Positions 1 through 64,000 of a DNA stretch of 64,000 bases are shown piece by piece. The notes beneath the pieces were generated by a model. That model had not been told where the DNA came from and searched no databases. It worked only from the letters and a program-made list of their open reading frames with translations. Where the stretch lies: positions 7,571,172 to 7,635,171 of the forward strand of contig CM041201.1 of NCBI GenBank assembly GCA_023078555.1, given 5' to 3'. Each line of letters opens with the position of its first letter. The first letter of the stretch is position 1. Source of the DNA: Ulva prolifera. Its lineage: Eukaryota; Chlorophyta; Ulvophyceae; Ulvales; Ulvaceae. Made by a program: the position numbers and the translations under genes.

Positions 1-580
1 AACAAGCTTGAAACTGGCTTGCGCAGTTCAGTACAGTTCAGTTCAGCCGGACAGAGATGCAGTGTATTCCCCAACGCCGAAGCCGCAGTGAGAGGAAGAC
101 ATCAGGCACACAGCCCAAATGGAGCTTGCAAACACAGTTGTCCGCAACTGCATTGCATGTGCTGCATGGGTCAGACTCACAGGCTGAAACAGCTGCCCCT
201 GAAGCCTCAACCTGGCACTGCATACAGTCTAGCACTGCACTCACGACTGAGGCAACTTGTTATGAATTGCAAGGGCTTTGCCATTATGCAAAACGGGGAC
301 TTTTTGCCATCATATATCATATGTATGCAGAATAACAAATATATGACAGGATGATCATTGGCACGGGCCCACCGGTGTGCACACGGTGGCCACTGGTGTC
401 GTGATCTACACAGTGAGTGCTCACTCGGGCAAGTCATCAGTAGTTCGCAGCCCAGGCCTAAGCTCCTGGATGATCATCGATAACCAGTGCCCACTGCAAG
501 AAATGTTGATGTTTGCGTGGGTGTGAGGTGCCCCTGTGTGTGGCCCGCAGTGCTACCTGACGCTGGCTTTGTCCTCTGTT

Positions 581-703
581 GCTTTGACACACTTCAAGAA
601 AGCAGTGCAGCACAATCTGCTGCTTTGACACGCTTCAAGAAAGCAGTGCAGCACAATCTGTTGCTTTGACACACTTCAAGAAAGCAGTGCAGCACAAGCT
701 GCC
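581..703. repeat. 41-bp tandem repeat, three units
   Basis: The unit beginning GCTTTGACACACTTCAAGAA recurs at 581, 622 and 663, which gives a 41-bp period. Only a few substitutions separate the units. It looks like a simple minisatellite in noncoding DNA. Confidence 0.85.
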
Positions 704-1059
704 CGCATGAGCGCACAGCCAGCCCGGGCATGGTTGCTGGGATGATGTCTAATGTCTACAGTATACATGCGCCCTGTGGCCGGAAGCCTGTCCTGTGGGG
801 ATCCGCATCTGTGGATTGGCGTGGCTCTGATTGATGTGGGAAAACAACTGGCGTGGCTCTGATTGATGTGGGACAACAACAGTTGTGTGCATTGCGGCAG
901 TCCAGTGACATGCCTGCTATACCACTCGATTGCTACATTTGTGATGCCGTGGCATGGCATGCAGCGTGAGGGCCCAGGTCTGGGCTGGTCGCCAAGGCTG
1001 TACCAGGAGCATGTGCTGCCATGCCACATTGCGCTGCCAGAGTAACTCACCAAGTGTAT

Positions 1060-1300
1060 CAACTAGACACAGACAGCCAGCTTATACGAGGAGTATATGC
1101 TGCTGCGCCACATTGCGCTGCCATAGTCACTTGTTGATTCCGTATGCCACAGACAGTTAGCTTGTAGCAGCATACACTACGCCACATTGCGCTGCCATAG
1201 TCACTTGTTGATTCCGTATGCCACAGACAGTTAGCTTGTAGCAGCATACACTACGCCACATTGCGCTGCCATAGTCACTTATTGATTCCGTATGCTGCCA
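1060..1300. repeat. 74-bp tandem repeat array
   Basis: A unit containing CCACATTGCGCTGCCATAGT repeats with a 74-bp period, as shown by CCACAGACAG at 1147 and again at 1221. A diverged unit precedes these, and shorter degenerate copies (CAATAGTCACTCACG) continue to about 1460. No open frame passes through it convincingly. Confidence 0.8.
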
Positions 1301-3423
1301 GAGTAGCTGATTGACTGTACCGCCTTGACAAAAACAGTCAGCTTGTATGGCGAGTATATAATGCCATGCCGCACTGTGCTGCAATAGTCACTCACGTTTC
1401 TGTACTGCAATAGTCACTCACGTTTCTGTATGCCGCGTTGGGCTGCAATAGTAACTCCTTATTCTGGACGAGATTCGACACAGACAGTCAGCTTACCGTG
1501 TCCTGTGTCATTGCAGCCATGCTGTGTCGCGGTGTTTCTGGGGATTGCTGCCGCTTGGACAGACAACCTTTTCTGTTTCTATTTCCAGACAGGTCAAGGT
1601 TGGTACAGATGCGATTTCCTCCTTCGGGAGGACATTGGGTCAAAGCCCCATGCGCTTTGGGAGATAGAAACAAGCGTAGCCATCTCAAATAGTACAGGAG
1701 GAGGCCATGTGAGTTCCATATGGTGTCTGAAGGGGATTTCCAGGTGGCCCTGTGAGTTCCACACGGTGTCTGAAAGAGTGTTTTGCAGGCTCTTCGGCAT
1801 GCAGTTCTAGTCATCCAGAGATGTCAATGTCTGGACGAAGAAGATACGGCTAGTAAATCGGGGTTTACCTGAATTTACTGTGGCATGACCCTACTCACCT
1901 CCATATCGATCGGGAGGAATGGCACATAGCCGCCAACTGAACAGAATGTTGTGTTTACAAAACTCACACTGTCGCATGTATGCACGTTCCACAGCCAGTC
2001 ACTTCAGGGGCAGAGGCATGGGTTTGCCTGCTAGCAGTCAGAGGACGCAACTGCACTGCACTTAACTGACGTGCAATTTTGCTGCACTGTTATTCCACAA
2101 GAGCATGTGTAGTGATGTACTTCTCACCCGGACACATGTTGTGCCACGAACAACTCGCGGCATGTGGGACAGAGTGGGACAGACACGAAGCCATATCCAT
2201 GGGCACACCATATCCATGGGCACGGCGAGACTGGGTCAGTAGTTGTCTAGACTGGGTCAGTAGCTTTCCGCAGTGACATATCTCATTGGAATTCGTCACA
2301 CAATCGCCGCCAGTGAGATCTGTACCTACCAGGTACGCTTCTGCGGCCCGGCCATGTGGACAATCGTTCCCGATCGTGGTTGAGAAGCTGGTGCTTCAGG
2401 CTGCTGCGGATTTGTCCGATGCCGGGGTCCCTGGCCACGTGTTTGCCTTGGCTCCAGACTGTGCTGAGAATTGGAATTCGCGGAGAATGTTGCCGCATGA
2501 TGCAGTTGCCGAGCTGCTGGAGTCTCAATTTCCCAGTGGGCCACAGAGGTCCCTGCTGGGTGTTCCGCTGCACAGAGTTATTGACTGCCGAGACCAACCA
2601 TCAGCAGTATCAAGTACCAAGTCCCCAAGCTCTTGCGATAGCATCGGTTGCAGGCAGTCACTAATGTCTCATCACTGCCCAAAACTGACCCAGGTACACC
2701 ATGTGCCAACGGCCTACCCGTGCGCCACACACCTTGACTGACTGACGCTGCACATGAGCAACACAATTCAGTGTAGTCGAAATGCTGCTTGTCTCTCCAT
2801 TCGAGCTGTTCCACGAGGCCTGTTGGTGGCAACGACGTGACCCTGCAGTCAACTCTGCACACATTGCACTGTGCTCAGCAGCGACCGAACGAAAACTGAC
2901 CATCACGAAAACACACTGCACAAGCAGCCTGACGCGTGAACTGATACTTAATAGTCTGCGCGTCTGACTAGCATTCTTCACCGCAACCGCGACAGCCTGT
3001 TTGCAACGCGCGGACAGCATGGCATCTTGTCAGCTGAATGATTTTTCGTGTCGCAACAGCCTACAAAGATGGCGCAGATTCTCAGTCTGCAATGTGCTGC
3101 GGCGTATGTGGTGCAGCGCTCAAGCACGGTGGTGTGTTATGCACGATGCATGATGGCGGCGTTTGAACGCCGCAACGTTCACGTGCCGCCCTGTGGCTGA
3201 AGCTCAAGCTGCGGCTACCCACGGCACTGTATTCTGTGGAACGGGCCTGCCTGTACGCCACCTCTCGCGAAGTGTACAGATGTGAATCCTGTTGCAATTG
3301 TCTGACCGCGTTGTTGCTTGAGAGCTCTCCACAGATAGATCGTTGCTGCCTGCGTGTCCGTTGCGCACGTTCGTATCACCCTGTCCCACGTAGCAGCGGG
3401 AAACATGTTTGCGGTGCGACTTC

Positions 3424-4405
3424 ATGCCCAGCTACAGCCTTGTCGTCTCCAGTACAGTATCTCAGCCTCACATGCTCTCCGGAATGCAGGTCGCTCCCAA
3501 CACGCGCGTGGCAGCTCAGCGAACCAGCACAATCGCGTTCAACAAGAAGGGCAACAAGAAAACTCAGGTGTGCACAATGATCTCATGATGTGTTGATGCT
3601 GACGATGCCTTGGTATGACCGTTTAGGCTCAGAGCAGTGTTGTACTGGCCAGCATGGATCATCTCTCCCCACGCCATGAGCCCTCCTGGGTGCACGAAGA
3701 CATACCATGTGAGCTACTGGTACTGCTGCAGGTTGTTCTGACGTCAACTGTGCCAAAGCTAGGCCAGCAAGGGGAGCTCATATCCGTCCAAAATGGTTTC
3801 GTGACAAACTACCTGGTTCCTCAGGGCCTTGCTAAAGTGGCCACGAAGGAGATCCTAGCGTACGCCTCCGCCCACTGGCTGCCTCTTTTTTCCAGCGTGT
3901 AGTTGCTTCTATTTTTCGGGGCTCTGACCAGTGCAATCACCGCATGCAGAGATGTTCAAGCCAAAATCGAGGAGGAAGCCAGGCAAAAAGCGGAGGTCAA
4001 GAACAAGGCCAAGGCCATGGCCACAGCGCTGCAGACCATTGGCGTCATCAAAATCGCAAAGAAGGTGCGGCTATTTGCAAAACGTGCTGCTGCGGCTAGT
4101 TACAGTTTACGCCGCAGCATGTGCTGCAACCGATCTGTGGACAGTCGGTGGACTGCGTGCCACCGTTCCTGCATCCTTACTCAAACTCCTGAGCTTTGCA
4201 GGTGGGCGCAAACGACCAGATCTTCGGATCCGTGCAAGCTAGTGAAATCACGTCCTTCATCGAGAAGCAGACCGGGCAGAAGCTTGATGCAAGCAAGCTG
4301 GAGCTGCCCGAAATCAAGACTCTGGGGTCATACGATGCTTCCATCAAGTTGCATCCCGAGGTCGTTGGCACTTTCAAGGTGCAGGTGACCAAGGCAGCAG
4401 CGTAG
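3424..4405 (+). CDS. rpl9: Organellar large-subunit ribosomal protein bL9
   Basis: The protein binds 23S-type rRNA in the large subunit of an organellar ribosome. Four exons fit: 3424-3567, 3732-3859, 3950-4064 and 4202-4405, all with GT-AG introns and matching phases, giving 196 residues. The first 40 or so residues, rich in Ser, Thr and basic residues with few acidic ones, look like a transit peptide. Exon 2 carries the bL9 N-domain signature: PKLGQQGELISVQNG, then FVTNYLVPQGLAKVAT. Exon 3 is the long charged connecting helix, and exon 4 is the C-domain (IFGSVQASEI, LPEIKTLGSY, IKLHPEVV). The start is the first ATG after an in-frame stop at 3391; an extra 5' exon cannot be excluded. Plastid and mitochondrial targeting cannot be told apart here. 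Confidence 0.9.
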
Positions 4406-5742
4406 GTGCCTACTCATGCGAACAGCGAGACTGTGCAAAGGGATGGAGGTGCACAATGGGGAGCGTGGTGTGAACACATCAAGCTCTAAAGCAGTTGCAA
4501 CCGCGGGTCGCAGAGTCCAGGCGGCTTCACCCAGTCTGCCATATGGGACCCGTATATATGCCTATTCACACGGAACTCGACTGCTGCGGTAACGTTCTGG
4601 GGTAGCTGTGGTGGTCGAGGCAAATGCAAGCGGCCAGAGGTGACGAACTGTTACTGGTAGTCTCCGATTCATCATGCGATGCGTCATGGCACTGCCTTGC
4701 TTCTCTGTTTTTGTTACCTTGGGGAGGGATGAGCTCATGGCCCAGTACTGCAGTAACGTGGCGATTTGCTATCGCTATGGTCTTGGAGCATCACTTTTGC
4801 TCTGCCACCTTCACTCGCACAATGTCACCACGTCTGCTTCCCCGGTGTCCTGCCTCTCATGCTTCGTCCTTGTCACCCATTTTCAGCTGCCTGGTCGTGT
4901 GTGCCACAAGCCAGAACTGCAGCTGATGTACATGTCCAGCAGACCTCCCCTGATGCGCATATACGTGAATACAAGCTATTGGTATGACACTGAACTGTGC
5001 GAAGTTGGTTGTTGATATGGCTAGCGATCTCGGCAGACTGACAGCAATTTCATACCATCTCCTGGGCTCACAGCACACACTCATGGGGCCGCACGTACTG
5101 TGTTCATCAGACGTAGCACTTTGAAACCTGCTACGTTCTGGAGCAACGCCAGGGTGGATAGACAGATCACGAGACGTACACAGGTTCTTACACACCGTCA
5201 CAGTGAGTACTTCCACATCAGCCACCAAGCCCCCCCCCCCCCCCCGCCCTCAGCCTGCCGCCCGTACCACGCCTGCCCCTCATGAACAAACAAGGACGCT
5301 ACCCCGATCATACCTGAGGCATGGCATCACATGTGTGCCTTCACCCCCGGCCTGCACACACCTGGCAACACCTTGGCCTCAATGGACGTGCTGCAGGTGG
5401 CGTCCTTGCCACCGGCAAGCGAGAATCACCGCCCGCGCTAAAGAGCAGCGGATGCACGCGGCAGCCACATCTGCCCTTGAGGTGCCAGAAGGGCACCCCT
5501 GGCCACGGACGCGGGGGCGTCGTGAAGCATGCGTGCATCACCACCACCACCACTACCACCGCAAACAGCTTCCTGCATGGTGCCCACTCCACAGCACCGC
5601 TCTGACGTTGCCGCATCGTGTTCGCAGAATCCACCGGACACCGTGCCCAAGCTGCCAGCCAGCCGAGACTCAAGCAGAGCAGCGACAGCACTGCCCACGC
5701 AGGCCCCCCAGTCGCCCCCCTCGCCGGCTGCGGTGGCGCGTC
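4406..5742. other. Intergenic region between bL9 and TCF25
   Basis: This lies between the convergent 3' ends of bL9 (+) and TCF25 (-). It contains a run of 16 C at 5230-5245 and a CAC/CCA microsatellite near 5537-5562, which creates a spurious poly-His reading frame. I see no supported exon. Confidence 0.5.
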
Positions 5743-8700
5743 TCATGCAGGCTCCACGCCGCCGTGCTGCATCATGAGGAACTCCCGCACGAGCTGCAGG
5801 ACGCGGGCGCGCTCGGCGGGCGGCACGGCGCGCGTGACGTCCAGGCCGGCGTTCGCGAGGAACTCTGTCAGCCCCGGCACCTGCTGGAGGACCTCCGCCT
5901 CGGCGGCAGCCCCGCCGGCGGCACCGGCCCCGCCGGCGACGCTCACCCACGGCATCAGCGTGCGCAGCATCGCCATCACCGGGTTAGCGGACTGGAGCTC
6001 CTCGTCGCTGAGCTGCCTCTGCACGCGTCCTCTGATTCATTGCGATGAGATCGATCTTTCCGTAGCGGAGAACCACAAACCTTGACGTGCCATCAGCTCG
6101 CGGTACAGCTTGGATGAGCAGATGCGGATGATGTTCCAGCTGTGCACTGGGGTAGCATGCATGCGCCATGCATGCTTGATACCGTGCTAGAAGATTGCAG
6201 GGGTACTGGCCGTCCGTGCAGGTACCAGTAGCAGTGAATGATAACCACCAGTCACGTGCGGTCATCAGGGTTCGGCTACGGCGACTCAACACTGCAAGCT
6301 CGCTACGCCGGGCGCATTGTGAATCCTGTGCACAGCACAGCATGCACAGCATGCGCAGCACACGGAGAAGCGCACCGTCCCGCTCTGCTGAATCAGGTTC
6401 CGCGCGATCTCCTCCGCCATCTCCTCGAGTTCAGGAGGCACCCCCCCTCCCCCGAGGCCCCCCGCCGCCTGCTCCTGCGGCACCGCGGCCACAGTGTCTG
6501 TGTAGTCCGCCACGGCACAGTGGGAGAACTCGTTCTGGCTGGACTCCGGGTACATCAGGTCGATGAGGGTGTTGGCATCCGCGACGGCGATCTGCGACGC
6601 ATGCACGCGCGGCGCGGCGGCCGCCGCGGCCCCCGCCGCCGCGGCGTCGGCCGCGTCCGCGGCCGCCTCCGCGCAGCGCAGCAGCCACGCGAGCACGTCC
6701 GGCGCCTTCCACAGCTCGTCGTGCCGCGCTGCAAACACGGCGCACAGGTGCTGCAGCGTCGCCGAGGCGGCGCCGCGGGGCTCTGCAAACAGCCGCCGCC
6801 GCATGACGGACTGCCAGTTCGCGCTCTTCGCCGCGTCCTGCGCGCACCACAGCCCATCACCCTCAAGCGCGCCGCGCCCACACGCCCCTTTCTCCCCCCC
6901 CGTCATATGAACCGATGCAGGCGTATGTTCACCCAGCCGCAGAATTTTCACACAGCCGCAGGGCGCCGGCTCCGCTGTGTCCCGCACCTCGCACCGTGGA
7001 CATACACACAGCTCCCCTACTCGGAGAGTGTCTGTCCCACCAGGCATCAGCCGTTGCGTGGCACATGAGCGCACCAAATTCATAGCGACCTTGTTGGGAG
7101 GCCTCAATATGCATGACATCTCATGACTCACACAACCTGACCCCACAACCTCACGGAAAAGAAGGAAGCTCAGGCGTGGTGAGACAGAGCCGCCTACCCT
7201 GCAAGCAATGGACATCACGACCCGAGGCACACGCAGCACGTGAAGCACATGTGGAGACTCACCTTCTCCTGCATCGCCTTCACGAGGTGCTGCACTGCGA
7301 GCGGAAAGGTGATGATCGCGTTGACCAACCGCACGTCCAGCTCCGGCCGCGCGCCGGCCTCGTGCACGCCCGTCGCCGTCGCCGCCTCCGCAGACGCGGC
7401 CTTGCCAGCATAATATGCGGCCAGCGCCGTGGAGAAGGGGTAGCTCGGCACGAGCCGCAGCGACGTCGGGCCGTCCCACGCCTCGACGAGACCCTCGATC
7501 ATGTCGTACCTGCATGAATGTGGCATTGCTGCAGTGTTCGCGCAGATACCTCAGATGCATGCAGCAATCAAGCCCAGTGGAGTCGGCGTGCTCGTGCTCA
7601 CTCTTGGCGTGGCACGCATGCCGCTCATGCACACACGCAGGACATGCACGGCCGCACACTCCAGGTGCCGGGGCCGCACTCGCGTGCACGCAGCGCCAGA
7701 TAGTCCATCAGCAGCAGCAACCCCGCCGGGTCCGCGTCATCGAGGCGCAGCGTCAGCTTCGCCCACTCGAGGGCCGTCCGGTGCATGCCCTGCCGGCACA
7801 GCGCGCGCACGCGCCGCGCCAGCGCCGCGTACATGAGGCTGTTCGCACCCTCCTCCGCCGGCAGCCGCGCGGTGCCGCGCAGCATGCATGCCTTGAACGC
7901 CGGGTCCCACGCACCCTCCAGCGCGTAGAGTGCGCGGTTGAGCATCGCGGCCGAGTAGTCCCCCTGCGGCCACGTACGCCTGAGCATCGCACACCGCTAC
8001 CTCACGCCACTCTGCGGTTTGACTGTGATTACCCTCAGACAGTGTGATGCAGCGGCGACTGCTGAGACGTGGATGGGTTGCTTGACGCTGGCGTGCGGCT
8101 CATGCATGTCCACGAAGCTGCCGAAAGCAGAGAGAGGTGGCCTTGTTCCGGAGAGCCCTATGCACCGTCGTGGTGCGGCGATGGTGGAGCAGCGCAGCAG
8201 TGGCCAGAGGGGCGAACCTGGCCGGAGGTCTGGTAGATGTCTGACATGGTGATCATGGAGTGGACGTGGAAGGGGTGCGCCGCGAGCACCGCCGCGATGT
8301 TGTTCGGGTCCATCGACGCCTGCACGCCACGCAGCTGTCAATTGATTTCCTAGCTAGGTAGTCAGAGCAGAACAGCCTCGCTTGTCCTTGGGATTCACTG
8401 ATTCACATGTGCAAGGTATGGTGTGGATACAGGCAATGCTGTGCAAGAAAGTATCGAGATCGAGGGAGGAGCTGCCTATCGGGATATTAATTGTTTAAAT
8501 ATGCACCTGAACACTCCCCAGGGCTCAGGCAGGTGCAAGAAGCGAGCGGGTGCTGCTCCTGTGTCGTGCAAAAGTGGTCACAAGCAGCTGCCGAGTTCTG
8601 CTATGCCAAACATGCCTGCCGGCGGTCCAGTGCATGGAGACCGTCCGCCACTAATCTAGGTGCGAGCCAGAAACAGCAAACGCACGTGCTGATGCACGCT

Positions 8701-9863
8701 GAGGTGCTTCAGAACAAAACAGGTGAGTGAGCTGCTGCTGCCCCGACCGTCATGCCAATGCATGCCAATTTGCGGCCGGCTCTGCATGCAGCGTGCAGGC
8801 ATGCTCTGCGCCGGACTCAAGCGCACAGGCAGCTGCTTGGAGTGCATGGTGTGCTCGCTGCTGTCCTACAGCAGTGCTCAGATGGCACTGCGTGCTGCTA
8901 CGGCAGTTTGTTCTGTGGCATTGGGGAACGGGGTGGGGTCACCTGTGCCTGCTCGAAATGCAGCGTGGCCGTGCGATACCGGCTGGATGGCTCGATGCGA
9001 AAGGCTGAGACGGCGTCGGTGCCGGAGGAGATGCAGCTCATGGTCAAGGAGCCGTCATATGGGGGGAGGTCTGCCTGCTGACTCAGCAGGCGGGCGCGGG
9101 TGTGCTGTGGCTGGCCTCGACGGTTTGGCCCGGGAGGGGCCCTCCGCTGGCGGCCTTCCAGCGCCAGCACGGACGACCCGAATATTGCACGGAGCTCTGC
9201 AGATGCAACGAGCACCATTTTGACTGCGTAGACGATTGCCTGGAGGGGGATGTGTGCTGGCAAGCACCCATACCCAGCTGGATAATAGCAGTATTGATGG
9301 AGACAGGTTGTCGTGTCTATGGGAACAATCCACACCTTGATCAGGGCTGAGGAGTTTTTTGTCGATCTCAAAGCTGAAGGTCTGGCCCTGGTGGAGAGCT
9401 TGTGGAGCAGCTGTGGGGGCAGGGCCTGCATCCAGCCCCAGATCCTTCAGCGCTGCATCGATGTCGTGAGCTGCATCCACGGACTCCTGAGCCTTCTTAC
9501 TCTGCTTGCTTTTCTTTAGACCCTTGCTCTTGGATCGGCTGCGAGAAGCAGGTGGCTCAGGCTTGACTGGCTCCTCGTGTTGTGTCACCTCATCGTCCTC
9601 AGACACAGGCTCGTCTTCCTGCAGCGGTGATTATATTACACACTTCATTCTGTAGAGGCTGTTGTGCCCTTTGCGCACCCAATCCACCAAGCTAGAGTAA
9701 GCTGCGCTAGCGAGGGCAGTACCTCATCTCCGAGCAGCAGAAAGGGGTTGAAGGCTGGAGCGGCGCCAACTTCATCGCCTGATTCAGACTCCTCTGAAGT
9801 TGCTTCATCTTGCCCAGGCAGCAACTCTTTACCTTGCAGCTTCTGCAGCTGCCGCGTGCCCAT
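5743..9863 (-). CDS. TCF25: TCF25/RQC1 homologue (ribosome quality control)
   Basis: In yeast and animals this family (Rqc1/TCF25) works with the Ltn1 ubiquitin ligase on stalled 60S ribosomes. Eight exons on the minus strand fit: 9863-9723, 9618-9336, 9196-8943, 8319-8218, 7963-7680, 7509-7263, 6837-6376 and 6018-5743. All introns are GT-AG, phases agree, and the product is 682 residues, close to human TCF25. Family landmarks in order are the start MGTRQLQKLQGKEL, an acidic then Lys/Ser-rich basic N-region, DQELRAIFGSSV (made across the exon 2/3 junction), DPNNIAAVLAAHPFHVHSM, LNRALYALEGAWDPAF, the segment HRTALEWAKLTLRLDDADP, and LALRAREYDMIEGLVEAW across exons 5/6. The C-terminus is unusually rich in Ala and Gly. 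Confidence 0.9.
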
Positions 9864-11373
9864 ATTTTGCCAGATGCCGTGAAGGAGACGCAGGCTTCTT
9901 CGATCAGCTGCAACGTCCCACGCCCACCGCCTGTGGTTGCAGCTACACTTCATGCCTCCAACAGCGTCATTGTGGCTGCGTTGTGCGCCTGGTACCAAGT
10001 TCACAGATTTGGTCGCAAGTGCTACGCAAATCGTGCCATGGCGAGCGCATGGTGATCGCAGTATGCATGCGCGCCTCTGGCGCGCCCGCTCACGGATCAC
10101 CGCGATGCGTCGAGACGCCAAAGTCGGGGGGAAAAAAACTACGGAATACCATCGCATGGCCAATCTCAACAGAGCGGTCAATCCGACTGCACACTTCCTG
10201 CAGAATTCTCACGTGATTCGCCAATATTCGCATTTTTTGCTTCCAGCTTTATGTTCTTGTTTGGCAAAGCTGCCATCGTGAGCAGGCGTAGACATCATCT
10301 CTCACTAGATTTGACGGTTGATGTGGTCCTGTGGGAGGCACGGGCGCCTGATCTTCGCAGTTCAACCAATAGTGGGCAGCGAATGCGTCCGCTAGCAAGC
10401 CGTCAACCGATGTCAGGAAACGCTACGCCCAGCCAATCGAATACATCAGAGTAGAGGCCGTGCGTTGCAGACTGGACTGCACGGCGTCCGTGATCATCGT
10501 GCATCAGCTGCAACTCCAGTCGTTCCGCCACAGCCTTGGCTGCTTCGCCGGACGGATCACAGCCGATGAGCAGTAACCTACTGGTTGGGTCATCACTTGG
10601 GCTCGAAAGCAGTTTTCCCGGAGATGTACTCATCGCTTGAGCAGAGCGAGAGTGCGATTTGTCGACGTTGAGGTGGAGCTCTCGTGTGCAGTTGCGATCA
10701 CGCAGCATGAGTGTCCCGATGCATCTCAATAATGCGTTTCTTTCGCGTCGGATGGAGGTGCGCCCTGAGAGCTGTTTGCTGCACACCAGCTACGGATGAA
10801 TGCTGCACTTTAAGGCAACCCACTGTTTCACGCGGCCGCCCCTTGCATAGTACATGTATTGCTGCGATAGCCGATGAAGTTTTGCTTTTCGGGAGGCATG
10901 CGTGCACTCTGGCACATGAGCACGTTCGCCCGGATATCTAGTCGATATACCGGTGTGCCACATCATAAGGCCCCGCGACGCATTTGAGCACCAATACTTT
11001 GTGGCTTAAATGTAGACGCGCGAACCTGAACAATTGCCTTGTGCCATCCAGGACGCAGCATGTGCGCTGGCGGAACTGCCAAGCGCGCTGTCGTGCCTCT
11101 GTTTTCATGACACACATATGCGCTTTACTTGCTGCTGTAGCAGCCCTTTGATGGGCATTCGCTACGGGCTGTTGCACATTCGCTGCTCCTGGCAAGAACT
11201 GGTCGCAACCGAGATATGGCGACAAGAAAGCATACGCTACTTATGTCCCGGTGCAACCCCTTCGCGTGTCGTGCATCCCAAAGTTCATCGTTAACTTCGG
11301 ATCTCTGTCGATCTCGCCAGTGCTGAAAGCTGTGGCAGCCCGTGCCAGCGCCTGGATATGAAGTGCATTCAGT
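9864..11373. other. Divergent spacer between TCF25 and the JmjC gene
   Basis: The two flanking genes point away from each other, so this 1.5 kb probably holds both promoters. It contains one weak minus-strand reading frame (10403-10633), listed separately. No other coding signal is evident. Confidence 0.45.
10403..10633 (-). CDS. Small hypothetical reading frame
   Basis: A 76-codon frame starts at an ATG and contains LLLIGCDPSGEAAKAV, which recalls the first acidic motif of RuvC-fold nucleases such as plastid MOC1 (hydrophobic-G-x-D-P-x-x-G). The other catalytic acids are not visible and no flanking exon could be joined. It could be one exon of a longer gene, or chance. I assign no function. 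Confidence 0.15.
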   Translation of the reverse strand: MSTSPGKLLSSPSDDPTSRLLLIGCDPSGEAAKAVAERLELQLMHDDHGRRAVQSATHGLYSDVFDWLGVAFPDIG

Positions 11374-14300
11374 ATGAAAGATGACAAGTCCAAGCAGAAA
11401 GTGGCTGTCTCCTCCGAGCATAGGTCCACGGATGATCATCATGTGGTGCAGGATGGCGGGGCTGTGACGAAAAGCGGTGCCGGCGGTGTTGGAGCGCACT
11501 CGCACCGCGATGTCGATGGGCTGGCCTGGTGTCGAAACGTGCAGGAAGCCCCCGTGTACCGCCCTACGGTAGAAGAATTCGAAGATCCTGTAGCATTTAT
11601 TCGCTCGATCAAAGCTGAGGCTGAGCGATTTGGCATATGCAAGATCATTCCCCCAGTGCAAGCCAGCACGCCCTGTTTCGACGCATTGCGCAGAGACGTC
11701 GGCCACAACGGCGCAATCGGCAGCCTGAAGCTTACAACACGGCAGCAGCTTATTGGGAACCTAGAATGGGAGGACTGGGACCAGAATCGTTTCTGGACAG
11801 CTCCAGAGCGCAACTTGAAAGGCTTCCACCAGCAGGCCGAGAACACTGCCGCGAAGGTGTTTGGCACATCACTGCAACTGCCAGTCAGGAAGGTTGAGGT
11901 GAGCGAATCCTGCCTGTCTCCTGTCCTGGTTTCAGATGGTATGTATAGACCCTTGGCACATTGACTGCCTCCTCTGACTCATTTTCCATGCAGGAGGCTT
12001 TCTGGACAAGAATGACCAAGCCGTGCAAGGCCACTTCTACGGATTTCTACGTAGAATACGGGGACAATATTGAGGGTACGGGTTTTGCAGACGATGAGAA
12101 TGATCCCCTCGGTAGTTCAGCGTGGAACCTGAACAAATTGCCCTTCTCGGATCAGAGCAGCCCCATTAAACTCCTACAGACGCCCATCCCAGGTGTCACG
12201 ACGCCGATGCTGTACCACGGTACACTATTTTCCACCTTCTCGTGGCACATCGAAGATCTCTACCTCAACAGCATCAACTACCACCACGTAGGCGCCTGCA
12301 AGACCTGGTATGGCGTGGCCGCACAGCATGCTGATGCATTCGAGCAGGTCGTTCAGGATGAGGTGCTGCCCCTGCTCATGACACACGCCGTCCTGGTCAT
12401 TGCACAGCCGTGCCAGGCAGAGCCAGCGTCCATCCGAGCTTTCCAGAACATGCCAGTCTCTGATGCAGGTGTACCACAAAATGTGTGCTAAGATGCGGAA
12501 CAGCGGGGCCTCTGAGACAGAGATCAAGCAGCAGGTCCTCAAGACTCTCTTCCTGAAGAACACGATATTCTCCCCCGGCCTGCTGGCTGCCCGTGGCATC
12601 CCGGTCACCCGTGTCGAGCAAGCAGCCGGAGAGTTCGTCGTCACCTTCCCCCGCAGCTACCATGCCGGCTTCTCGCACGGCATCAACCTCGGCGAGGCTG
12701 TCAACTTCGCCATGACAGAGTGGTATGAGTTTGGCTGCGATGCAGCCCTGCGCATGGCCTTCCTCGGCAAGCCACCAGTACGCGCCCCTCCCCCCCACAG
12801 GCACCTGCCGTGCCTTGTGTACATGCTGTTTCTTTTCCGTGCGCTCGCCTGGATCACGCGGCCCTCTGCCATGCTGCTATGTCACGGCTTGCTGGCTGTG
12901 TCTGTGGGGTCTGGCCCCCACACAGTTCAGCCGCCAGGCACACCTGCACACCGCCAGGGTTGTCTCGCCCCCGGACGCCACGGCCGCAGTCAGCACCCCA
13001 CTCCCTCTGCAGGCGCTGCCGATGGACCAGATCACCTGCATCGATGCGTATACGCTGTCAGAGACGCTCAAGGCGTCGGCGGACATGTCCCAGGGTGCCG
13101 ACCGTGGCTTCCGGCAGTGGCTGCTGGAGTCCGGCGCCGCCGCAGTCCCCCCTCACGCGGTGCCCCTCATCGTCGCCTTCTGCCGCATCATCCGATGGCA
13201 CCACCGCCACATGTCGGCGTTGCTGCTCGACGGCATGGCGATGGACCGCCAGGCGATCGAGGTCTCGGTGCCGTGCTGCGTGACCGCGGAGCTCATGCAT
13301 GTCGTTGCGGTCATGCCGGCGGACACGCATCAGCCGGTGTCACTGCGGCACTGGCTCGCGAGCGGCCGTGACGGCAACGGGCCCGTGGGCCGCAAGGGCA
13401 CGATCCTGCTGCATGAGAAGTGGGAGGTGTACCATGAGCTCGCGCAGCTTTTCTGTGAGCTCTGCATGCAGCAGGTGTGAGCTCCATCTGTTGCCTCGTC
13501 TGCATGCCCCAAGCCCGCTCCCGCGCTGCCTATGCCGATTGTGCCATCACGAACACTCGCCCAAACAGCGAGCGAGATATGCAGCGTGCTGATGCATGCT
13601 GTGTGTCCCGTCAGCTGTGTGTGTAAGCTGAAGGCGGGCCCTCCCGTGAGGCAGCGGCTGCGTGCAGGGCTGGGGGACAGTGCAGCTGGACGAGTGGCGT
13701 GCACAGGGCCTGACGGACAGGCTCATGATGCCGCAGAGCGAGCTGGCGCCGTGCTGGGAGGACCTCACGGCGGCGTACGACTGGGGCGGCGGCGTCTCGT
13801 CGCCCCTCGCGTCGGCGCTCTCCTCCTCCGACTGCCTGCCACGCGCCTGCGGCAAGGACGGCGCGATGCTGCCGGCGCTCGCGACGCTGCTGCCCGAGCC
13901 GGCCGCGGACGTGCCGCTCGTCGCGCCGCCGAAGAAGGTGCCTGTCGGGATGCCGTCAAAGCGCTCGAGCTCGAAGGGCAGCCGCGGCTCGCGCAAGGCC
14001 GGCGGCCGCACCAACGCCAAGGCACGGCCCTCGTCGTGGCAACTGTGCTTGCGTGCGCAAAGATCGGGGGCCGCCATACTGTGCATGTATGGGAGTGCAC
14101 GGCCGTGTGCAGTGTTGGGGGGGCACTGTCATGTGACAAGGTGGATGCTGTGTGCATGTGTGTGTGAGGGTGAACGTGCATGCATGATGTTCACGCATGA
14201 TCGACTTTGTGCAGGACCCGCAGGCGCAGGAGTCGGTGCCGGCGGGTACGCCCAAGGTCGAGCTGTCCGAGGCGACGGGGGCGCCAGAGCAGACGCAGTC

Positions 14301-16584
14301 GCCGTCGACGGCAGGCAAGAGCCCGCAGGGTGGGCCGCTCGGGTCGTCCCCGGGCGATGGCGCGGGTGAGGCGGGCGAGCAGCCACGCAAGCGCGCCAGC
14401 CGCGCGTCGAAGAACGCGGCGATGGCGTCATGGAAGGCGAACCGCATGCTGGAGGAGGACGGCGATGAGGAGGGCAGCCTGGAGGAGGACCGCCCCGGCC
14501 GGCGCTCGAAAAAGGTGCGGTGGCGCTGTACACAAGGGGGGGGGGGGGGGGGGGGGGGGGGTGTAGCCGGGGTGTGTTGCCGGGGTGTGTTTGTGCGGCA
14601 TTATGCACCCGGGTGGGGGTGCGGGGGTGGTGCCAGTTCTGGCGCACGTGCTGGATCAACATTGGCCGTCCATATCGCCGGTTGCCGATGTCTGACCTAC
14701 AGCTCGGGGCATCTTGTGTGACAAGCGTAGGGGGCGCAGCAGCAGCATGTAGCGCGCAATGACACGCTGTCGCTAGAGGCTCACATGCATGGTGTCAACG
14801 TGCAAGTGGTTGCGGAGGAGCCGCTGCGCGTCGGTTTGGTGTTGTGTGCGGCGGCGGCTCGGCACTTGACGCGGTGTGTCGTGTTGTGCAGCCAAAGCGA
14901 GAGGACTCTGCAAACATGCCCCTGTCCGCCAAGGCCGGCCCGGCGCTGGCCAAGGTGTACAGCAACGCGGCCGCCCTCTCCAACGCCATGGAGGACCATG
15001 GCGCCGCCGTGTCGAAGGACCCCGCGGGGCTGCTCAACTGCTTCAACAACGGGCAGCAGTGGTCGTCCGGCGGCGGCGGGGGGGGCGCTGCGCTCGGCGT
15101 CGGCGACCTCGGCCTGCCGAACGGCTCGCAGCAGAACATGGCGCTGCCGAGCATCCCCCGGGCGTCGACGCTGCCGGGAAGCCAGGGCGACGTCGGCGGG
15201 GGGGCCGGAGGCTGGGGCGGGGGCTCCGTGAGCGGGGGGCCCGGCGGCATGTCCCATGTCGGCGGCGGCCCCGGTGGTGGCGACGCGCCCGTGCGGCCGC
15301 CGTCGACGCCGCTGAATCCCTTCACGAACTTCAACGCGTTCCACCACGAGCAGGACATTTGGCGGCGGCGGGTCGGGGAGATCAACAACCAGTGGGTGCA
15401 GAAGCTGCAGGAGGGCGCGAAGACCAACGCAGAGGTGCAGGCGCTGCTGCGCTACTACATGTCGCTGCCGGACGTGTCGCAGGTGTACCCCGTCAACGCG
15501 GACGCACGCATGGGCGGCCCGATGGCGTCGACGGGCAGCGGCGGCGCGCCGTCGCCCGGCCTCGGCGGCAACAATGGCCACGGCAGCGCGAACCAGATGC
15601 CTACCGGCTCCGGCATCCAGGTGCGCCGCAGTCTCTCCAGCTCTTTGCGCTGCGTGCTGTGCTATGCGGGGTCCAGGCGGCAGGAGTGCTGTGGCTGAGG
15701 GGTTTTGCGGTGGTGTGCAGGGCAGCGGGCAACTGAACGGGGCGAGCCCGATGGGGCTGCAGCAGGGCGCGAATTCGCAGCGGCGCACGCTGCCGGGCCA
15801 GAACATGGGCCCGTGGAACGCGACTGCGGCCCGCAAGGAGAGCCTCCACAACGGCCCGATCTCGGCTCAGGACCTCGCGACCGGCATCCGCGGCCGGCCG
15901 GCCAGCAGCGAGGACAGCCGCCAGTGTGCCCCCGCCCCTCCTGCCTGGACGCCTTGTGGCCTGGCTGCTCGCCGTTGTGCCATGTCCGCACTGCAGGCAA
16001 GTTCGGCGTATGTACCTGGAGGTGTTAGTTGTGTGCTGCATCGGACTGACTCATGCGGCGGCTTGTACAGGAACGGTGGAAAGAATCGTGTGCAAACGGT
16101 GGGCGCGGTGCAACAGAGCGGCGGCGGCGGCGGGCCGCCGGCGCCGCAGTCGGGGCCGCCGGTGGCGACGGGCGCCCCGTCGGCCAACGGGCCGCTCTCG
16201 ATGCCCGGCACGCGCAGCCGCAGCACGCGCGTCGCCGGCGGCGCGGGCCAGCAGCAGCCGCGCACGTCGGCGTCCAACATGCAGGGCGGATTGCCTGACG
16301 GCGCTGGCGCCGGCCTGCCGCCGGACGGCACGGGCGGCGCGAGCCCGCACAACATGTCGCCGGCCCTGCCGATGCAGGGCGGCGGCCTCGCGCCGGGCCC
16401 CATGGGGCTCGGCGTGATGGACCTCTCGAGCCCCAACGCGCCTCTCTCGCCGCACTCTCCGGACACGCCGCACTCCGTGAGCGAGATCATCAATGGCCGG
16501 GACCGCGAGTTCCACGATTTCATGTCGTTCCTCGGCGGCGAGGCCGACGATGCCGACCTCGGCATGGAGTTCAACCTGACGTGA
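11374..16584 (+). CDS. JmjN-JmjC (KDM4-like) histone lysine demethylase
   Basis: Nine exons fit: 11374-11898, 11994-12362, 12469-12777, 13013-13474, 13668-14021, 14215-14514, 14892-15620, 15721-15923 and 16071-16584, giving 1,254 residues. JmjN is at about 59-100 (APVYRPTVEEFEDPVAFIRS). JmjC spans about 230-390, with Fe(II) ligands His260 and Glu262 in FSWHIED, the distal His near 368 in YHAGFSHG, and the Asn and Lys of SINYHHVGACKTWY that bind 2-oxoglutarate in KDM4. The enzyme should remove methyl groups from histone H3 lysines in the nucleus; the target residue cannot be told. About 700 C-terminal residues are low-complexity (Gly, Pro, Ser, Asn) without a recognisable reader domain. Exon 5 needs a GC donor (AAG|GCACG); the others are GT-AG. 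Confidence 0.88.
14536..14561 (+). repeat. Run of 26 G in a JmjC-gene intron
   Basis: An uninterrupted G homopolymer lies 22 bp inside intron 6 of the JmjC gene (intron 14515-14891). It is G-quadruplex-prone on the coding strand. Its exact length may be an assembly artefact. Confidence 0.9.
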
Positions 16585-17665
16585 AAGCACGCGCCTGGCG
16601 TGAACGCAGCGGCAAGCATCTGTGGCTCAGACGCTGCCGTTTGTGCAGATCAGCGCGGACATGATGGAGGCGGGAGGGGGGGGGAGAGAACAGGGGGGGT
16701 TCAGGAGGGGTAGGCGCTGCAATCTGAGCGCCCGCGGTGTCGTTTGTCAACACCTGGATGAGCGCGGGGTGGCGTGAGGCGGGTCACTGGCGTGAGTGCT
16801 GATGCCGGTGCAAAACCAAATGATTTTTATCTTGAGATCTGTAGTTAGTAGTTGCCCTCCCGCACTAGATGGACCGTGCCGTGCAGGTTCGCTGCCTCAG
16901 CGTCGGCATTGGTCCTGGTTGGCGGCACGCAGTCGAATATCGAGCCACAGCGTATGTAAACAAGCATAATTATTGTGGCTGCCGTGCTCTGCATGAACGG
17001 CCAGACTGGGTAATGGCACTCTCCACTGCCGCATATGCACGCATACATATTTACATATTTTCTAATAAATGCACGAACAGATGCAGCACAGGTGCAGATG
17101 CAGCATATGTGCAACGTACGCTGCCACTTGCACATTGTGCATTACTTGAATGGCTGGCAACGAGCCTCTGCATTGCAGAATGCAGTGCAGACCAATTCCA
17201 TCAGCCCAGGCCAATTCCATCAGCCACATAACCATTTTGCGGCTAGTTCTATTGCATTTGTTACCGCTTTCGTCCAACAAAGAAAGCCTGCATGCGTGCA
17301 ATGCTGCTCTTGTAGGGCTGCTAGTCGCCGGCACACCCAGGAGGTGGCCACGAAAAGGGCAGTTGCTTTCAGAAGAGCCGTGTCAAAATTGCACCTGCCT
17401 TGAAGCGAAGGCCTGGATCTCTCAAGTCACTGAAACTTGCTGCAACAATGCCACGCAGGCTCATGCTTCTGAAGCCCGTAACATGACCCGCAGCTTGGCC
17501 CCAGTGGTACATTGATAATATCTATCGCCCAAGAAATTGCGCCATTACAGTCCAAAGGTCATGTCATCATGTTACAAGAATGCAGCCCATGCACAGCACC
17601 AAAGCATACGACCATGCATTGCAGCTAAAAAGCATCGATCCGAAACACAGCGTGTGCGAAGGTTG
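16585..17665. other. Intergenic region between convergent genes
   Basis: This is the space between the 3' ends of the JmjC gene (+) and the oxidoreductase gene (-). It contains a purine-rich stretch at 16670-16712 and AT-richer DNA around 17040-17070, but no supported exon. Confidence 0.5.
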
Positions 17666-20182
17666 TCACAGCCGGACTACAACCTTCCCGATGGCTGCCC
17701 CGGTGAGCATGTACTCGATCGCGTCCACCACGCTCTCGAGGCCATGGAACTCCTTGACATCCACCAGGGCCTTCAACTCCCCACTTGCCAGCTTGTCCAA
17801 AGCCTCAGCTCGAATCTCCCTGACCTTGCTCATGTCCTGAACACACGCACCCATTTTCGCGGTGCGGTCCACATCCCGGTCTCTGTCCTTGCAACACACC
17901 ACCTTCGCCCACAGCAAGCGCGCGGGGGCTGAGTGCCCGTCAGGTGAGCCATGGCCGTGACTAGGCGCCCGACCACCGGCTCACAAATGGTACTTGTTTC
18001 TGTTTCGATTCTGCTATCTATTCAACAGCTGCTTTCAAAAGCTGTCTGCACGTAAACAGGGCACGCAGCGTCAGCCTCGGCACACGCACGACTGATGTGG
18101 CATCGCACAGCCGTCCTGAGCGCCCACACATGCATGAGCAGGCATGCAGCGCAAGCGTTACGGGCGTTTGCCATTGGGAGGTAGTACGGCATGCGCTGTC
18201 AGCCGCGGCCACAACAGCCTGTGGCAGTGAAACCCATTCTCAGAATACAGTACCTTGGGCCAGATGTCACTGCGCAGGGTCCTCCCATCGCCGAGGTCGA
18301 CAGGGGCGCCCCCCCACATCGTCTCGTCGTTGCGGGGTCGCCCCGGCCTCTCCCGTGGCACCGTTCCTGCACAGCACCAGCGCCACTCAACAGCTGCGCC
18401 ACACGCAGTGCAGCGCAGCGGCTCGGCCGCAGACTCAGCCATGCCGATGCCCCCGCGATGCGCTCCTGTTCGCGCCAGCTGCCAGCCGCCAGCCGAGGTG
18501 ATAGCGCACAAATTCATCCAAATCCGCACGTCCCACACAAGACGTTTTGAGTTTCCCCAGTAGCCCCTGCACAGCACCCAGCACAGCATGCGTGCAGCAT
18601 GCATGCAGACGGCGCGCACCGGTGTGTGGGTATTCACTGATGTACCCTATCTGCAGCAGCGTCGCGCCCGGAGCCATGTGGCCGATCAGCGTCTCCTGCA
18701 GCTCCCCGCCGACGCCGTCCACCACCCAGTCCAGGCCCCCCGGATACTCCGCGGCCAGCACGGCGCCGATGTCTGTGTCGCGGTAGTTGATGGCCCGCGC
18801 GCCCAGCGCCTCGGTTGCGGCGGCCTTGGCGGCGGACCCGACGCTCGCGACGACCTGCGCCCCGGCCATGCGTGCAAACTGCACGATGAACGACCCCGCG
18901 GCTCCTGCAGTGGCGCGGGCGGAGGGTGAGCGCCGCTGTGTCAAGTGTATGGTGTGAAACACACGATCGGGGGGAGGTGAACAACAGGGGCGAGCGGGGA
19001 TGTCGGGTGTCGGAGGGTCAACGGCATTTGAGTGCACGATGGGGGAGCGTTATCGACAGGGGCAACGACGAACCTGGGATGGAGGGCTATTTGACGAGAT
19101 GCAAAGCAATGTAAAATGGAAGTGTAATTTTTCGGGCAGCCGGCGTGGTGAGCAGGTGCCCTCCCCCCGAGCCAGTGCTCCATGTTGTTGATCAAAGCTT
19201 GTATACAGCTGACTGTGGGTTTTCCTGGACCATCTGTGGTGTGCAAGTGCATACGATGACGTGCGGGCAAGCTGTGCGGCGCTGTGGGATTTGTCTCACA
19301 CTGATCAGATGAAGTGTTGCTGGCCCATGGCTGGTGCCGGATCTGAGTGCACGGGTTCGGGTGTGGGCCTTTTGACTGTCGAGTCTGTGTGAATGCGAGG
19401 GATTTCAGTCTCACGGTTCCGCGGAGGGATGACTCTGGTGGCTGCTCCTGCTCACAGGGAAGATGGCTGAAGACGGTCAACGCTTCACCTTTCGTGCCGT
19501 GTGCAGGCAACCTGGCGGGGGAGACAAGGTGAAACTCATGTGGCAGCGACAGTTCTGAAAGGTGGAGGTGCTACCTGCGCCAGCTGTGACAAATACTGTC
19601 TGGCCGGGCTTGATGTCCGCAGCGGATTGCACAACCATGCTTCCGAAGAGGCCCGACAAGGCCACCGCGGCAACCTCAGCGGACGCCTCCGGGACCTTGC
19701 ATAACATCCGCTCTGAAAAGACGCTGTAGTCGTTGTAGCGTGCCAAAGAGCAGCTGACAGCGTCGCCAGGGCGCACAGATGTGACGTTCGGGCCCGTCGC
19801 CACGACGATACCACACCCTTCAGCACCGACAGGGAAGTCTGTCTTGCCCTGATTTGACGCCCCTCTGCATGTGATATGGAACAAATTATATGATTGATGC
19901 CGTTGTGTCGAGCTGTGTCTATTTTGGACCTTGCGCTGGAGAGCCCGTCCACGGTGCAGGCCAAGCTCAAGTCAGCTGTGAACCGCACATGTGCTTTCCC
20001 AGACACAGAAACGTGTCATGCCCGCCATTAACGCCCAAAAACTTCATCTTGACCAGCACCTCATCTTCTTGAAGATCTGGTATGGGAGTGGAGATGACAT
20101 GCAGTATATCTCGGGGGTTGCCTGTGTGCTTGGCCACGACCTGTTTTCTTGTGGCTGGAATCGCCACTTCTTCCGCTGACGC
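17666..20182 (-). CDS. Quinone-oxidoreductase-like MDR enzyme (ZADH2/PTGR3-like)
   Basis: This is a zinc-independent medium-chain dehydrogenase/reductase expected to use NADPH to reduce quinones or alkenals. Five exons fit: 20182-20013, 19864-19575, 18904-18620, 18366-18254 and 17836-17666, with phases agreeing, for 342 residues so far. The catalytic-domain start reads EDEVLVKMKFLGVNGGHD. The Rossmann fold is VTAGAGGAAGSFIVQFARM, formed across exons 2/3. Then come GGLDWVVDGVGGE, LLQIGYISEYPHTG, a TMWGGAPVDLGDG segment seen in plant and algal relatives, and a FHGLESVVDAIEYML end. No in-frame ATG exists in the first exon until well inside the domain. A split start codon is possible: an acceptor at CGCACAG followed by TG GCC GTG would need only an A from an upstream exon. 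Confidence 0.8.
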
Positions 20183-21599
20183 CTGCACGGCCACTGTGCG
20201 TCGATTGATTCAACATTTTGGATGGTTTGCGTGGTGCATATTGCTACTGCAGCTGCCCCCGCTGCCTTGAGGCTCTGTGAGCGGGGACCTGGCATGGGTG
20301 GCACCATTGGGTGCCGAGGCACGCTGAGCACGAGCGTATATGCCATTGGAGGGACAGCAACATACGAAACAGACCTCACGATAAGCAAAGTTCATATCTG
20401 GACGGTTTCACAGATCAGGATCGCACTGGCGTTGCGTGAGCTGTGTACGTTGACCCAGCGCGTGGTGTCCCGCTCTTGCGTCGCACGCCCACGAATGCTT
20501 GACTAGATCTGGCTGCAGTATGCATAGATGCAGATAAACAACGCACGAAAGCAATCTGTATCCCCCTATTGCAGTTCACTGCAACCGGGACGCCTAATGT
20601 GGTTCCGAAGCCAGAGATCAACCGTGGTACTGCCTCGCAAATCGATATGGCGCGTTTGGTTGGTGGCAGCGCGAATGCCAGCTTTATGCAGACAACCAGT
20701 TCGGAGGCGCCCCCATCATCACAAGAACACGGTCGTCGTGGCAACAGACATACGCAGCGTCTTCGTCTCTGCACAGTGGCACACATTCGCCAGCTCATCG
20801 CATGCATGGAACATGTAGGCAGCAGGACATTCAGCTCACACTGTCAAGATGATTGGCGCAAATTCTCAAACCACAATTGCCACAAGATGAAACCCAGTGA
20901 AGTGTTTCATGTTACAGGTGCGCTCCAGTCCTGCGCTGAGGCGCTCAGCTCCCATCTGACCACCCCTCTCCCATCAGCTCCCATCTGACCACCCCGACAC
21001 TTTTCGAGACCCAGCCATGGCACCGACCACAATTGCATCTAAAACATAAGATCTGGCAATTCCACGGCAGGACGCAGCGGAACGACTGCCAGGGAAGCTG
21101 ATGTAGCATACATTGAGATGCTGGGCTTGTGCCCACTCCACACCCGCACCAGCAGGGCTATCTAGAGCACACGACTGCCTCAACAGAGCTGCAGTTCTTA
21201 GCAGTGGAGACGTGTTGCTGAACTATGATGCTGACATATCGGAGGGGCATTCGTGATCAATTCTTGGGAAAAACGATCATCACGAAGGCTTCTCAGCCAG
21301 TCCGGTCCAGCTCCCTGTGTCAGAGTGTACTACGAGTCCTTCAATGCTGCAAATGGAACACGCATACGATCAGAAACACCCGAGAGTTAAGTGGCGAGGC
21401 CAGGATGGATGATCCACTGAGGCTCGCTGAGCAGCATTGAAGATAGCCTCACCTTTGATAGACGCCGTTGGCATGATCTAGAAGGAGCGGCTTTCAGGCC
21501 GTGGGATGCCCACCGCATACCAGTGTACCTTTTCGGTGCACTGCAGTGCGCCAGTGGATGGTGGTGCGGCGGTACGGCCCCAGCCACAGTTGACTCAGC
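20183..21599. other. Spacer upstream of the oxidoreductase gene
   Basis: This should contain the missing 5' exon and promoter of the oxidoreductase gene. A plus-strand frame around 20569-20810 (NVVPKPEINRGTASQIDMA) has a coding-like composition, but I recognise no family and could not link it to other exons. Nothing else is supported. Confidence 0.35.
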
Positions 21600-22083
21600 C
21601 TAACGGTGCATATCAGCTTTGTTCTGTTTGAGGTGCTCTTTCAAGACAGCGTGCAGGCTCGCGACATCAGACTGCATTGCCCGCACGTCAGCACCGAGTT
21701 CCTTCACGCGATGGAGTTTTGTGCAGCAGGCCTGAACGTGTCCCGCTAGTAGCTCTTGTGCCTCGCAGCAGAGCTCAGTCACATCCTGCACAGTGCCAGG
21801 AGATGCCATCATGTGTGTCGCAAGCCCCAGCATTTACGAATACAGCCAGTCAGATGTGAAACGTCGTAGCGCAGCGTGCCTTCAGCTCGCCATACGCATC
21901 TTCCAGGAGGTCTTGGTGCTGCTGGAAAATGCTGTCTTGCTTTGTTACTAGCGCAGTGAGATCATCTGAGAACTTGCGATACGAATTGCAGGCTTTTGTA
22001 CATTTCTGAACAATGTCACTGATTTGGTGAGTTGGGTCGTCGGTGCACCTTCTGCCAGACGCCCCCGCGCCAGGGTCCGCCAT
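21600..22083 (-). CDS. Small coiled-coil protein, function unknown
   Basis: Two exons, 22083-21880 and 21785-21600, join in phase to 129 residues starting MADPGAGASGRRCTDD. Most of the protein is helical and charged with heptad-like spacing (for example FSDDLTALVTKQDSIFQQH and VKELGADVRAMQSDVASLH). Size and composition resemble small subunits of BLOC-1/BORC-type trafficking complexes, but I cannot match it to one, so this is only a guess. The intron would need a GC donor (AAG|GCACG), the same hexamer context as the JmjC gene's candidate. An upstream in-frame ATG at 22161 would add 26 residues. Confidence 0.5.
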
Positions 22084-22589
22084 GCGAATCGTGACGTGAT
22101 AGACACAGCTGTACCAATAATACTTTTCAAAGCAGCCAATGAAATTTTTTGTGTGAAGCATCAGTCATGAACCTTATCAATGCTCACGCATAGCGGGCGG
22201 GCATGGTGTCTACAAGCACACAGTCATACACGTAGCTGCAGAAACCATTCCTGTGGATCAGCCTCAAGTTACAAGCCCACACGCACAGCAGTGCATACAA
22301 GATTTCAGGAATTGCATTAAAAATATGCATTTGCAACTGGCGCAAACATCCCCAGTCGCTGAACCTGAGCCCCACAGCTCCCCCCCGTCCCAGCCTGTCA
22401 ACACCGCACCAAACACTGACACACAGTGGGCGACCAGGCACACGCGTAGTCTCGTACGTGTATCTGGCAGCCCACTCGTGCACACGCTGGGCATCCAGAT
22501 CCCACATAGCTCACGCACAGAGTGCTGTGTTGTAGATGCCCTGGTCTACTACCATCTGCATGAAGTTGACAACTGTCCTGTGTAACCTC

Positions 22590-24545
22590 CTATTCCTTGA
22601 CAGCACCAGGCATGAAGACATTCCACCATCCCGGAGCGTAAGGGCTGTAAGGTGCGCGCCACGTGCCCTGCTTGTCGAGCCGCTCAAAGTCCGGCACTGG
22701 GGCCCCACACTTGGTGACCTCCTCCATTGTACCCTCCACCTCAACAAACAGCACCCGGTCCAGTCGTACCTTCATGAACCTGCAGACCACACCTGCGTCA
22801 GCCAAGGTGAAATTCAAGCGTGTTACTCAAACCACGAGACAGGCCAATCATTTGTATCGCTTGTGGCGCCAGTGGCACAGCTCCACAGCAGTGGGCAAAG
22901 GCACACGGCAGTCTGCAGTCCCAAACATCACGCACACCAGTTCGTCGTGCATCGGAGATGGACACTGGGGCTAGTGACGTGTGCATGGCTGACGGCAAAA
23001 GAGCTCAGCGTGAAGGCTACGTGGACTTCGGCCATCCATCGAACGAGCACAACGGCCATCCACCGGTACACATATTGACTTGCGCGTTCAAGATCATAAC
23101 CCAGCACGTATTTCGTCACCAATGGTGTGTCAAAGCAGGTTGAGATGCAGGCAGGCGTCGGGAATGTGCCACCCTGCTGCCACTTTCACTGCACGCAGAA
23201 ACGCCCGACTGCCCAAAGAATCACCACGTGCACTGCACCTATATGTTCTGAACATGACTCGTGGTGTCATGGCGCCAGATGGAACCAGTCGAGCTGATCC
23301 TGGCCTGAGGTTTGCCATGTACCTGGCCCAATGCCGTGCTCAACTGTTGCTGCTCCTTGTGTCGCAGTCAATGCAGCCACACCGACCAGATATGTGCGCC
23401 AGTTGCCAGGTGAGTGCTGCCGATAGAAAGGAGAGTAATGGGTCAAACAGAGAATGCCAGGCAGGCGCCCAGTGCATCACAGTGGTCAACGACTAGCCGC
23501 ACGGCTCACAATGAGAAGCTGAGCTGCCCCATACAGCATTTCAAAACACGTTATGACAAGGCTCTGACTCTGTCTGGTGACGATGCTGCATTCGCGCCCC
23601 CAGCTGTGGGAGATGTTGCAAACAACGCGTTGGTTGCATGCCTGGAAGGTATCTCACACCCATGCTGCACTGTCAGCCATCGTCTCGCAGCAGGTGATTA
23701 AGCAAATGTCAGTAGCACAGTACACAAATAGCCTTGTCGGCACGGCTGGGCTGTGGTAGCTGTGTTGAGAAGCACAAATGCCATGCCGTTTGCAGGGGCA
23801 GTGCAGAATTGAGGCAGAGACGTGCAGGAGGCGCACTTCATGAAGGCCTTGTCCTTGCCTATCAACGCCACACACGGCCTGCCCACCTTCTTCGCCTCCT
23901 CGGGGTGCTGCTTCTCGAGCCACTCCGGCTCACACACCAGGAAGTAGTCCAGCTCCTGGCCAGTCTCCTTGAAGTGGCGGGTCTTCTCGCGCAGCTGCTC
24001 CGCAAACGACTCATTTTGGACGTCGTTAAGCATCCACTTGGCGTTGGCCACGCAGGCATACCATTTCTGCACGGGGCGCGCTGGTGAGCTGGCTGCCTGG
24101 GCAACTGGCCTGGTGCATACCCTGACTTACGAGGGGAGGGCGAGGCTCAGCCATTTGCAAGCTGCCGCCACGCACGGACTAGTATGCTGTGGTTCCCCTG
24201 GCTCTGGTGCGCTGTGCACGTCGAGCCGGGTTGGGAGACGCAACGAACAGAGCGAGTTCCTCGGTGCCCCAAATCTTTTGAACAGCACACTGGTGCGCAT
24301 CGAGCCCCGCAACCGAACAAAATACAGGCAAAATTTGGATGTTGAACGCAAAATTGTTCTGTTCTGAGGTGCAAGCGCACGTTGGTTGCTGCGTCAGGCG
24401 CGCTGGCGCCCTCGGAAGTTTTATCTTGAGTCGCTGCGGCAGATACAACAAGACGCCTCCGTGACTGGTGCCGTTGCTGACTCTGAATTGGGGTCGCTGC
24501 GCGTGTTGCAACAGCAGCGCGAGGTTGAGCTGTGGCAGATAGCAT
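22590..24545 (-). CDS. LCAA: YCF54/LCAA, Mg-protoporphyrin ester cyclase subunit
   Basis: YCF54 proteins act in the plastid with the diiron protein CHL27 (AcsF) in the oxidative cyclase step that forms protochlorophyllide. Three exons fit: 24545-24381, 24066-23837 and 22779-22590, GT-AG with consistent phases, for 194 residues. Exon 1 is a typical plastid transit peptide (MLSATAQPRAAVATRAAT, with several Arg and Gln). Exon 2 holds the domain start KWYACVANAKWMLND, TRHFKETGQELDYFLV and VGRPCVALIGKDKA. Exon 3 continues FMKVRLDRVLFVE and ends with the plant-type tail WRAPYSPYAPGWWNVFMPG. Across the exon 2/3 junction the spacing matches the plant protein exactly. Intron 2 is long (1,057 bp). Nuclear coding of this gene is the best evidence for a green photosynthetic host. 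Confidence 0.92.
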
Positions 24546-24910
24546 CTCGATCGGCGTTTCAGAGAGACGAGGGCACAGCTGTCAGAAACGCACTCCCATC
24601 CACGAGAACACGCAAGAATTGTCTACAGCGCTAAAGGGTGCTCATGCTTTTGCAGCGAGCTCATATCCGCTGTGCTTTGGCAAGGGTAGCCGACATCACA
24701 TGCAAGGCTCCGGAGATGCTGCATCTCGAAGCCGCGCTAGGTCGAACAGAAGCAACGCAGAGGCAAGCACTGCATCACCATCTCTAACCAAGGCCTCACC
24801 AATCACCGAAAATTATCATTGTATATTGAGGATCGCCCAACAGGCCTGCATAGTTTTTAATGCTTGAGGGGTAGTACAAAATTGTTAAGTGGCGCACACT
24901 CAGCGGCTCG

Positions 24911-27213
24911 ATGGCGTGCTCGTACGCACACGCAATTCGGCGGGCCGCTGGCGCACGCCCGTCGATACGCAATATCTTCCAGGCCTCGCAAAGGTACAGG
25001 ACAGCTCACGGACGTGTAGCTTGCGCCCCGGCCGCTGCTGAGCGTTTCGTGCTAGGCATCGAGAGCAGCTGCGATGACACGGGCGTAGCCGTGGTCTCCT
25101 CATCTGGCCGCATACTAGGCGAGGCCTTAGCTACACAGGAGGATATCCACAAGCGCTGGGGTGGCGTTGTGCCGAGTTTAGCCCAGGAGGCTCACAGGGA
25201 GGCTATAGACAGCGTTGTTGATCAAGCGATGGACTCAGCAGGCATAGCTTACAGCGATCTTGACGCCATCTCATACACGATAGGCCCAGGCTTGAGCTTG
25301 TGCCTGCAAGTGGGTGCCGGCAAGGCAAGGCAACTCGCACACTGCCACAACCTGCCACTCGTCCCTTGCCACCACATGGAAGCTCATGCTCTCGTCGCAC
25401 GCCTCAGCAACGACATCGAGTTTCCGTTCGTATGTCTCCTTATTTCGGGAGGCCATAATCTCCTCCTCGTCGTCCGTGGAGTCGGCGATTACATGCAGGT
25501 GCAGACCACTCCCTATACTGCCTGCTGTAAGCAACCATCACGGCTACCGGCGAAGTTGTCACAGCGTGATATGACATGATATATCCACTCAATGCAAGCA
25601 TCGCCGTGACGGCGCTGGGCGTTCATACACTGTAACCGGTTTGGTGTACACATGGCACTCCAACAGTCGCATGGGAGACGCAGCGTGCACCCCACCACCT
25701 CTTCCTTAACCCCCCCGCCCGCCACTGCAGCTCGGCACAGCCCTGGACGACTCCATCGGCGAGTCCTTCGACAAGGTCGCCCGCATGCTCGGCCTCGACG
25801 CGATGCCCAGCGGCGGGCCCGCCCTCGAGGCCTTCGCTGCTCACGGCGACCCCCACGCCATCCCCCTCACGATGCCGATGCAAGACAAGAAGACCTGCGA
25901 CTTCTCCTACTCCGGCCTCAAGACCGGCGTCCTCATCGCGCTGCAGGAGCGCTGTCCCGTCGGTGCCGACGGCGAGCTGGACACGAGCCCCGCGACCGCG
26001 CCCGTCCGTTCAGACGTCGCGGCATCGTTCCAGCGGGTCGCGGTGGAGCAGCTGGCGCAGCGCGTGACGCGGGGGCTGGCCTGGGCGGAGGAGGTGGTGC
26101 CGGGCGTGCGCACGCTGGTCGTGTCGGGGGGTGTTGCAGCGAACCAGACGGTGCGCGCGAGGCTGGACGAGGTCGCAGGCGAGGCCGGCATGGCCGCCGT
26201 ATACCCAGAGCCGCGGCTGTGCACGGACAACGGTGCGCTCTCCGTTCTGCAGGGGGCAAGGCATGGTGGCACATGCGTGTGCTGCCGGGGGCTTTGAACA
26301 TGCATCTTCAGCTTGTTGGCGGCCGCTGTGAGCGCTGCGCGCTGGCGCGTGCTGCGTGGGCACTGCAGCATGGGTCGCGGGGGCGCATGTTTTTGTGAGA
26401 GCGTGAAGTTGTGCCGTGCACAGGCCGATATCAACTGCGATAGGGTCTCGCGCTCTTCGCAAGAAGGTCATGGCCGCGTGTCGCGACATGTGCATGCACC
26501 AGTGAATGCCATATCCGTGCATCCCTCAGCTGGTCGCAACCGACTGCGTGCTCTGCTCTATCGGCACTGCGACGAACCGATCGCCCCTCTCCACGTCGCA
26601 TGAGCAGCCTGCATAGCTTCTCGTCCGAGATCTGCGTTCCCTCCAGATCTGGTTGCGATGTACGGCTGTCAATCGTCCGATAGCTAGCCGGTGTGCTATT
26701 CCCCGGGCAACAAGATTGTACTCACACCGTACAGAAATCGCAAGACCCTGGCAACTGCATGCAGGACGTCAGCAGGAAGGCAGGGATGGTAGTAGGTGGC
26801 GCAGGCTGAATTCGGAGGGTATAGATATCATATGGGCCTTGCACAGATCCCAGACCTGTTCGTGTGTTGCATTTGTCAAGATTTGTTCACGCTTTTATGA
26901 CACAGATGTGGCTTGCGCGGCTGCAGGTGTGATGGTGGCATGGGCGGGCGTCGAGAGGCTGTGCCTCGGGCTGTCGGAGTCGCCGCCGTCGGCGGAGGAG
27001 GCGGAGAGCGGGTGGGTGGAGGTGCGGGCACGTTGGCCCCTGACGGCGGAGAAGCACCCACGCTGCGCGGCAGTGGCGCGTAAGCGGCCGTTGCGCGCAC
27101 CGAAGAAGCCATCTCGTATCCCGTGCGAGCCACTCTCCGACATGACGCGCGCGGCACTGGCCGATGTGGCTGAGTGTGGTGGTGGGGCGGTCCGAGAGGC
27201 TGTTGATGTGTGA
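24911..27213 (+). CDS. GCP1: Organellar TsaD, tRNA threonylcarbamoyladenosine synthase
   Basis: TsaD/OSGEPL1/Qri7 transfers the threonylcarbamoyl group to adenosine 37 of ANN-decoding tRNAs. Exons 24911-25498, 25731-26232 and 26927-27213 join in phase to 458 residues. About 45 N-terminal residues rich in Arg and Ala fit an organellar presequence. Family motifs are FVLGIESSCDDTGVAVV at 46-62, the metal-binding HxxxH (His155, His159 in CHHMEAHALVAR), SGGHN at 179-183, GESFDKVARMLGL at the start of exon 2, CDFSYSGLKTGV, and SGGVAANQTVR. The last motif CTDNG-VMVAWAGVERL is rebuilt across the exon 2/3 junction. An Arg/Lys-rich C-terminal extension of about 80 residues is unusual. It lies about 365 bp from the divergent YCF54 gene and may share a promoter region. 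Confidence 0.92.
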
Positions 27214-27670
27214 CAGCGGATGGCTGGTTGCGCATGGGCAGATGGGAATGTGTGGCGAGATCCATGCGCCCTAGCCTCTGTCGCTGTATCCCCCATGGTG
27301 ACGGAGCGCTGCCTCCGCTTGCGCTCTAATCCTCAGAGAGAATTGCTGAGTTCAGACCGGTATTGAGATGGCTTGTAGTGTCGCGAAATATGTTGATGGC
27401 GATGTTTCTGGTCGTGCTGGGATATGCACTGCTGTTTGTTTTGTTGACACATGAAGTGAAAGTTTATGCCAAGGGTTTGTTGAGGCTGCTTGGAAATTCC
27501 ACATTATCACGAAGTTGCTGCCGGATGCACTGCATCTGCTTCGACGTACATGAGTTCAAACTCCGCCTAAATGTGTCCAGAGCAGAGGTAGGGCATGGAG
27601 ATAGCTTTGTCACGATTATATGTACGACGTACACAGACATCGTGGCAGGTCCTCAACCACACCTTGCACA
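27214..27670. other. Spacer between TsaD and tRNA-Lys
   Basis: I see no supported gene. A plus-strand frame near 27390-27480 encodes a hydrophobic peptide but has no family or splice support. Confidence 0.5.
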
Positions 27671-27763
27671 GCCGGGATAGCTCAGTTTGGTAGAGCGCAG
27701 GACTTTTAAGGCACTCGTGCCAGACACATCCTGTGGTCGCGGGTTCAAGCCCCGCTTTCGGTA
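27671..27763 (+). tRNA. tRNA-Lys(UUU) with 19-nt intron
   Basis: The cloverleaf folds completely. The acceptor pairs GCCGGGA with TTTCGGT, the D-stem is GCTC/GAGC, the anticodon stem is CAGGA/TCCTG with loop CTTTTA|A and anticodon TTT at 27705-27707, and the T-arm is GCGGG-TTCAAGC-CCCGC. A at 27763 is the discriminator base. The 19-nt intron (27709-27727) sits at the canonical position after base 37 and forms its own hairpin, GGCA-CTCG-TGCC. The T-loop GGTTCAAGC fits a Pol III B box. Confidence 0.93.
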
Positions 27764-27765
27764 GC

Positions 27766-27769
27766 TTTT
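27766..27769 (+). terminator. Pol III terminator of tRNA-Lys
   Basis: Four T residues occur three bases after the tRNA 3' end, the minimal RNA polymerase III stop signal. Confidence 0.7.
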
Positions 27770-27772
27770 ATT

Positions 27773-27979
27773 CGGTGCGAGTCTGCCATAACCCAGATAC
27801 TTCCCAGCTCGGCCTCAAAACAGAATTTATGAGACTGCACTGTTCGCCCTCCTATTATCGCATGGTGTGCATTTGTCGTGTCTGTTTTCCGTAGTCATTG
27901 TACCGGGCGTGCATCGAAACCATGGCCCCGACGCCCGTGTGCATGCAGATCCCATGGTCTGACGACTGCGACCCGGAGG
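27773..27979 (+). repeat. 207-bp internal fragment of the large repeat unit
   Basis: All 207 bases match 61074-61280 of copy B with no difference that I can find. The fragment begins two bases before an intron donor of the giant gene, contains the whole 120-bp intron, and ends inside the next exon. It starts three bases after the tRNA terminator and ends abruptly where GC-rich hairpin repeats begin. It is a remnant of a third copy or a piece captured during break repair. Confidence 0.92.
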
Positions 27980-28160
27980 AGGCTGCGCCCCGCAGGCCCG
28001 CCGGGGTGCGGGGCGGAGCCCCGCGTGGGCGGGTGCGGGCCGCAGGCCCGCCGGGGTGCGGGGCGGAGCCCCGCCGGGCGGCCTCCGGAGGCCTCCGCCG
28101 GCGAGCGGCGGGCGGGGAGCAGCGGGGCGCAGCCCCGCGGCGAGGCGCCGGCGCGAGCGG
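27980..28160. repeat. GC-rich hairpin repeat cluster 1
   Basis: Units of about 50 bp carry the hairpin-forming motifs GGGCCGCAGGCCC and GGGGCGGAGCCCC. The cluster ends in a GCGCGAGCGGC-type terminus, as do the other clusters. It directly abuts the 207-bp fragment. Confidence 0.9.
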
Positions 28161-28546
28161 CGTCTGTTTCGAACCCCTCAGAGTCTGAAGTGATAAGGGC
28201 AATGACCTGGCGTACGGAGGTGGGTGTTCGTACGCCAGGCTGTGGCTGTGGGCGTAGTGGGGTACTGGGGTGGTGACACGCACGCTGTGGCTGTGACCGG
28301 CCGGGCGTTCCCAGACGTGTGGTTTGTTCTGACCGCTGTAACGATGACACACAGAGCCACTCAGCATCACCATCGGGGACACTGCTCGGTGGCAGGTTAG
28401 GCAATTCCCACACACGGCTGACCCGAAATACCAACAGCAACACATTCCTGGAGGCAGAGCAGATCAATGAATTACAAAAGAGTGAACGGGAGAAAACAAA
28501 CACTGAAACCGGATCTCATCCGAATCAACAGCAACCAACACTTCCC
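28161..28546. other. Unique spacer with one inverted-repeat arm
   Basis: This is noncoding. Bases 28472-28526 match 46456-46511 of copy B and are the reverse complement of the copy A left end at 29879-29934. The rest (28161-28440) has no counterpart elsewhere in the window that I can see. Confidence 0.6.
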
Positions 28547-29100
28547 GCTTTTGCCGCAGCGTCGCCCGCAGGTTTCCCGGCGGCGGGGCGGCGGGCGCGG
28601 GCCGCGGGCCCGCCGGGGCGCGGGGCGGAGCCCCGCAGGAGCGGGTGCGGGCCGCAGGCCCGCCGGGGCGCGGGGCGGAGCCCCGCTGGAGCGGGTGCGG
28701 GCCGCAGGCCCGCCGGGGTGCGGGGCGGAGCCCCGCGTGGGCGGGTTCGGGCCGCAGGCCCGACGGGGCGCGGGGCGGAGCCCCGCCGGGCGGCCGGAGG
28801 CCGCCGCCGGCGAGCGGCGGGCGGGGAGCGGCGGGGCGCAGCCCCGCGGCGAGGCGGCCGGCGCGAGCGGCACGTGCGACCGTCCCTGAGCCCCACCGGG
28901 GTGGCCGGAGGCCACCGTCGGCGAGCGGCGGGCGGGGAGCGGCGGGGCGCAGCCCCGCGGCGAGGCGGCCGGCGCGAGCGGCACGTGCGACCGTCCCTGA
29001 GCCCCACCGGGGTGGCCGGAGGCCACCGTCGGCGAGCGGCGGGCGGGGAGCGGCGGGGCGCAGCCCCGCGGCGAGGCGGCCGGCGCGAGCGGCACGTGCA
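28547..29100. repeat. GC-rich hairpin repeat cluster 2
   Basis: The cluster begins with GCTTTTGCCGCAG, a start shared with the copy A cluster at 45028, and ends in GCGAGCGGCACGTGC. Inside are 50-bp units (GCCGCAGGCC at 28651, 28701 and 28751), then three 111-bp units starting at about 28809, 28920 and 29031. Nearly every unit contains perfect short palindromes (GGGGCGGAGCCCC, GGGGCGCAGCCCC). Long open frames here on both strands are composition artefacts. Confidence 0.92.
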
Positions 29101-29700
29101 ACCCCGCAACCCAGCAGCTTGTTCGCTTGCTTGGCACTTGTCCCATTCCGTAGTAGCAGATGTGAATTTTGTGGCAGGTGGGATCCATGTGTGGTGCCGT
29201 CCACCTCCAAATACGCCCAAAAAATGGCCTTTTCCATTCTCAGTGGAAGGATGTTTGCGGCAGGCCTCTGTGACACCCCAGAGCGCATCGCCACTGTAGC
29301 TGTGTTGTGAAAATTCGCAGCCTCAAGGCCAAGTAATCAACATGCAGCTCGACCAGCATCCCCCCGATCAGCACTTCACACCTCACGTGATCTCCTGTTC
29401 TGAATCTGAGCCTCAATCCTTGCACACCAGCTCCAACCGCTATTCTGCGGGTGCTATTGAGCCCGAACATGCTTGTGCTTCATCATTCTCTGTGTTGAAA
29501 GTTGCTGTGCACTCAGTCTCATAGATAGAAGGCATTCACCGGCAGATTTATTCCGTTCATCGCGAATCTGCAATCCAGTTGTCTACACTGATGTCGTGGA
29601 GTGCATGGCGCGGCGGTGTGGTGAGTCGTGTCGCGTGACGCACGCCCCATGTGAGATTCCAACACCCCGAGTTTGGCTGGGGATGCAGGTGTGTGGCAGC
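29101..29700. other. Spacer before copy A
   Basis: I recognise no gene. The stretch shows no clear match to copy B until about 29.7 kb, where the GCTGGTGGTGTGGCAATGGG sequence shared with 45.5-45.7 kb begins. Confidence 0.45.
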
Positions 29701-30018
29701 CTAGGGGCGGGCTGCTGTGGCTGGTGGTGTGGCAATGGGGCTGTGTGCATCGACAGTACGGGACAGATTGGGACAGTGGCGGTGGGTCAGGTTTGTGTGT
29801 AGTGAAGCTAGCTCTGTTGAGGCTGTAACGGAGCTAACGTCCCCATTCCAGTACTTCTTGCCCTAATATGTTGATGTTGATTCGGAAGAGATTCGGTTTC
29901 AGCGTCTGTTGTCTCCCGTTCACTCTTTTGTAACACATCAGTACTTCTCTAGAGATCTCGTTCACTCTTTTGTAATCTACTTCAGCACTTGCACTCATGA
30001 CAGCTGGGCGCGCAGCGA

Positions 30019-30790
30019 CGACCGTGCAGATGGCCGAAATCCCGCCACAAACAAACCATCGTAACGTAATTGTCTACCGTTTCACGTTGACGAATTCCCG
30101 CCCTGAGTCCGGTTGTTGGTCTGGCGACGAGGTCACCATTCTAACGACACACACCTGTGCCCGTCTGAAACGAAACAACGGCAGGGACGACCATCCACGC
30201 ATCATGCTTATTGATGGCACTGCAATCTATCGGGCTGACCTGGCGCGATGGAGCCGCGGAAGCTGCGATCTGCGGTGTTTCGAGCTGATCCAACCAGGCA
30301 ACACCGTCGCAGATCCGGCGACCACGACAGGCGGCAAAACGCAGGCTAGGAAGGAGGCTCAAAGCATGTAATAGGCACGACATCGCGTCGTGCATGGAGG
30401 CTGCGATGAGCAGCGGTCGTTGTTGCAGCTGCGCATTCCTGGAGGCACAGCAGCTCAGTGAACACCAATACATGCACAGACCTCGGGTGGGCGCGCACCC
30501 ATGACCGTGCAAACGGCGGCAATCCCGCCACGTAATGACCACCGTACTGTAACTGTCTATCGTTTCACGTTATCAAATTCCCGCCGTAAGCCCGGGTTCT
30601 CGCCCGGCGACGCATTCGTGGAGGCAGATCAACGGACTAGAGCACATGCACTGGTGTCAGGAGGGCGCGCACCCATGCCCGTGCAAATGGCGGCAATCCC
30701 GCCACAGAATCACCATCGCATTGTGACTGTTTGTCGTTTCCTGGTATCAAATACCCGCCCTGAGCCCGGTTTTTGGACCGTTGGCGACGT
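30019..30790 (+). repeat. Three dispersed copies of a ~115-bp palindrome-bearing repeat (copy A)
   Basis: Related segments lie at about 30019-30133, 30501-30613 and 30675-30790. Each has the order CCGTGCA, GGCGG-AATCCCGCC, TGTCTATCGTTTCACGT-like sequence, and CCCGCCCTGAGCCCGGTT-like sequence. The core GGCGGGAATCCCGCC is a near-perfect inverted repeat. Three counterparts occur in copy B. They sit upstream of the coding part and may be binding or regulatory sites. Confidence 0.75.
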
Positions 30791-31024
30791 ATGCACAGTG
30801 TCCACGAGGTACAGTGCAAACAGGGTGCGCGGCGGAGATGTGTTACATGTGGATCTGAACAGCTCGTAACAGGGTAGACACAACCCCTATATGTAACGAT
30901 GGTCACCCATGACACTTCGGAGTTGGCCATATGGTGCCAGTAACCCATCACCACCTCCTCTGTGTGACTGTGGACATTTAGCCGGCGGCCTGTACACATG
31001 GAGGCACATCGTTTCCACAATTGA

Positions 31025-31770
31025 TCACGTGTGGTTCTCCTGCGATCCGGTGGACCGCCTATCAAAACAGGTGCCGGCTCGATATGTGGCCTGCCAGAAG
31101 GTAATACTCCCCGCTGGACCGAGTGGGCGTGGCACCCACTCGCACACCCGCACTGGCGTCGGCCGCGGCTGACCAACGCTGATGTCCGCCCTCCACACCT
31201 CAGCAGCGGCACCACACATGTGCAAAGAGCGCCAGATATGTCGGATCCTTGCGCCTGTGAGCATGAAAACGTGGCGGCCGAGTCCATAGTACACCCGAGC
31301 CCCCCCAACCGTCAACCCGACGCGGATCCAGATTTCTGGGTACATCACTCCGGAGCGGGATGCTGAGGCCGCCAGGGCCGGTCGTGGAACCCAGACGGCG
31401 AGTTGCAGGATGCTTCGCGCCAGAACGTCATCACCACGGTGCTTGGGGTGCTGTAACGCGGCGCCAGGCGCCCAGGCTCTGCGGCTGCGGCCCTTCTCAC
31501 CTGCCAGGTGCATGCAGTGCTGCATCCCCTGCATATCACAGCGTGCACGGGTTGCCCGCTGGAAATGCACCGTGTGGCGGTGCGTCCCGTGGCGCCCGCA
31601 AGAATTTCTCGCACTCGCGGGTGACACCTGACGGAAGCTGACGCACGCATCGTGCTCACGGGTGCAGATGTCGACGCACCCCATGAAAATGACCTGCTCC
31701 TGAGCTCCTTCCCGCCATCTTTGAAGATAAGTGTTTTTGGCGTCGTCAACAGGCTTCTGGTAAACGCTGC
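31025..31770 (-). CDS. Minus-strand gene candidate in copy A
   Basis: Two exons read in phase 0 across a GT-AG intron: one ending at 31628 (ending DACVSFRQ) and one from 31450 down to about 31025. The second contains PEIWIRVGLTVGGARVYY, HVFMLTGARIRHIWRSLH and ECVWR-like segments up to FWQATYRAG. Copy B has the same protein with mostly conservative changes (I/L, I/V, D/E, S/T), which suggests past selection on the protein. The 5' end is not resolved and I recognise no family. It points away from the giant gene, with roughly 1 kb between them. Confidence 0.45.
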
Positions 31771-31862
31771 GGGAGATTGTACTGTATTGCTGGAGTGGTA
31801 CACGCGATGTACTACCTAGTGTTTACTACCTAGTAGGTGTTTGGTGGAAAGGCTGCTGTCAC

Positions 31863-32175
31863 GATGCAGGAACGTGGACACAGCGGATGTATGTTTAGGT
31901 GTGGTGCTGAAGGCCTTGTATATGGGAACTACAGTTCTGCACACGAGGGAGCTCCCTCGAGCCTGTTACTGGATTGGTGGCGCAGGGGTCGCATCGATAC
32001 GGGCCCATGCCAACAACGTACATGTACGCAGAGCTGGACCACCGCTGGGCGAAGGAGCAGCGGTGCCCCAGCACGTGGAGCGTGTATGTTCGACTTAACA
32101 CGTGGATGAGCCCCACGGGTGCCTGGAGGCGTAGAGTGTGTGTTGATCGTGATGTTGACCGTTCCTCAGGCTGAT
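31863..32175 (+). pseudogene. Shared plus-strand ORF block, frameshifted (copy A)
   Basis: The frame LVAQGSHRYGPMPTTYMYAE continuing into LDHRWAKEQRCPSTWSVYVR is open here. Just upstream, one extra base relative to copy B (near GGCCTTGTATA) breaks the frame seen there as EGLYPGTKVLYTRETVTG. Copy B in turn is frameshifted further downstream. Together they suggest one ancestral plus-strand exon, possibly a 5' exon of the giant gene. It could also be noncoding. Confidence 0.3.
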
Positions 32176-32785
32176 TTCGTGCAGCGGTACTAGTACTGCG
32201 ACAAGGCACGGCGTGGGCGACAACCCCGAGGCGCATGCCACAAACGTAGCATTAACTCTTTACGGTGATTTGCCATTGCTAATCCGTGTGACCCGGCTGG
32301 GGATTCGTGTCGCGGGCCGTGCGGGACGCCTATAGGTGCAGGCTGCAAGCTTGACGGCGAACGACGTCGACGCGTCCGCTTGCCAACATCTCCGTCGTCA
32401 ACAAGGCGTCGCAGGCGTGTCATCTGAGTACATATGAGTATCGACGCCGGTGGGCTGGGGGCATCGAAGGCGGAGGCCGGCTTCATTTCTGGAGGGGTAC
32501 GCGGGTTGACTGAGAGGATAAGGATGCATGCATATTTGCATGCATACAGTGGTGGGCGCGTGCTTGCGTCGTGCATTGCACTCAGTAGGCTTGTGCACGA
32601 CAAGCGCATCGAGACGTCAGTCGACTTGTGCAGTGTTCGTCCACTGCGATATACCACCAGATGCCCACTGCCTCCTACTAGTACTGTCGGCATGCTGCAA
32701 CCCGTGGCGGATCCACGTTGCCTCGAGTCGCGCCAGTGCAGCTACATGTAGCTGTGCATGTGTTGATTCTGCGGTGTGCCTACAG

Positions 32786-35700
32786 GGGGAATACTGCAAC
32801 CTGGACCGGACCAGTGGGGATGACGGCGGGGTAGCAGAGTCCAGCACGGCGATCAGGCAGTGCGAATTCAGCACAGCGCTCGACGCTGGAGGCAGTGAGG
32901 CCGTCGTGGCCCGGTGGGTGGCCCGGATGGAGGCGGTCACGGCTGGCCTGGTGTGCCATGGTCGCAGTGGGACGCGACGCAGCAGCGGTTCGCGACGGGG
33001 GGGGAAACGGCGTGAGCGAGAGCGCCGAGGGCGGCCTGCACCTCAGCCGAGGTGTGCACGCACTAGCTGCTGTCAACCAACCATGCCTGAGCATATGCTG
33101 CAGCACATGTGATCCAGCCATTCCTTAGCATTCAATGTGAACCAGCCATTCCTGAGCATTCAATGTGAACCAGCCATTCCTGAGCACGCTCTGTGATCCA
33201 ACCATCCCTGCGCATGCAATGTGAACCAGCCATTCTTGAGCATGCAATGTTAACCAGCCATTCCTGCGCAGGTTCCCGACCGAGCCGGCACCGGCAGAAG
33301 TCGCAGGGCTGACGGTGGAGGTGTTGGCGTCGTACGCCGACGACGTGCAGTGGAGCGTGCGCTGGCACGCGGTGCCTCGGGTCAGGAGGTACGTCTTTGC
33401 TCCTGTGCCCATGCCTGCCGCGCGGTGGCTTGTTGCAGTGCGCGAGCCGCGTCGGTTTGCAGGGCGATGGCGCATTGTGTGCAAGGCAGGCGCGGCCACC
33501 ATCCGAAGGTCCGGCGGCTGTGGCGGCGTGAGGAGTTCCAGGATGTGGCGCGCGGCCGGCGCGGCGACGTCCGCCGCAACGGGTGGCGCGAACAGTACGT
33601 TGCCAAGGTCAGTCTTCCGCCGGCGTCTTCCGCCGGAGGTGCACGGTCACGGGTGGCGCTGGAGGGGCGCGTGCGAGCTGCACGTGCGTGGCTGCTGAAC
33701 CCTGAGCGGAAGCGAGCGGTGCCGGCCACGCACACGCCGACGCGCGTGCACGTGATGGACGCGCCGGGGGATGTCACCGTGCAACAGTCGCAATACGGGC
33801 TCGCGTGGTGCGACGGCCTCGCCCCGGCGCCGGGGGTCGACGCTGCGGGTCCGGGGACCGCCATCGGCACACCCAGCGCAGAGCGGGCGAGGCAGCTTGT
33901 GCCCGGGCGCGTCACCGCCGGCATGCATCTCGGCTCCTGCATCGTGCGATGTGTCCAAACCCTGCTGCGGAATGCCGTGGCTGGACCAGCTGTGCGCAGC
34001 GTTGCCAGACATGACGACGCCAGGGTCGGGCGGGTCCTGTTCATGGCAGCGCGCATGGCTGCTGTGGGCTTGAGTGCAGCGGAGATGCACCGTGCGGCAA
34101 GACCCCCAACTGACGCTGCAGATGGCGTGAGCGCAGTCCATATGGACTTGCCTGCCCCGGCCCTCGGCGTCGGGCCCAGGCTGAAGGAAGGCGGTGGCCG
34201 CAGCAGGCCGTCCGGTGATGACGGCGAAGCGAAGGGCTCTGTGGACGCTGCCGACAGGTACAGGCTCAGGGGTGGCGGGGACAGCGGCGGCCTGCCCGAT
34301 GAGGACGGTGACGAGGAGGGCGCTGCGGGCGCTCGTGCCGGGCCGCAGCCTCTGGCGCCGAGGCTCAGGGGAGGCGGGGACAGCGGCGGCCTGTTCGATG
34401 AGGACGGTGACGAGGAGGGCGCTACGGGCGTTGGCGTCGGGTTGCAGCCTCAGGTGCCGAGGCCTTCGGGAGGCGGGGACAGCGGCGGCCTACTCGATGA
34501 GGGCGGTGACGAGGAGGGCGCTGCGGGCAGTGGCGTCGGCCTGAGGCTGAGGGGAGGCGGGGACAGCGGCGGCCTGTTCGAGGAGGAGGCCGCTGTGGGC
34601 GCGGGCGTTGGCCTGAGGCTCAGGGGAGGTGGGGACAGCATCGATATGTGCGTGTCCGATGAAGATGGCGATGAGATGGGCCTCGGCGCCGGCCAGTCGC
34701 GCTCTGGCCTTGCGGTGTCAGACCCGGTAAATGCCGCACCGGTAAATGCCGCACCGGCCCCTACAGCTGTGGCTCCACCCAACACATCGGTGCGACCGGA
34801 GATCCGCGTCCGAAAGTCACGGCACCAGCGTTTGATGACGATGGGTCTCAACAAGCAGCCACCTTCCAAGCGGCCCCGTGATGAACCGCTGACCGCGCCC
34901 GGGCAGCCAACCCTCGGCAGTGCATCCACCGCAGCTGCAGCCATTGCCACCGCGGGCACTGTAGGTGGAGGTCCACCACATGTGGCTCCTGCATCTCCCC
35001 TACGAGCGCCTGATACGTCGTGGATCAGGACCTCGGCAGGCAGCGGTGGGCCTGGTGAGGGTGGCGGAGCGGTGCGCGCCGGTGATACGGCGCAGCCCCG
35101 ACACGGCCGCAGCGCTGTGTCCTTGTCAAAGTTTGTCCTTGCGGACTCTGATGAGGATGAACCCGCGTCGAGCGCCCCGAAGGGTGTTGCATCTGCCCCG
35201 TGGCAGGCGTCCGTGCCTGGTGGGGCTGCACATGCGCGGCCTGGTGTTGACATTACATCTGGTGGTGCGGCAGAGCGCGATGGGGGTGGAGGGCGCAGCT
35301 ATCTTGCTGCCCGTGGTCGAGGTGGCCGGGGCCTCGGTGCGGCCCGTCGCCGTCGTCGCCCTGTCATCAACCTCGGCCCACTGCCACCTGTGGCGACTGC
35401 ACGTGGCCATGGCAGTCCTACTCTATCGCGAGAGGGCAACGTCGCGGGTGAACCTCTTCTGTGCACTGGCATGGCTGACCCTGGCGTTGCGTCAAACACT
35501 CGCGAGGTCGCAGCTGAGACCACGCTGATGCCGCCCGCGACACCGGCTCAGATGGTGAGGCAGCACAGCATGCTGATGGGCGTCGGCGGGCATCAGGCGC
35601 ATGAGCAGGCGGGAGAGGAGGCTGTCACAGGAGGCGCCGCGGCTGTGGCGCGAGAGGGGGCTGCAACAAGCGGCGCTGCGGCAAATGGCGGTGCCGCGGA

Positions 35701-38700
35701 CGCTGCTGCCATAGACGACGCACATGTCAGCCTGGGCGAACACGTGATCACTGCGGACGCAAGCGGCTGTGGTGTTCCTAGTTTGCGTGAGGGTGGCGGT
35801 GCGCGTGAGGGTAGCGGTGTGGATGCACATCCCGTGCAGCGACTGCATGCCCATGCAACGATGGTTGCCGCCGCTGGGGGTAGAGATACGCCTGGAGTCT
35901 CGGAGGGCGAAACCGTCCAGCATGACTCCTACGCGGACACAGACGGCGACGACGAGTCTTATGTACCATCGGAGCCCGGGTCAGCGCCCAGGAGCCCTCG
36001 TGGGGTGATGTCATCTGATGACGGCGACCGTGCGGCCCCCATCAGCCCCCCAAGGGGGGACGTTTCACCTGGTCATGGCGGCAGCGATAGCGATGTCAGG
36101 ACTGTGCGCGAGACACGTGAAGGTGATGAGGTCGCGGAGCTGCATCGTCTCGGAGACCTTCTTGACAGCCCCCAGATGTATGCAAGGTGTGAAAACGCTG
36201 CATTCTTGTGCTCTGTGCGCACGTAGCATTGCCCAAAGAGGTTGCACATGACGTCACAACACCGTCACTACTTGCTGCATTGAGCCTAACCTGTCCTGCA
36301 GAGTCATGTGCAGCAGCATGGACACCGCGGCTGTGGCCCACGACGACGTCGTCATGCCTCGCCGTGAGATGCAAGTCCGCGGCCTAGCCGCGCAATGGTC
36401 GGTTTATTGGTCCGAAGTCGACCTAGAATGGTACAAGTGCATACCATGCAAGAGTCTCGACAACCAAGAAGCAGCTGCGAGGATCGCGCTCACGTTTGCG
36501 CGAGCCTACCTGGCGGCGTTAGTTTCGGGACAGGACGACCCGGCTTTTCACACACAGGGTGACGAGTCGCGTTCCACGCCGGCAAGTATCCTGAATACTA
36601 TCACACAGGGCGCGAATGCCAGAGGCGAGGTGTCGATGAGCGACATTGTCGCCACTTTCGAGAAGTGCCCCGGGCGGATCTTTTGTCAGACCCTGACGTT
36701 GTTGACATGGGCCGGCCACATTGGGAGCTTCAACACGCTCGCCAGGTACAAGTACACCTTATCTCAGGTGGTGTATGCGTATTGGGAGGACCGGCAGCGG
36801 CTGTTTCGCGTCGACGCCGACAAGGCTCAGGTGTGCCCCTCCCCCACCGTGGCATTGCGGCAACTGCTATAGATCGGCTTTGTCCACTACGTGGTCATAT
36901 GCACCCGTCGGGGTCAGCGTGCGTGTTGTTGTTGTGCGACTGTGCGCAGTTTGTGTGATGCCATCCAATCGTCACGCCAGCATACAGCGAGGGAGCCTCA
37001 TCGCCATGCAGGCTAGCATGAAAGCCAGCCACCTCTTTCATTTCTTCAAGGGACAAGTGCGGCTGTATGTGATGGCCCTGAAGGCGAACGGCGCGCTGAA
37101 CACGCTGAAGCCAAAGCCGATGCAAGCCGCCGAGATCCGCAGCTGCGCGGAGGCAACCAATTGCGGCGCCATCACAATAATCTATGGCCGGGTGACGGCG
37201 TACCTGAAGATGTTGGCTGGGCCGCGGAACCCCGTCTTCGTGGCGCTCAGATGGGGGCATGTCCACTTCATCCCTACGTACTACATGGACGAGGCAAGTA
37301 AGGAGACAATGGTGAGAATTACCTCAGCTGGCCGTGTTCATGGGACTGCATGTGCATGTTGCTGCCTTTCATCGAACCCAGCGTTGCTGCCTCATGGGAT
37401 TCCCGTGTGCATGCGGAGCAGTACCTCCAATGTGCGCGTGGCGTGTGGTAGCTGTTATATGCCTCGAATGAAACGATGTGTTCAACGGGGCCACTGTGAG
37501 CAGGTCACCTTTATGTGCGAGTTTGCCATCGCGTGGGACAAGTCTCCCAACGTCTTTGGGATCAAGAACATCGTCGTGGACAACACAGCAGCGCTGAATG
37601 AGGAGGACGCCGACTGGAACTGCAGCTTGGGTTCCGTCGGGGAACACTTGTTGTCAATCGCCATTCACCAGCGCGTCATTGATGTGACGGACCTAGCTGG
37701 CTTGAAGGTAGGAGAGCACTTCAAGCTGAGCCACCTCATTCAGAAGCGCAACTCCAGGTCCACCCGGCCGAACAATCTTGCTCCAGCGGACGTGGATGCC
37801 ATGTGCGATCCGCGACCGGGCTGTTGTTGTTGTGTTGTGTGGGACAGCTACATGTCTGCACATTCTACAGATCACCACATGCTCACCTGCTGTCACTTGC
37901 GCTGCTGCAGTGTGTGATTGCTTGTGTGCGGGGAGGGCGACCCATGCCGTGAACTCACATGTCACCTCGCACGCACAGGTGGCAACGGACCCTATGAGCT
38001 ACATGCAGGTTCTGCTTCTGCCGGTTCCATGGGATGGTGCCGTTGCGATTCATACCCATGGCGCCATACGCCATGTCGGCTCTGTTGGCGCGGTTCACCG
38101 CAGCCGCTGACAAGAAAGCCCTGCAAAAGGAGATGCGTTCCGGCTCGGTGTTCGGGCGCATGGCGCAGGCCCAGTTGCACTACAACGGCCATGAGAATCG
38201 GACCTCATTGGCAAACAATGGGCAGTGGTCCCTGAATTGTAGCACGTACCAAACGGAGTACTGCCACCCCGCATTCCTGAATTCGCTGTTCGGAGATCTG
38301 GTGCGCCCTGAATTGTAGCCAGCACACAGCGGCGCACGTGCTTTTGTCCGTTGTGATGGCATCCATTGCTTCTGCCAAAGCTGGTTCTGTTGTATGTGCT
38401 TGCCCGCCAGGCTGGTAGTGCGCGTCTCACATGTAGAACCATACGCCCTGTTGGGGACCCACGGGCATGGCTAGCAAGTATGTGTGCCATGATGCGAAAG
38501 GTGATCGTGCATACTGTGCAGCCTTTGACGGATCATGGTGTGCCATCTGCAATGAAGAACCTCGTCAAGGCTGCTGCTTTCAAGGCCTTGTGCGTGGAAC
38601 GAGACGAGAACCCGTACGCCCTGGCGTTGTACTTGCACGCAGCCGTGGGCAACCTGTTTCTGCAAAGTGCGGAGGGGAGGCGACAACTGCGAGCGGCGGA

Positions 38701-41700
38701 TGAGCACGGCAAGGCCGTTCTCAACGCCAGCGTTCGGGCTATCCAGGACCAGTCGCATGGCGCATTCGCTGCATACGGCTGGACGCTCATCCGCAAGCTG
38801 CACCCCGACGGTCCAGGGCAGCTTCACCTGTGGGGGAAAGAGGAAAACAGGCCTGCTGAGGACAGCCCTGGTGTGCATCTCATGTGTTGGTCCCGGCGTC
38901 GCCTGCCGACTATGCATGTAGGTGGTGCTACCACCGACTGCAGACTGCAAACCCTTCCTGCGGCGCATGGGTGTGTGCAGTGCGGGGCCAACACAGCAGC
39001 CCGACCGGTTTGATACCGGGCACTCCATGCGTCCACAGGGACGGGGTGTGTCATGCATGGGCGCTCAAACCAACCGAGCAGCAAGGATCGTGCACATGCA
39101 TGCCGAGTCGACGGTAATCAATGTGCTACTGGTCAGCGGCCCGACGGCGGCCCGACAGCCGGGGTGTCTACAGGGGGATCGATAGAGAGCTCGCGCAGTG
39201 GAGCACTTTTGATGCAGCAGCCATGTATGCATCGGTGCTGTGGCCGGCTTGCACTTACATACTGCATCGCATGCCGCTGTGTGTGCGAGACTATAGTATG
39301 TATGGGTCCCACGGCAATGTCAGGTATGTGCCACTGGTCCCACACAGTACGCTCATGTGTGTGCATTCTGTGCAGGGGAGCTTAAGAGATTCTGCATGAT
39401 GTTGGGGACTGCCGACGAGGTCCAAACAGCATGGCTGGGCCAACTTGAGAGCGCCGGTGAAGAGCATGGCGTGGCCCTGCGTGACATGTTGAGCACTGCC
39501 AGTGGCTGCAAGGTTTCGACGTCGCTGGAGGCCATGCGGACGGTGGGAGAAACCATCGCCGCAGATGTGTACGAGCACCTCCTCGACCCTGACGCCCAGG
39601 TGGAGGGCAACACTGTCGAGGACATTGCGGAAGAAGTTGACCTCTGTCGCTTCGGGCAAGAGCTCTCATGCGCGCAGCTCTTTGGGCCGGCAGGGGACTT
39701 CTTGGTGGAGCGCATGCGGAAGCGGAAGTGTGTGTACAATGCCGATGCCATGCGGCGGAAGCGCCTGGCCAAGTTGCGCGTCGGAGACATTGAAGTGGAG
39801 GTGCGTGCATCTGTTTCTCTTTGTCTGCACGCCCGCTGCACCACATGTGTGCGTGCCGGGACTATGCTCCCAATGCGGGGGGTGGGTGGTGTATGTGCTT
39901 GTGCACGTGGGCAACAACATTGCCATCCATCAGAGCCCACCCTGTTGCCCCACAGCAACCAGCACCATTGGCGCGGTGCCTGTATGCAGGTGACTACGGA
40001 AGGACTCAACGCCATCCTGATGCATCGTAAGGCGGCACTGCAGAGGTTCAGCGTTGCGGTGCAGAGACCGCCGACGCTGCGCATGGCCGACTGGGTGTGC
40101 TCCGCCGGTGGAGATGTCTTCGACGGCATCCTGCGACACATCCGAGAGGGCGGCCGTGGCCTGGAGCACATGCTGCAATACCTACGCCTTGGTGCGATCC
40201 TGACTCCTTGGTGTGTATTTGCAACGTGGTGGCACCATGGACCCTGACTAATTGAAGGTATGCTGGACGTGCTTGTTATGCATGTCAATGAGCATCAGCA
40301 CCGCGGTGTATGGTCCATGGTTGCGAGAGGTGGAATTGGCACACTGTCACAACTCGGTGTTGGCATCATGCGTAATGGCATGCCGATCGAAGAGGACAAT
40401 ACTCGCCGCTGTTGCAGATAAGGCACCGACGCCGGTGGTAGTGCGGAGCTACAAGTCTCTTGACGTGGCCGACCCGTTAAAGCGGCTCCAAGGGAAGTGC
40501 CTGGCGGTCGACCCGAAGAAGGTAGCAGCTGGAGCTGTGGGCGTTGACGAGCTGTGCCTCGCAGACACTACGGGAGGGGCCAGCCAGCGGTTTCACCTGT
40601 GCCTGCCCCACTTGAGGAAGCCGCTGTTGCTGATCGAGGACTTCCAGGGCACCGGCACCGCACGGTTTGTGCGGTACTGCAGCAACACGCAGCACAGGCG
40701 GCTGATGGACATCGCGAACTTCACAGGGTTCGCGACGGTGTGTGACGCGCATCAAACAGGCGCGACGCTACTCGGCCGGAAAGCGGTGCTGCCGTCGGCC
40801 GGAGAGGAGTTCCACGGGGTGGCAGCTACCGACCTCCGGCTTGACACACTTGTCGCCGGGTCTCCAAACACCCACCGCCGCGACCTGGAGCGCTGCGATG
40901 TCAGCGTGTGCGAGAAGGAACCCGATCGCCGGAAGACTGTCACAGGGTTGTGCCGGAAGCACGTCAAGGTGTGCTACGCATGTATGGCTAGCGTGCCATG
41001 TGCATGCTCTTGACGATGGCCTGAGGTTCTTCAGCGGATTTTATGCACTGACGCTGAAGTTATAGCCGTATGTGGTTCTTAGTTTCAGGTTCTCGTCATG
41101 TAGTCGTGAGCCGGCTGACGTGGCGTGTGCTGCAGGTTCCACGGGTGATCGACGCGAAAGGCGTCGCAGCGGTGACTTGCAGTCGCTATTATAACCTGAA
41201 GGAGCACGGCCTCTTCCCAGATGCGCAGCGCAACTGGAAGAGGCAGTGCTGTGTGTGTCTGGAGCTGGATTCCCCGCAGCAGCCGCAGGACGCGCGCGTG
41301 CTTCCGGCACTGCCACGCCCCCCTTCCGGCGCGCTGGTGATGATCACGGGCAGGATGCCGGCGGGCGCGCTCTGGCCAGGGCCGTTGACCGGGGCTCGGT
41401 GCGCGGTGTACGTGTGGCAGGCAGCTGACGGGGGCCGGTATGTGCCGTGCCCTAACAGTGTGATGACAGCGAAGGGCCACCCGCACGGTTCCCGCACGTG
41501 TGCGGAGCACAGAGGATGCGTCGTGCATCACACGGACGCGCACGTGACATGCGCGAAGAAATATTGCACTGACTGTCCGGCATGGAAGATCGAAGATGCG
41601 TGGGTGACAAGGGCAGACGGCACGTATGTGAGGAAAGCGTGTGACGATTGCGCGGCGAAGAGAGCGGCAAAGCGGGAGGGCGCGCGGCTGCGGAAGCAAG

Positions 41701-44700
41701 GCGCGCAAGCGGTTCAGCCCCTGACCTTGCATCAGCGAGTGCCGGACCATCCAGGCGCCCTTGAGTGGCTGTTGTGGTATGAGCCAATGTCAAAGGCCAT
41801 GAGGCAGGCGGGGGGCTCGTGGGCTCGCCCGGGCGAGTGCCACGTCGTGGGCTGCAGCGGCACAATTGTGACGAGCAAGTCTAAGGTGTGCGACACGCAC
41901 AGAGATGCTGTGTTGTACCTCCAAAGCAAGGACGGCCAAGACGCGGCGGTTGTGTACCACTGTCGATCGTGCCAGATGTGGGTGGAGATCGAGCGGCTTG
42001 AAGAGGATGGCAGATGCGGGCCACGCTGCCAAGCATTCGGCAGCGACGGCGCCAAGGCGGCGGTCGCAGGCGACAAACACCTGAGGCGGGTCCTCGAGCG
42101 CCTTTGTGAGACGCCGGCTCTCGCAGATGAGCCGCCCCGGGGTCTAGCTCGTGTGCTGGGGCTGGCCACGTGCGACATGCAGACGGGAGAACCGAGTCGA
42201 TGCCACCACGTCAGCCCACACACGGGTCGGTGCACGTCGAAGATCACGGGGAGCCATGCCAGCCGCATGTGCCGGACACATTGCCATGATGTGGTGCTCA
42301 GGGTTGACGGTGGCCAGGGCCCGTCGGTGGTGTCCATCACGTGGTACTGCCCAAACCGATTTTGCCAGAAGGTGTGCAGTATCGAGGGCGTGGGCCTCGT
42401 GCGTGGCAGTTACGCGTGTGCCCGCTGCTATGAGGTGCACACGAGGCTGCAGCGACACGCTGCAGAGGCACGCCGGCTGCTGGACGAAGATGCACCCTCA
42501 TGCGACGACAGCGTCGTGCTGTCCGCTGAAGGGGAGGACGTCGGCAGCGAGTCCGATGCGTCTTCGGATTTAGACTCGGAGCCGCAAGTCATCGGCTCCA
42601 CCGAGGCTGCTGCAGAGTCGACTGAGGACGACGAGGTGCTGGCGGGGTACGACTACGGTGACGGGAGCGGGTCAGATTGCGGGGATGCTGGGTTGGCGCT
42701 CGTCGCAGGCATCACCGTCCGTCAGTCGCGACAAGACGCAGCCCACCCAACCACAGGACACGGTGGGGCCAGCACGAGCGCAGCAGCTGTCGCGCGTGCG
42801 CAGGCGCCCTCAGCAGAGGTACATGGCTCCCCGGCCGTGCCTCTCGGCTGTGTCCGGTGCCGCAATGCACCTTTGTGCAAGAAGACGCCGCCGGTTGAGC
42901 GGGTCGTGGACGGGTACTGCATCACCTGCCTGTCCAGCTTGAAGGACTGCGGCTCTGCTCTGGATGCGATCGTGTTGGTGACGACTCCAGGCACATTGGA
43001 CCGCAGCGCGGGTGCGGCATTCGCTGCTTTTCATGTGCAGCTGAGCATAAATCGGTCACATCCGTGCCTGCTCTGCACTTCCTGCCGGGTCAGGGTCTGT
43101 GTGCTGACATGGAAGTGGCCGCTCGTGCGCTAGTGTTTCAGTGGCACTGGTGCCTCGTGAAACCGTGTTCACCATCACCTGGTGACGTGCCGGGCTGTCA
43201 CCGGTGCCTCTGCGGACATGCTTCGTTGTACAATGTTTATTAATTGTATTAATACGTATCAATATGCTCTCAATCGCTTGCGATACGTGTGGTGTGCAAG
43301 TCTGGTTGTTTGTACATGTGTTGACGCGACTCCCTGTGATGCCATCCGAAGGATTGCTGTGCAGGCACTGTTGACATGATGAAACACGCACTCACGGATG
43401 ACGTCGACGAGTGCGACATCCGGCCGAGGGACGCCCTGAAGACTGACAAGGCTGCCAGGCGGAACCACCGGTAGCGTCTGCAGTACGAAGCGCTTCCAGA
43501 GGAGAAGAAGAAGGCGAAGCGGGCAAAGATGCATGCAAGTATGAAGGGACCCCGGAGCAATGCCCCCAAGGGACTCAAGAACATTCAGCAAGGCCCAATC
43601 GCAAATGCCATGCGCGGCCGATGCGCGCCCAGCCGGCACTGTGAGCATGGTACGGCTACTTGATCAAGCTCCTGTAGATGCTGTGTGTGTGTTCATTGTC
43701 CAATGTTGTGCTAGAAGTGTGTTGCTGAATTTCATGGCCTGTGTTGTATCCAATGCCGTGCTTGCCCTACTGCTGCAGTGTCCACAGGGGTGTACCTATG
43801 GAGATTGTGTACGTCATGTGCCCCGCCGGAGTGTTCCATGTGCATGCAGCATCAGCAGCGATGCGGGTCATGGACAGCCTCCACGCCTTCAAGCTGGTGG
43901 ACTGGGCGAAGGCCGCCGCGGTGTCCGACGCGGCGGTAGGGATGGTCGTGGAGACTCCGAAGTGGGTGACCAACCGCAGCCTGCAAATCTTCGCGCTGGA
44001 GATGTTCATGCCTGTCGGCTTCACGTCTCGGAAGCCCAAGGCCAGCAAGGCGCAGGCCCCACAGCGGGCTGCCTCAGCACGGCCACGCCCAGACGACGCG
44101 CTCGTGGCTCAGGCGGCGCGGATCCAAAGGTCAACGGTGGTCCGCATCGGACACGCGCAATGTCAGCAAGCAAAAGACCGCGGCGAGGATGCGCCTTCAT
44201 GTCTGACGTACTCTGTGCGCGCGGTGCACTTGAAGTGCGCACAGAGCATGACGGAGCCGCTGCGCAGGATCGGCACGGTGGACGTGCGGTATCTGCAGCT
44301 CGCGCGAGACGCGGGCGAGCTCCTCATCGCGCGGGTGTTCGACCCCGCCGCGCCTGCACAACCCCCCGTCCGTGTGCATGCGACGACCCTGCAGCTACTG
44401 CAGCGGCTGCAGCTGCTCCCTCGGCCGACACTCCCAGCCCTCCTGACGCTGTTTGTGTGGGGCCTCGCACACTGCAGTGTCGCTGTTCGCGAGAGCAGAG
44501 ACGCGGTGCCGCAGCTGATCTGGCACTATGCGTATGCGGAAGGCCTGACGCTGGCATGGCAGCTCGTCCTAGTCGCCGCCGGCACGACGTGGATCAACAG
44601 CGATGACGATGTCACGTCTGCGCTGTCCGTGCTGGCGTGCATCCCGCGGGCCGCCCTGATCGGGCTGGAGCAATTTGACAAGCAGAAGTGGCCGGAGATC

Positions 44701-44745
44701 CTGGACGGGCGACGCAAGCGGCGAGGCGGCGACAAACTCGAGCCG
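32786..44745 (+). pseudogene. Giant gene, copy A (nonsense codon, C-terminus lost)
   Basis: Fourteen exons match copy B in phase and nearly all in length: 32786-33051, 33272-33388, 33463-36186, 36302-36830, 37012-37311, 37504-37802, 38009-38300, 38522-38870, 39376-39800, 39990-40191, 40418-40968, 41136-43011, 43365-43649 (or 43640) and 43850-44745. Synonymous differences between the copies (for example GAA/GAG, GTC/GTT and GCA/GCG near 33290) confirm frames. A TAG at 43472-43474 replaces the GAG of copy B inside the Lys-rich exon. The downstream Gly-rich linker and helicase exons are deleted, and the acceptor for the next exon is gone. A transcript could still yield a truncated protein of about 3,000 residues if the stop is read or skipped. 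The true start lies upstream of 32786 and is not found. Confidence 0.6.
34265..34690 (+). repeat. In-frame Gly/Asp repeats of copy A
   Basis: Five imperfect peptide repeats share the core LRGGGDSGG followed by an acidic stretch (DEDGDEEG). Unit length varies from about 24 to 34 residues, and the spacer sequence differs from the 28-residue unit of copy B. The reading frame is kept. Confidence 0.85.
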
Positions 44746-45027
44746 GTGCGAGTCTGCCATAACCCAGATACTTCCCAGCTCGGCCTCAAAACAGAATTTA
44801 TGAGACTGCACTGTTCGCCCTCCTATTATCGGAGGGGCACGAGAGGGCGGCGTCACGCAGGGCCAGGGTGTCGGGTCGATGCGGCGCGCCGCAAGGATTC
44901 GTGCGGGAGCCAGCGCGGCCGCGATCGACCTGACCGGTGACGGAGGTGATCGCGCGCAGCCACCCTCCAAGCGGCGCCGCAGGAACAGCAGTCAGGGCGG
45001 CCAGGGGGACACCCATGCTCACCTGAC

Positions 45028-45487
45028 GCTTTTGCCGCAGTGCCGCCCGCAGGTTTTGCGGCGGCGGGCGCGGGGCGGAGCCCCGGGGGGGCGGGCGCGG
45101 GCCGCGGGCCCGCCGGGGCGCGGGGCGGAGCCCCGCCGGGCGGGTGCGGGCCGCAGGCCCGCCGGGGTGCGGGGCGGAGCCCCGCGTGGGCGGGTGCGGG
45201 CCGCAGGCCCGCCGGGGCGCGGGGCGGAGCCCCGCGTGGGCGGGTTCGGGCCGCAGGCCCGCCGGGGTGCGGGGCGGAGCCCCGCGGGGTGGCCGGAGGC
45301 CACCGCCGGCGAGCGGCGGGCGGGGAGCGGCGGGGCGCAGCCCCGCGGCGAGGCGCCGCCGCGAGCGGCATGTGCGACCCCCACCAGAGTCCGGGGAGGA
45401 CCACCGGGAGGCCGCCGTCGGCGAGCGGCGGGCGGGGAGCGGCGGGGCGCAGCCCCGCGGCGAGGCGCCGCCGCGAGCGGCACGTGC
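45028..45487. repeat. GC-rich hairpin repeat cluster 3, replacing the helicase exons of copy A
   Basis: The cluster starts with GCTTTTGCCGCAG and ends with GCGAGCGGCACGTGC, the same ends as cluster 2. It contains five 48-50-bp hairpin units and two GGCGAGCGGCGGGCGGGGAG modules. Between the modules, 45372-45393 matches 22 bases of the copy B helicase exon (62765-62786). Confidence 0.9.
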
Positions 45488-45499
45488 GACCTCACCAGT

Positions 45500-45720
45500 G
45501 CCGGTGGTCTGTGGCTGGTGGTGTGGCAATGGGGCTGTGGATGTGGGGGCTGTGGAAGCCCGGGGCCGGGCTGTTGTGGCCGGTGTGACAGTGGGGCAGT
45601 GGATGCGGGGGCAGTGGGGCTGCGGATGCAGGTCTGCGGCAGCCGGGCTGCTGTGGCTGGTGGTGTGGCAATGGGGCTGTGGATGTGGGGGCTGTGGAAG
45701 CCCGGGGCCAAAAGTCGCGT
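45500..45720 (+). repeat. G/T-rich tandem repeat at the copy A/B junction
   Basis: GGCTGGTGGTGTGGCAATGG followed by GGCTGTGGATGTGGGGGCTG occurs at about 45510 and again at about 45655, with partial copies between and after. A single related stretch precedes copy A at 29710. It is noncoding. Confidence 0.75.
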
Positions 45721-45925
45721 TAGCACCACTAGACTGTTGTGGCTGGTGGTGTGACAGTGGGGCCGGTACCGCTCGGGCAAGCACACTCACACAAATGCAC
45801 ATTTTCTTCGACAGTACGGGCCAGATTGGGACAGTGGCGATGGGTCAGGTTTGTGTGTAGTGCTAGCTCTGTTGAGGCTCTAACGGTGCTAACGTCAGTA
45901 CTTCTTGGCCTAATATGTTGATGTT

Positions 45926-46511
45926 GATTCGGAAGAGATTCGGTTTCAGCGTTCGTTGTCTCCTGCACTCATCATTCTGCACTCATGACAGCTGGGCGCG
46001 CACCGACGACCGCGCAGATGGCGGAAATCCCGCCACAAACAAACCATCGTAACGTAATTGTCTACCGATTCACGTTGACGAATTCCCGCCCTGAGTCCGG
46101 TTGTTGGTCTGGCGACGAGGTCTCCATTCCAACGACACACACCTGTGCACGTCTGAAACGAAACAACGGCAGGGACGACCATCCACGCATCATGCTTATT
46201 GATGGCACTGCAATCTATCGGGCTGACCTGGCGCGATGGAGCCGCGGAAGCTGCGATCTGCGGTGTTTCGAGCTGATCCAACCAGGCAACACCGTCGCAG
46301 ATCCGGCGACCACGACAGGCGGCAAAACGCAGGCTAGGAAGGAGGCTCAAAGCATGTAATAGGCACGATATCGCGTCGTGCATGGAGGCTGCGATGAGCA
46401 GCGGTCGTTGTTACAGCTACGCATTCCTGGAGGCAGAGCAGCATCAATATAATGAGTTACAAAAGAGTGAACGGGAGAAAACAAACACTGAAACCGAGTC
46501 TCATCCGAATC
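45926..46511. repeat. ~590-bp segment with 56-bp inverted ends
   Basis: The right arm 46456-46511 is a close reverse complement of the fuller left arm of copy A at 29879-29934 (about 51 of 56 positions). The copy B left arm at 45926-45970 is shorter. The segment looks like a small non-autonomous element or a subterminal inverted repeat, but no flanking target duplication is evident. Confidence 0.55.
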
Positions 46512-47245
46512 AACAGCAACATACACTCACACACACACGAACACTACAACCGCACTCACAACTCAGTCCGGCAGGATCGCGTCCTCCAGAGCAGGTCAAT
46601 GAACTCCGAGACATGCGCTCGATGTCAGGCGGGCGCGAACGAATGACCGTGCACATGGCGGGAATCCCGCCACAGAATGACGATCGTATTGTAACTGTCT
46701 ATCGTTCCACGTGAACAAATTCCCGCCCTGAGCCCGGTTTTTGGGGTGTTGGCGACGTTTGTGCAGTGTCTACGAGGTCTCCATGGCGTCTCAAACGTCA
46801 CACATGCGTGCACGGGTGAAACGGAGACAACGCCAGGGACGGCCACCCTTGCATCATGTATATTGTTGACACTGCAATATATCCGGCTGACCTGGCGCGA
46901 TGGAGCCGCGGAAGCTGCGATCGGTGCTCCGAGGTGATAGAGCCGCGGGCAACAACGTCGCAAATCCGACGACCACGAAAGGCAGCAACACGGAGGCTAG
47001 GAACGACGCTTGAAGCGTGCAACAGGCACGACATCGCGTCGGGAACGGAGGCTGCGATGAGCAGTGGGCGTTGTTACAGCAACGCATTCGTACCGACTCA
47101 TGCACTTGATCTCAGGTGGGCGTGAACCAATGTCCGTGCAAATGGCGGGAATCCCGCCACAGAATCAACATCGCATTGTAACTGTCTATCGTGTCACGTG
47201 AACAAATTCCCGCCCTGAGCCCGGTTTTTGGACTGTTGGCGACGT
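46007..47245 (+). repeat. Three dispersed palindrome-bearing repeats (copy B)
   Basis: Counterparts of the copy A repeats lie at about 46007-46120, 46641-46758 and 47130-47245. The second and third contain GGCGGGAATCCCGCC with perfect 7-bp arms. Order and orientation match copy A, while the spacing differs. Confidence 0.75.
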
Positions 47246-47439
47246 TTGTGCAGTGTCCACGAGGTCCCGATGGTACAGCGGGCACAGGTCCCGATGGTAC
47301 AGCAGGATGCGTGGCGGGAGATGTGGTACAGGTGGATCTGAACAGCTCGTTACAGGGTAGACACAATCTGGCTATGTAACGATGGTCACTCATGACACTT
47401 CAGAGTTGGATATATGGTGCCGGGAACTCATCAACAGTT

Positions 47440-48105
47440 TCAGTGTGGTTCTCCTCTGATACGGTGGACTAAACTATCAAAACAGAAGCCGGCTCGATAT
47501 GTGGCCTGCCATAAGGTAACACCCCCTGCAGGCCCGAGTGGGCGTGGCACCCAGTCACACACACGCACTGGCGTCGGCCGCAGCTGACCAACGGTAATGT
47601 CCACCCTCCACACCTCAGCAGCAGCACCACACATGTGCAAAGAGCGCCAGACATGCCGGATCCTTGCGCCTGTCAGCATGAAAACGTGAATGGCGAGCCC
47701 GTAGTACACCCGAGCCCCCCCAACCGTCAACCCGACGCGGATCCAGAGTTCTGGGTACATCCCACCGGCTTGGGATGCTGAGGCCGTCAGAGGCGGTTGT
47801 GGAACCCAGAGGGCGATGCTTCGCGTCTGAACGTCATCACCACGGTCCTTGGGGTGCTGTAACATGCCGCCAGGCGCCCAGGCTCTGCGGCTGTGGCCCT
47901 TCTCACCTGCCAGTCGCATGCAGTGCTGCAGCCCCTGCACTCTCACAGCAAGAATTTCTCGCACGCACGGGTGCCACCTGACGGAAGCTGACGTACGCAT
48001 CGTGCTCACGGGTGTAGATGTCGACGCACCTCATGAAAAGGACCTGCTCCAGAGCTCAATCCCGCCATTTTTGAAATTCTGTAATCTTGGCGTCGTGAAC
48101 ACGAG
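47440..48105 (-). pseudogene. Minus-strand gene candidate of copy B, with in-frame stop
   Basis: This is homologous to 31025-31770. The first exon reads VHDAKITEFQKWRD and then TGA, where copy A has GAA GGA. The second exon is intact (PELWIRVGLTVGGARVYYGL, HVFMLTGARIRHVWRSLH). The stop suggests decay of this copy, unless the true first exon differs. Confidence 0.45.
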
Positions 48106-48194
48106 TCTGGCAAACGAAACGGGAGGTTATATCGCTGGAGCGGCACACGCGACGTACTTGTTTCTGCTGTCACGGTAGAAAGGCTGCTATCACG

Positions 48195-48440
48195 ATGCTG
48201 GTAAGTGGAGACAGCGGAGGTATGTGCGGGTGTAGTGCTGAAGGCCTGTATCCGGGTACTAAGGTGCTGTACACGCGGGAGACTGTTACTGGATTGGTGG
48301 CGCAGGGGTCGCATGGATACGGGCTCATGTCTATAACGTACGTGACCGCAGAGGTGACCACCGCAGGGCGAAGGAGCAGCAGAGCCCCCACACGTGGATC
48401 GTGTCTGTGCGACTTATCATGTGGACGAGCCCCACGGGTG
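48195..48440 (+). pseudogene. Shared plus-strand ORF block, frameshifted (copy B)
   Basis: The frame reads AEGLYPGTKVLYTRETVTGL and SHGYGLMSITYVTAE, then a one-base deletion relative to copy A (GAGGTGACC against GAGCTGGACC) shifts it. In the shifted frame the homology resumes as DHRRAKEQQSPHTW. It is the same ancestral block as 31863-32175. Confidence 0.3.
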
Positions 48441-49087
48441 CCTAGAGGCGTGGAGTGCGTGTGTGCGATCGTCACGTTGACCGTTAACGATTAATTTCTG
48501 GTTCCTTGAAGTGGTACTGCGACAGGGCACGGCGTGGGCAACGACCCCGCGGCGCATTCCACTCACGTAGAATCGCATCATTACGGTGATCTCTCATAGC
48601 TACTCTGTGTGTCCCGGCTGGGGATTCTGTCGCGCGGGGCCGTGGGGGACGCCTTAGGTGCAGGCTGCAAGCTTACACAAGGTCATCGGCACGGCGAACG
48701 ACGCGCCTGCTTGCGAACATCTTCGTCGTCAACAAGGCTGTGTACATCTGGGTAGCGACGCCGGTGGATTGGGGCAATAGATGGCGGAGGTCGGCCTCAT
48801 TTCTGGAGAGGTACGCAGGTTGACAGAGAGGATAAGGCTGCATGCATATGTGCATGCATACAGTGGTGGGCCCGTGCCTGCGCGCTGCGTCGTGTACTGC
48901 ACTGGTGCACGACTAGTGCTTTGAGTCGTCAGTCGACTTGGGCAATGTACGACCAGTGCGATATACCACCAGATGTCCACTGCCTCCTACTAGTACTGTC
49001 GGCACGCTGAAGGTCGTGGCGGATCCACGTTGCCCTCAGTCGCACCAGTGTAGCTGTGCATGTGTTCACTCTGCGGTGTGCCTACAG

Positions 49088-52000
49088 GGGGAACACTGCA
49101 ACCTGGACCGGACAAGTGGGGATGACGGCGGGGTAGCAGAGTCCAGCACGGCGCTCGGGCAGTGCGAATTCAGCACGGCGCTTGACGCTGGAGGCAGCGA
49201 GGCCGTCGTGGCCCGGTGGGTGGCCCGGATGGAGGCGGTCACGGGTAGCCTGGTGCGCCATGGTCGCAGTGGGACGCGACGCAGCAAGGATACGCACCGG
49301 GGGGGGAAACGGCGCGAGCGAGAGCGTCGAGGGCGGCCTGCACCTCCGCCGAGGTGTGCACGCCCTAGCTGCTGTCAACCAACCATGCCTGAGCATATGC
49401 TGCAGCACATGTGAACCAACCATTCTTGCGCATTCACTGTGAGACAGGCAGTCCTGCACATGCGCTGTGATCCAACCATCCCTGCGCATGCGAGGTGAAC
49501 CAGCCGTTCCTGAGCATGCAATGTGAACCAGCCTTTCCTGTGCAGGTTCCCGACCGAGCCGGCACCGGCAGAGGTTGCGGGGTTGACGGTGGAGGTGTTG
49601 GCGTCGTACACCGATGACGTGCAGTGGAGTGTGCGCTGGCACGCGGTGCCCCGGGTCAAGAGGTACGTCTTTGCTCCTGTGCCCATCCCCCGCCTCGGTG
49701 GCATGTTGCAGCGCGCGAGATGCGTCGGTTTGCAGGGCGATGGCGCATTGTGTGCAAGGCAGGCGTGGCCACCATCCGAATGTCCGGCGGCTGTGGCGGC
49801 GTGAGGAGTTCCAGGATGTGGCGCGCGGGCGGCGCGGCGCCGTCCAGCGCAACGGGTGGCGCGACCAGTACGTTGCCAAGGTCAGCCTTTCGCCGGCGAC
49901 AACCGCCGGAGGTGCACGGTCACGGGCGGCGCTGGAGGGGCGCGTGCGAGCTGCACGCGCGTGGCTGCTGAACCCTGAGAGGAAGCGAGCGGTGACGGCC
50001 ACGCACACGCCGACGCGCGTGCACGTGATGGACGCGCCGGGCGATGTCACCGTGCAACAGTCGCAGTACGGGCTCGCGTGGTGCGAGGGCCTCGCACCAG
50101 CGGCGGGGTTCGACGCTGCGGGTCCGGGGACCGCCATCGGCACACCCAGTGCAGAGCGGGCGAGGCAGCTTGTGCCCGGGCGCGTCACCGCCGGCATGCA
50201 TCTCGGCTCCTGCATCGTGCGGTGTGTCCAATCCCTGCTGCGGAACGCCGTGGCTGGACCAGCTGTGCGCAGCGTTGCCAGACATGACGACGCCAGGGTC
50301 GGGCGGGTCCTGTTCATGGCAGCCCGGATGGCTGCTGTGGGCCTGGCTGCTGCGGAGATGCACCGTGCAGGAAGATCCCCTGGATGGTCCACCGCTCCGC
50401 CCTCGTATGCCATCTTGGCAAGATCCGAAGCTGCAACTGGTGCGAAAGACTCCCATGGGGAGCTGGCTACATCCGCCTCCTGCAGTGGTGCCAGGCTCGA
50501 GGAAGGCGCGGATTGCAGCGGCGTGCATGGAGATGATGGGGTCGAGGCGGGCACTGTGGATGACGCCGTCGGGGCCAGGCTGAGGGGCGGCGGTGACAGC
50601 AGCGGCATGCATGGAGATGATGGGGTCGAGGCGGGCACTGTGGATGACGCCGTCGGGGCGAGGCTGAGGGGCGGCGGTGACAGCAGCGGCGTGCATGGAG
50701 ATGATGGCGTCCAGGCGGGCACCGTGGACGACGCCGTCGGGGCCAGGCTGAGGGGCGGCGGCGCCAGCAGCGGCGCGCATGGAGATGATGGGGTCGAGGC
50801 GGGCACTGTGGATGACGCCGTCGGGGCTAGGCTGAGGGGCGGCGGTGACAGCAGCGGCGTGCATGGAGATGATGGCGTCGAGGCGGGCACCGTGGACGAC
50901 GCCGTTGGGGCCAGGCTGAGGGGCGACGGCGACAGCAGCGGCGTGCATGGAGATGATGGCGTCGAGGCGGGCACCGTGGACGACGCCGTCGGGGCCAGGC
51001 TGAGGGGCGGCGGCGACAGCAGCGACCAAGTCGGTGATGATGGCGTCGAGGCGGGCACCGGGGGTGATGGTGTTGGGGCTATGCTCCGGGGCGGCGGCGA
51101 CAGCAGTGGCAACGTCGGTGATGATGGTGACGCAAGAGTCCCGTGCAGCCCTGGTCATGCGGTGTCCACCACAGTGGATGTTACAACGGACTTCCCGGCG
51201 GTAGGGGCTGCGCCTCTCACAGCGGCGCGGCCACCAGTTCGCTTACGGACGTCACGGCATCAGAGCATGATGATGATGGGTCTTGGGAAACAGCCGCCTT
51301 GCAAGCGGTTACGTGAGGATGCGGGCGGCGTGCAAAGACAACTTGTCGATGTCAATGCCGTCGCTGCGGCTGCCTCGGGCGCCGCTGCAGGTGGGGGAGA
51401 TGCTGTCGGACCCAGCCAAGGACTAGATGTGTCGTGGATTGGGGCAGCATGTCGTGGTGGGAGTGGCGGGGTGGGCATGGAGCAAGGCGCGCGCAGGAGA
51501 TCGTGTCCAAGCAGTGTCCGTGCTGCTGTGGCCCTGTCCAAGAGTGTCCTTGATGATTCTGAAGAAGATGTACCTCCGTTGGCCATTCCTGCAGGGCAGT
51601 CATCGGTGCAGCCGGTGGGGGAGGCGGCGGAAAGGCCAAGTGTTTGGTCAGTTCCAACAAGTGCGGCCGTCCCTGAGCGTCATGGAGGGCACAGACGTCG
51701 GACTACTCGTGGGCGAGCCCAAGACACATCGCGTGGTCGTCACCGCCCTGTCATCAAGCTCGGCCCATGGCCTGATGCTGCGGGCGTTCATCTTCAAGGA
51801 CCTGCTATGCACCAAAGCAGCGGCGCTGCAGCAGCTCCCCGGGTTGCCAGCCCAGAAGACTCTGGTGCTGTCATCGCACCCACAGAGACAGGGGCGTCGT
51901 TGGCGGGCATGTTTGCCCCGTCCGCTTGCGCAGCTGTCACTGGCTTGCATGCAGGCACAACATCTGTGGTGGATGCCACAGTAGCGCATGTCACCCCTGT

Positions 52001-55000
52001 AGATTGCTGCAAAACCAAAGAGACTGTAGATGCGATGAGCGCCGTATTACGGGATGCAATGGCTGGGGAAGAGGGAGCGCGTGACATCGGGTGGCAAGGC
52101 GGCGGCATGGAGTCCGGACGTGCGCCTGGCATGGCGCTCGTGGACGATCATGTCGCGGCAGCCCCCCCACACGCGGTGCATGGTGCTGCGACAAGCGGTG
52201 GAGGTGCCTTGTATGGCAGTGAAGCCGGGGACACGGATCGTTCCGCTGTTCAAGTTTCCTCCAGCGAAACAGGCTCTGATGACGACGACATATCCTACGT
52301 GCCGTCTGCGGCAGGGTCTTTGCCTGCGAGCCCTGTGTTGTCTGATGCTGAGGGCGACGGCGACGACGACGTTGTGACGGTCTGCGATACCTCCCCTGCG
52401 AAGAGTGTTGGTGATGAGGTCGCGGAGCTGCACCGTCTCGGGGACCTGCTCGAACGACCAGAGCTGTATGCAAGGTGGGTAGTTGCTAAACACTTGCACC
52501 AAGCCTGTGTGCCATGTTCTATATTATAGTTATACTATAGTCTGGTTTGACTGGCATTTCTAAACTTATCATATTCACAAAATAAGGTAAATAGCCAATA
52601 GCGTGTTTGCAAAACAAGTATGTGAATGAGTTGGCCACACGCGACGCCAGCGGCGGCTCGGAGGAGCGAGGACCGAACGCAGACATGTCCGTGCAGGGTC
52701 GCGAGCAGCAGCATGGACACGGCAGCGGTGGGTCATGATGATGTGGTCATGCCCCGCAAAGAGATGCTCGTGCGCAACCTCACTGCGGGGTGGCCCGTGG
52801 TGTGGTCAGACAAAGACGCGGCGTGGTACAAGTGCATTCCTTGCCGGGATGTGCTGTCTCAGGAGGTGGCTGCGAGATGTCTGTTTACCTTTGCACGTGC
52901 ATACCTTGCAGCTTTGGGGTCTGCTCGGGACGATCCTGTGTTTGACGAACAAGGTGATGCCTCACGTGACACCCCCACTGCGCTCCTCGACGACATTCAG
53001 AAATCCCAGAACGCCAAAGGGGAGGTGACCATGGGTAGTATCGTGAAGTCCTTCAAGGGATGCTCTGGCAAAGTCTTTTGTCACACGCTGACGCTGCTGA
53101 CATGGGCTGGCCACATTGGCAGTTTCAACACACTGGCAATGTACCAGTACCATTTGTCGACGATCGTTGATGCATATTATGCAAACAAGGAGTGGATCAT
53201 TCGTGCCAGCCCCGAAGTTGCGAAGGTGTGATATTGCAATCTATCCCATAGAGTCGGATACAAACTGCCACATTTACCTTGCTGCCCTCTTGCTTCTGGT
53301 GACATGATGGTGGGTCTGTATCATCGCGTGTTGTATGTGAAACCTTGCCACTACTGACTAGCGGTACGGGGCTCAAATTTACACGGCCTGCGTGTGGCGT
53401 TTGTCCACGGCTGTCGTTATGTAGGCCCGGAGGGACGCGTCCTACCTGTTCCGAGTGTTCAGGCCGTATGTGCGGCTATACGTGATGGCCCTGAAGGCTA
53501 ATGGCGCTATCAACACACTGAAGCCGAAACCGATGCAAGCTTCCGAGCTCAGAAGCTGCGCAGAGGCAACAAACTGCGGCGCGATGACCATCATGTATGG
53601 TCGGGTGACAGCGTTCATCAAGATGTTGTCCGGGGCACGGAACCCAGTGTTTGTGGCACTACGCTGGGGCCATGTTCATTTCATCCCCACGTACTACGTC
53701 GACGAGGCGACGCGTGAGACGCTGGTGCGCGCGCGATTCTGCCATGGCCTTGGTGACTTGTCAACATGCGCATGCTGTATGATTCCACATGTCTTGGCGC
53801 GCGAGTCGATTGGTCCGCCCCGGCAGTCGTTTCTTGCTCGAGTGCGAGTCATTTGCTTTTCCGACGACAGCGCGGTGGGACCCTTGCGTGGTCTGTACGT
53901 CTCACACGGCTCTTACTGCGCAGGTCACATTCATGTGTGGCTTCTCCATTGCGTGGGATAAAAGCCCACACCACTTTGGGGTGAAGAACATCGTTGTGGA
54001 CAACACGGCCGCCCTCAACGCGGAGGACGCGGACTGGCACAACAGCCTCGGCGCAGTTGGGGAGCATCTACTGTCCATCGCGCTCCATCAACGCATCATC
54101 GATGTCGCTGATTTGGCTGGCCTCCAGATTGGTGAGAAGTTCAAGTTGAGTCACCTGCTCAAGCGTCGCAAGTCGGCCGGGGCTGGGGACCCCGATCCAT
54201 CAGCGGTCGATGCAATGTGTGCTCTTGTGGAGAATGTGGTTGTTGGCCTGTTCATTGGGGGTCTCCCACATGTGCAGGTACACATGCATGGATCCATACA
54301 CAGGTGGTGTGATGCAACACAGACACATGGTCCTCAGTGATGCATGTGGCTCATGCAGGTTTTGCTTTTGTCGCTTCCACGGCATGGTCCCTCTGCGGTA
54401 CATCCCCCTCGCGCCATTTGCTATGTCTGCGCTGCTGGCACGGTTCACCGCAGCCGCAGACAAGAAGGCACTCACGCGAGAGCTCCGGTCGGGCATGGTG
54501 TTCGGCCGCATGTTGCAAGCGCAGCTATTCCATAATGGCCACGAGAACCGTGTCTCTATTGCGAATGGCGGCCAGTGGTCGATCAACTGCGACACGTACC
54601 AAAACGAGTATCTGCACCCGGCCTTTTTGAATGCCCTGTTTGGGGATTTGGTACGCTCAGTCCTGCGGTGCATGTCGGCATTTTTGCATACCTTGCTCAC
54701 ACTGCCCCTTTGCTGCGCATGTGATCAACTGCAGCTGCTCCCTCTAGTTACGTATACGTTTGGTGTCTGTCTGGTGTGTTATCTCCAGTTATGACCGCAG
54801 TCCCCACCTGCGTGTATTTGATCCCATGCACTGCAACCAACAATCCCAACACCTCTCGACCCTCTCCGCTTGCAGTGTCTTGCGGACCTCGGGGTGCCGT
54901 CGGCGATGAAGAATCTTGTCAAAGCTGCGGCGTTCAAGGCGCTGAATGTGCAGCGCGATGAAAACCCCTACGCCTTGGCTGTGTATTTGCACGCTGCCGT

Positions 55001-58000
55001 TGGCAACTTGTTCTTGCGGAGCGCGGACGGTCGGCGGCAACTGCGAGCAGCTGACATGCATGGCAACGCCCTTCTTAACGCAAGTGTGCGAATTCACACC
55101 GCCGACTCCGAGGGTGCATTTGCGGCGTACGGGTGGACCCTCATCCGCAAGCTTCATCCCCAGGGCCCCGGACAGCTGCATCTATGGGGGGAGGAGAAGC
55201 ATAAGCCTGCAGCGAACAGCGCAGGTGTGGCGTCCTGCGTGTAGAGGATGTTGTATGTCCGTCCGAGCTTCTATTCTCCTGTGACGTGTTTTTGTTGTTC
55301 TTGCGGTGCCTGGTGTCATGCATGTTTGGCACACCCGCACAGGGGGTGTTCTGTCTCCGTCGGCCTTCGTTAGCAGCTTGGGTGTCGTGCTGTGGGGCGG
55401 ATGGTGTCCACTCGTACATCGGCGGGTTCGAGTTCCCGGGCGTATCGTACTGTACTGTGGCATGGCGCGCTATGCTGCCAGTCCCCCCCTTTCTCAACGA
55501 GCGATGTCTGTGGCGGTGTTGCAAGAGGTTTTGTGGCGTTCAGTGCCGACTGCGTGTTGTGTGCGGGCGTGTATGTGCCTACTTCATTTGCCGTTGTGCA
55601 TGGTGTGTCTGCGACCCCCACAGCGCGGCGCTGCGGCATACAAAGCCGCCACGCTCGTGTTGCGTCCCTATCTGCTAATTGCACTAATCCCTTTGCACAA
55701 CACGCTGATGCTGGGTGCATTGCGTGTAGAGGAGTTGAAGGGGTTCTGCACAATGCTGGGGACAAGTGGCGAGGTTCAAACGGCATGGCTGAGCCAGCTT
55801 GAGAACGCTGGCGGGGAGCACGGCGTTGATTTACGTGACATGCTGAGCACGGCCAGCGGGGGCAAGGTCACGTCGTCTCTGGAGGCTATGCGGGTGGTTG
55901 GAGAGACCGTTGCAGCTGATGTGTATGACCACCTCCTTGATCGTGACGCCCAGGTGGAGGGCCTCACTGTTGAGGACGTGGCGGAAGACGTTGACCTCTG
56001 TCGCTTTGGGCAAGAGCTATCGTGTGCGCAGCTGTTTGGTCCGGCAGGGGATTTCATGGTTGAGCGCATGCGGAAGCGGAAGTGTGTGTATAATGCCGAC
56101 GCCATGCGGCGGAAGCGACTCACCAAGATGCGGGTTGGAGACATTGAAGTGCAGGTGCGCATGGCTGCCAATTTTTGGTCTGTATGGTGTCTGCGATATG
56201 CGGATCGTGGCTGTAGCATGTGCTATGTTGATGTTGGCCATGACATGCGCGTCAAACTTGTTTCTGTCTGCACCTGCTTAAGATGCCTCACAGCAAAACA
56301 CACCATCAGTGTAGTTCCAACGTTCAGGTCTCGACGGAAGGTCTCAACGCCATCTTGATGCATCGCAAGGCAGTGCTGCAACACTTCAGCATTGCGGTGC
56401 AAAGACCGCCAACACTACGCATGATGGATTGGGTGTGCTCCGCTGGCGGAGGTCTCTTCATCGGTCTCCTGCGGCACATTCGTGAGGGTGGTCGGGGCCT
56501 TGAGCACATGCTGCAGTACCTACGTCTTGGTACGATCTCGACTTGTTGGTGTGCAAGGAACACAGTGGCACCTCGACTTTGAAGGCGTGCTAGTCGGTTA
56601 TGGATGTGTGTCACACATGCTTGAACGCTGTGGCATTGTTGTGTTTGTTCACGGTTGCGACAGAATGTACCACGTCTGCCTACTGCACCTACTGCACCGG
56701 TGTCACCTGATGCATGCTGAAGATGATCGGTCTTGGCGCTGCTGCAGATAAGGCACCGGTGCCAGTGGTGGTTCGCAGCTACAAATCACTTGACGTGGCC
56801 AACCCGCTGAAGCGCCTGCAAGGCAAGTGTCTGGCGGTCGACCCGAAGAAGGTGGCTGCTGGAGCTGAAGGTGCCGACGAGCTGTGCCTAACAGACACAA
56901 CAGGAGGGGCCAGCCAGCGGTTTCACCTGTGCCCACACCACCTAGGGAAGCCGCTGTTGCTGATCGAGGACTTCCATGGCACCGGCACCGCACGCTTTGT
57001 GCGGTATTGCAGCAACACGCAGCACAGGCGACTGATGGACATCGCGAACTTCACAGGGTTCGCGACGGTGTGTGACGCGCATCAAACAGGCGCGACGCTA
57101 CTCGGCCGGAAAGCGGTGCTGCCGTCGGCCGGAGAGGAGTTCCACGGGGTGGCAGCTACCGACCTCCGGCTTGACACTCTTGTCGCCGGGTCTCCAAACA
57201 CCCATCGCCGCGACCTGGAGCGCTGCGATGTCAGCGTGTGCGAGAAGGAACCCGATCGCCGGAAGACTGTCACAGGGTTGTGCCGGAAGCACGTCAAGGT
57301 GTGCTACGCATGTATGGCTAGCGTGCCATGTGCATGCTCTTGACGATGGCCTGAGGTTCTTCAGCGGATTTTATGCACTGACGCTGAAGTTATAGCCGTA
57401 TGTGGTTCTTAGTTTCAGGTTCTCGTCGTGTAGTCGTGCCTCCTGGCTGACATGGCGTGTGCTGCAGGTTCCACGGGTGATCGACGCGAAAGGCGTCGCA
57501 GCGGTGACTTGCAGTCGCTGTTATAACCTGAAGGAGCAGGGCCTCTTTCCAGATGCGCAGCGCAACTGGAAGCGGCAGTGCTGTGTGTGTCTGGAGCTGG
57601 ATTCCCCGCAGCTGCCGCAGGACGCGCGCGTGCTTCCGGCACTGCCACGCCCCCCTTCCGGCGCGCTGGTGATGATCACGGGCAGGATGCCGGCGGGCGC
57701 GCTCTGGCCAGGGCCGCTGACCGGGGCTCGGTGCGCGGTGTACGTGTGGCAGGCAGCTGACGGGGGCCGGTATGTGCCGTGCCCTAACAGTGTGATGATA
57801 GCGAAGGGCCACCCGCACGGTTCCCGCACGTGTGCGGAGCACAGAGGATGCGTCGTGCATCACACGGATGCACACGTGACATGCGCAAAGAAATATTGCA
57901 CTGACTGTCCCGCATGGAAGATCGAAGATGCGTGGGTGACACGGGCAGACGGCACGTATGTGAGGAAAGCGTGTGACGATTGCGCGGCGAAGAGAGCGGC

Positions 58001-61000
58001 AAAGCGGGAGGGCACGCGGTTGCGGAAGCAAGGCGCGCAAGCGGTTCAGCCCCTGACCTTGCATCAGCGAGTGCCGGACCATCCAGGCGCCCTTGAGTGG
58101 CTGTTGTGGTACGAGCCAATGTCAAAGGCCATGAGGGAGGCGGGAGGCTCGTGGGCTCGCCCGGGCGAGTGCCACGTCGTGGGTTGCAGCGGCACAATTG
58201 TGACGAGCAAGTCTAAGGTGTGCGACACGCACAGAGATGCTGTGTTGTACCTCCAAAGCAAGGACGGCCAAGACGCGGCGGTTGTGTACCACTGTCGATC
58301 GTGCCAGATGTGGGTGGAGATCGAGCGGCTTGAAGAGGATGGCAGATGCGGGCCACGTTGCCAAGCATTCGGCAGCGACGGCGCCAAGGCGGCGGTCGCA
58401 GGCGACAAACACCTGAGGCGGGTCCTCGAGCGCCTTTGTGAGACGCCGGCTCTCGCAGATGAGCCGCCCCGGGGTCTAGCTCGTGTGCTGGGGCTGGCCA
58501 CGTGCGACATGCAGACGGGAGAACCGAGTCGATGCCACCACGTCAGCCCACACACGGGTCGGTGCACGTCGAAGATCACGGGGAGCCATGCCAGCCGCAT
58601 GTGCCGGACACATTGCCATGATGTGGTGCTCAGGGTTGACGGTGGCCAGGGCCCGTCGGTGGTGTCCATCACGTGGTACTGCCCAAACCGATTCTGCCAG
58701 AAGGTGTGCAGTATCGAGGGCGTGGGCCTCGTGCGTGGCAGTTACGCGTGTGCCCGTTGCTATGAGGTGCACACGAGGCTGCAGCGACACGCTGCAGAGG
58801 CACGCCGGCTGCTGGACGAAGATGCACCCTCATGCGACGACAGCGTCGTGCTGTCCGCTGAAGGGGAGGACGTCGGCAGCGAGTCCGATGCGTCTTCGGA
58901 TTGGGACTCGGAGCCGCAAGTCATCGGCTCCACCGAGGCTGCTGCAGAGTCGGCTGAGGACGACGAGGTGCTGGCGGGGTACGACTACGGTGACGGGAGC
59001 GGGTCAGATTGCGGGGATGCTGGGCTGGCGCTCGTCGCAGGCATCACCGTCCGTCAGTCGCGACAAGACGCAGCCCACCCAACCACAGGACACGGTGGGG
59101 CCAGCACGAGCGCAGCAGCTGTCGCGCGTGCGCAGGCGCCCTCAGCAGAGGTACAGGGCTCCCCGGCCGTGCCTCTCGGCTGTGTCCGGTGCCGCAATGC
59201 ACCTTTGTGCAAGAAGACGCCGCCGGTTGAGCGGGTCGTGGACGGGTACTGCATCACCTGCCTGTCCAGCTTGAAGGACTGCGGCTCTGCTCTGGACGCG
59301 ATCGTGTTGGTGACGACTCCAGGCACATTGGATCGCAGCGCGGGTGCGGCATTCGCTGCTTTTCATGTGCAGCTGAGCATAAATCGGTCACATCCGTGCC
59401 TGCTCTGCACTTCCTGCCGGGTCAGGGTCTGTGTGCTGACATGGAAGTGGCCGCTCGTGCGCTAGTGTTTCAGTGGCACTGGTGCCTCGTGAAACCATGT
59501 TCACCATCACCTGGTGACGTGCCGGGCTGTCACCGGTGCCTCTGCGGACATGCTTCGTTGTACAATGTTTATTAATTGTATTAATACGTATCAATATGCT
59601 CTCAATCGCTTCCGATACGTGTGGTGTGCAAGTCTGGTTGTTTGTACATGTGTTGACGCGACTCCCTGTGATGCCATCCGAAGGATTGCTGTGCAGGCAC
59701 TGTTGACATGATGAAACACGCACTCACGGATGACGTCGACGAGTGCGACATCCGGCCGAGGGACGCCCTGAAGACTGACAAGGCTGCCAGGCGGAACCAC
59801 CGGGAGCGTCTGCAGTACGAAGCGCTTCCAGAGGAGAAGAAGAAGGTGAAGCGGGCAAAGATGCATGCAAGTATGAAGGGACCCCGGAGCAATGCCCCCA
59901 AGGGACTCAAGAACATTCAGCAAGGCCCAATCGCAAATGCCATGCGCGGCCGATGCGCGCCCAGCCGGCACTGTGAGCATGGTACGGCTACTTGATCAAG
60001 CTTCTGTAGATGCTGTGTGTGTTCATTGTCCAATGTTGTGCTAGAAGTGTGTTGCTGAATTTCATGGCCTGTGTTGTATCCAATGCCGTGCTTGCCCTAC
60101 TGTTGCAGTGTCCACAGGGGTGTACCTATGGAGACTGTGTACGTCATGTGCCCCGCCGGAGTGTTCCATGTGCATGCAGCATCATCAGCGATGCGGGTGA
60201 TGGACGGCCTCCACGCTTTCAAGCTGGTGGACTGGGTGAAGGCCGTAGCGGTGTCTGACGCGGCGGTGGGGATGGTGGTGGAGACTCCAAAGTGGGTGAC
60301 CAACCGCAGCCTGCAAATCTTCGCGCTGGAGATGTTCATGCCTGTCGGCTTCACATCTCGAAAGCCCAAGGCCAGCAAGGCGCAGGCCCCACAGGGGGCT
60401 GCCTCAGCACGGCCACGCCCAGACGACGCGCTCGTGGCTCAGGCGGCGCGGAGCCAAAGGTCAACGGTGGTCCGCATCGGACACGCGCAATGTCAGCAGG
60501 CAAAAGACCGCGGCGAGGATGCGCCCTCATGTCTGACGTACTCTGTGCGCGCGGTGCATTTGAAGTGCGCACAGAGCATGACGGAGCCGCTGCGCAGGAT
60601 CGGCACGGTGGACGTGCGGTATCTGCAGCTCGTGCGAGACGCGGGCGAGCTCCTCATCGCGCGGGTGTTCGACCCCGCCGCGCCTGCACAAACCCCCGTC
60701 CGTGTGCATGCGACGACCCTGCAGCTACTGCAGCGGCTGCAGCTGCTCCCTCGGCCGACACTCCCAGCCCTCCTGACGCTGTTTGTGTGGGGCCTCGCAC
60801 ACTGCAGTGTCGCTGTTCGCGAGAGCAGAGACGCGGTGCCGCAGCTGATCTGGCACTATGCGTATGCGGAAGGCCTGACGCTGGCATGGCAGCTCGTCCT
60901 AGTCGCCGCCGGCACGACGTGGATCAACAGCGATGACGATGTCACGTCTGCGCTGTCCGTGCTGGCGTGCATCCCGCGGGCCGCCCTGATCGGGCTGGAG

Positions 61001-64000
61001 CAATTTGACAAGCAGAAGTGGCCGGAGATCCTGGACGGGCGACGCAAGCGGCGAGGCGGCGACAAACTCGAGCCGGTGCGAGTCTGCCATAACCCAGATA
61101 CTTCCCAGCTCGGCCTCAAAACAGAATTTATGAGACTGCACTGTTCGCCCTCCTATTATCGCATGGTGTGCATTTGTCGTGTCTGTTTTCCGTAGTCATT
61201 GTACCGGGCGTGCATCGAAACCATGGCCCCGACGCCCGTGTGCATGCAGATCCCATGGTCTGACGACTGCGACCCGGAGGTCATCGTGATGACGCGTGCG
61301 ACGCCATCCGAGTTGACAGGCCTTCAGGCGGCAGCCCAAACGGACGCCACTCGGCAGCGGTTCGAATTCACCGCGGACGCGCGCGTGCGCCCGGTCGGCG
61401 ACGTCACGCAGGGCCAGGGTGTCGGGTCGATGCGGCGCGCCGCAAGGAGTCGTGCGGGAGCCAGCGCGGCCGCGATCGACCTGACCGGTAACGGAGGTGA
61501 TCGCGCGCAGCCACCCTCCAAGCGGCGCCGCAGGAACAGCAGTCAGGGCGGCCAGGGGGACACCCAGGCGGGCACTCGGGCGGGCACGAGACGCGGGTTG
61601 AGATCCGGAACCGGCGGTGGCGTGATGGTCACAGGTCCGGCCGCATCGCTGGGCGACCCTGTGCACAGGTCAGCCCCCGCAGCGCCAAAGCGTGCTCGGA
61701 GCCCCCCGCGTGGCGGGTCCCGAGGCGATCCGGGCGCCGGTCCATCGGGTGGACGTGCGGGCGGGAGCGGGGGCGAAGGAACTGGGCGCGGCAATGGCGG
61801 ACATGGAGGCTTTGACGGCGGCAATGGAGGCGGCGGCAACGGAGGCGGGTCTGACAGCGACGGTGGCGACGGAAGCGGCGGCGATGGGGGCGGCGGTAAC
61901 GGCGGTGGTGGAGGTGGCAGAAGGAGGGGCCACTGGGCTCCCGTCAACCACCGCGTGCCCATCTTTGTGCGGACACCGCAGCAGGTGTCTGAGATGCTGC
62001 AGTTGTGCAAAGACACGACGTCGAATCCATTCAGCTACAAGCTGAGGATCGGTGACCAGCCCATGCAGCCCGGCCAGAGTGTCAAAGCCATCACTGGCGC
62101 GGTGTGTACTTGTCGTGGGCGGCTGACGTGTGTGCATGCATGTGGCGCTGTGTTCTGTGAGGCTGCTTGTGCACCTTGTTCGCTGCGGAACTGTGTGTAT
62201 TTGTGTCAGTATGCCGAGACCCTCGCTGCTCTCTGATGAATAAGCCAACACGGCCCATACGTTCACCGCGTCTGATCGTATGCAGGATCTGCTTGTGGCC
62301 GGTAAGCCGGCAGCCGACCATGCGAACGGCATCATTGTGCTCGGCATGCCTGGCTCGGGCAAGACCGGGCTGATGCTGGACGCGATGGCCCTATCCATCG
62401 TCGACTCGCCGCTGCGAGCCGCAGCCCAAGGCAGCACCGCCACGCTGCCGCGGCTGACGCACGACTGTGCCAAAATCATGGTGCACAAGTCGGGCGTCAC
62501 GCACAACATCGGGTACCCCACCGAGACGTGCGCAAAGGCGATGTGTAACTACTTCTGGGAGCCCGCTGTGGAGGGTCGGCCAGCTGGGTACGTCGGCAAC
62601 GCCATCGACCGCATCGCCGGCCGGAAGCTGCATGTGCTAGAAGAGGTGCAGGCATGGGTGCAGCAGTTGCCGCATCTGCTGAGTCAGCATCAGCGAGCCC
62701 TCCAGCAGGCCAACGCGCAGTGCGAATCGGAGCATATGCTTCGCCGCTGCCGGTACATCCTGGCGTGCGACCCCCACCAGAGTCCGTGCAAGACGTACGG
62801 CATCAAGTCAATCGACCACAACGGGCGGGTGCAGCAGGAGAAGCCAGAGGTCGTGATGCCGTGGACGGCGGCGTTCAGCGCGCTCGGCCAGCCTAGCGAA
62901 AGCATGCATTGGCACATCTTTGCCATCCACGGCCAGCGACGCCTGCGTGGCCTCGGGTTCCGGCTGCTCCACAATGCGTACGCCCCACGCTGGCTGCTGT
63001 CGTGCTACCTCCATGTGATGTGCTGTGATTTGTTCTGGTCGTGCTGTGCGCTGCCTACAACCGTGACAGGGCCCGGATGTAACCGCCGCTCAGTCCAGGC
63101 CATCGGTGGGACAACTGCACATACGTCGGCTGTGACCGGCTGAGTGTATGTGCAGGTCAAGGGCAGACATTGCCACCATGCAATTCCGGAGGGTGGACCT
63201 CGCGACGGACTACTTGTTTTCCACGTGGTGCCGGTCAGACCTGCGGCAGACGCCGGCGCAGGCTGCGCAAGAGAAGTCCGGCATCAAAGGCGTTAACTAC
63301 GGCTGGGCAGCGGTGGGGGCGGACGAGGCGACATATCGCAACCCCAACTACCCGATCGACCTGTCGGGTGAAGATCGCAGCCTGCCCCCGGCGACCGTTG
63401 TCATCGCGCCGTACAAGCCGGACTGCAAGGCGCTGCGTGATATACTGCTCACGCGCGCTGACTACAAGGCGTTGTTCTACACACTGCCGGCCCTCCCGCA
63501 TGATGCCCCCTCGTGCCCTGGTGGGCCGACGACCTGCACCTTCCGAGACACAGAGTATCGCGCGGAGGATGCGTATGCATTCGAGTGCGCGCCTGCCCGG
63601 CTTCCTGTGTGATCGCGTGTGCAGGCGGCATGTGATCTGCATGTCGGGGTGCCGTGCGTCGTCTGTGCACGTCTCCTCTATTGCGGTGACTCATTCACTC
63701 CGGGTGTCTGACTGCTACGTAGGCCTGTGCGCTGCCGCTTTGAAGCTGGCTTGATGGGACACGGGTGCATGCAGTACGACGACAGACTCCGGCCGGAGGA
63801 TCGTGGGCCAGCTGGAGGACATCGCATTCTCCAGCTGGGACTCCTTCAGGGTCCACCTCGGTGAGCCCCTGCTGCTGACAGCCTGCCTCGGGGAGAGCCG
63901 ACCAAACGGTGCGGCGTGCTCGGCTGTGGCATGGGCGTTTGTGCCAGCATCGCACGTGCGGGCAGAGTTCAAAGCGCGCCTGGCCTTCATGTGCAAGAAC
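49088..64000 (+). CDS. Giant multidomain gene with SF1/Pif1-like helicase, copy B (partial)
   Basis: Eighteen exons join in phase: 49088-49353, 49546-49662, 49736-52474, 52697-53225, 53425-53724, 53924-54216, 54359-54650, 54876-55224, 55730-56154, 56328-56529, 56748-57298, 57468-59343, 59697-59981, 60180-61075, 61196-62101, 62286-62977, 63156-63584 and 63775 to the window end. All use GT-AG, and the total is 11,373 coding bases (3,791 codons). Order of parts: a basic and repeat-rich N-region (residues 1-1040), unrecognised globular exons (1041-2021), Cys-rich CxxC exon (2022-2646), Lys-rich segment, a globular exon, a Gly/Asp-rich linker with a KRRRRNSS basic patch, then the helicase from about 3343. 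Walker A is GMPGSGKTG near residue 3362, followed by LHVLEEVQAW (Walker B-like) and ILACDPHQSP (GDxxQ-like). Start and end lie outside the model. I do not recognise the family. A transposon replicase or a duplicated host gene are both possible. Confidence 0.65.
50489..51130 (+). repeat. 84-bp in-frame tandem repeat, about 8 units
   Basis: Units encode 28 residues of the form ARLRGGGDSSGVHGDDGVEA plus GTVDDAVG. The period is 84 bp (TGAGGGGCGG at 50581 and 50665). The first unit (RLEEGADCSG) and the last two are diverged. The array lies inside exon 3 of the giant gene and keeps the frame. Confidence 0.93.
57468..59343 (+). other. Cys-rich (zinc-binding-like) exon of the giant gene
   Basis: This single 1,876-bp exon carries many paired cysteines and histidines: CCVC, CTDC, CDDC, CHVVGC, CRSC, CGPRC, CRTHCH, CPNRFC, CARC, CVRCRNAPLC and CITC. 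The arrangement suggests several zinc ribbons or treble-clef modules for nucleic-acid or protein binding. An acidic Ser/Asp stretch precedes the last cluster. The copy A exon (41136-43011) has identical length and only a handful of changes. Confidence 0.6.
62286..63584 (+). other. SF1/Pif1-like helicase region of the giant gene
   Basis: Two exons (62286-62977 and 63156-63584) carry GIIVLGMPGSGKTGLMLDA (Walker A), LHVLEEVQAWVQQL (motif II position), YILACDPHQSP (motif III/GDxxQ position), HGQRRLRGLGFRLLHNA (position of the Pif1 R-Q-x5-F-x3-L motif), and TVVIAPYKPDCKALRDIL (start of the second RecA-like domain). The Walker B acid pair reads EE rather than the usual DE. The region continues into the exon that runs off the window, so later motifs are not seen. 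Confidence 0.6.

Follow-up and report, generated by a model that had tools for sequence, protein, structure and literature searches.

Eukaryotic mobile elements built around a tyrosine recombinase (YR), such as the Cryptons and DIRS elements, are little understood. In prokaryotes, the integrative elements and phages that target tRNA genes use a YR enzyme, and their tRNA-linked integration takes place at the tRNA 3' end itself. The Dada elements are transposons of the DDD/E type. Cryptons are presented in the survey by Kojima and Jurka 2011 (PMC3212892) as DNA elements with a YR as their key enzyme and no inverted termini recognised, and the word helicase occurs 0 times in the text of that survey. 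DIRS-1 of Dictyostelium is portrayed in PMC5006619 as a YR element with a preference for its own copies, which gathers in clusters and carries a reverse transcriptase/RNase H. The same source describes TRE3 and Skipper-2, dictyostelid retroelements without a YR, as inserting downstream of tRNA genes at distances of ~100 bp and ~7–136 bp, respectively. Dada DNA transposons also target tRNA genes, with insertion inside the small RNA gene, according to PMC8869645.

The window analysed here is a stretch of 64,000 nucleotides (C6:7571172-7635171) from an 88.9-Mb host genome of 44 contigs, that of the alga Ulva prolifera; positions without a contig name are window positions. We lean towards reading its right-hand part as copies of a ~21-kb, tRNA-targeting, self-clustering mobile element that would encode a YR/Cys-rich/helicase protein. 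Whether this amounts to a new class of eukaryotic DNA transposon, in which a giant YR–helicase fusion would insert downstream of tRNA genes at a constant spacing, build head-to-tail arrays through its own left end, and form the eukaryotic counterpart of the prokaryotic tRNA-targeting integrative elements, is a more tentative matter, to which we give somewhat less than an even chance.

The proposed element differs from Cryptons in its ~4,000-aa protein, with Cys-rich modules and a predicted superfamily 1 (SF1) helicase in the same frame, in its tRNA-linked clusters, and in a putative YR too divergent for a Pfam match. Unlike in DIRS-1, no reverse transcriptase model matched the element exons scanned (exons 7, 10, and 14 lay outside the in-frame scan). 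The left end lies 27–28 nt beyond the tRNA, in contrast to the insertion point of the prokaryotic tRNA-targeting elements. The open-access literature searched yielded neither a fusion of a YR with a helicase nor a YR DNA transposon sited at tRNA genes of eukaryotes. We place the element among the YR-type mobile elements as a variant, with a real chance that it forms a separate class. If the reading is right, YR self-clustering and tRNA-gene targeting, so far seen apart, would be joined in one element, and an algal genome would hold a natural site-specific integration system whose arrays make tandem-copy growth testable.

Table 1. Features of the window, in window coordinates (+, forward strand). 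Exon numbers refer to the block conserved among paralogues.
Feature	Position	Strand	Remarks
tRNA at left edge of cluster, Lys(UUU) with intron by anticodon reading	27671..27763	+	ARAGORN; Rfam tRNA 56.7 bits
Truncated element fragment	27773..27979	+	100% identical to copy B 61074-61280; 9 nt past tRNA
Unit A, without helicase and tail	28547..45027	+	Left-end motif GCTTTTGCCGC
Unit B, complete	45028..66107 (past window end)	+	21,080 bp
Tentative first coding exon (ATG)	48781..48810	+	In frame with the rest; exon and ATG context not found in copies A and D
N-terminal exon	49088..49353	+	Donor picked among those keeping the frame
N-terminal exon	49546..49662	+	
N-terminal repeat-rich exon	49736..52474	+	84-bp tandem repeat at 50515-51110, 7.1 copies
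Exon 1, possible YR N-terminal region	52697..53225	+	
Exon 2, YR-like box I (G.RNP......W)	53425..53724	+	
Exon 3, conserved DK(A/S)P..FG.K, candidate catalytic Lys hairpin	53924..54216	+	
Exon 4, YR-like box II Arg, Trp, Tyr (xxLR, GQW, YLH)	54359..54650	+	
Exon 5	54876..55224	+	
Exon 6	55730..56154	+	
Exon 7	56328..56529	+	
Exon 8, Cys cluster at its end	56748..57298	+	C2 counterpart: sub-threshold CxC6 match, E 0.065
Exon 9, Cys-rich modules	57468..59343	+	
Exon 10, Lys-rich	59697..59981	+	
Exon 11	60180..61075	+	
Exon 12, Gly-rich linker	61250..62101	+	
Exon 13, predicted SF1 helicase motifs I, II, III	62286..62977	+	
Exon 14, predicted helicase	63156..63608	+	
Exon 15, predicted helicase motif VI	63775..64000, continuing to stop 64726	+	

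The initial annotation described a single giant gene of 18 exons starting at 49088, and both points stand. Rebuilt exon by exon against the paralogue of the C2 type, with splice signals as a second guide, copy B forms a single open frame that runs from 49088 through the same number of exons and closes at 64726 with a stop, beyond the window end. From the exon at 49735/49736 onward the spliced model encodes 3,894 aa with this one stop; including three tentative 5' exons, the product reaches 4,032 aa from an ATG at 48781. The repeat-rich N-terminal region was recovered in the model, as were the Cys-rich exon, the Gly-rich linker, and the SF1 helicase, all within one gene. The claimed absence of any phase conflict needs qualifying: the frame is open throughout, but keeping it open meant shifting the donors at 54216 and 63608 and the acceptor at 60180, so that this argument is weak on its own, and we reject phase consistency by itself as proof of a single gene. 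A scarcity of TGTAA, tried as evidence for a single transcript, was not significant (2 observed vs 4.7 expected). Since no stop arises at any junction of the model, the selected coding array 49088-64726 is most likely one gene.

Three diverged families of this genome share the exon order. The C2-type copy matches all 15 exons that follow from 52697, in the same order and for 14 of them over almost the full length; the match to exon 15 stops after 209 of 316 aa, so the C-terminus of that copy is either different or truncated. Copies of the C1 and C5 types retain 12 and 13, respectively, of the 15 exons of this block in order (E < 0.01, 24–46% identity), with one stop inside the C5 match to exon 9. 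Where the junctions of B and C2 were aligned, conservation ends at the GT and restarts after the AG. Copy B is under purifying selection, with a dN/dS against C2 (Nei–Gojobori) of 0.224 over 2,840 codons (dS 1.29) and 0.107 for exons 1–7 (dS 1.94), values that are rough because dS is near saturation.

Copies within the cluster are less complete. Copy A is colinear over exons 1–11 plus 32 residues of exon 12, has no helicase, and carries one in-frame stop, in exon 10; copy D, downstream of B, is without exons 5–8 and most of exon 9. The amino acid identity of A and B is a mosaic, at 95–98% in exons 8–11 and 59–87% in exons 1–7, a pattern suggestive of recombination or gene conversion. In the DNA, 40407-44831 (A) is 97.7% identical to 56737-61161 (B), and the two are far more diverged upstream.

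The exons that the initial annotation left unrecognised have no clear Pfam match, as it had supposed (outside the helicase, Pfam gave only weak sub-threshold matches), but it overlooked a catalytic signature resembling that of tyrosine recombinases. In family alignments of the exons at 53425-54650, the conserved motifs run in the order G.RNP...W, DK(A/S)P..FG.K, F.FCR.H.M.PLR, xxxR, GQW(S/A), and Y(L/C)(H/N). As read from the residues, the motif order of exons 2–4 is the tyrosine recombinase layout of a putative box I Arg, hairpin Lys, box II, His/Trp, and Tyr. We compared the family by hhalign with a 13-member YR profile; relatives of lambda Int and Cre were mostly near-identical and were excluded from use. 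The local score was 25.2, against 18.2 for the best of 30 shuffles. Exon 2 alone scored 23.8 (best of 60 shuffles, 22.3), and exon 4 alone 15.6, a non-significant value matched by 6 of 60 shuffles. Box I was the top local match of alignment A2 and box II that of the exon 1–7 alignment, both in register.

When the alignment was forced end to end, the R, R, W, and Y that are invariant among the six family sequences fell on R148, R247, H270, and Y279 of XerD. The column of XerD H244 holds R or K in the family, in place of the box II His, and the conserved Lys of exon 3 was not placed on XerD Lys172 in this forced alignment. The control consisted of 140 shuffles of exon 4, of which seven gave no alignment and were dropped; none of the 133 scored reproduced the XerD catalytic register. 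In forced mode, one of eight unrelated blocks, a helicase block, scored higher (12.35 vs 10.27), without the catalytic columns. On these grounds the exons 53425-54650 probably encode a very divergent tyrosine recombinase, and the region of exons 2–4 would supply YR chemistry.

Database searches give this assignment no support. The YR region had no match in Pfam, PDB, or PHROG, and its hhalign probabilities were 0.4–5.7%, as against 94–99.9% for the 13 true YRs, each left out in turn. PF00589 had 0 matches in the genome, with its control positive in 14 of 14 cases; PF12012 (DUF3504/Crypton YR) also had 0 matches, in a search whose control was equally without any match. Searches by short peptide patterns turned up no viral or prokaryotic relatives, either in viral contigs (YR and helicase profiles) or in genome contigs (YR profile). 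AlphaFold runs on contiguous, unspliced frames of the window gave pLDDT values of 33 and 31. Missed homology is to be expected in the YR superfamily, since XerD as a query against PDB reaches Cre only at E 0.2–1.2. If the YR reading is right, the locus suggests that further YRs are concealed behind failed domain searches.

A domain without a database match might also be some other DNA-breaking enzyme of a mobile element, be it a DDE/KDZ-like transposase or a YR relative akin to topoisomerase IB or the protelomerases. Enzymes of the topoisomerase IB/protelomerase kind have catalytic residues in common with YRs, and one C2 exon has a sub-threshold match to the KDZ-associated cysteine cluster (Table 1). 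We nevertheless consider such an enzyme unlikely, as the catalytic residues follow the YR order and register seen in none of the scored shuffles, and no KDZ or DDE transposase model was matched.

For the C-terminal domain, profile comparison places the helicase in SF1. The exons 62286-64726 reached E 1.7e-4 and a score of 42.5 (best of 40 shuffles, 21.6) against a set composed of Dda, RecD, and four Pif1-type frames found elsewhere in this genome. In the unfiltered alignment, motifs I, II, III, and VI line up with those of SF1B helicases; the filtered one retains 36 columns only, and motif V is not aligned. The AAA_19 (SF1-type) model was matched by three of six family members (best E 7e-4). 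By these comparisons the domain is a predicted SF1 helicase of Dda/Pif1-like type. The initial label 'Pif1-like' was right as to kind, but the six genome matches of Pfam PIF1 (PF05970) all lie at other loci. The Cys-rich modules are presumably zinc-binding, and we can only infer the roles of these modules and of the helicase.

A large protein carrying an SF1 helicase is also what Helitrons and Helitron-like elements encode, together with a Rep nuclease. The Rep/HUH model Helitron_like_N matched none of the exons scanned, and its six genome matches, like those of PIF1, fall elsewhere, none in the clusters. A Helitron with a known Rep model is refuted by that absence, and a Helitron-like origin of any kind appears most improbable. 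An apparent Helitron, with a Helitron_like_N match adjoining a PIF1 match, lies at C7:394973-397500, apart from the clusters.

The initial annotation also overlooked the repeated 21-kb unit to which the gene belongs, and the tRNA-linked clusters. Units stand head to tail, and each opens with GCTTTTGCCGC and GC-rich arrays, at 28547, 45028, and 66108; unit B bears a 166-bp tandem array in its right part, at 65044-66100. One YR exon has at least 62 matches, on C1, C2, C4, C5, C6, and the small contigs C13–C43, to which helicase queries add copies on C3 (2.710 and 4.406 Mb), C1 (12.115 Mb), and C6 (5.867 Mb); such copy numbers are lower bounds. Seven clusters can be delimited: C1 3.54–3.78, C2 1.85–2.09, C4 1.06–1.10 and 6.85–6.88, C5 3.31–3.47, and C6 1.80–1.85 and 7.60–7.79 Mb. 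Within the C1 and C5 clusters, the orientation of copies is mixed. Many short unplaced contigs among C13–C43 hold near-identical C2-type copies and probably represent portions of the C2 cluster that were left unassembled.

The non-coding parts are repeated as well. The 166-bp array has at least 29 genome matches, in both C6 clusters and the C1 cluster, and the 5' region of the unit at least 37, which lie in the C6 clusters or, as weak matches, in C2 and on small contigs; among the matches listed, unit ends and the 166-bp array were found only inside element clusters. The stretches of C1, C2, and C5 examined, which may hold no unit end, did not show the left-end motif. At C1:3.63-3.77 Mb, the array of 166-bp period is ~70% like that of C6, though the proteins are only ~40% alike.

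Clusters of 25–250 kb on several big contigs, two of which have this array in common, could also be centromeres made of the element, and PMC5006619 attributes roughly half of the centromeric DNA of D. discoideum to DIRS-1, a YR element. We do not favour this reading, because two clusters occur on C6 and again on C4, and none of the matches listed falls on C7–C12; the C6 cluster also borders host genes such as TsaD. We regard it as very unlikely. The host-type genes left of the cluster (4900-27210) include TsaD at 24875-25576 (E 2.8e-43) and a JmjC gene at 12382-13368 (E 4.2e-15), and there is a sub-threshold TCF25 match on the minus strand at 6286-7704.

Clusters lie near tRNA genes. A same-strand tRNA is found within 30 kb upstream in five of the seven (C6a, the cluster of the window, C6b, C4a, C4b, and C1), a count that none of 200,000 random placements reached (maximum three), with the seven clusters and the 30-kb limit chosen after seeing the data. 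At a limit of 15 kb the count is four of seven, because the C4b tRNA is 29.1 kb away. The tRNA list behind these figures is partial, with 60 matches from 63 of 1,780 candidates scored; it has no tRNA for the C2 and C5 clusters and, by eye, no same-strand tRNA within 30 kb upstream of four single or degenerate copies, which if counted make the linked loci five of 11. The tRNAs beside clusters differ, being Lys and Thr by anticodon reading; ARAGORN in bacterial mode labels the one at 27671-27763 Stop tta.

Left flanks were read at C6b, C4a, C1, and C6a. At C6b, a unit begins cleanly 27 nt downstream of the tRNA, with 92% identity over 51 nt to the left end of unit A, and at C4a, GCTTTTTGCCGCC, near-identical to the unit left-end motif, stands at +28 nt. 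The C1 flank has a T-run at +28 and no confirmed terminus, and at C6a the fragment beside the tRNA is truncated within the gene.

Head-to-tail tandem units, the A/B mosaic, the many truncated copies, and the strong purifying selection would all suit a host multigene family that was spread by segmental and tandem duplication and never transposed itself, with tRNA genes as mere breakpoints. Against this stand the non-coding ends common to units, the same-strand tRNAs at most clusters even of diverged families, and the clean unit end at one tRNA with a near-identical motif at another, and we hold a host family to be rather improbable.

Under the preferred reading, a tRNA-targeting mobile element, the protein would recognise the tRNA-linked site, perhaps via Pol III factors, given that the adjoining tRNAs differ. 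The recombinase would then cut and join element DNA ~27–28 nt downstream of the tRNA gene, in the orientation of the tRNA; the inserted form could be a circular or linear copy, a circular intermediate being probable. Resident left ends may serve as sites for further copies, which would generate head-to-tail arrays, and the helicase may serve excision, replication, or strand opening. That the element is mobile at present is suggested by the two C6 sites, 5.8 Mb apart, with sequences up to 100% alike, a likeness that a large rearrangement could also give.

Several details concern the GC-rich parts of the unit. In both copy A and the fragment at 27773, the sequence is interrupted within the GC-rich region of exon 12 and picks up again at the GC-rich arrays, as would be consistent with deletions joining one GC-rich stretch to another. 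At the start of D (66354-66528), translation of the GC-rich array resembles helicase residues 161–181 (52% over 21 aa); D has two such stretches and A has one, as though helicase DNA had seeded the array at unit starts. Finally, ~914 bp present in unit D (C6:7639959-7640872) are missing from the near-identical unit A (break at 31222/31223), and this insert is possibly another small mobile element.
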